DNA of 32,624 nucleotides from Caldifarciminota bacterium (GTDB taxonomy: Bacteria > Hydrothermota > Hydrothermia > B15-G9). The stretch lies in assembly GCA_027037615.1 (NCBI GenBank), contig JALVZN010000072.1, positions 1 through 32,624 on the forward strand, read 5' to 3'. Position numbers and translations under genes: made by a program. Below, piece after piece: positions 1 to 32,624 of this stretch (position 1 is its first letter; each line of letters begins with the position of its first letter). The notes beneath the pieces were generated by a model, which saw only the letters and a program-made list of their open reading frames with translations, had not been told where the DNA came from and did no database searches.

Positions 1-2
1 TC

Positions 3-1301
3 AATTCATTCCTCTATAACCCTGCCACGCTCGCATTGCTTTCAAGACCTTATTTCTCCGCAAGCCATAACAAATGGTTGCTTGACTCTTACCAGAGCTA
101 CCTTGGATACGAACGGCCTACAAGGCTAGGGACTTTTGGAGTTGGCGTTGTATATCTGAATCACGGTGCCATACCCGTTTACAGGAACGGGGTGCCTGAG
201 GGCACTGTAAAACCTTACGACCTCGGCCTTGTTGTCGGTTATGGTGGTAGGTTCCATCGCTATCTCGCACTTGGCGCAAACGCCAAGATCTTGCATTCGG
301 ATTACGATGGCTATACAGCGAACGGACTTGCTGCCGATTTTGGACTCGCTGTGCCCGATATTGTCATTGCTCAGAGGGCTGCAGTGAGCGTTGGACTCGC
401 AGTTCAGAATATCGGCACCCAGATCAGATTCCTTAACAGGTCTTACGACCAGCCTTTGACTGTGAGAGGCGGCGTCGCTGTCAATGTGCCTAATCTTGGG
501 CCCGTTGACATCAATCTTGCCGTCGATGCGGTTAAGAAAGTTGATACCGATCTTGGGTTCAGGGTTGGTGGCGAACTCTGGCTCTTTGATGTGCTTGGCC
601 TCAGGGGTGGCTATAATACATCAGCTTCCGTCGATGAGGCTAAGATGAGCTATGGCGTTAGCCTCGTGATCAGAGAGCTCAGACTTGACTACGCTTATGT
701 CGATTACGGTCAAGTCTCTTCACCTACCCATCGCCTTTCCGTCTCTGTTGAGTTGAGCCAGAAAGACGAAATAGCCGGCCCGATCAAGGTCATTATGGAG
801 GACATAAAGCAGCTCAAGAAGGGCCAGGAGCAGATAATGAAAGAACACGAGCAGCTCAATAAGGATATCACCGACATCAAGATGAGCGTCGATGAGATCA
901 GGCAGCTGCTTAAGACCAACCTCCAGACCTATGTGACACCGGACGAGATACTCCATCTGCTCTCCATACATTTTGAGTATGGAAGCTCCGTTGTGCCCAA
1001 CGAGGAGTATCCCAAAATCCTCGAGGCCGCCAGGCTCATTAAGAAATACTATCCGAATAAGACCATCATCCTTGAGGGACATTGCGATGAAGCCGGTAGC
1101 CCTGAGCTCAACATGAAACTCTCGCTTGACCGTGCTGAGTCCGTCAAGAGGATACTCGTTGAATACGGAGGAATACCGGAAGATCAGATCGTTGTGGTTG
1201 GCAAAGGCGAGACAGAGCCACTGACTCATAGGACTGGACCTGGCAATTACGGTATTGAAAACCGCCGTGTTGTGTTCGTGGTGACAAATTCTGCTGAGTA
1301 A
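3..1301 (+). CDS. PorV/PorQ-like outer-membrane barrel fused to an OmpA peptidoglycan-binding domain (5' partial)
   Basis: The frame is open from the left edge; the first visible residues (NSFLYNPATLALL) carry the NPA motif found near the start of PorV/PorQ/UPF0164 barrels, so the true start lies upstream. Roughly the first 235 visible residues are alternating β-strands rich in Gly and aromatics, ending in a strand pattern (LGLRGGYN, LDYAYVDYG, HRLSVSVEL) typical of that family. A Lys/Glu/Gln-rich coiled coil of about 50 residues follows, then an OmpA/Pal domain: GHCDEAGSPELN, LSLDRAESVKRIL and a terminal NRRVVFV, including the Asp and Arg that bind diaminopimelate in OmpA-type domains. Predicted location is the outer membrane with a periplasmic tether to the cell wall. 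PorV is known as the shuttle that hands sorting-domain cargo to the type IX surface machinery; the four cargo-like genes downstream fit that, but this role is inference. The fusion is unusual. Confidence 0.85.
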   Translation, partial: NSFLYNPATLALLSRPYFSASHNKWLLDSYQSYLGYERPTRLGTFGVGVVYLNHGAIPVYRNGVPEGTVKPYDLGLVVGYGGRFHRYLALGANAKILHSDYDGYTANGLAADFGLAVPDIVIAQRAAVSVGLAVQNIGTQIRFLNRSYDQPLTVRGGVAVNVPNLGPVDINLAVDAVKKVDTDLGFRVGGELWLFDVLGLRGGYNTSASVDEAKMSYGVSLVIRELRLDYAYVDYGQVSSPTHRLSVSVELSQKDEIAGPIKVIMEDIKQLKKGQEQIMKEHEQLNKDITDIKMSVDEIRQLLKTNLQTYVTPDEILHLLSIHFEYGSSVVPNEEYPKILEAARLIKKYYPNKTIILEGHCDEAGSPELNMKLSLDRAESVKRILVEYGGIPEDQIVVVGKGETEPLTHRTGPGNYGIENRRVVFVVTNSAE

Positions 1302-1360
1302 TCTATGAACTGTGAAGGAGCGCTTTTAAAACATTTTTATCAAAGTGGAGAAGGGATTGA

Positions 1361-3976
1361 ATGACTGTGAGCGGATTGATGGTTCTGGGGATGCTTATGG
1401 TGTCTCCAGAACTGCCCGGTGGCCCGGATGGATTTGGCTACCGGTGGATACGCTCAGTTGATGCAGGAGGCCCTTCCTTCACATGGATAGACGCAACTTC
1501 GGGACAGAGAATTCTGCTGGGGGACGATCAAACCCGGTGGGTCTCTGTCCCGTTCTCTTTTTGGTTCTATAACGAGGATTTTGCTGACAGCATAGCGGTC
1601 TCATCCAATGGATGGGTGAGTTTCACCACCGCCACGCCAAATGCCCCGCCTTTATCATGGCCGGACAATATTTTCGGTGCTGGTCTCTCCGTTTTCGGAA
1701 CTGACCTTGGGCCGGATACGCTCTATGTTCTCAGGATTGGCACAAAATTGGTTATCGAATGGCTCAACGCTGAACTTGTGGCTGGAAACGGTAGGTACAC
1801 ATTCGAAGTTATCATCGATGCTGCCGATAGCTCCATAACTTTTCAATACCTGTCCCACGAAGGGGCTGATTGGACTGCCTATGGTTATTCCTTCGTTGGG
1901 ATACAGAACAGGGACATAAGCTATTCGCTTTCTGTGTCGTCTGCCCTTTTGAGGGATTCCCTCGCAATCAAGTTCTATTACGAGCCTGAACATGACCTGT
2001 CGGTTTCGATTTTGTATCCCGGAGACGGCTTTCTCCTTCTGGATCAGGGGGCGGATTCGGTCCTGTTTTCATTGAGAAATAACGGCATAACTGAGGCGAT
2101 TCATAGAGCCGTCGTGTGCAGTGTCTCCACGGGTGGCACAACGGTTTTTGTTGACACATTCGATGTGCCGCAGCTCGCTGTTAATTCCTCTTTCGTCGGC
2201 AAGTTTAGTGGATGGCAGAGGGAACCCGGCAGAAGGTATCGCATAAATGTCAGCGTTCAGGAAGACCACGATCCGTATCCTGCAAACAACCGCGATTCGG
2301 TGTCGCAGGTGGTCGGTTTTTTGGCCTCGGATACAATTGCACTCTTTGATGGTGGTGTCAGCGGGGGCGTGTGGTATAGTTCACAATTTCAGGCTTTTGG
2401 AGTTGAGATACATCCTGATACACTTCCGTTTTTGTTGAGGTATGTTGGGGTCTGGCTGCTGTCGCCGGGGGATCCGGGCTGGCCGGGGCCCGATACGACA
2501 GCCGATCCCGCTATTGTCGAGGTATGGATAGGTGATACCATGCCCCGCACCCGTGTCTTAGCCGATACGCTTTTGAGGGATGACATCTGGCCGGGCTGGG
2601 TTTATCTGGTTTTGCCCGATTCTAACATTTTGTGGGGCGATAGATTCTGGATAGCGGTCAGGACAAGGGTCAATTCAAGCTATGGTATCGAAGCACTTGC
2701 TTACGATTCTACATTGAATTACCCTGATGCTCAATGGATTCAAGAGAGGGATGGCAGGTGGCGTAGGGGGGTGTTTGCCGATGGGGATCCCTTGATTTTT
2801 GTTTCAGGTGAGCCGCTGAATCTGCAATTCAGAGGCGACATTGTGCTTAATTACATTTACCCGGCATGGTCTCATCTCATCTTTGCCGGGGCTGATGATT
2901 CTGTGATCGTCGAGGTTGGAAACCTTGGGCCGTATTCGGTGTCTGGCATTTCAATCTATTGTTCGCTGAGCGATAGCGAGGGAGTTGTGCTTGCGGACAC
3001 GGTCTTCATCCCTTCGCTTGCGGCTAACCGTGCTGACACCATTTCTTTTGGCCCTTACATAATTCATTCGGATATGGACAGCTTGGTTCTTAGCTGCAAC
3101 GCTTTTTCCGCTCAGGATTCTGTTCAAGATAACAATCATGTTTTCGCTGTTTTGAGAGCTGTTTCTGAGGCGAACGATACCGTTGTATTCGGGGATGAAC
3201 CGTTATACAACTATTTTGTGCCATCGGACACGAGCCAACTTATTGCGGTCGAAGTCATGTCAGATACTCCTCGCAGTTTCCTGAAATATGTTTCCTTCTG
3301 GCTTGTAACACCCGGAGATCCATGCTGGCCGCCTGAGGATACGACGATCGATCCCGTCCTGCTACAGTTGTGGAAAGGCGATTCGCTGCCCGAAAACCTC
3401 CTCTTTCAGGATACCCTGTGGCGGGATAATGTCCAGCCCGGATGGGTGTATTGGGTCCCGCCTGAAAGTATTTCCCTTGACGACAACATCTGGATAGCCC
3501 TCAAGCTTGCCCTTACAAGCGGCCGCTCCGAAGCGCTTGCGCTTGACTCGACATACGATAACCCAAACTCCGTTTTTCTCTACGCTGATGGCACCTGGCA
3601 AAGAGCCCCTCAGCTTCATGGAGACCCTATCTTGTGGGTTTTCCGAGATGTGAATGGAAATTCTATATCCGAGTCTGGAGGAAACCGCAATGGATTTGAA
3701 GAAGGGTTTGTTGGCTTTCGTGGAGGGGTTTTTAACGACAGGCTGGCGATTAGGTTTTCATTGAAGAGTAATTCCCATGTTGTGTTGAGGATTTACGATG
3801 TGTCCGGCAGGGAGGTTAAGTTCCTTTACGATGGGAGACTGACGGCTGGTGAACACCGATTGTATTGGGATCTGAGAGATAAGTCTGGCCGTCGAGTGGC
3901 GGATGGTATTTATTTCGTATCCCTCGATGTTGGGGACAGGCATTACACGAAGAAATTTGTTATTCTGAAGCCTTAA
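1361..3976 (+). CDS. Large secreted modular protein with GGPD module, duplicated CARDB-type unit and C-terminal sorting domain
   Basis: Product of 871 aa, predicted exported. The ATG follows a GAGAAGGG Shine-Dalgarno stretch and a stop codon immediately upstream fixes this as the earliest start. The hydrophobic N-terminus (about residues 3-16) is short and has no basic residue, so it is a weak-looking signal peptide. Residues about 20-205 form a module opening with GGPDGFGYRW and containing SSNGWVSF. Then comes a duplicated unit: CARDB-like Ig domain (about 208-320) plus a β-domain (about 322-485), repeated at about 487-602 and 603-760; the paired motifs are PGDPGWPGPDTT versus PGDPCWPPEDTT. 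The last 80 residues form a FlgD-Ig/type IX-like sorting domain (LRIYDVSGREV, GIYFVSLDVG, KKFVILKP). No catalytic motif was seen; a structural or adhesive surface role is inferred. It is followed 43 bases later by the next exoprotein, probably in one transcript. Confidence 0.8.
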   Translation: MTVSGLMVLGMLMVSPELPGGPDGFGYRWIRSVDAGGPSFTWIDATSGQRILLGDDQTRWVSVPFSFWFYNEDFADSIAVSSNGWVSFTTATPNAPPLSWPDNIFGAGLSVFGTDLGPDTLYVLRIGTKLVIEWLNAELVAGNGRYTFEVIIDAADSSITFQYLSHEGADWTAYGYSFVGIQNRDISYSLSVSSALLRDSLAIKFYYEPEHDLSVSILYPGDGFLLLDQGADSVLFSLRNNGITEAIHRAVVCSVSTGGTTVFVDTFDVPQLAVNSSFVGKFSGWQREPGRRYRINVSVQEDHDPYPANNRDSVSQVVGFLASDTIALFDGGVSGGVWYSSQFQAFGVEIHPDTLPFLLRYVGVWLLSPGDPGWPGPDTTADPAIVEVWIGDTMPRTRVLADTLLRDDIWPGWVYLVLPDSNILWGDRFWIAVRTRVNSSYGIEALAYDSTLNYPDAQWIQERDGRWRRGVFADGDPLIFVSGEPLNLQFRGDIVLNYIYPAWSHLIFAGADDSVIVEVGNLGPYSVSGISIYCSLSDSEGVVLADTVFIPSLAANRADTISFGPYIIHSDMDSLVLSCNAFSAQDSVQDNNHVFAVLRAVSEANDTVVFGDEPLYNYFVPSDTSQLIAVEVMSDTPRSFLKYVSFWLVTPGDPCWPPEDTTIDPVLLQLWKGDSLPENLLFQDTLWRDNVQPGWVYWVPPESISLDDNIWIALKLALTSGRSEALALDSTYDNPNSVFLYADGTWQRAPQLHGDPILWVFRDVNGNSISESGGNRNGFEEGFVGFRGGVFNDRLAIRFSLKSNSHVVLRIYDVSGREVKFLYDGRLTAGEHRLYWDLRDKSGRRVADGIYFVSLDVGDRHYTKKFVILKP
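1982..3640 (+). repeat. Internal tandem duplication of a CARDB plus β-domain unit (protein level)
   Basis: Two consecutive units of roughly 280 codons align in order: a CARDB-like Ig domain followed by a domain with the landmarks (Y)VGVWLLSPGDPGW / YVSFWLVTPGDPCW, DTLLRDDIWPGWVYLV / DTLWRDNVQPGWVYWV and a closing DGDPLIF / HGDPILW. The DNA has diverged, so this is an old duplication recognisable mainly from the protein. Confidence 0.7.
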
Positions 3977-4019
3977 AATTAGGTATGCTTTTGTTGTCTT
4001 GAAAACAAAGGAGGTTGTT

Positions 4020-7000
4020 ATGCACAAAAAGATTGGGATATTGTTGGTTATAGGTCTATTGGTAGCAGCCACTGGCCTGGCTGCTAAGCCTGATAACGCG
4101 ACCCTTGCTAAAGATTACAAAACGGCTACGGTTGAAGGCTGGATCGGTAAAACCCCTTCCGATGTTAAGGGTAGTGGTTACATAGGATATGCTGACTTCA
4201 ACAATCCTGTTTATTTCGTATGGGGCGGTGTCGAGCGCGGCACATACTTCTACCTTAACGATTTCTCCGGACAGCCACCTGTTATTATTGATACTATCTT
4301 GATGCTTTTCTATGAAGATAGCGCTTACCCATGGCCGGATTCGACTGTTCATATCGTGATATACGGTAGCGACAGCATAACTCCGATCTATACATCTCCA
4401 AACTTTATAGCTCATAGATATCCAGATCCCACTTACTATGTGCCCCCTACTCCGATAACTGTGAATGACAGGGAATTCTACATTATGGTTGTGCCTGAGG
4501 ATACAAGTGGTTTTCCTTCTATACTTTCAGATGATGTGCCGCAGGGTCATAGTTTCTACAGAATGGAGCCTGGAGGAAGCCTCTCTGAATGTTCATTAGG
4601 AGAATATTTCATAGCAGCACATGGGACATGGACCGATCTCAACCACGATGTTGGGATTGCTGATCTTTTGTCTCCGCCTTCTGTTGCCATCAATGGTTTT
4701 GTCTATTCACCGGAGATAAATGTTGTCAATTATGGCCTTGCGAATGAGGTTTTTGATGCAACATTAAAAATCTACGATTCGCTTGGAACTGAGGTGTATT
4801 CAGCTTCTGTATCGGGAGTGGCGATTGATTCGGGTAGTTCCACAGTTGTTACCTTTGATCCGTGGGCAGTGAATTCAACAGGTCATTACGATCTCGTCAC
4901 TTATGTGAGTATGGGAGGTGACGAGGATCTCTCCAATGATACCCTTTATTCCACAGTGGAAGTCGTGGATGTTAATGTTATCTCTACTTTTGAGACTGAC
5001 TCTGGAGGATTTGTCCCCGCTCCTGAAGGTGGATGGCAGTGGGGCGTTGCATCGGTTGGGCCTCCGAATGCGCATTCAGGCACAAATCTGTGGGGGACAC
5101 TGTTGAATGACAACTATCCCAATAATGCCAATTTCTACCTTACAAGTCCCGATCTTATAGCTCAGGGAGATCAGCAGGTTATTGGCTTCTGGCATTGGGG
5201 CGATATTGAGAACCATTATGATGGTGGTAATGTTGAGATATCGACTGATGGTGGTACTACATGGGAACTGATTTATCCTGTGGGCGGATACACGTATAAC
5301 AATGTATATGCGCTTGGTGGCCCAGGGTTCACAGGCGATTTTGATTGGTCATTGGCTGTTTTCCCCTTGAATCTACCCGATGGCACTGTTTTCCGGATCA
5401 GATTGCATTTTGCTTCTGATGTTTCTGTCAATTACGCAGGCTGGTATGTTGACGATCTCTCCGGATATAATGTTGCCCTGCCAAGTTTTGCCCATGATGT
5501 GGGGGTTTCCACTATCGATTATCCATCGCCTCTCCTCGTCAACGATACCTTTAGCGTCAATGTTGGGGTATTCAATAACGGGTCTTCAACCGAAACTTTT
5601 GATGTGACACTTGATATCTATGACGAAAATAAGAGTCTTGTGTATTCAGCAACCAGCACGGTCACAGATCTTGCAGCTGGCGGAAATACCACGGTCGCCT
5701 TCGATAACTGCTCGCTCAGCGAAACCGGGCTTTACCAGTTTGTTACTTATGTGTCTCTTATTGGTGATGAGAATCCCAATAATGACACATTAGTCAGGTC
5801 AGATTTCGCTTTTTCGATAGGTTATGGTTTTGAGGCGGATAATGGCGGCTTTGTTGCCGATCCAGATGATGGATGGCAATGGGGCACTCCCACAAGCGGG
5901 CCTATGGGAGCGCATTCAGGTCAGAACCTGTGGGCTACTGTGCTGGATGGCAATTACGCAAACAACGCTGACTGGTATCTATATTCGCCAGATTTCATAG
6001 CCACAACCGATAACCCCGTTCTGGCGTTCTGGCAGTGGTATAACATCGAGAGTGGATACGATGGTGGCAATGTCTCTATATCTACTGATGGTGGCAACAC
6101 ATGGACATTGATTGAGCCTGTGGGCGGATATGATGACAATTCCATTGTCGGACTTGACGACGAGCCCGGATTCACTGGCAATAGCGGAGGATGGGTGCAG
6201 ACGGTGTTCAATCTCGACGGTGTCACCGCGGGCACGGTGTTCAAAATAAGGTTCCGCTTTGGCTCTGACGGTTCTGTTACCCGCGATGGCTGGTATATCG
6301 ATGACCTTGCAGGGATTGGATTTAACGAATTTGTTGTTGAACATGATGTTCAACCTGTGGCTGTCACAGTGCCAGCGGATATCTGGCCTACATTGCCGTT
6401 CGATATAACCGTGGGTGTGGCGAATGTCGGCCTGTATCCCGAGACATTTGATGTAAGGCTTATTGTTACTGACGCTAACAACAATGTCCTATTTGATCAA
6501 ACTCAATCAGTGACAGATCTTGCAGTTGGTGACACGATGGAGCTCACATACGGAGGCTGTGTTGTACCGTATTACGGTGCATATCATGCCGTGGCTATTA
6601 CGCTCCTTGATGGCGACGATTATAGAGGTAATGATACCCTCGATCAGCCGTTCTCAATGGGATTCTGGGGGAATCCACACATGAAAGGCCCTGATGCGTA
6701 TGGATATTACCTGATAGACAATGAGCTGCCCCGTGGTCCGCAATTCAACTGGATAGAACCGACCGATAGCACCGCTAATGTCGTGACAAAGGGTAAAAGC
6801 AAACCCGATAAAGGCGGAAACAGCATAAATTCATGGGATGACGATTATTTCATTGTGCCTCTTCCGTTCTCGTTCACATTTTATGGAAACGCTTACGACA
6901 CAGCTTATGTTTCCACAAACGGCTACATAGCATTTAGTGGAGGCAGATATACTGCACTTGGAAACATAGCCATACCTAATCCAAGCACCCCGAACGATTT

Positions 7001-10000
7001 CATAGCTCCGTTCTGGGACGATCTCAAGTTCTATGACAACGACTCTGCCCGTCTCGATACGGTTAGCGGCGTTACTCAAGATGGCGTCCATTACTTCGTG
7101 ATCGAATACGAGAATGTGGCTCATTACGGTCGTCAGGGTGAAGTTATGGACTTCGAGGTCATTCTCTATGAGAACGGCGACATACTCGTCCAATATGGCT
7201 CTCTCGGAGACGGCGTTTATAACGACGGTTCGAGCGCCACTGTTGGAATTGAAAACGCTGATGGCACAATAGGACTCCAATACCTCTACAACGGCGATCC
7301 GCTTACCCTGCATGATAGCCTTGCCGTTCTGTTTACTTTGAGCCCTGTTTTCTACCACGATGTGGCACTTGATGCGGTAGTAGTGCCTGAAAATAACGGC
7401 CATTATGTTGCTGGTGAGACCATCCAGCCTGTCGTCAGGGTGAAAAACACGGGTGTTTACCCTGAGGCTGACACATTCGATGTGAACATAGAGATTCAGC
7501 ATGCCAAAGCTGTGGTTGCCAGCTACAGCAAGACCGTTTACCTGTTCCCTGGTGATTCGCTCGATGTGACCTTCGATCCTTATCTCATACCTGAAGAAGG
7601 CGATTACACCGTTGAAGCCTATGTCAGCATGGCGGGCGATGAAGCGCCCGAGAACGATACTCTGGTTACTACATTCTACGCAGAAGGACGCGACGGCTAT
7701 GTCTCTGAAATCGTTGAGCCTGCCGATACCGTCCTGTTCGGCACATCGGTGGCTCCTCTGGTCAAAGTTGTAAACAACGGGACTACGACCGACACATTCG
7801 CCGTAACAATGGCAATTCCGGGCCTCGGCTATCAGGAAGAAGTTGATGGTGTCGAGATCGAAGCCGGCGATACGGCTGAAGTCGCATTCCCATCGGTTAT
7901 CTTCGATCAGGAAGGCGAGCTTGATATGATCGCCTACACCCACATCGAATACGACCTCAATACATCAAACGATACACTTGAGAGACCTGTTTTTGTCGGA
8001 TATCCGGATGTCGGTGTGGACAGCATCATCAATCCGCTTCCGATCACATACACCGAGGGCGATACATTTATCCCTGTCGTGAGGGTGCATAACTTCGGCA
8101 ATGTAAGAGTTAACACTCCGGTTGTTGTCGAGATCTGGCATTCCTATGCGAAAGACAGGACTCTGGCATATGCCGATACGGTAATGGCTGAGGTTCCAGA
8201 AGGCGATTATGTGGATGTTACCTTCAATCAGATCTTCACGCTTGTGGATAGCGGATACTACGAAGTGGATGCGTTCACACTTCTCGACAACGATATGGAC
8301 AACAGCAACGACTCCTCTCAGCTGTTCTTCTCGTCCTTTATTTACAGGGACATCGGCATAGACAATGTTGTGGCTCCTGTGGACTCTTACAACATCTGGG
8401 AAACGGTGATACCTGAGATCGTCCTGCGCAACTATGGGACAAATGAAGCGACATTTACCGCAAAACTCAAGATTTTCCACGAGGGCACGCTTGTGGTTGT
8501 GGACTCCGTCGCAAATATAACGCTCCAGCCTTCCGCACAGACCAACATCCAGTTCGCTGAGTATCAGTTCGAGGCTACTGGAAATTACACCTTCAAGTTC
8601 TGTGTCAAGTACGGCGAGGATATGGACACCACGAACAACATGGTGATCCGGAATGTGTTTGTTGCAGCACATGACATTGCACTTACAGGAGTTGTGGAGC
8701 CGAGCGGCAACCTCTACGAGACTGAAACATGGATTTACCCTGCTGTTAATGTGGTCAATAACGGAAATGTGGCAGAGACCTTCGATGTGCAACTTGCTGT
8801 GCTTGAAAATGGCGTCCCTTACGCCACACTCACGACAAATGTAACCCTGGATGCAGGTGCCAGCATTGTCGCTGCATTCGATTCCGTGCAACTTGCAAGT
8901 GAGGGAGACTATGAGTTCATCTACACAGTGAATGTGCCATACGATACATGTGGCGCAAACAATCAGATCTCGACAGTGGTGACTTCTTCATACCACGATG
9001 TGGCTGTCGCGGAAATACTTGACCTTTCATCTGTAATCTACCATGTTGGTGATAATGTAGAACTTACAGCCGCTTTCGAGAACCTTAAACCATTTGATGA
9101 GAACATAAATGTTGTTGTGGATGTGCGGGTTAACGATTCTCTCGCATTCACCCGCACGATGCCGATCTTCCTCGCCCATAACTCGGTTGATACAGTGGAA
9201 TTCACCGTCTTCACGGTGCCAACTGGTGGATACTACACGGTTGACTTCAGGGCATGCCTGCCGACCGATCATGATACCACAAACAACATGATGACCCGCA
9301 CATTCCTCGTGCCCGAGATGCAGGTCGCTGACTCTGTGCCGATGTTTGAAGACACACTTGGGAACTGGCAGTTTGGCCAACCGACATTGCCCGATGAGCC
9401 GAGCGCATTCAGCGGCGATAACCTTTGGGGCACTGTGCTTGGCGGTTCTTACCAGCCCGACGCCGACTGGACGCTTTACATGAGCGACTGGCTGGATGTC
9501 ACCGGCGATGATCCCGCTGTTGTCTTCTACCAGTGGTATCAGTTTGGCGCAGGTGACGGCGGCTGGATACAGGTCGAGCTTGGAGATGGTAGCATCGTCG
9601 ATGTTACCCCTGTGGGTGGATACAATGGCGAGGTCAACGGACATCCGGCATTCGTTGGGACATCTGATGGATGGGAAGGCGTTGCTATTGAGCTTGGCAA
9701 TATCCTGACTAACGGCGATAGCTTCAAACTGTTGCTGCATTTCCACTCGGACGGCGTCGATGAGGGGCTTGGCTGGTATGTCGATGATATGCAGTTCGTG
9801 CAGGTTTATCAGAGGTTGCCCAACGATGTGGCCGTGAGAGAGCTCTGGGCTCCGACAGCTGCTCAGCCGCTTTATCGTGGTCAGCTTGTCAACCTCTGGA
9901 CGATACTCAGCCTCACTTCTAACACGCCTGCATCGAGGACATTCAGGGTTATTGCCAAGGTGTTCGACAACGACGGCGTGCTCGTCTATAGCGCGAGTGC

Positions 10001-10481
10001 CGTCGTGAGAGGTCTCAATCCTGGCGACATGGACACGGTTTACTTCTCACCCGGATGGATACCGTTCGAGGTCGGCACTTACCGCTTCACAGTGACGGTC
10101 TATAATCTCGGTGATCCCAACATTGCCAACAACATACTTGCTACCAATATCGTCGTTCAGGCGGACAAAGGTGCTCATGAGGATCAGACTTTGCCGGTGC
10201 CTCAAGTGTTCACTCTTGCTAACCTCGCACCCAATCCGTTCTCCGATAACCTCGAGATAACATTCGGAATCCCTAAGGCTTCGCATGTGAGAGTGCAGGT
10301 CTATGATGCCCAAGGTCGTGTCGTGAACGAGCTCGCTAACGGTCAATTCAACGCAGGTTACCATACAATCAGATGGAATGGCAAGAACATGTCTGGCAGG
10401 TCCGTCGGCTCTGGCATCTATTTTGTGAGGATGCAGAGCGGAGACTTCTCTGCTGTCAGACGAGTTGTTCTTGTTAGGTAA
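4020..10481 (+). CDS. Giant secreted protein with about ten CARDB-like repeats, three jelly-roll domains, a GGPD module and a sorting domain
   Basis: The start is placed at ATG 4020 because AAAGGAGG (4007-4014) lies five bases upstream and the protein then begins with a classic signal peptide (MHKKIGILLVIGLLVAATGLA); length is about 2153 aa. An N-terminal β-domain is followed by a ladder of Ig-like CARDB repeats, each opening with a variant of HDVAV/HDVGV; I count ten. Three MAM/cleaved-adhesin-like jelly rolls (about residues 323-490, 604-767, 1776-1930) carry WQWG, HSGTNLWGT, VGGY and GWYVDDL signatures. A GGPD/NIDO-like module sits at about 888-1108. The C-terminus has the canonical sorting-domain pattern (LAPNPFSDNLEITF, VQVYDAQGRVV, SGIYFVRM). 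No catalytic residues were recognised. Likely a surface fibre or adhesin exported through Sec and then a sorting-domain-dependent outer-membrane step. The first third looks more AT-rich than the rest. Confidence 0.85.
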   Translation: MHKKIGILLVIGLLVAATGLAAKPDNATLAKDYKTATVEGWIGKTPSDVKGSGYIGYADFNNPVYFVWGGVERGTYFYLNDFSGQPPVIIDTILMLFYEDSAYPWPDSTVHIVIYGSDSITPIYTSPNFIAHRYPDPTYYVPPTPITVNDREFYIMVVPEDTSGFPSILSDDVPQGHSFYRMEPGGSLSECSLGEYFIAAHGTWTDLNHDVGIADLLSPPSVAINGFVYSPEINVVNYGLANEVFDATLKIYDSLGTEVYSASVSGVAIDSGSSTVVTFDPWAVNSTGHYDLVTYVSMGGDEDLSNDTLYSTVEVVDVNVISTFETDSGGFVPAPEGGWQWGVASVGPPNAHSGTNLWGTLLNDNYPNNANFYLTSPDLIAQGDQQVIGFWHWGDIENHYDGGNVEISTDGGTTWELIYPVGGYTYNNVYALGGPGFTGDFDWSLAVFPLNLPDGTVFRIRLHFASDVSVNYAGWYVDDLSGYNVALPSFAHDVGVSTIDYPSPLLVNDTFSVNVGVFNNGSSTETFDVTLDIYDENKSLVYSATSTVTDLAAGGNTTVAFDNCSLSETGLYQFVTYVSLIGDENPNNDTLVRSDFAFSIGYGFEADNGGFVADPDDGWQWGTPTSGPMGAHSGQNLWATVLDGNYANNADWYLYSPDFIATTDNPVLAFWQWYNIESGYDGGNVSISTDGGNTWTLIEPVGGYDDNSIVGLDDEPGFTGNSGGWVQTVFNLDGVTAGTVFKIRFRFGSDGSVTRDGWYIDDLAGIGFNEFVVEHDVQPVAVTVPADIWPTLPFDITVGVANVGLYPETFDVRLIVTDANNNVLFDQTQSVTDLAVGDTMELTYGGCVVPYYGAYHAVAITLLDGDDYRGNDTLDQPFSMGFWGNPHMKGPDAYGYYLIDNELPRGPQFNWIEPTDSTANVVTKGKSKPDKGGNSINSWDDDYFIVPLPFSFTFYGNAYDTAYVSTNGYIAFSGGRYTALGNIAIPNPSTPNDFIAPFWDDLKFYDNDSARLDTVSGVTQDGVHYFVIEYENVAHYGRQGEVMDFEVILYENGDILVQYGSLGDGVYNDGSSATVGIENADGTIGLQYLYNGDPLTLHDSLAVLFTLSPVFYHDVALDAVVVPENNGHYVAGETIQPVVRVKNTGVYPEADTFDVNIEIQHAKAVVASYSKTVYLFPGDSLDVTFDPYLIPEEGDYTVEAYVSMAGDEAPENDTLVTTFYAEGRDGYVSEIVEPADTVLFGTSVAPLVKVVNNGTTTDTFAVTMAIPGLGYQEEVDGVEIEAGDTAEVAFPSVIFDQEGELDMIAYTHIEYDLNTSNDTLERPVFVGYPDVGVDSIINPLPITYTEGDTFIPVVRVHNFGNVRVNTPVVVEIWHSYAKDRTLAYADTVMAEVPEGDYVDVTFNQIFTLVDSGYYEVDAFTLLDNDMDNSNDSSQLFFSSFIYRDIGIDNVVAPVDSYNIWETVIPEIVLRNYGTNEATFTAKLKIFHEGTLVVVDSVANITLQPSAQTNIQFAEYQFEATGNYTFKFCVKYGEDMDTTNNMVIRNVFVAAHDIALTGVVEPSGNLYETETWIYPAVNVVNNGNVAETFDVQLAVLENGVPYATLTTNVTLDAGASIVAAFDSVQLASEGDYEFIYTVNVPYDTCGANNQISTVVTSSYHDVAVAEILDLSSVIYHVGDNVELTAAFENLKPFDENINVVVDVRVNDSLAFTRTMPIFLAHNSVDTVEFTVFTVPTGGYYTVDFRACLPTDHDTTNNMMTRTFLVPEMQVADSVPMFEDTLGNWQFGQPTLPDEPSAFSGDNLWGTVLGGSYQPDADWTLYMSDWLDVTGDDPAVVFYQWYQFGAGDGGWIQVELGDGSIVDVTPVGGYNGEVNGHPAFVGTSDGWEGVAIELGNILTNGDSFKLLLHFHSDGVDEGLGWYVDDMQFVQVYQRLPNDVAVRELWAPTAAQPLYRGQLVNLWTILSLTSNTPASRTFRVIAKVFDNDGVLVYSASAVVRGLNPGDMDTVYFSPGWIPFEVGTYRFTVTVYNLGDPNIANNILATNIVVQADKGAHEDQTLPVPQVFTLANLAPNPFSDNLEITFGIPKASHVRVQVYDAQGRVVNELANGQFNAGYHTIRWNGKNMSGRSVGSGIYFVRMQSGDFSAVRRVVLVR
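4986..6318 (+). repeat. Two copies of a choice-of-anchor-J/MAM-like jelly-roll repeat (third copy at about 9347-9808)
   Basis: Copy 1 (about 4986-5490) and copy 2 (about 5822-6318) share residues in register: GG(F)V...DGWQWG, AHSG.NLW, GGNV.ISTDGG.TW, EPVGGY and GWY(V/I)DDL. Short exact DNA matches persist (for example CCTGTGGGCGGATA near 5278 and 6118). A more diverged third copy at about 9347-9808 keeps SGDNLWGT, VGGYNGE and GWYVDDM. The copies are separated by CARDB-like units. Confidence 0.75.
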
Positions 10482-10487
10482 ATGTGC

Positions 10488-10524
10488 AGCGGGATGCGGC
10501 GGATGCCGCATCCCGCTAATTTTT
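10488..10524 (+). terminator. Strong hairpin with short T-tract between two exoprotein genes
   Basis: A perfect 13-bp stem (AGCGGGATGCGGC paired with GCCGCATCCCGCT) with a GGAT loop starts seven bases after the stop of the giant exoprotein, followed by AATTTTT. It has intrinsic-terminator form. Only 25 bases separate it from the ATG of the next gene, leaving little room for a separate promoter, so partial read-through is plausible. Confidence 0.8.
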
Positions 10525-10549
10525 GAGACATCAAAGGAGGTAAGTGGAT

Positions 10550-13246
10550 ATGCTGAAAAAAATGTTGATAGTATTGGCGGTGGTCGGAATGACCTCGCTG
10601 TGGGGCATAAATGACCCTGAGTTCAACGGGAAGAAGCGCCAGAAGAAAATCTCCCCTGAAATGTTGCGTATCCCTACTGTTAAGAGCTTTCACAAGGGTG
10701 ACTCGAAGTCTGTCGTTATCGACGAGGATTTTGAATCCGGGAGTATTCCTTCCTCATGGACTCAATACCGCACAGGCTGTCCTGAAGGTCCCGGCTGGCA
10801 GATTACAACATATTATGCGCATTCCGGAACTTACTCTGTTTACCACAACGACGATGATGTATCGTATAATAATGATGATTGGCTTGTGCTACCGGCTGTA
10901 ACCATACCTGCTAATGCTGCCTCACCTGTACTGACATTCTATATGATGGTTCGCTGGCCTTCCTATGTGAATTATCACGGCATTTGGGTCTCCACCGGCT
11001 CTCCTGATCCTGAGGATGGAGACTATGTGGAGTTAATTAATTTGAGCACATTCAAACCCAGTGAATTTACCGAGCAGACCATCGATCTTTCAGCCTATGC
11101 GGGACAAACGATTTATCTGGCTTTTCACTATCAGGGGGATTTCGCCAGTGAGTGGTATATCGACGATGTGACAGTGGACGATGGGGCTGTCCCGGGGCCA
11201 GATGTGCTTGTCGTCGACGACGATGGGCAACATCCCAATACATTTGGACGGTTCTTCGCCTATGCGCTTTATTCAAGGGGATACACTTTTGACTACTTCA
11301 GCACCTATGACAGCAGCCGTGCACCTACCCTTGATGAGCTGGAGAATTACAGCGCCGTGATCTGGACGACAGGAGCTACATGGTCTGGAAGTTATACTTA
11401 TCTTGATGATAACCCGGATCTCCTTGGTGATTACATGGCCAATGGCGGCCATGTATGGTTCAGCTCTCAGGACTATCTTTACTGGGTAGGAGAACCGTTG
11501 CCATGGATGCATATTGATGATTATTACAGTGATGCATTCACTAGCAATACACTTCCCGTAAACGGAATTGCAGGAAGCCCAATTGGTGATGGCTTTTCAT
11601 TTGATCTTGAGGCAATGGTTACTAACTATGTGGACGAGATTCTTCCCGACCCAACAGCTCAGGCAGAATTCGAGATTTATGGTTCTCCTGTCGCTATCAG
11701 CTACGATGGCACAAAAAGTGGAAAATTGTTCTTCTCGGCTTTTGTGTTCGCTAACATTTCCGATGAGGCATCTAGAGAAGAGCTGCTGGCGAGGGTCATG
11801 AACTTCTTCGGGATTGAACCTCATCCTGATATGTACAACGCCGGCATAGAGTGGGCAGAAGCTGATAATGGATTTGAAGGCCAAGATGTGGATATTATGG
11901 CCGAGGTTGTCAATTATGGCTTACAGACACTTTATGTGCCTGTTGAGCTTATTATTTACAATTCGAACGATGAGCCTGTGTATTCAGACACTACTTATCT
12001 GACTTTGGATCCTTCTTCTTCTGACACAGTTACTTATGCAGTTGCTGGGTTGCCCAGTGATGTCTATCACGGACATATCTGCACAATCGTCCCGGCTGAT
12101 CAAGATCACTCTACAGATACAGCGTTCATAAACTTCAAGGTGGTCCCCACATTGCAAGCTCCTGTCACCGATAACTTCGATAATCTCAACAACTGGCTTG
12201 AGGGCGGCGATGGCCCGTGGGATGTGATACAGCATGATGGATATATCGAGCTTACGAGAGGAGATTGGGAGGAAGGTAATACCTATATCGTGGGACGCTT
12301 TTACACCGGAGAACTAAACTCTCCAAAACTTGGATTTGCCTGGAGCACGGAGAGCTGCGAGAGCGGAGAATATCTCTATGCCGAAATTTCAGCTGATGGG
12401 GCCAACTGGACGGTTTTGGATTCCATCACTGATGATCATCCATGGGAAAATAAAGAATTCATGTTGCGTGAATACGGCTTCGGTCCTGACGATACGGTTT
12501 ATGTGAGGTTCAGGGCATACATTAGCTCAGATTGGGATCATGCTTATTTAGATTCCGTTTACATGGTTGAGGGACTTCTGCCTTATGATGCGAGCATACC
12601 GGCTCCACCAAACCCGGAGCTGTGGGATTCCACAATAGTTGATACAGCTACTGGCGATACCCTCCCGGTACTGACTTCATTCCTTATGACCCCATCTGTT
12701 ACGATAACCAATGCAGGTGCCCCTGGTGTTGACCCTGCAATCTCGTTCCGCGTATTCTACAAAATCTTCGATCCCAATGGCATTCAGGTCTATTCCCAGT
12801 GGAGGATTTACAGGAATCTCGCTGCCGGTGATACGGTGGAGCTTAGCTTCCCTGGCTTTATACCCACAAGGAGCGGGATTTACAGATTGATTGTGACTGT
12901 CAGGTCGCCTCATGATCCTGCGCTTAACAACAACACATATTCCACGAGGTTCTATGTTCCGCCACACAAAGGTGCCGCAGGTGAAGGTTCTGTCCCCGAA
13001 AAACTCACGCTTAAAGTTAACTCCGGAATTGGTAAACCTGTGATCAACTTCGGAGTGCCGGCCAACACTAAGGTCAGCATTGAAGTGTTCGACATGACTG
13101 GCAGGATGGTTGCCAGACTTGCTAATGGGACATTCAATGCGGGTTATCACACGGTTGAATGGAATGCACCTCGTAGCGGCGTCTATGTGGTCAAACTCAA
13201 AACCGGACTTGGCGAACTCTCCCAGAGGATAGTGACCATCAAGTAA
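10550..13246 (+). CDS. Secreted modular protein: two choice-of-anchor-J domains, Rossmann-like middle domain, CARDB repeats, sorting domain
   Basis: ATG 10550 is preferred over GTG 10544 because AAAGGAGG (10533-10540) is then nine bases away and the protein starts as MLKKMLIVLAVVGMTSLWG, a clear signal peptide; length is about 898 aa. Residues about 55-212 form a cleaved-adhesin/choice-of-anchor-J jelly roll (DEDFESGSIPSSW, SEWYIDDVTVDDG). Residues about 217-426 begin VLVVDDDGQHPN and alternate β and α (NGGHVWFSSQDYLYW), resembling a class I glutamine-amidotransferase-like fold; no catalytic Cys triad is evident, so a binding role is more likely. A CARDB unit, a second jelly roll (about 537-681) and another CARDB unit follow. 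The sorting domain (about 815-898: EVFDMTGRMVARLANGTFNAGYH, SGVYVVKL) closely matches that of the upstream giant protein. Predicted to be surface-exposed. Confidence 0.8.
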   Translation: MLKKMLIVLAVVGMTSLWGINDPEFNGKKRQKKISPEMLRIPTVKSFHKGDSKSVVIDEDFESGSIPSSWTQYRTGCPEGPGWQITTYYAHSGTYSVYHNDDDVSYNNDDWLVLPAVTIPANAASPVLTFYMMVRWPSYVNYHGIWVSTGSPDPEDGDYVELINLSTFKPSEFTEQTIDLSAYAGQTIYLAFHYQGDFASEWYIDDVTVDDGAVPGPDVLVVDDDGQHPNTFGRFFAYALYSRGYTFDYFSTYDSSRAPTLDELENYSAVIWTTGATWSGSYTYLDDNPDLLGDYMANGGHVWFSSQDYLYWVGEPLPWMHIDDYYSDAFTSNTLPVNGIAGSPIGDGFSFDLEAMVTNYVDEILPDPTAQAEFEIYGSPVAISYDGTKSGKLFFSAFVFANISDEASREELLARVMNFFGIEPHPDMYNAGIEWAEADNGFEGQDVDIMAEVVNYGLQTLYVPVELIIYNSNDEPVYSDTTYLTLDPSSSDTVTYAVAGLPSDVYHGHICTIVPADQDHSTDTAFINFKVVPTLQAPVTDNFDNLNNWLEGGDGPWDVIQHDGYIELTRGDWEEGNTYIVGRFYTGELNSPKLGFAWSTESCESGEYLYAEISADGANWTVLDSITDDHPWENKEFMLREYGFGPDDTVYVRFRAYISSDWDHAYLDSVYMVEGLLPYDASIPAPPNPELWDSTIVDTATGDTLPVLTSFLMTPSVTITNAGAPGVDPAISFRVFYKIFDPNGIQVYSQWRIYRNLAAGDTVELSFPGFIPTRSGIYRLIVTVRSPHDPALNNNTYSTRFYVPPHKGAAGEGSVPEKLTLKVNSGIGKPVINFGVPANTKVSIEVFDMTGRMVARLANGTFNAGYHTVEWNAPRSGVYVVKLKTGLGELSQRIVTIK

Positions 13247-13275
13247 ACATAAGTCAGGAACAGCAATCCTTTGAA

Positions 13276-13316
13276 GGCGGTTGGGTGCCGGTTCTACCGC
13301 TCAGGCCCCAACCGCC
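13276..13316 (+). other. Hairpin between exoprotein genes, without a T-tract
   Basis: A 10-bp stem (GGCGGTTGGG with CCCAACCGCC) encloses a 21-base loop that can itself form a small CGGT/ACCG stem. It is followed by ATAAAATTTAAATA, which is AT-rich but not a T-run, so it could be a processing or stabilising hairpin, a weak terminator, or part of the regulatory region of the next gene. Confidence 0.55.
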
Positions 13317-13344
13317 ATAAAATTTAAATAAAAGGGGTGATAAT

Positions 13345-16300
13345 ATGAGGAGAACGATGTTGATCGTGGCTTTTATGTTGATGATAACTTCATCAATCTA
13401 TGGCGCTGAGATATTGTCCCACAAAGTGGTGCCGACAGAGGTGCCGCTTGATGTCAAAGGTGGTGGACCTGATAACTATGGCTACACATGGCTCGACTCC
13501 AACGATCCCGGAGGCCCTTCTTACGACTGGCTCGAGATTGACCCTGACTCCGGTGGGAGCGGAACGGCCCTCCATTTTTCTCCGGATTACAACGATGGCT
13601 ATGTCTGGGTTGGTCTTGAGCGGCCGTTCTGGTTCTACGGACAGAGATTTGACTCGATAGCTGTGAGCGTGAACGGATGGATCAGCTTTGTCGATGGCGT
13701 TGAGAGCTTCTACGGCACCATACCTTCAACCTCGCAGCCCAATGGTGTTGTGGCGGCTCTGTGGCGAGACCTCGTGTTCTACAACAACTATGGCGACGAT
13801 GACAGCGCTTATGTCGCATACCTGCCTGACCGGCAGCTGACCGTTATCGAATGGAACGAGATATCAAAGCTCGGTTCATGGCCCACCAACTTTACTTTTC
13901 AGATAGTGCTCGATCACTCGGATAACACGATCAAAATCCAGTATGCGCGTGCAACGGACTGGACGGCTGCCCGCCCGGTGACCGTCGGCATAGAGTCACC
14001 TGATGGGACGGATGGGCTCAGCGTGCCCAATCCTGACCGCACGATACACGACGGATATGCCATCAAGTTTATCCCTCCGCCGACCGTTGATACCCTCGAA
14101 TATGACGATGGCGTTGCGACATCGGACTGGGCATGGGATTCAGCTGGCTACGGTTTTGGAGAAAGGTTCGTGCTGCCCGGCCATCCGTTGAACACTGTGG
14201 TCAACGGCGTGTTCGTGTATGTCCCGAACTGGGGTGGCTCATCCGGCAGCTTTACTGTGTTGGTCGTCGATGATGACGGCGTGAACGGGGCTCCGGGCAC
14301 GACTATCTTCCAGACATCGACGGCTGTGACCTCCGGCTCATGGAACTACATCGAACTCGGCGATGTCGAGGATCAAAATGGGATTTTCTATGTGTTTTTC
14401 GTTCAGGAGGATGGAGCGCCTAACTCGCCTGCACTCTCAACTGATTCGCATCCGGACCTGCCTGAAGGGTTTGTCTGGGAGTATCGGAACGGAGAATTTC
14501 GGCTTTCAAGCTCGCGGTTTTTCGGCGGCGATTTCCTGATACGACCCGTTGTCGCTTTTTACCCGCGCAATGTGGACGCCGCTGCTATGTGGATAAACGA
14601 CCAGTATCAGGCCGAACCGTTCTCACCTGTTCCGCTGAGCGGAGTTGTGTCTTACGGAGGCATACTCAATTCCGCATTCTACACTTACATAGATGTCAGA
14701 AATTCAGACGGGCTTGTCGTTTTCCACGATTCGGCGCTTGCCTCTCCTTCCCTGAACGAGCTTTTCACGGTGAATTTCAGAGGCTGGGTGCCCGTTGACA
14801 CCGGGGAATACACCCTGCGCATGTATGTCGATTGCCTCACGGATCCCAACCACGAGAACGATACCGTTTTCTCCGTGATTCGTGTTGTGAATGTGCATGA
14901 GGGCGGCCCTGATTGCTACAATTACACTTTCAAGGATTCCCATGCCCCTGATGGCCCCCAATTTAGCTGGATAGAGATCGCCGGGACGGGTGATCCTTTG
15001 CCTGTCGGTTCGGATAGCTTTGTCAGCGTCGCACTTCCGTTCACATTTCCGTTTTACAGCGGTGAGTTTGATTCCGTCTATGTGAACGCTAACGGAGCCA
15101 TCGGATTTCAGGATGGGAATGTCCCGTCCGAAAACAGCTCCATGGATGAGGCTCCTCCATGGTTGCTGGCCGCTTACTGGGCAGACCTCGATCCCTCGGC
15201 GAACGGAGGGGTCTATTATCGCAGCTTCGACGATAGCGTCGTGTTCGAGTGGAAGGATGTGCCGGAAGCAGGGGAGTGGGGCTTCAATTCCTTTGAAATC
15301 GTGCTCTACTCCAACGGCGACATACAGGTTAACTATCTCAACCTGCCTCGATACAGCGATGAGACAGCGGGCATAAAAGGGGATAGCTGTTATCTGCAGG
15401 TTTTCTACGACGGGTCACCTTATGTGCCGGAAGACAGCATGTCGGTGAGGTTCTACCGCGTGGAGTATGAAGTTGCTGCGACATCGATTCGCTCACCGCA
15501 AGGCCATCTTGTGCCGTGGCGGCCGGTTCCTGTGGTCGGAACGGTCAAAAACCTCGGAAGTGCGATCGCCAATTTCGAGGTGCGTGCTGAGGTTGTGGAC
15601 AGCGCTACGGGGCTTGTGGCGTGGGCTTCGACCAGAACAGTGACAGGACTTGCCACTCTCGAAGAGCGCACGGTCGAATTCGGAGACTTCACTCCGGGCA
15701 GGGATAGCTCCTACACGGTCAGGATTTACACGCAGCTTGTCGGAGACGCCAATCCGCACAACGACACTTTAACGACATCGGCCAACAGCGTCATGAGGGT
15801 CGGCGATCCTGTTTTCGGCCCTATGCTGCTTGACCCGATTACCGGCCAGCACACGCATCAGGCAGTGGAATTCGATGGCAGATACTTCTACATAACCACG
15901 ACAGGCAACACAAATCTGCTCTATGTCGTGGATACGAGCGGCGCCATTCTCAGGGTCATTATCCAGCCCACGAGTGGGGTGGGATGGCGTGATATGGCGT
16001 GGCAGGAGATGGACACCGGCTCAGTCTCCGGCATCATTGACACACTTTATGCGAGCACAGGCGACATGATTGAGAAATTTGCGATTGACCTCAACACGGG
16101 CGAATTGATCTCTTACGGCAACTTCATGGGGCCGATGGGTTATCACAGGGCTCTTGCTTATAGCGTTCAGAGGAGGACATTCTTTGCGGCCGACCTGAAC
16201 TCGCCGATCTACGAGTTCACCAGAGAGGATTCCGTTGTCAGGGTGATGCCGAACGCCCACAACATTGAGGCGATGGCGTGGGATGAGGGCGTCGTTGGTG

Positions 16301-16863
16301 ACACTGTCGGCTATCTCTGGATGGCGGCTGACGAAGAGAACGATTCCTCAAGCCACATTACAGTTTACCAGTTCAACGAGGCAACAGGCACATACACAGG
16401 GCTGGCCATAACCCCGCCGCCGCTCTTTTCACCGTCGGAAAAGGCGAACGGCGTTGCTTTCTGGCGTGATTTCAACGGCTTCTCGACCCTGTTCGTGGTC
16501 GTTGAAGGTGACACGGACTACATAACCGGCTATTTCGTGAGATACGCTGACCAGACGCGTCAGGTTAACCCCTCGGTTGAGGAGGATCAGGTCACCAAGC
16601 CTGTCGCATTTGGAGGCGGCATCAGGAGCAATTTTGTGAGGAATGGGCTGTTGTCCGTTCAGCTTGCCTCACCGCAGTCCATGAAGGCCGTGATCTCGGT
16701 ATACGACATCTCAGGAAGGACGGTTCTGACCAGAACTCTACATGTGAGCGAAGGAGTTGGGACTTATGACCTTGCGGTCAATTCCCTGCCGTCCGGCGTC
16801 TATTATGTGCTTCTGAATTCGCCTCTTGGAAAGTTGAGCTTTAAATTTGTTGTGCTGGAATAG
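13345..16863 (+). CDS. Large secreted protein with two GGPD modules, CARDB repeats, propeller-like region and sorting domain
   Basis: Product of 1172 aa starting MRRTMLIVAFMLMITSSIYGA, a clear signal peptide; AAAGGGGTG (13331-13339) lies just upstream of the ATG. Residues about 39-244 form a GGPD module (GGPDNYGYTW, VSVNGWISF, a Trp-Arg-Asp near VAALWRDL, TVGIESPDG), and a second copy is at about 518-706 (GGPDCYNYTF, VNANGAIGF, LAAYWADLD). The pattern NG.I.F - APFWxDL - FEIVL - YxxL resembles the nidogen NIDO domain, though I only infer that. CARDB-like units sit at about 410-515 and 706-812. Residues about 813-1085 repeat short strands (EFDGRYFYITTTGN, LLYVVDTSGAI, VQRRTFFAADLNS) and look like part of a β-propeller. 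The last 85 residues are a sorting domain (SVYDISGRTVL, SGVYYVLL, KFVVLE). No PNPF motif is present before the CTD. A surface protein without visible enzymatic activity. Confidence 0.8.
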   Translation: MRRTMLIVAFMLMITSSIYGAEILSHKVVPTEVPLDVKGGGPDNYGYTWLDSNDPGGPSYDWLEIDPDSGGSGTALHFSPDYNDGYVWVGLERPFWFYGQRFDSIAVSVNGWISFVDGVESFYGTIPSTSQPNGVVAALWRDLVFYNNYGDDDSAYVAYLPDRQLTVIEWNEISKLGSWPTNFTFQIVLDHSDNTIKIQYARATDWTAARPVTVGIESPDGTDGLSVPNPDRTIHDGYAIKFIPPPTVDTLEYDDGVATSDWAWDSAGYGFGERFVLPGHPLNTVVNGVFVYVPNWGGSSGSFTVLVVDDDGVNGAPGTTIFQTSTAVTSGSWNYIELGDVEDQNGIFYVFFVQEDGAPNSPALSTDSHPDLPEGFVWEYRNGEFRLSSSRFFGGDFLIRPVVAFYPRNVDAAAMWINDQYQAEPFSPVPLSGVVSYGGILNSAFYTYIDVRNSDGLVVFHDSALASPSLNELFTVNFRGWVPVDTGEYTLRMYVDCLTDPNHENDTVFSVIRVVNVHEGGPDCYNYTFKDSHAPDGPQFSWIEIAGTGDPLPVGSDSFVSVALPFTFPFYSGEFDSVYVNANGAIGFQDGNVPSENSSMDEAPPWLLAAYWADLDPSANGGVYYRSFDDSVVFEWKDVPEAGEWGFNSFEIVLYSNGDIQVNYLNLPRYSDETAGIKGDSCYLQVFYDGSPYVPEDSMSVRFYRVEYEVAATSIRSPQGHLVPWRPVPVVGTVKNLGSAIANFEVRAEVVDSATGLVAWASTRTVTGLATLEERTVEFGDFTPGRDSSYTVRIYTQLVGDANPHNDTLTTSANSVMRVGDPVFGPMLLDPITGQHTHQAVEFDGRYFYITTTGNTNLLYVVDTSGAILRVIIQPTSGVGWRDMAWQEMDTGSVSGIIDTLYASTGDMIEKFAIDLNTGELISYGNFMGPMGYHRALAYSVQRRTFFAADLNSPIYEFTREDSVVRVMPNAHNIEAMAWDEGVVGDTVGYLWMAADEENDSSSHITVYQFNEATGTYTGLAITPPPLFSPSEKANGVAFWRDFNGFSTLFVVVEGDTDYITGYFVRYADQTRQVNPSVEEDQVTKPVAFGGGIRSNFVRNGLLSVQLASPQSMKAVISVYDISGRTVLTRTLHVSEGVGTYDLAVNSLPSGVYYVLLNSPLGKLSFKFVVLE

Positions 16864-16886
16864 GGCTGATGAACGGGACGGGCGTA

Positions 16887-16914
16887 TTGACATCTGCTGT
16901 GGCGACCATAAAAT
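16887..16914 (+). promoter_or_regulatory. Candidate promoter for uraA
   Basis: TTGACA (16887-16892), a 16-base spacer and TAAAAT (16909-16914) lie 24 bases after the stop of the last exoprotein. Transcription would start near 16921 and give a leader of about 190 nt before the uraA ATG. No transcription data are available. Confidence 0.5.
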
Positions 16915-16929
16915 AGGCGCCAACAGATG
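16891..16929 (+). repeat. Imperfect inverted repeat overlapping the candidate uraA promoter
   Basis: CATCTG...TGGCG (16891-16904) can pair with CGCCAACAGATG (16918-16929), about 11-12 bp with a small bulge. It spans the spacer and -10 of the candidate promoter, so it could act as an operator at DNA level; as RNA it would only exist in read-through transcripts. Confidence 0.45.
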
Positions 16930-16993
16930 AGCGGCGGAATAGTGAAAATCAAACGGACAATATGCGGGCGAAATCGCCTGAGGGATAAGGTTT

Positions 16994-17016
16994 TGGGGCG
17001 GTTTCGCCCCATTTTT
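16994..17016 (+). terminator. Intrinsic terminator 1 upstream of uraA
   Basis: TGGGGCG (16994-17000), loop GTTT and CGCCCCA (17005-17011) are followed by five T. It may end the exoprotein transcript, attenuate the uraA leader, or do both. A smaller GGCG-AAAT-CGCC hairpin precedes it at 16967-16978. Confidence 0.75.
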
Positions 17017-17022
17017 ATTATT

Positions 17023-17052
17023 TAGGCGGCCATTTTGGCCGCCTATTTTTTT
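17023..17052 (+). terminator. Intrinsic terminator 2 upstream of uraA
   Basis: A 10-bp stem (TAGGCGGCCA with TGGCCGCCTA), TTT loop and seven T residues: a strong terminator only seven bases after terminator 1 and 62 bases before the uraA ATG. Confidence 0.8.
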
Positions 17053-17066
17053 ATGTGGAGAAAAAC

Positions 17067-17086
17067 GGGCGGCCTGACGGCCGCCC
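17067..17086 (+). other. Third leader hairpin before uraA
   Basis: GGGCGGCC (17067-17074), loop TGAC, GGCCGCCC (17079-17086). No T-tract follows on this strand, while the - strand would read GTTTTTC after the stem. Its GGCGGCC/GGCCGCC arms can also pair with the arms of terminator 2, allowing alternative folds. It ends 28 bases before the ATG. Confidence 0.6.
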
Positions 17087-17114
17087 TTAAACCAGATCAA
17101 AGGGGGAGTTAATC

Positions 17115-18356
17115 ATGATGCATAATGGCCCAATAACCAAGATAAGGGGTAAAATGGCGTGGGCACTCGGTGTCCAGCACTTCCTTGCCATGTTCGGAGC
17201 TACCGTTTTGGTGCCGCTCCTTACCGGCCTTGACCCGCTTGTCGCTCTCTTCACGGCTGGCATCGGCACCTTGATCTTCCATCTGGTCACCGGCAGGAAG
17301 GTGCCTGTCTTTCTCGGCTCATCCTTTGCGTTCATAACGCCCATCGTGCTTGTCGCTCAAAAGCAGGGGCTGGCTTATGCGACAGGTGGCATCGTGGTCG
17401 CAGGCGCCGTTTACCTGCTTGTTGCCTTGATAGTCATGCTTGTGGGGCCCGAAAGAATAGTCAAACTGTTCCCGCCCGTGGTATCCGGCCCTGTCATCAT
17501 CGTCATAGGCCTGAATCTCGCCCCTGTTGCCGTGAAGATGGCGGCTTCAAACTGGATTCTGGCCGGACTTACGACCTTGACGATCATCGTTGTGGCCACA
17601 TTCGTGAGGAGCGGGCTCAAGCATGTGCCTGTCCTCATCGGAGTGGCAGTTGCTTACATCGTGGCGCTTGTTTTCGGGAAAGTGGACACGGAGCCGCTCG
17701 TCAAAACCGCATGGTTCGCAATACCGAATTTCATGCTCCCAAAGTTCAGCTGGTTTGCGGTTTCCGTAATCGCGCCTGTCGCCATCGTTACGATGGTTGA
17801 GCACATCGGAGACATCCTGACCAACGGGGCAGTTGTGGGCAAGAACTTCCTCAAAGAGCCCGGATTGCATGCCACGCTTGCCGGCGATGGACTTGCCACG
17901 CTGTTCGCTGGCCTGTTTGGAGGGCCTGCAAACACGACTTACTCCGAAAACACAGGTTTGCTGGCGCTCACAAGGGTTTATGACCCGTCCGTGCTGCGCA
18001 AGGCCGCTTTGATTGCCATCCTCGTTTCGTTTTGGGCCAAGATCGGGGCCGTTCTGCGCACCATCCCGCAGTCCATAATTGGCGGCGTGAGCCTTGTCCT
18101 TTTCGGAATGATCGCATCCGTTGGCATCAGGATGCTCAAGAGGGAGGAGATAGATTTCGCCCATCCGAGGACGCTGATCATCGTTTCCGTGATTTTGACG
18201 CTCGGCGTTGGCGGTGCTGTGTTGAAGATCGGGGATTTTGAGCTTTCGGGTATGCCGATTGCTGCCATAGCCGGGATAATCCTGAATTTGATTTTGCCTG
18301 AGGGTAAGGAGCTGCTTCCGATGGCGAATTTGAAAAGCGAAGTCGTGCAGGAATAG
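17115..18356 (+). CDS. uraA: Uracil permease, NCS2/UraA family
   Basis: A 413-aa inner-membrane protein that imports uracil, in the NCS2 (nucleobase:cation symporter-2) family. It is hydrophobic throughout with about 14 membrane segments, the family's usual number and length. The TM1 signature GVQHFLAMFGATVLVP (about residues 19-34) is present, as are VEHIGD with Glu229 and the GGPANTTYSENTG motif with Glu278. These two glutamates are 49 residues apart, the same spacing as the substrate-binding Glu241 and Glu290 of E. coli UraA, which favours uracil over xanthine or urate. The start is at 17115 (ATGATG, the second ATG at 17118 is equally possible), with AAAGGGGGAG just upstream. It appears monocistronic: hairpins and terminators precede it and a strong terminator follows it. 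The leader structure suggests it could be regulated by attenuation; no PyrR-binding consensus was identified with confidence. Confidence 0.92.
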   Translation: MMHNGPITKIRGKMAWALGVQHFLAMFGATVLVPLLTGLDPLVALFTAGIGTLIFHLVTGRKVPVFLGSSFAFITPIVLVAQKQGLAYATGGIVVAGAVYLLVALIVMLVGPERIVKLFPPVVSGPVIIVIGLNLAPVAVKMAASNWILAGLTTLTIIVVATFVRSGLKHVPVLIGVAVAYIVALVFGKVDTEPLVKTAWFAIPNFMLPKFSWFAVSVIAPVAIVTMVEHIGDILTNGAVVGKNFLKEPGLHATLAGDGLATLFAGLFGGPANTTYSENTGLLALTRVYDPSVLRKAALIAILVSFWAKIGAVLRTIPQSIIGGVSLVLFGMIASVGIRMLKREEIDFAHPRTLIIVSVILTLGVGGAVLKIGDFELSGMPIAAIAGIILNLILPEGKELLPMANLKSEVVQE

Positions 18357-18386
18357 ACCTATTTCGCGAGGTTAGACGATTTTGCT

Positions 18387-18420
18387 CGGCGGCAGGGCGG
18401 AGCCCTGCCGCCGATGTTTT
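18387..18420 (+). terminator. Intrinsic terminator of uraA
   Basis: A 12-bp perfect stem CGGCGGCAGGGC / GCCCTGCCGCCG with a GGA loop, then ATGTTTT; it lies 30 bases after the uraA stop codon. Confidence 0.85.
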
Positions 18421-18615
18421 AATCTGAGCCTATTTTGAAGGGTATTTACTGTTTGGCTTTCCGCGGCATTGCTGTGGTGGATTCCGATCATGCGGACATT
18501 CTATGCCGGGCAGACGCTCCTGCCACCGTTCTGTAAAAAGATTTTGTGCTCGAATTGATGGGACAGCTGCAATTTTCCTGAAACGGCGTTCCTGAGCCGT
18601 GAAGCGCAGTTTGGG
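18421..18615. other. Intergenic stretch between uraA terminator and the bam operon promoter
   Basis: About 195 bases with no credible gene on either strand. Small inverted repeats occur (for example GGCAG/CTGCC near 18510-18525 and ACGGC/GCCGT near 18583-18602), but none reaches the strength of the neighbouring terminators. I see no recognisable small RNA, tRNA or regulatory consensus until the promoter at 18616. Confidence 0.5.
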
Positions 18616-18645
18616 TTGACAATTATCCTTTGAGAAATCTATAAT
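18616..18645 (+). promoter_or_regulatory. Consensus σ70-type promoter of the yfgM-like/clpC/bamA/surA operon
   Basis: TTGACA (18616-18621), 18-base spacer, TATAAT (18640-18645). Both hexamers match consensus exactly; the start site should be near 18652, giving a leader of about 30 bases with AAGGAG (18668-18673) before the ATG at 18684. This suggests constitutive, strong expression by the housekeeping sigma factor. Confidence 0.8.
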
Positions 18646-18683
18646 TTGCAGGCAATTGAGGAAAAACAAGGAGAGTCCGAAAC

Positions 18684-19325
18684 ATGAAAAAGATCGATTA
18701 CGATGGGGTTATCGATTACATAAAAGAGCATCTTCGGAATGTGATTATAGGCGGAGTTGTCGTGCTTGTTCTATTGATCGGCGTTGCTATTGTCGTCAGC
18801 TATCATCCTGCGCCACCGCCCGGAACGCAGTTGAAATACATGCGCGCTATATCTTTGTTTACGATGGGCGATTCCACAGCGGTTGATAGCCTTCTGAGCA
18901 TTGCGGAGGTGGCTCCATCTTCGGTTGAAGGCAAGAGAGCGCTTTACTACCTCGGCGTTGCCTATCTGAAAAAGGGCGACCTGGACGCCGCTGAGAGCTA
19001 CTTTAACAGGTTCCTCAAATCTGGCCTGAAAGATCCATTTATGACTGCGCTCGCATACAACCATCTGGCCACCATTGAAATCAACAAGGGCAAGGTGGAC
19101 AAAGGGCTTGCCTATCTCAAAAAGGCTATGGATGAAAATCCATACACATCTTACAAGGGATTTTACCTCTACCGCATGATAATCATCAACGAAGAGCTGG
19201 GCAATTACAAAGAGGCCTACAAGTTGGCCAGGGAATTTAAGGAAAAATACAAAGATCATCCGCTCTATGTTGATGTAAGTCAGGAGTTAAAATTCCTTGA
19301 AGGCGCTCTGACCTCTCAGGGGTAG
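18684..19325 (+). CDS. YfgM-like single-pass membrane protein with periplasmic TPR domain
   Basis: Product of 213 aa. A short cytoplasmic N-terminus (about 18 residues) is followed by one transmembrane segment (about 19-40, VIIGGVVVLVLLIGVAIVV) with no cleavage site, then a Pro-rich junction and tetratricopeptide repeats over about residues 70-205 (ALYYLGVAYLKKGDLDAAESYFNRF, AYNHLATIEINKGKVDKGLAYLKKAM). The order TM then TPR matches YfgM (TPR_21 family), an ancillary partner of the SecYEG translocon and PpiD in E. coli that helps newly exported proteins. Being first in an operon with BamA and SurA supports an envelope-biogenesis role, but sequence alone does not separate YfgM from other membrane TPR proteins. 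The stop is 22 bases before the clpC start, so the two are surely cotranscribed. Confidence 0.75.
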   Translation: MKKIDYDGVIDYIKEHLRNVIIGGVVVLVLLIGVAIVVSYHPAPPPGTQLKYMRAISLFTMGDSTAVDSLLSIAEVAPSSVEGKRALYYLGVAYLKKGDLDAAESYFNRFLKSGLKDPFMTALAYNHLATIEINKGKVDKGLAYLKKAMDENPYTSYKGFYLYRMIIINEELGNYKEAYKLAREFKEKYKDHPLYVDVSQELKFLEGALTSQG

Positions 19326-19347
19326 CCCTGCGGGAGGTGATCTTAAG

Positions 19348-21783
19348 TTGGTCAACAGCAGATTCACTGAGCGAGCCAAAATTGTTCTGAAGATTGCGCG
19401 AGAGGAAGCGCTTAAGTTGATGGCGGGGTTTATACGGACCGAACATCTGTTGTTGGGTATTGCTAAGCTGCGAGAAGGAGTAGCTGCCATAGTGCTCTCA
19501 AATCTCGGGATTGATCTGGAAGACCTTGCTCACCGTATTCGATCTGTGATAGGCCAATCAAGAGACCTTACATTATCCGCTGATGAGATGATAATTCCAT
19601 ACGATGAATATGCCAGCAATGTTTTGAGCTTTGCAATAGAGGAATCCAGGCGCCTTGGGCATGACTATATCGGGACTGAACACCTGTTGCTTGGTATTTT
19701 GAGGGAGAAGCGCGGAGTTGGTGCCCAGATCCTGTTCGGTATGGGTCTTGAAATTTCGACTGTCAGGAACGAAGTGGTTAAGGTATCGGGTAAGATGCCG
19801 CGACATAATAAGTTTCAAACCAAGACGCTTGATAGTTTTTCAGTTGACCTCACTCAGCTTGCCAGAGAAGGCCGACTTGACCCGGTCATTGGCAGGGAAG
19901 ACGAGATCGAGCGGGTGATACATATCCTTGCGAGACGCCGTAAGAACAATCCGGTGCTTGTTGGGGAGCCCGGCGTCGGTAAAACCGCCATTGTCGAAGG
20001 CCTCGCTCAGCGAATAGCGAAAAAGGATGTTCCCGAAGTCCTGAAGGAAAAAAGGATTTTGCAGCTCGACATTGCCGCGGTTGTAGCCGGAACGAAATAT
20101 CGCGGCCAGTTTGAGGAGCGGATGAAGGCCATAATCGTTGAGGCCGTCAAAACGCCAGATGTCATAATTTTCATCGACGAGCTGCACACGGTCATCGGTG
20201 CCGGCTCGGCCGAAGGCTCACTCGACGCATCTAGCATGCTGAAACCCGTGCTCGCACGGGGAGAGTTGCAGATCATAGGCGCCACAACATTTGACGAGTA
20301 TCGCAAATACATCGAAAAGGATGGGGCGCTTGAGAGGCGTTTCCAGCCGATAATGGTTGAGGAACCATCGGTCGCCAAGACCATCATGATACTCAAGGGA
20401 CTGAGGCACAAGTATGAGCTTTTCCACGGCGTCAGGTATTCGGACGAAGCGCTTGAGCTCGCAGCAAGGCTTTCCGATCGTTACATCACGGATAGATATC
20501 TCCCGGATAAGGCCATCGATGTGATAGATGAGGCCGGCGCAATGGTGAAACTCGAGGCTACAAATGTTTCGGATGAGTTGCTTGATCGATACAAGAAGGA
20601 GCTGGAGAGGATCAAGACACTGAAACAGCTTGCCTCGGAACATCAGGAATACGAACAGGCAGCACGATTGAGGGATAGGGAGCGTGAAGTCACAAGGAAG
20701 ATAGCTTTTCGTAGAAAAGTGTTGCTGGAAAGTGAAAAAGACATCACCGTTACCCCTGACCATATCATCCACATAGTTTCAAAATGGACGGGTATCCCGT
20801 TGAACAGGATAGATGTTGAGGAGGGCAAAAGGCTTCTGAACATGGAGGAGGAGCTCAAGAAGCGGATTGTCGGGCAGGACGAAGCCATACATGTGCTGGC
20901 GCGTGCGATAAAGCGGTCGAAGGCCGGCATCAAAGATCCACATAGACCGATAGGTTCCTTCATCTTTCTCGGCCCGACGGGTGTCGGCAAAACCGCGCTT
21001 GCAAAGGCGCTGGCGGAGTTCCTCTTTGGCGAAGAAGAGGCGCTAATTCAGATCGATATGTCGGAATACATGGAAAAATTCTCCGTTTCGAGGCTGATCG
21101 GCGCACCTCCGGGATATGTCGGATATGAGGAAGGCGGTCAGCTCACCGAAAAGGTCAGAAGGAGACCGTATTCCGTCATCCTTTTCGATGAGTTCGAGAA
21201 AGCGCATCCGGATGTCTTCAACCTGCTCCTTCAAATACTCGAGGAAGGGGTCATCACTGACAGCATAGGCAGGAAAATCAACTTCAGGGAGACGGTCATC
21301 ATCCTGACATCGAACATAGGCACGCGGTTTATCAACAAAGCGCGTGGGCTCGGTTTCTCAGCAGAGCCTCAGGAGCTCGATCAGGATAAAATCAGAGCTT
21401 TTCTGGCCGAGGAGCTTAAAAAGTTCGTCCCGCCGGAGTTTCTCAACAGGATCGACGAGGTGATCATATTCAATCCGCTGCAAAAACAGCATCTCTACGA
21501 GATAATCGATGTGATGATCGGCGAGTTGAAGGACAGGCTGAGAGAGAAAAACATATCCCTCGAAATTTCCACCTATGTCAGGGATTACCTTATCGAAAAG
21601 GGGTATAACCCCGAATATGGGGCTCGTCCGTTGAGGCGAGCCATCAGGCAATACATTGAAGACCCTCTGTCAGAAGCAATTCTGGCAGGGGAGATCAAAG
21701 AAGGTGATAATGTCATTGTTGTGCTTGAAAAAGGCACAATCCAATTCATTCCCACCAAGGAGAAAGAGAAATGTCTGGTATAA
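19348..21783 (+). CDS. clpC: ClpC-type AAA+ unfoldase, ATPase subunit of Clp protease
   Basis: An 811-aa double-AAA+ ATPase that unfolds proteins and feeds them to ClpP in the cytosol. The TTG start is set by GGGAGGTGA at 19332-19340. Domains in order: Clp-N double repeat (about 1-145, with two TEHLLLGI motifs), AAA1 with Walker A GEPGVGKT (about 206) and Walker B IIFIDE (about 273), a short middle region containing a UVR-type helix ([15 protein letters not shown], about 434) in place of the long ClpB coiled coil, then AAA2 with GPTGVGKT (about 542) and VILFDE (about 610). LGF at about 668-670 matches the [LIV]-G-[FL] ClpP-docking loop, so this is a protease partner rather than a ClpB disaggregase. 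The C-terminal D2-small domain ([14 protein letters not shown]) is complete. CtsR, McsA and McsB genes are not beside it, unlike in Firmicutes. It overlaps bamA by 13 bases. Confidence 0.95.
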
Positions 21784-24074
21784 TGTTGGTGTTCCTCCTT
21801 TCTTTCCCGATAACAGTCAAAGATGTTCAGGTTCAGGGTGCTAAATGGCAGCCCCCGCAGTTCATCACGACCAAATTCGGCATATCACCCGGCGACAGAA
21901 TTGGTCTGCCTGAGCTTTTCCTTGCGACCCGCAGGCTTTACTACGGCGAACGGTTTAGCGACATCACGGTGTATCAGATAGGCCCCGACACCTCAGCCGT
22001 GCTCAGGATATCGGTTACCGAAAACCCCACTCTGAAATACCTGATATTTGTCGGGAACAAGAAAATTCGAGCCGATGAGATCAAGGACTCGGTGTTGAAG
22101 ATAGTTGCGTCGGAGCCGCCTTCGTCAGATTCCGTTCGGCAGAAATACCGCAGGGAATTTGGCAAAAATGCGACCGTTTACCTCGTGCACGGTGGCTATC
22201 CGCTGTCGCCTAACCGTGTGTTCTCGTGGAAAAGGCAAATCGAAAAGCGGTATCTCAAGGAAGGATATGCACTTGTGAATGTGGAAGCTGAGGTTGTTGA
22301 TACCGACAGCGTCGGATATGCAAACCTCATCATGAAAGTGCATGAAGGCACGAAGATCAAGGTTAAAGAGATCGCATTTCATGGAAATTCCGCATTTGAC
22401 GACAAGAAACTCAAGAAGGCGATCAAGACCAAAGAGGCCGGTTTCCTGAGAAGCGGCACCTTCAAACTTGATCAATGGCAGGAGGATTCGGCCCGCATAG
22501 TTGAATTTTATGCCAATCACGGCTATCCGAGGGCGAGGGTCGATTCCACAAGGATCAGGTATGAGGGAAAATACGCCTATCTCGATGTCTGGATCACCGA
22601 GGGCAATAAGCTTGTAATTCACAGCATAGACATCGAGGCGGCGCCGCCTTTCGATTCCACAAAGTTGTATTCCCTGTTGAAGATCAAGCCCGGAATGCCC
22701 TTCTCGAGGAAGAAATACATGGAGTCCATGCAGAATGTGATGACGGTTTACCGGGATTCCGGTTACATGTATGTGAATGTCATACCTGTCGATTCAACGG
22801 TTGACGATACCCTTCTGGATGTTGTCTGGAAGGTAGTGCCCGGACACCGAATTTTCATCAGGAAGATAGACATCGAAGGCAACACGAAGACAAGGGACTA
22901 TGTGATATTGCGTGAGCTTGACCTGTTCCCAGGCGACCATTTCTCGTCCACCAAGCTGCAGAAGAGCCAGCGCGACCTGTTCATGCTTAACTTCTTCAGC
23001 AATGTGATGGTCAATTTCAAGAACACGGACGACAGCTCGTGGATAGACCTTGAGTTCAAAGTCCATGAAAAGCCGGCGGGGCAGCTCGGTTTTGGCGCCA
23101 CATACTCGGAGCTCGAAGGGCCTGCGCTCTATTTCAACATCATGCAACCCAACTTTCAGGGTAAAGGACAGGTCATATCCTTCATGTTCCAGTATGGGAA
23201 GAAGGTGCAGAACTACCGCATATCGTTTACTGAGCCTTGGCTTGGCGGGAAACCGCACTCGCTCGGCTTCGACATCCACAATGTGATTTACTACTACTAT
23301 GCGGACTTCGACAGGCAGGAGACCGGCGGAAGCGTGTCGTATTCACAGCGAATCTGGAACGATTACTGGAGGACAGGCATAACTTACAGCCTCGAACGGG
23401 TCAACCTTTTCAATGTCTCGGAATACTATCGTGAGCATTATCCCGAATACTCAAAGCCGTTCTGGACATCGTCGATATCGACATTCATCACGAGGGACAC
23501 ACGAAACAGGCCGTTCTTCCCGACCACAGGCAGCAGGTTCACATACACGCTTGTGTTCGCAGGCGGGCCACTTCAAGGCGATGTGCATTATCACAAGCAC
23601 ACCGTCGAGTGGTCGAAATATCTGCCAAAGCCGTTCAGCAGCAAGAAATACGCCTCCGTGTTCTGGCTGAGAGGCGGTTATGTCGGCGGTTTTCATCCGG
23701 ATAACTGGGCGGAAGGCGTGCCATACTACGAGCGATTTTTCCTCGGAGACATAGGATTTTACGGGCTCAGAGGGCACGAGATCAGGTCGGTGTCGCCGAT
23801 AGTCGATGGCAATAAAATCGGTGGGCGTGTCTTCGGCATCTTCACATTCGAGGAAAGATACCTTGTGGAGCAAAACATCTACTTCCTCGCTTTTGTGGAT
23901 GTGGGTAACACATGGCTTAATGTGAACAAAATACCGCAGGTGGGATTTGAATACGGGCTTGGTGTCGGCATGCGCATGGAGATCCCGATGATGGGCATAC
24001 TCGGCTTTGACATCGGGTTTGACCCAAGGACACGGGAATTCGTGCCGCATGTTCAGGTCGGCACCATGTTCTGA
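21771..24074 (+). CDS. bamA: BamA, outer-membrane protein assembly factor (Omp85)
   Basis: A 767-aa core subunit of the BAM complex, which folds and inserts β-barrel proteins into the outer membrane. A short signal peptide ([12 protein letters not shown]) is followed by five POTRA domains, each with the β-α-α-β pattern and a GN/EGN-like turn: about 20-93, 94-195, 196-282, 283-362 and 363-440; POTRA 2 appears to carry extra residues. The 16-stranded barrel fills the rest and ends in Phe (VQVGTMF), the usual barrel C-terminus. The L6 loop motif is GLRGH (about 665-669) instead of the common VRGF/Y. ATG 21771 is chosen over 21783 because AAGGAG (21758-21763) is seven bases upstream. It lies inside the clpC-surA operon and overlaps the clpC stop, suggesting translational coupling. 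Confidence 0.93.
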   Translation: MSGIMLVFLLSFPITVKDVQVQGAKWQPPQFITTKFGISPGDRIGLPELFLATRRLYYGERFSDITVYQIGPDTSAVLRISVTENPTLKYLIFVGNKKIRADEIKDSVLKIVASEPPSSDSVRQKYRREFGKNATVYLVHGGYPLSPNRVFSWKRQIEKRYLKEGYALVNVEAEVVDTDSVGYANLIMKVHEGTKIKVKEIAFHGNSAFDDKKLKKAIKTKEAGFLRSGTFKLDQWQEDSARIVEFYANHGYPRARVDSTRIRYEGKYAYLDVWITEGNKLVIHSIDIEAAPPFDSTKLYSLLKIKPGMPFSRKKYMESMQNVMTVYRDSGYMYVNVIPVDSTVDDTLLDVVWKVVPGHRIFIRKIDIEGNTKTRDYVILRELDLFPGDHFSSTKLQKSQRDLFMLNFFSNVMVNFKNTDDSSWIDLEFKVHEKPAGQLGFGATYSELEGPALYFNIMQPNFQGKGQVISFMFQYGKKVQNYRISFTEPWLGGKPHSLGFDIHNVIYYYYADFDRQETGGSVSYSQRIWNDYWRTGITYSLERVNLFNVSEYYREHYPEYSKPFWTSSISTFITRDTRNRPFFPTTGSRFTYTLVFAGGPLQGDVHYHKHTVEWSKYLPKPFSSKKYASVFWLRGGYVGGFHPDNWAEGVPYYERFFLGDIGFYGLRGHEIRSVSPIVDGNKIGGRVFGIFTFEERYLVEQNIYFLAFVDVGNTWLNVNKIPQVGFEYGLGVGMRMEIPMMGILGFDIGFDPRTREFVPHVQVGTMF

Positions 24075-24139
24075 TGAAACGCCTCCCCCAATGGGGACGA
24101 TGATCGAAATAAAATGTTCTTTTAACAGAGGAGGATGAT

Positions 24140-25006
24140 ATGAGTAAAAAAGCCATTATGGCGGTGGTGGTTGTAGCCACTCTGGCGGTCATAACCACAT
24201 TTGCAGGATGTAAAAAAGGCGGAGAAGGATACGATACCAAAGAACTTGGCAACCCAATTGTGAAGGTTGACGGGCTCACACTTTATGAGAAAGACCTTGA
24301 GATTTACGGTCAGGGCATGCAGTGGACGCCTCAGCAAAAAAAGGATTTTATAAAGCAGTGGACAAAGATGGCACTTCTTTATCTTGCGGCCAAAGAAGAA
24401 GGATTTGACAAAAACCCTCTTATCAGAAGGAAACTTGAGTTGAACGAGCAGTTGACACTGGTTCAGGAATACGAAGCGCAGAAGATGAGCAACATCACGG
24501 TCTCCCCGACGGAGGTCGATTCCATCTACAACCTGCACAAGGATCTTTTCGATCGAAATGCCACTTTCCTGATCGTTTATGCTCAGGATTCAGCTAAACT
24601 CGAACAGATTGACAGGATGTTGAGCAATAAGAAGGGCAGTCGCCTTTTCATGGCGATAGAACAGGTGAAGTCGGATTCCACTGTCACCGCCTTTGAGACC
24701 CAGAACCCTGTGAACCTTGGCATATTCTATCTGACTTACAGCGACATACCCGAATCCCTGAGGGCGAAAGTCGTTAAACTCAGGCCCGGACATGGTGTCA
24801 TGGGCAAATATCAGGATGGCTCTTACATCTACCTGTTTTTGATCAGCGAGAGCAGGACGCCCGCCGGCGAGCAACAGGTTAAGAGCTTCATCCAGCAGTA
24901 TCTTGTCGATCACAGGCGTAAAGCGGTCGAGGATTCCTTGATCTCAAAGATGCAGAAGAAATACAAAGTCGAATATCTTGCCGATACGACTAAAACCAAC
25001 AAATAA
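24140..25006 (+). CDS. SurA/PpiC-like lipoprotein chaperone with degenerate parvulin domain
   Basis: A 288-aa predicted lipoprotein (hydrophobic segment ending TTFAGC, Cys at about residue 24). The N-terminal α-helical part (NPIVKVDGLTLYEKDLEIY, QKKDFIKQWTKMALLYLAAKEEG, about 37-130) matches the SurA/PpiD/PrsA N-terminal chaperone domain. A region at about 135-240 has the overall order of a PpiC rotamase domain (FLIVYA, LGIFYLTYSDIPESLRAKVVKLRPGHGVMG, SYIYLFLISE) but lacks recognisable canonical catalytic residues, so chaperone rather than isomerase activity is likely. RBS AGAGGAGG is five bases before the ATG. It sits 65 bases after bamA and 12 bases before surA, consistent with a role in delivering unfolded outer-membrane proteins. 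PrsA-like lipoprotein is an alternative name. Membrane side (inner or outer) cannot be read from sequence. Confidence 0.75.
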   Translation: MSKKAIMAVVVVATLAVITTFAGCKKGGEGYDTKELGNPIVKVDGLTLYEKDLEIYGQGMQWTPQQKKDFIKQWTKMALLYLAAKEEGFDKNPLIRRKLELNEQLTLVQEYEAQKMSNITVSPTEVDSIYNLHKDLFDRNATFLIVYAQDSAKLEQIDRMLSNKKGSRLFMAIEQVKSDSTVTAFETQNPVNLGIFYLTYSDIPESLRAKVVKLRPGHGVMGKYQDGSYIYLFLISESRTPAGEQQVKSFIQQYLVDHRRKAVEDSLISKMQKKYKVEYLADTTKTNK

Positions 25007-25018
25007 GGTGGGGATACC

Positions 25019-26317
25019 ATGAAAAAAGCTATCTTTTTGTTGTTCCTTGCTGTCCTGCCGCTTCTGGGGCAGCAGGCGAAGAAAATAGACGACACACTTG
25101 CAATAGTGGGCGACCAGCCGCTGTTGAGGTCGGAATTCGAGAGTGTGTATGATCTCTATGCCACGCAATACAGGCCGGATACGATATCCGATTCGCTTAT
25201 GCGCAAACAGCTTGTAACTCAGCTCAAAGCTCAGGTCTTTAACGACCTCCTGACGACAAAGCTTTTCTATGTCGCCGCCCTGAAGGACACGAACATCAAT
25301 GTGACCGACGAGCAGGTTAACGAGCAGATTCAGAACTTCATTGACAACATCAAAAATTCCATCGGTCAGCAAGGTTTCAACCAGTTACTTCAGCAGCTCG
25401 GCACCAATCTGGAGAATTTCAAGAAGATGTTGAGGTGGTATATACGTGAACAGCTGTATGCTCAGGCCTACATCGATGCACATGTTCGGTCGAAAGTGCA
25501 GGTTTCACCTCAGGAGATCGATAGCCTTTACAACGCCATGAAGGATTCCATCCTGCTGACGCCTGAGATGGTGCGCATAGCTCACATCCTTATCTCCGTG
25601 AAGCCGTCGAAATCGGAGGAGAGGGCGACGGAAAAAACGGCCATGGCCATCTACAAAAAACTCAAGAAAGGCGCCGATTTCGCTCAGCTGGCTTCAAACT
25701 ACTCAGACGACCGTCAGACGGCTCAGAACGGCGGCTACATCGGGTTTTTGAGCCGAAACAATTTGCCCGACACTCTGGCAGATAAGCTCTTTGCACTCAA
25801 TCCCGGCGATATCTCGGAGCCGATAAAGGGCGAACTTGGATACAACATATTTAAGTGCCACAGCAAGAAGGGCGATCAGATCGAGCTCTCTTACATACTC
25901 GTCAAATACTCTACCTCCCGTGCGGATACGCAGAGGGCGCTCAAAAAAGCGAAGAAGATCTTGAACGCCATCAAAAACGGTGCGTCTTTCGATTCTCTCG
26001 CTGAGAAATATTCAGATGACAACGCCACGAAGGATCTTGGCGGCGATCTCGGATGGATTCAGCTTCAGGCCCTGCCATCCCCTTTGAAGGACTCTGTGGC
26101 TGTTATGAAGCCCGGTGACATAAAAGGCCCCATCCCGTCGGAATACGGATACCACATCGTGAAGTTCATCGACCGTCGTGAAGCTCAGAAGCCGACCAAG
26201 GAACAGTTTGCCCAGATGGTCTATCAGCAGAAAATGAACGAGGCGCTTCAAGCCGAATATCAAAAACTCAGCAAGGAAATCTACATCGACATCAAGGTGC
26301 AACCCGATCAACTGTAA
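25019..26317 (+). CDS. surA: SurA, periplasmic chaperone and peptidyl-prolyl isomerase
   Basis: A 432-aa protein with a cleavable-looking signal peptide (MKKAIFLLFLAVLPLLG). The N-terminal chaperone domain (KIDDTLAIVGDQPLLRSEFE onward, to about 170) is followed by two PpiC/parvulin domains: the first at about 180-282 (VRIAHILISVKPS, FAQLASNYSDD, GGYIGFLSRNNLP, LGYNIFKCHSKK) and the second at about 285-390 (IELSYILVKYS, FDSLAEKYSDD, LGGDLGWIQLQ, YGYHIVKFIDRR), then a C-terminal helix (QMNEALQAEYQKL region) that in SurA packs on the N-domain. This is the standard SurA architecture and length. It guides unfolded β-barrel proteins through the periplasm to BamA, encoded two genes upstream. The RBS (AAGGTGGGGA) follows the previous stop by a few bases. 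It is the last gene of the operon; a terminator begins 27 bases downstream. Confidence 0.92.
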   Translation: MKKAIFLLFLAVLPLLGQQAKKIDDTLAIVGDQPLLRSEFESVYDLYATQYRPDTISDSLMRKQLVTQLKAQVFNDLLTTKLFYVAALKDTNINVTDEQVNEQIQNFIDNIKNSIGQQGFNQLLQQLGTNLENFKKMLRWYIREQLYAQAYIDAHVRSKVQVSPQEIDSLYNAMKDSILLTPEMVRIAHILISVKPSKSEERATEKTAMAIYKKLKKGADFAQLASNYSDDRQTAQNGGYIGFLSRNNLPDTLADKLFALNPGDISEPIKGELGYNIFKCHSKKGDQIELSYILVKYSTSRADTQRALKKAKKILNAIKNGASFDSLAEKYSDDNATKDLGGDLGWIQLQALPSPLKDSVAVMKPGDIKGPIPSEYGYHIVKFIDRREAQKPTKEQFAQMVYQQKMNEALQAEYQKLSKEIYIDIKVQPDQL

Positions 26318-26343
26318 GCTGGCTTATGGAAGTGAATTGAGGA

Positions 26344-26371
26344 GGCCCGGCTCTGTCCGGGCCATTTTTTT
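26344..26371 (+). terminator. Intrinsic terminator of the bamA-surA operon
   Basis: GGCCCGG (26344-26350), loop CTCTGT, CCGGGCC (26357-26363), then A and seven T. It lies between converging genes; the reverse strand has no T-run after the stem, so it works mainly for the + strand operon. Its T-tract reaches the stop codon of the converging gene. Confidence 0.9.
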
Positions 26372-27209
26372 ATTTGTTTGAGGATAAAATTTTTTTTATA
26401 TCCCTGACAAGCTTGTTCTCGACTATGTTGGAAAGTCCAATCTGGTCTTTTTCTACCACAAGAATCAGCAAATATTCTTCATCGATGCCTCTAACCCTTA
26501 CGACATGGGCGTCAAAGGATAGAATAAAAGCTGAGTTACCTAAAGATTTGCCCTTTAAAAATTCTTTAACCTCTTCATAAGCTTTCCTTATGAAGTCGTT
26601 TCTCGCTCTCGCAATTAACCTGACTAATTTTAAAACCATGTCCCCATGAAAATTTTTGCATTCCATCTGTACTTCTGGAGAAAAACTCCTGACTAAAGGG
26701 TTTCCGTCCATATCAACTAATACTATCCCTCTGAGTTGAAATTCCCTAACCATCTTATCAAAAAGCTCTTTTACAGCTTGCAGCGAAGATGCGACCCTGG
26801 GTTTCTTTTCAGTAGGCCCTTTTTCAAGTTTAGTTTGAGGCGGAGCTTGAGCAGTTAGTGTATTAGCAGTTTGTTCCTCGACGAAGATGTTAGGTTTTTC
26901 AGTCATAGAGGGTGGATTTTCAAATTTCGCTTTTGGCATGGTGTCATTTTTTGTCGGTGACCAGATAAACAAGTAGTGTTCGTTATCAACTATGTAATCG
27001 AGAATTTCCCTGAACTCAGCATCGTCCATCGGGAAATCCACCTTTTTGACGCTGCCATCGCTCTCCAGAATCTCCCCTGTCCCGCGCACATTGTGGAGGA
27101 ATATTGCAAGCAGGAATTCTTTCAGTATATCCCCTCTGATGTGGGACATATAAGCCCTTGTCACAGCATTTCTGTATCTATTTTTTAACTCTTCCCAAAG
27201 TTTATTCAT
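26370..27209 (-). CDS. Roadblock/LC7-like domain protein
   Basis: The start is placed at ATG 27209 (279 aa) rather than GTG 27215, because the AGGGGG Shine-Dalgarno stretch overlaps the GTG. Residues 1-90 form a mixed α/β domain I do not recognise (EFLLAIFLHNVRGTGEI, FREILDYIVDNEHYLFIW); about 95-140 is a Pro/Thr/Lys linker; about 141-279 looks like a roadblock/LC7 domain: a helix (LFDKMVREFQ), RGIVLVDMDGNPLV, a long helix, then FILSFDAHVVRVRGIDEEYLLILVVEKDQIGLS, matching the strand-strand-'GL' ending of that fold. Roadblock proteins (MglB, for example) bind and regulate small Ras-like GTPases; no GTPase gene is in this window. No signal peptide, so cytosolic. The DNA looks more AT-rich than its neighbours and it has its own promoter candidate. 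The domain call is from pattern only. Confidence 0.6.
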   Translation of the reverse strand: MNKLWEELKNRYRNAVTRAYMSHIRGDILKEFLLAIFLHNVRGTGEILESDGSVKKVDFPMDDAEFREILDYIVDNEHYLFIWSPTKNDTMPKAKFENPPSMTEKPNIFVEEQTANTLTAQAPPQTKLEKGPTEKKPRVASSLQAVKELFDKMVREFQLRGIVLVDMDGNPLVRSFSPEVQMECKNFHGDMVLKLVRLIARARNDFIRKAYEEVKEFLKGKSLGNSAFILSFDAHVVRVRGIDEEYLLILVVEKDQIGLSNIVENKLVRDIKKILSSNK

Positions 27210-27257
27210 AGCCACCCCCTATCTGCTTGACAAATTTGAACAAACTTTGTTATCAAA

Positions 27258-27286
27258 ATTATGTAGTAAACAGGATAAAGTGTAAA
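27258..27286 (-). promoter_or_regulatory. Candidate promoter of the roadblock-like gene
   Basis: On the - strand TTTACA (27286-27281), 17-base spacer, CATAAT (27263-27258); each hexamer has five of six consensus bases. Transcription would start about 40 bases before the ATG. The 118-base gap to the upstream lipoprotein gene is AT-rich and holds no other gene; no clear terminator for the lipoprotein gene was found in it. Confidence 0.55.
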
Positions 27287-27333
27287 GCGAAATATGTTTC
27301 AATTAGGTTTTTAATCTACTGATTTTCCGTTGG

Positions 27334-28002
27334 TTAAAATGTTAGATAGATCAACGGATTGAGAAACGACATGTCCATTTCCACTTCGATGTGGCCTGTA
27401 AGCCTGTCCATCTCCATGTAAGTCGGTGATGTGATCGGTGGAAAGTAGTTGCTCTGTGCTGTCACAGTCACGATTACCCACATCTCGCCCTTGTTTATCG
27501 ATGCTTCGAGAGTTGAGTTCAGTTCCGATGAGCCCACCAATGAATCTGTGACAACGCCCTGCACGCTTCCCTGAACCAGAACAGGAGCCCTGTTGACCTC
27601 CGACGGGAGTCTGAAACTGTATCCAAGCTGCTGAAGGCCGCTGAGAAACGGCTGGAGCAGGTAAGATGGGATGTATCTGCTCAATCCGGTTGTGTCAAAC
27701 ACCATGAGGTAGTCCGTTGTGTCCGATATGTCCTCTGAGCTGATTTTTATCTGAAATGTCACAGGTGTGTCGCTTCTTGCGGTGAATGCCCACGACGACG
27801 CCTTGACTGTGACACTTTCCGACGATAACGCAACTTTCTTCATCACATAGAACCTGAAAGTTACATTTGTGAAAGCATTCTGGATGCCTGTGAGCGGGAG
27901 GGAGATATTTTCTGTCTCGCTCTTTACGACGAAATCGCCTCTGCAGCCGGCAGTTACGATTATCGCAATAACAAACATGAATGTGAGAAGGTATCTTTTC
28001 AT
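27334..28002 (-). CDS. Lipoprotein of unknown function
   Basis: A 222-aa predicted lipoprotein. ATG 28002 is chosen because AAGGAGG lies at 28016-28010 and the product then starts MKRYLLTFMFVIAIIVTAGC, an n-region, hydrophobic core and lipidated Cys; a longer frame reaching 28077 would overlap the S4 gene and bury this signal. The mature part is β-rich and Ser/Thr-rich with no family I recognise; it contains NVTFRFYVMKKVAL, a probable β-sandwich half, and a second half ending in MDMSFLNPLIYL. The symmetric strand pattern suggests a lipid- or surface-associated β-protein, but that is only a guess. It begins 28 bases after the S4 gene stop, so it is probably cotranscribed with hisS and the S4 gene. 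Confidence 0.75.
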   Translation of the reverse strand: MKRYLLTFMFVIAIIVTAGCRGDFVVKSETENISLPLTGIQNAFTNVTFRFYVMKKVALSSESVTVKASSWAFTARSDTPVTFQIKISSEDISDTTDYLMVFDTTGLSRYIPSYLLQPFLSGLQQLGYSFRLPSEVNRAPVLVQGSVQGVVTDSLVGSSELNSTLEASINKGEMWVIVTVTAQSNYFPPITSPTYMEMDRLTGHIEVEMDMSFLNPLIYLTF

Positions 28003-28030
28003 GAGTTTGCCTCCTTGTTGATTGTAAATC

Positions 28031-28339
28031 TTAAAGCTCCTCCCCGGGCAGCGAATCCCAGAAACTTTCGGTTTCATGTGGCTTTATATGCCTGTCCTCG
28101 ATTATCTCCATAAAAAGATGTCGGTCTTTTCGAGGCACATTTTTGCCCGGAATGCGCAAAACCTTGAGGATGACATGTCGTGTCGGAAGCGAGATCTCAA
28201 TCGTGTCTCCGACCGCGATTTCGGATGCAGGTTTCGCAACTTCACCGTTCAACTTCACCGAGCTGTATCGGCATGCTTTCCGCGCCTGCTCCCTGCTTTT
28301 AAACACCCCGGTTAACTTCAGGAATTTGTCTATCCTCAT
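28031..28339 (-). CDS. Small S4-domain RNA-binding protein (RqcP/Hsp15 type)
   Basis: A 102-aa protein. Residues 1-60 are a complete S4 domain: MRIDKFLKLTGVFKSREQARKACR, then VKLNGEVAKPASEIAVGDTIEI. This is the layout of the RqcP (YabO) and Hsp15 (HslR) families, which bind stalled 50S subunits carrying peptidyl-tRNA and act in ribosome-associated quality control. The C-terminal 40 residues are charged and vary between family members. The MRxDKFLK start and size favour RqcP, but its partner RqcH is not in the window, so I leave the symbol blank. The ATG overlaps the hisS stop (ATGA), showing tight translational coupling to histidyl-tRNA synthetase. Confidence 0.8.
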   Translation of the reverse strand: MRIDKFLKLTGVFKSREQARKACRYSSVKLNGEVAKPASEIAVGDTIEISLPTRHVILKVLRIPGKNVPRKDRHLFMEIIEDRHIKPHETESFWDSLPGEEL

Positions 28340-29562
28340 CCTAATTTAAGGAGCTCCCCGACGGAGAGCAGCTTCTCCTCTCCGGATTCCATGTCCCTGA
28401 TCTTAACTTTCTGAGAGCTGAGCTCATCTTCTCCGATGATGATGGTGTATCTTGCCCCGGTCCTGTTTGCCAGCTTCATCTGTGCCTTCATGGATTTCGG
28501 ATTGTGGGACATGTCAACCGAAATTCCCTCGGCTCTGAGCTGACGAATTAGCTCAACAGCGAATTTTCTCGCTTCATCGCCGTGAGTTACGATAAAGTAT
28601 TCCGGTTTTGGCGGTTGTGCGTCCAAGTTGAGCGCAATGATCACGCGCTCGACGCCAAGTGCGAACCCAACGGCCGGAGTAGGCGGCCCGCCGAGCTCCT
28701 CGACAAGCCCATCGTAGCGACCGCCGGCAAGCACTGTGTTTTGAGCGCCAAGACCGGCGGTTTTGAACTCAAAAACGGTGTGCGTGTAGTAGTCAAGTCC
28801 GCGCACAAGCCGATTGTTTATCTCGTAGTCTATGCCCCAGAGCTCAAGGTATTCGAGGACCTTCTCAAAATGGCGCTTTGAATCCTCTGAGAGGTAATCC
28901 ATGATGTTGGGCGCATCTTTGAGTTTTGGGCCGTCTATCTTGCAGTCCAGCACACGAAGCGGGTTGCGGTAAAGCCTTCTCTGGCAATCTTCGCAGAGCT
29001 CATCCTTCCGCTTCTCAAGGTATTCGATGAGGACATTTCTGTATCTCTGCCTGTCCTCGACCGTGCCGATGGAATTCAGTTCCAATTTCAGCTCCTTGAA
29101 CCCAAATTCTTTAAGCAGTGTGAGCCCGAGCTCGATCGTCTCGGCGTCCGCAAGCGGGTCGCCTGCACCTATGAACTCGACGCCTATCTGCCAAAATTCG
29201 CGAAGTCGCCCCTTTTGAGGTCGCTCTGCACGAAAGACATTCTCGTAATAAGCCAGTTTGACGGGTGGAATCATGTGGTTTTCCAGATATGCGCGCACCA
29301 CGCCAGCCGTGCCCTCCGGGCGCAGTGTCAAGCTCCTGCCGCCGCGGTCAGTGAATGTGTACATCTCCTTTTCGACGATGTCCGTAGCTTCTCCGACTGA
29401 CCGCACGAACAGCTCCGTTGCCTCAAAAGTGGGGGTAGTGATGAAGCCGTAGCCGTAGCGCAACAGGATTTTTCTGGCCTTCTGCCAGAGCTGTTCCCTT
29501 ACCTCAGATTCTGCCGGAAGTATATCTCTCGTGCCTTTAATTCTTTTGTATTTGAGTGCCAT
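28336..29562 (-). CDS. hisS: Histidyl-tRNA synthetase
   Basis: A 408-aa class II aminoacyl-tRNA synthetase that charges tRNA-His in the cytosol. The start is taken at ATG 29562 (MALKYKRIKGTRDILP), with AGGAGTGAG just upstream; a frame running on to 29589 has no Shine-Dalgarno sequence. Motif 1 begins at KGTRDILP; motif 2 is FRAERPQKGRLREFWQIGVE (about residues 110-130); the HisRS signature LVRGLDYYTHTVFEF and the AGGRYDGL stretch (about 255-290) are present, with motif 3 GFALGVER. A C-terminal anticodon-binding domain (EYFIVTHGDEARKFAVELIRQLR to the end) is intact. The length is typical of the family. It is followed directly by the overlapping S4 gene and preceded by the terminator of the upstream gene, so it probably starts its own transcript. 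Confidence 0.96.
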   Translation of the reverse strand: MALKYKRIKGTRDILPAESEVREQLWQKARKILLRYGYGFITTPTFEATELFVRSVGEATDIVEKEMYTFTDRGGRSLTLRPEGTAGVVRAYLENHMIPPVKLAYYENVFRAERPQKGRLREFWQIGVEFIGAGDPLADAETIELGLTLLKEFGFKELKLELNSIGTVEDRQRYRNVLIEYLEKRKDELCEDCQRRLYRNPLRVLDCKIDGPKLKDAPNIMDYLSEDSKRHFEKVLEYLELWGIDYEINNRLVRGLDYYTHTVFEFKTAGLGAQNTVLAGGRYDGLVEELGGPPTPAVGFALGVERVIIALNLDAQPPKPEYFIVTHGDEARKFAVELIRQLRAEGISVDMSHNPKSMKAQMKLANRTGARYTIIIGEDELSSQKVKIRDMESGEEKLLSVGELLKLG

Positions 29563-29587
29563 AACGCTCACTCCTGATTGTGGATGC

Positions 29588-29593
29588 ATTATA
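29588..29593 (-). promoter_or_regulatory. Possible -10 box of hisS
   Basis: A perfect TATAAT on the - strand lies 26 bases before the hisS ATG, just after the terminator of the upstream gene. The expected -35 position falls in the terminator stem and does not match consensus, so the promoter, if real, is of weak -35 type. Confidence 0.4.
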
Positions 29594-29600
29594 AGGCCAA

Positions 29601-29627
29601 AATAAAAAGGGCGGCCGCAGGCCGCCC
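29601..29627 (-). terminator. Intrinsic terminator of the DUF2723/KOW-protein operon
   Basis: Read on the - strand: GGGCGGCC, loop TGC, GGCCGCCC, then TTTTTATT. It starts 25 bases after the stop of the KOW-like gene. The same 8-bp stem occurs in the uraA leader at 17067. Confidence 0.88.
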
Positions 29628-29652
29628 CTCTGTTTCCATGTGTCCCGAACGG

Positions 29653-30774
29653 TTACTCCTCGATAATCTCAACATTTGCACGAGGCACAATCACCTGTTT
29701 TCCGCCCTCAAGCTCCACTTTCAGCACCCTGACCTTAGCCTCTGTCTCGATCTCCTGAAGTTCCGGTGGGAGTTCGATGACTTTGCCGATCTGACCGAAA
29801 TAAGGCTCGCGGATAATTCTGACGAGGCTGCCGGGGACGAGTCCTTCGCTCAGCGACTCCTCTTCCGTCTTGATCTCAAGTGTCTCATCCGGCACGATGA
29901 CCTCTGGCCTGATCACGCCGGCCCTGATCTGAGTGGCACCGTTGACCGAGGCCTTCTTGCCCTCAAGCTCCTTCAGGAGTTCAAATGTGCGGTGAGCCAT
30001 CCTGAGTTTGCCAAATCCTTCGGTGATAACGAGCGTGATACCCTTCCCTTCGTTTCCTGTGATTGCCACACCGATGTCGTAGCCGAGGAAATCGCGCAGG
30101 TTGGCGTCGTCGATGCCGCCGACCACGATGGCGACTGCTCCAACAGAGACGGCCTTCTTTATCGCGGCAGCCGTTACGAACGAGCCTCCGACCAGAATTT
30201 TGCCTTTGTGCTCCTCGGTTATCATGTCTGCGTCTAAGATGTCGTCCGGCGTCTCAGCGATTACATGGATGTGTCCGATCCGTTCCTCACCTATGCCGAA
30301 GATGCCCTGAATGAAGCTGGCCTTTGTCTGAACGATAACGCCTTCGTTTTCAATCACTTCAACCACTTCGCCGTCGATGTAAGCCTTGACCTCCACCGGG
30401 AGAGGTGGCTCCCTCAAAATCACCTGTCCGGTGACCTTTGAGATGTTCTCTATCGTCCCATCGACCGGAGCCGTGACGGACGACTTGAACAGGCCGAAAA
30501 ATCCCTTTGACTGAGCAATTATCTCGCCTTTTTTCACGGGATCGCCGACTTTTTTGAGCATCAGAAGGGGCACATCCTCAGGCGGCACGGACAGGAGACC
30601 AGCGACATTTATCGGAACCACATTGCCGGGCAGCTCCGTCCTCGCAACGACATCCTCGGCTTTCACTTTATCGCCGACCTTTTTCAGCACGGTGCCCGGC
30701 AAAGGCAATCTCCTCTCCTTTCTTACGATTGTCGCCTTTGCGACCTTTAAACCCGGCGTATATGCGTGAGCCAT
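29653..30774 (-). CDS. Conserved protein with barrel-sandwich-like N-terminus and KOW-like C-terminus, function unknown
   Basis: A 373-aa protein with no signal peptide, so probably cytosolic. The N-terminal third has two stretches resembling lipoyl/RnfC-type barrel-sandwich hybrids: LPLPGTVLKKVGDKVKAEDVVA (about 23-44) and LKKVGDPVKKGEIIAQ with SSVTAPVDGTIENIS (about 72-110). The middle (about 185-290) alternates strands and helices (GKILVGGSFVTAAAIKKAV, VGAVAIVVGGIDDANLRDFLG, TLVITEGFGKLRMAHRTF, NGATQIRAGVIRPEVIV). The C-terminus (about 310-370, GSLVRIIREPYFGQIGKVIEL, VPRANVEII) resembles a KOW/NusG-type β-barrel. I recognise no named family and no cofactor-attachment lysine motif. The start follows AGGAGG (30788-30783) embedded in the end of the DUF2723 gene, with only one base between stop and start, so the two are translationally coupled. 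Confidence 0.8.
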   Translation of the reverse strand: MAHAYTPGLKVAKATIVRKERRLPLPGTVLKKVGDKVKAEDVVARTELPGNVVPINVAGLLSVPPEDVPLLMLKKVGDPVKKGEIIAQSKGFFGLFKSSVTAPVDGTIENISKVTGQVILREPPLPVEVKAYIDGEVVEVIENEGVIVQTKASFIQGIFGIGEERIGHIHVIAETPDDILDADMITEEHKGKILVGGSFVTAAAIKKAVSVGAVAIVVGGIDDANLRDFLGYDIGVAITGNEGKGITLVITEGFGKLRMAHRTFELLKELEGKKASVNGATQIRAGVIRPEVIVPDETLEIKTEEESLSEGLVPGSLVRIIREPYFGQIGKVIELPPELQEIETEAKVRVLKVELEGGKQVIVPRANVEIIEE

Positions 30775-30775
30775 T

Positions 30776-32624
30776 TTACTTTCCTCCTATTGAAATTGTT
30801 GGATTTCCTGGTTGTTTAACTGTGCTTACGGTCTCAGCTGGCGGCAAAAGCGGCTTGAGATCAGGCTCAACATTGCCGTATCTGTTCGCTTCTTCCAGAA
30901 TCCGAAGCGCTTTCGCCGTGTCACCCTGCTTCAGGTAAATTCGCGCAAGCTGGTTGTGCACATCTTTTTCGCTCGGCAGCTGATCGACAATCATCTGCAG
31001 GTAGTTCGTTGCTTTCGCTGTGTCGCCTTTCTGCAGGTAGATGTTCGCCATCTGGTAGTAAAGCTGGAGTTTCTGGTTCTGCGGTATGGACTGTGACTTG
31101 ATCGCCGGTTCCATAAGCGCAAGGGCGGAGTCGTATTCGCCCAACTCAGCGTAAAGCTGTGCCATGGTCAGGTTGATGTAGATGATGTTGTTTTCAAGCT
31201 TCTTCTGTGTCTCCTTTGAAAGCGACTGGATGAACTTGTTGCCGAGCCAGAACTCGTCGAGCGCAAGCCTGATGAAGCTGTCTTTCAGAGCTGAGTCAGC
31301 ATTTGCCACCGTTATGGCCCTCTGCTGATACTCCGATGCGAGACGCAGCGCCACGGACGCATAGTTGCGGATCAGCTTCTCATGTGTCTCGTCCTTGAAG
31401 ACATGCGGGTTGAAAACGCCGCGATAACGGAATACATCGGGCCATGGTGGCTTGGTGTTCCCATATTTCTGGACGAATTCCTGCGGCCTCATGTCGTCGT
31501 GCAGCAGGTGGCGTGTCTTTTCGATGTTGAGCCCTTCGTAGTTCGGCGTGGTGGAAACCGGACGGCTGTGTAACGCCATCGCCATGCCTTCCATCTCAAG
31601 ATATTGCTCCCAGCCTTTCATGTGGTCACGAGACACCGTGATCGCGAAATAGATCGGGGTAGAGAAGTTGCCGCCCTTGGCAATGACTTCTTTCAGGAAG
31701 TCCTGCTGAGATGCGAGGTAAATCCTCGGGAACTTGAGGCCGTTGCCCAGCTCGATCATGTCGTCCGTCTTGTAGCCGAGCGAGGTTGCTATCATGTCCC
31801 TGATCATGAAATCGGCTAACATGATGTAGCCATTCTGCGTCTTTGCGGGGTAGAACACTGGCGGGAGCTTATCGATCTGAGCCTCTGTGAAGCTGATAGG
31901 TGCACCTTTTATCTTCAACTGCTTGACATACCAGTTTGTGTTGAGCAACGAGAGGTTGGCGATTATGACATCCTTCCGCACATGCAGCACTTCCTGATCA
32001 AACCAGAGCGGGAATGTGTCGTTGTCGCCGTTCGTATACATCACAGCGCCTTTTGCAGGGGAAATCAACATGTTGTATGCGTAATCTTCGGCGATGTAGT
32101 TCTGAGAGCGATCGACTATCGGGTAGAAATGGCCGATCTGGAAGCCGAGCATAATGAACCCAAGGACCGGCCCGAGATAGCTCGATATCTTTGACCTGAG
32201 GTATTTCAGGAGCACTATGCCGAGTTCGTAGAGTGCTATGCCCGCAAACAGGGCGTTGAAGGTGAACGCAGGGGCGTAGAAGTAATCCCTGTCACGCACC
32301 TCCGTCAGCCCGCGCGCGAGGTTGGCCGGATTGACAGGATGAGTGGGTGAATCTTTGAGGTTGAGGTAGAGGAAGAGGCCGAGACTGCCGATTATGAAAG
32401 CTCCTCCGACAAGGAGCCATGTCTTCCAGTCCTCGAACGCAGCAAGCACAAATCCGATCAGCCCCAGCGCAAACATCGGAACCCACAATGCGGCATACTG
32501 CCAGCTGAAGTAAAGCAAATAGACCTTGATCTGGTCTATCAGGGCTATTCTTCTCGGGAACACCTTTGCAGGCTCATACTGCTTACGCAACAGGACATCC
32601 ATGAACGCCTTCCAGCTGACTCTT
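30776..32624 (-). CDS. DUF2723-family membrane protein with C-terminal TPRs (5' partial)
   Basis: The frame continues through the right edge (upstream residues read RVSWKAF before the first Met at 32602), so the N-terminal membrane part is missing; DUF2723 proteins are usually about 1000 aa. Visible are four transmembrane segments (about residues 28-56, 61-82, 106-136, 141-161 counted from that Met), then the family hallmark TNGDNDTFPLWF (about 190-201) and LLNTNWYVKQL in an extracytoplasmic domain, then TPR helices at about 475-585 (INLTMAQLYAELGEYDSALALME, MANIYLQKGDTAKATNYLQ, LARIYLKQGDTAKALRILEEA). DUF2723 is distantly related to protein O-mannosyltransferases (GT-C fold), so a lipid-linked sugar transferase acting on exported proteins is possible; I infer this only from the family. 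It lies directly before the KOW-like gene. Confidence 0.85.
   Translation of the reverse strand, partial: RVSWKAFMDVLLRKQYEPAKVFPRRIALIDQIKVYLLYFSWQYAALWVPMFALGLIGFVLAAFEDWKTWLLVGGAFIIGSLGLFLYLNLKDSPTHPVNPANLARGLTEVRDRDYFYAPAFTFNALFAGIALYELGIVLLKYLRSKISSYLGPVLGFIMLGFQIGHFYPIVDRSQNYIAEDYAYNMLISPAKGAVMYTNGDNDTFPLWFDQEVLHVRKDVIIANLSLLNTNWYVKQLKIKGAPISFTEAQIDKLPPVFYPAKTQNGYIMLADFMIRDMIATSLGYKTDDMIELGNGLKFPRIYLASQQDFLKEVIAKGGNFSTPIYFAITVSRDHMKGWEQYLEMEGMAMALHSRPVSTTPNYEGLNIEKTRHLLHDDMRPQEFVQKYGNTKPPWPDVFRYRGVFNPHVFKDETHEKLIRNYASVALRLASEYQQRAITVANADSALKDSFIRLALDEFWLGNKFIQSLSKETQKKLENNIIYINLTMAQLYAELGEYDSALALMEPAIKSQSIPQNQKLQLYYQMANIYLQKGDTAKATNYLQMIVDQLPSEKDVHNQLARIYLKQGDTAKALRILEEANRYGNVEPDLKPLLPPAETVSTVKQPGNPTISIGGK

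Follow-up and report, generated by a model that had tools for sequence, protein, structure and literature searches.

We describe, in a WOR-3 genome, a protein that joins a PorV/PorQ-type outer-membrane β-barrel and an OmpA-type peptidoglycan-binding domain in a single chain. This fusion is probably a dedicated, peptidoglycan-anchored carrier of the type IX secretion system (T9SS) for a giant adhesin, which it would bind physically. A T9SS carrier combined with a wall anchor is known in kind; the single-chain PorV-type/OmpA variant and its upstream adhesin partner are new, and a literature search with subscription journals and preprints outside its scope returned no paper on PorV–OmpA fusions or on T9SS in WOR-3.

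Barrel, linker and wall-binding domain in one chain

The window (the whole stretch of DNA that was analysed) covers contig 72 from its first base to base 32,624. The contig comes from a WOR-3 MAG of 2.06 Mb and 95% completeness, relatives of which bear the label candidate division WOR-3. The fusion open reading frame occupies positions 3–1301 of the forward strand and encodes 432 residues, with an open 5′ end because the contig starts at that point; an earlier, sequence-only reading had correctly placed the start outside the window. About 60 N-terminal residues, comprising the signal peptide and the first part of the hatch, thus lie off the contig and are supplied by full-length relatives. Residues 1–250 of the cut frame (positions 3–752) form a PorV/PorQ-family, FadL-like outer-membrane β-barrel domain, matching the PorV family profile NF033709 with 131.6 bits and an E value of 4.5e-38 (curated cut-off 90). 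Residues 324–413 (positions 972–1241) form an OmpA_C-like peptidoglycan-binding domain, matching PF00691 with 69.4 bits and an E value of 3.5e-19 (cut-off 27.2). The periplasmic linker between them (positions 753–970) contains the segment LNKDITDIKMSVDEIRQLL (residues 285–303, positions 855–911), in which hydrophobic residues are spaced 4-3-4-3-4, the heptad (a/d) pattern of a coiled coil as read from the sequence. The earlier description of barrel, coiled coil and OmpA domain in one chain is borne out by the two profile matches above cut-off, the coiled coil being suggested by the heptad spacing.

The wall-binding domain carries D362, N370 and R377, which correspond to D576, N584 and R591 of PorE, with spacings of 8 and 7 in both proteins; these are the three side chains through which PorE contacts peptidoglycan (PMC7192894). 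Conserved DAP-binding residues in a C-terminal OmpA_C domain are likewise a feature of OmpA, OprF and Pal. The resemblance to PorE is confined to this domain: the fusion scores 36 of 600 bits against the PorE model NF052230, from the OmpA part alone, and a profile search found none of the TPR, propeller and CRD domains of PorE in the chain.

A conserved protein distinct from PorV

Eight full-length relatives (476–507 residues, 38–53% identity) are encoded in other WOR-3 genomes of several families, and all have a signal peptide, barrel, linker and OmpA domain. Among the aligned relatives D362, N370 and R377 are invariant, and the linker motif DITDxKxSVDEVK is kept. Because the same chain is maintained in eight other genomes, we regard the fusion as a conserved protein rather than a chance or assembly join. 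Three cut copies occur in two further WOR-3 genomes. Overall the distribution is patchy, with nine full-length or nearly full-length copies plus fragments across 147 WOR-3 genomes and no copy in two genomes of the host's own genus, which indicates loss or transfer. When the genomes of 84,980 species were scanned by pattern, a method that detects close relatives only, no fusion was found outside WOR-3. One fusion record in that scan bears a Latescibacterota label.

The fusion falls below both PorV/PorQ equivalog cut-offs, scoring 41.3 bits against PorV (NF033710, cut-off 250) and 80.9 bits against PorQ (NF033711, cut-off 220). In a tree of barrel domains the nine fusions group together in a single clade (support 100/99), outside the canonical PorV clade. 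The host genome encodes PorU and SprA as well as a canonical PorV, the last as a separate gene on another contig (C31); with canonical PorV there and the fusion in a different clade, the fusion is ruled out as the main PorV of this genome.

The predicted barrel resembles PorV

An AlphaFold 2 model was made from the full-length relative L067 of genome G142, using a 34-row alignment (mean pLDDT 81). It comprises a short N-terminal helical hatch, a barrel of 14 strands with pLDDT mostly above 85, a helical linker predicted at low confidence and an OmpA domain. Searching the model against the PDB placed Flavobacterium johnsoniae PorV in the top two positions, as chains 8gl6_F and 6h3i_F of translocon structures, with E values of 1.9e-17 and 1.8e-16 and TM scores normalized to the target of 0.68–0.71. 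FadL and TodX come next, and the matches of the OmpA part are to OprF and peptidoglycan-binding domains akin to it. The possibility that the N-terminal part is an unrelated barrel was examined in this way, and among solved structures the modelled barrel of the relative best matches PorV. The fusion therefore shares with PorV and PorQ of the T9SS both NF033709 membership and, as predicted, the 14-strand FadL-like fold, but differs from them in its scores below the equivalog cut-offs, in its added linker and OmpA domain and in being encoded with its own adhesin.

A giant adhesin precedes the fusion in related genomes

In all six loci with assembled upstream DNA, a giant repeat adhesin is encoded directly ahead of the fusion; in two more loci, the last 31 and 45 residues of the adhesin are present at the contig edge. 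The adhesin gene ends 6–90 bases ahead of the fusion. Its products are 33–43% identical to one another, rising to 83% within a family, and are built from variable heads on a conserved stalk and tail. The complete adhesin of genome G135 has 3,067 residues, with a YVTN β-propeller head followed by NEW3-like Ig repeats, and that of G142 has 5,449 residues, with a calcium-type DxDGDG head and the same kind of repeats. Across the 147 WOR-3 genomes searched, the C-terminal 243 residues gave E values below 1e-100 solely at fusion loci.

The last 90 residues of the adhesin appear, by profile comparison, to be a diverged T9SS C-terminal sorting domain (CTD). Aligned over the whole domain with WOR-3 type A CTDs, they reach an hhalign probability of 97.1% and an E value of 5.4e-11, and an iterated CTD profile matches the adhesin C terminus at E values of about 1e-16 to 1e-18, with zero matches among 62 proteobacterial open reading frames. 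The adhesin is unmatched by the curated model TIGR04183 at E values up to 5 and by the type B model TIGR04131, and its CTD is also weakly similar to FlgD_ig domains. Against the PDB, the C terminus returned nothing significant by sequence, and by structure generic Ig-like matches alone, with poor superposition.

In the host itself, the adhesin gene would lie just upstream, off the contig. The pairing there is drawn from eight other genomes, because the contig begins within the fusion and the host assembly contains no match to the adhesin C terminus at E 1e-8 or better.

Downstream CTD genes and alternative readings

Four exoprotein genes follow the fusion on the same strand, and all four products exceed the 23-bit cut-off of the type A CTD model TIGR04183. 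The first (positions 1361–3976) scores 25.1 bits. The second, a large exoprotein with MAM-like and CARDB Ig-like domains (PF20773, E 1e-18), scores 43.7 bits; its open reading frame spans 3999–10481, and the gene probably starts at the ATG at 4020, ahead of which an AGGAGG can be read, giving 4020–10481. The third, a choice-of-anchor J/cleaved-adhesin exoprotein (NF038128, E 1e-17), scores 38.3 bits and occupies 10550–13246 of a frame opening at 10544, with a likely ATG at 10550. The fourth (13345–16863), with a NIDO-like domain (E 1.4e-6), scores 31.2 bits and ends the run of cargo genes. The sequence-only reading had reported four such proteins in line with the fusion; their number holds, but the end it gave the run, 10481, was too early, as the run reaches 16863. 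It had further proposed a wall-anchored cargo shuttle or surface attachment site. When related genomes were checked, CTD genes were found beside the fusion relatives as well, and a shuttle or site of this kind is still the best reading because both the structural match and this co-occurrence favour it. The partner has to be revised, however: conservation and exclusivity mark the upstream adhesin, and which CTD genes lie downstream depends on the lineage.

The gene content downstream nevertheless gives some weight to a different role, in which the fusion is a shared, wall-fixed docking or attachment-complex barrel, akin to PorQ or PorV with a built-in tether, for the downstream CTD exoproteins or for all T9SS cargo. 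A CTD gene follows the fusion in most relatives as it does in the window, orthologues of the 1361–3976 product (33–36% identity) hold the equivalent position in four genomes (G142, G140, G141 and G054), and the barrel scores higher against PorQ than against PorV. We consider this role unlikely, given that the downstream genes change with lineage, with none bearing a CTD directly behind the fusion in G135, whereas a single adhesin family, exclusive to the fusion loci, is found upstream throughout.

Slightly less probable still is a structural tether between outer membrane and wall, resembling OmpA or OprF with a FadL-type barrel, that is merely co-transcribed with surface proteins and has no role in cargo handling. 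A barrel followed by a C-terminal OmpA domain is the classic layout of OmpA and OprF, and the OmpA-domain matches are strong. However, a general housekeeping tether would hardly be distributed so patchily or be strictly paired with a single adhesin family, and the barrel belongs to the PorV family rather than to the OmpA/OprF type: that of OmpA has 8 strands, that of the fusion a predicted 14 of the PorV type. A FadL/TodX-like hydrophobic small-molecule channel with a wall anchor, suggested by the rank of those proteins directly after PorV, can be dismissed as highly improbable, since the FadL match (E about 3e-8) is far weaker than that to PorV (about 2e-17) and the gene context is one of surface proteins with no adjoining catabolic genes.

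A probable dedicated carrier with a built-in wall anchor

A dedicated, wall-anchored carrier of the adhesin thus remains the preferred reading. With the upstream adhesin conserved and exclusive and the downstream genes variable, the apt comparison is with dedicated carrier-and-anchor systems of the SprB–SprF(–PorE) type, and not with the general PorV shuttle. In F. johnsoniae, the giant repeat adhesin SprB ends in a sorting domain and its gene is followed immediately by that of a barrel, the same gene order as at the fusion loci. The carrier SprF has been shown to export and hold SprB (PMC9143113, PMC12618676, PMC12635249), and more generally, type B cargo of this species depends on a dedicated PorP/SprF carrier whose gene comes next, and remains bound to that carrier (PMC12618676, PMC9143113). 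In five F. johnsoniae operons there is also a gene for a PorE-like protein, which has been proposed to attach the complex to the wall; mobile adhesins such as SprB have no such protein (PMC12618676, PMC9143113). A cargo protein, its carrier barrel and an OmpA-type anchor to peptidoglycan act jointly both in these operons and in the PorE–PorP–PG1035 system of Porphyromonas gingivalis (PMC7192894, PMC9143113).

The fusion departs from these systems in several respects. Its barrel is of the PorV/PorQ family and not of the PorP/SprF family that supplies the SprB carrier; membership of the latter is ruled out, as PF11751 is unmatched. The adhesin CTD beside it is type A-like and diverged, whereas that of SprB is type B (TIGR04131). 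The fusion also carries its OmpA anchor in cis, in the chain of the barrel. PorE shares the three peptidoglycan-binding side chains but is a lipoprotein in its own right, in which TPR, propeller and CRD domains are also present.

By analogy, we propose that the SprA translocon would export the giant adhesin encoded immediately upstream of the fusion, and that its diverged CTD would be captured by the PorV/PorQ-type barrel. The CTD may then stay bound to the barrel uncleaved; PorU and PorZ illustrate that some type A-like CTDs escape cleavage (PMC11285876). From the C terminus of the barrel, the short coiled-coil linker would lead to the OmpA domain gripping meso-DAP of the cell wall, so that the adhesin would be fixed to the envelope and statically anchored. 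Binding of the adhesin, a role in its transport, its lack of cleavage and its static anchoring are all suggested by these comparisons. In gliding cells, SprF is disulfide-bonded to GldK (PMC12635249). No PorK/GldK homologue scored above cut-off in any of the 12 genomes searched, a result that accords with a static adhesin better than with a gliding one.

Expanded PorV-family barrels in WOR-3

In the Bacteroidota, PorV is understood to serve all type A cargo, only PorP/SprF carriers are cargo-specific, and the wall anchor is a separate protein, PorE. The PorV-type barrels of WOR-3 look cargo-specific, with the wall anchor built in for the fusion. If this is true, carriers specific to one cargo also evolved within the PorV branch. 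The fusion would then provide a natural single-chain system in which to test whether a T9SS adhesin becomes static through peptidoglycan anchoring, as well as a way into the surface biology of an uncultured phylum.

WOR-3 genomes encode many members of the NF033709 family: 11 to 20 in each of four genomes. We scored upstream genes for CTDs at the 60 barrels for which a gene in the same direction could be seen upstream, taking as canonical PorV a clade of the barrel tree with support of 100/100. A CTD gene is the immediate upstream neighbour of 38 of 47 non-canonical PorV-family barrels and of 0 of 13 canonical ones (Fisher p 4.8e-7, computed at a lower count of 36); in G142 alone, one lies upstream of 8 of 15 barrels (p about 4e-7 at a background of 5.5%), and since the genomes are related, such counts are not independent and the tests are inflated. 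With 75 CTD matches in the host genome (2.06 Mb) and 150 in G142, CTD genes make up about 4–6% of all genes, gene number being estimated from genome size. PorP/SprF and type B CTDs are all but missing from WOR-3, exceeding their cut-offs in 7 and 1 of the 147 genomes.

These figures raise a broader prospect, close to evenly balanced in our judgement and put forward tentatively: WOR-3 may represent a third T9SS carrier–cargo pairing, in which expanded PorV-family barrels, rather than PorP/SprF, stand one by one behind type A-like CTD cargo as its dedicated carriers. The differing periplasmic additions of several clades (coiled coil and OmpA, CRD and OmpA, or TPR) would then determine the place and manner of cargo retention, and the gene in the window would be the wall-anchored member, displaying giant adhesins. 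A separate second clade (L031, L036 and L113) carries CRD and OmpA domains behind the barrel and likewise has a CTD gene upstream, and other PorV-family barrels of WOR-3 carry TPR or PEGA-like domains.

PorV-family barrels with other added domains

A second PorV-family clade carries a carboxypeptidase-regulatory-like domain (CRD) and an OmpA domain behind the barrel, in proteins of 579–607 aa (WOR-3 stretches L031:1309-3129, L036:1351-3120 and L113:3713-5449), and here too a gene with a T9SS C-terminal sorting domain (CTD) lies immediately upstream. The same CRD–OmpA pair makes up the C-terminal half of PorE, the Bacteroidota wall anchor. Other WOR-3 PorV-family barrels are fused to TPR arrays (L026:607-2442, L030:1354-3294 and L028:1240-2427) or to PEGA-like domains (L064:1420-3195 and L066:577-2475), and canonical PorV forms the branch neighbouring these PEGA-type barrels. 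We noted that one PorV/FadL-like barrel protein (L116:4188-5564) contains a FlgD_ig (CTD-like) domain within its C-terminal part, an odd architecture because FlgD_ig is a cargo-type domain.

The fusion gene at contig ends

Contigs 22 and 98 of a related genome, G054, begin with pieces of the fusion's OmpA domain (L075:1-263 and L076:1-260, respectively); they start at the same codon and share near-identical residues before the two contigs diverge. Together with the start of the window's contig, which likewise falls within the fusion gene, this shared codon suggests that repeated copies interrupt the assemblies.

T9SS components and genomic surroundings

In the set formed by the window's genome and 11 relatives, PorU and SprA were found in nearly every genome but GldK/PorK gave no match above the cut-off, so that the WOR-3 T9SS may be driven by diverged or different parts. 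Immediately past the cargo cluster and a permease, positions 18684-26317 of the window hold largely outer-membrane biogenesis genes, encoding a TPR protein, a ClpB/ClpC-like AAA ATPase, a BamA-type Omp85 protein and two SurA-like PPIases. The window's genome also encodes a large surface protein (L005; G000:C88:723-4061), whose open frame of 1775 aa includes two OmpA domains as well as DUF11 domains.
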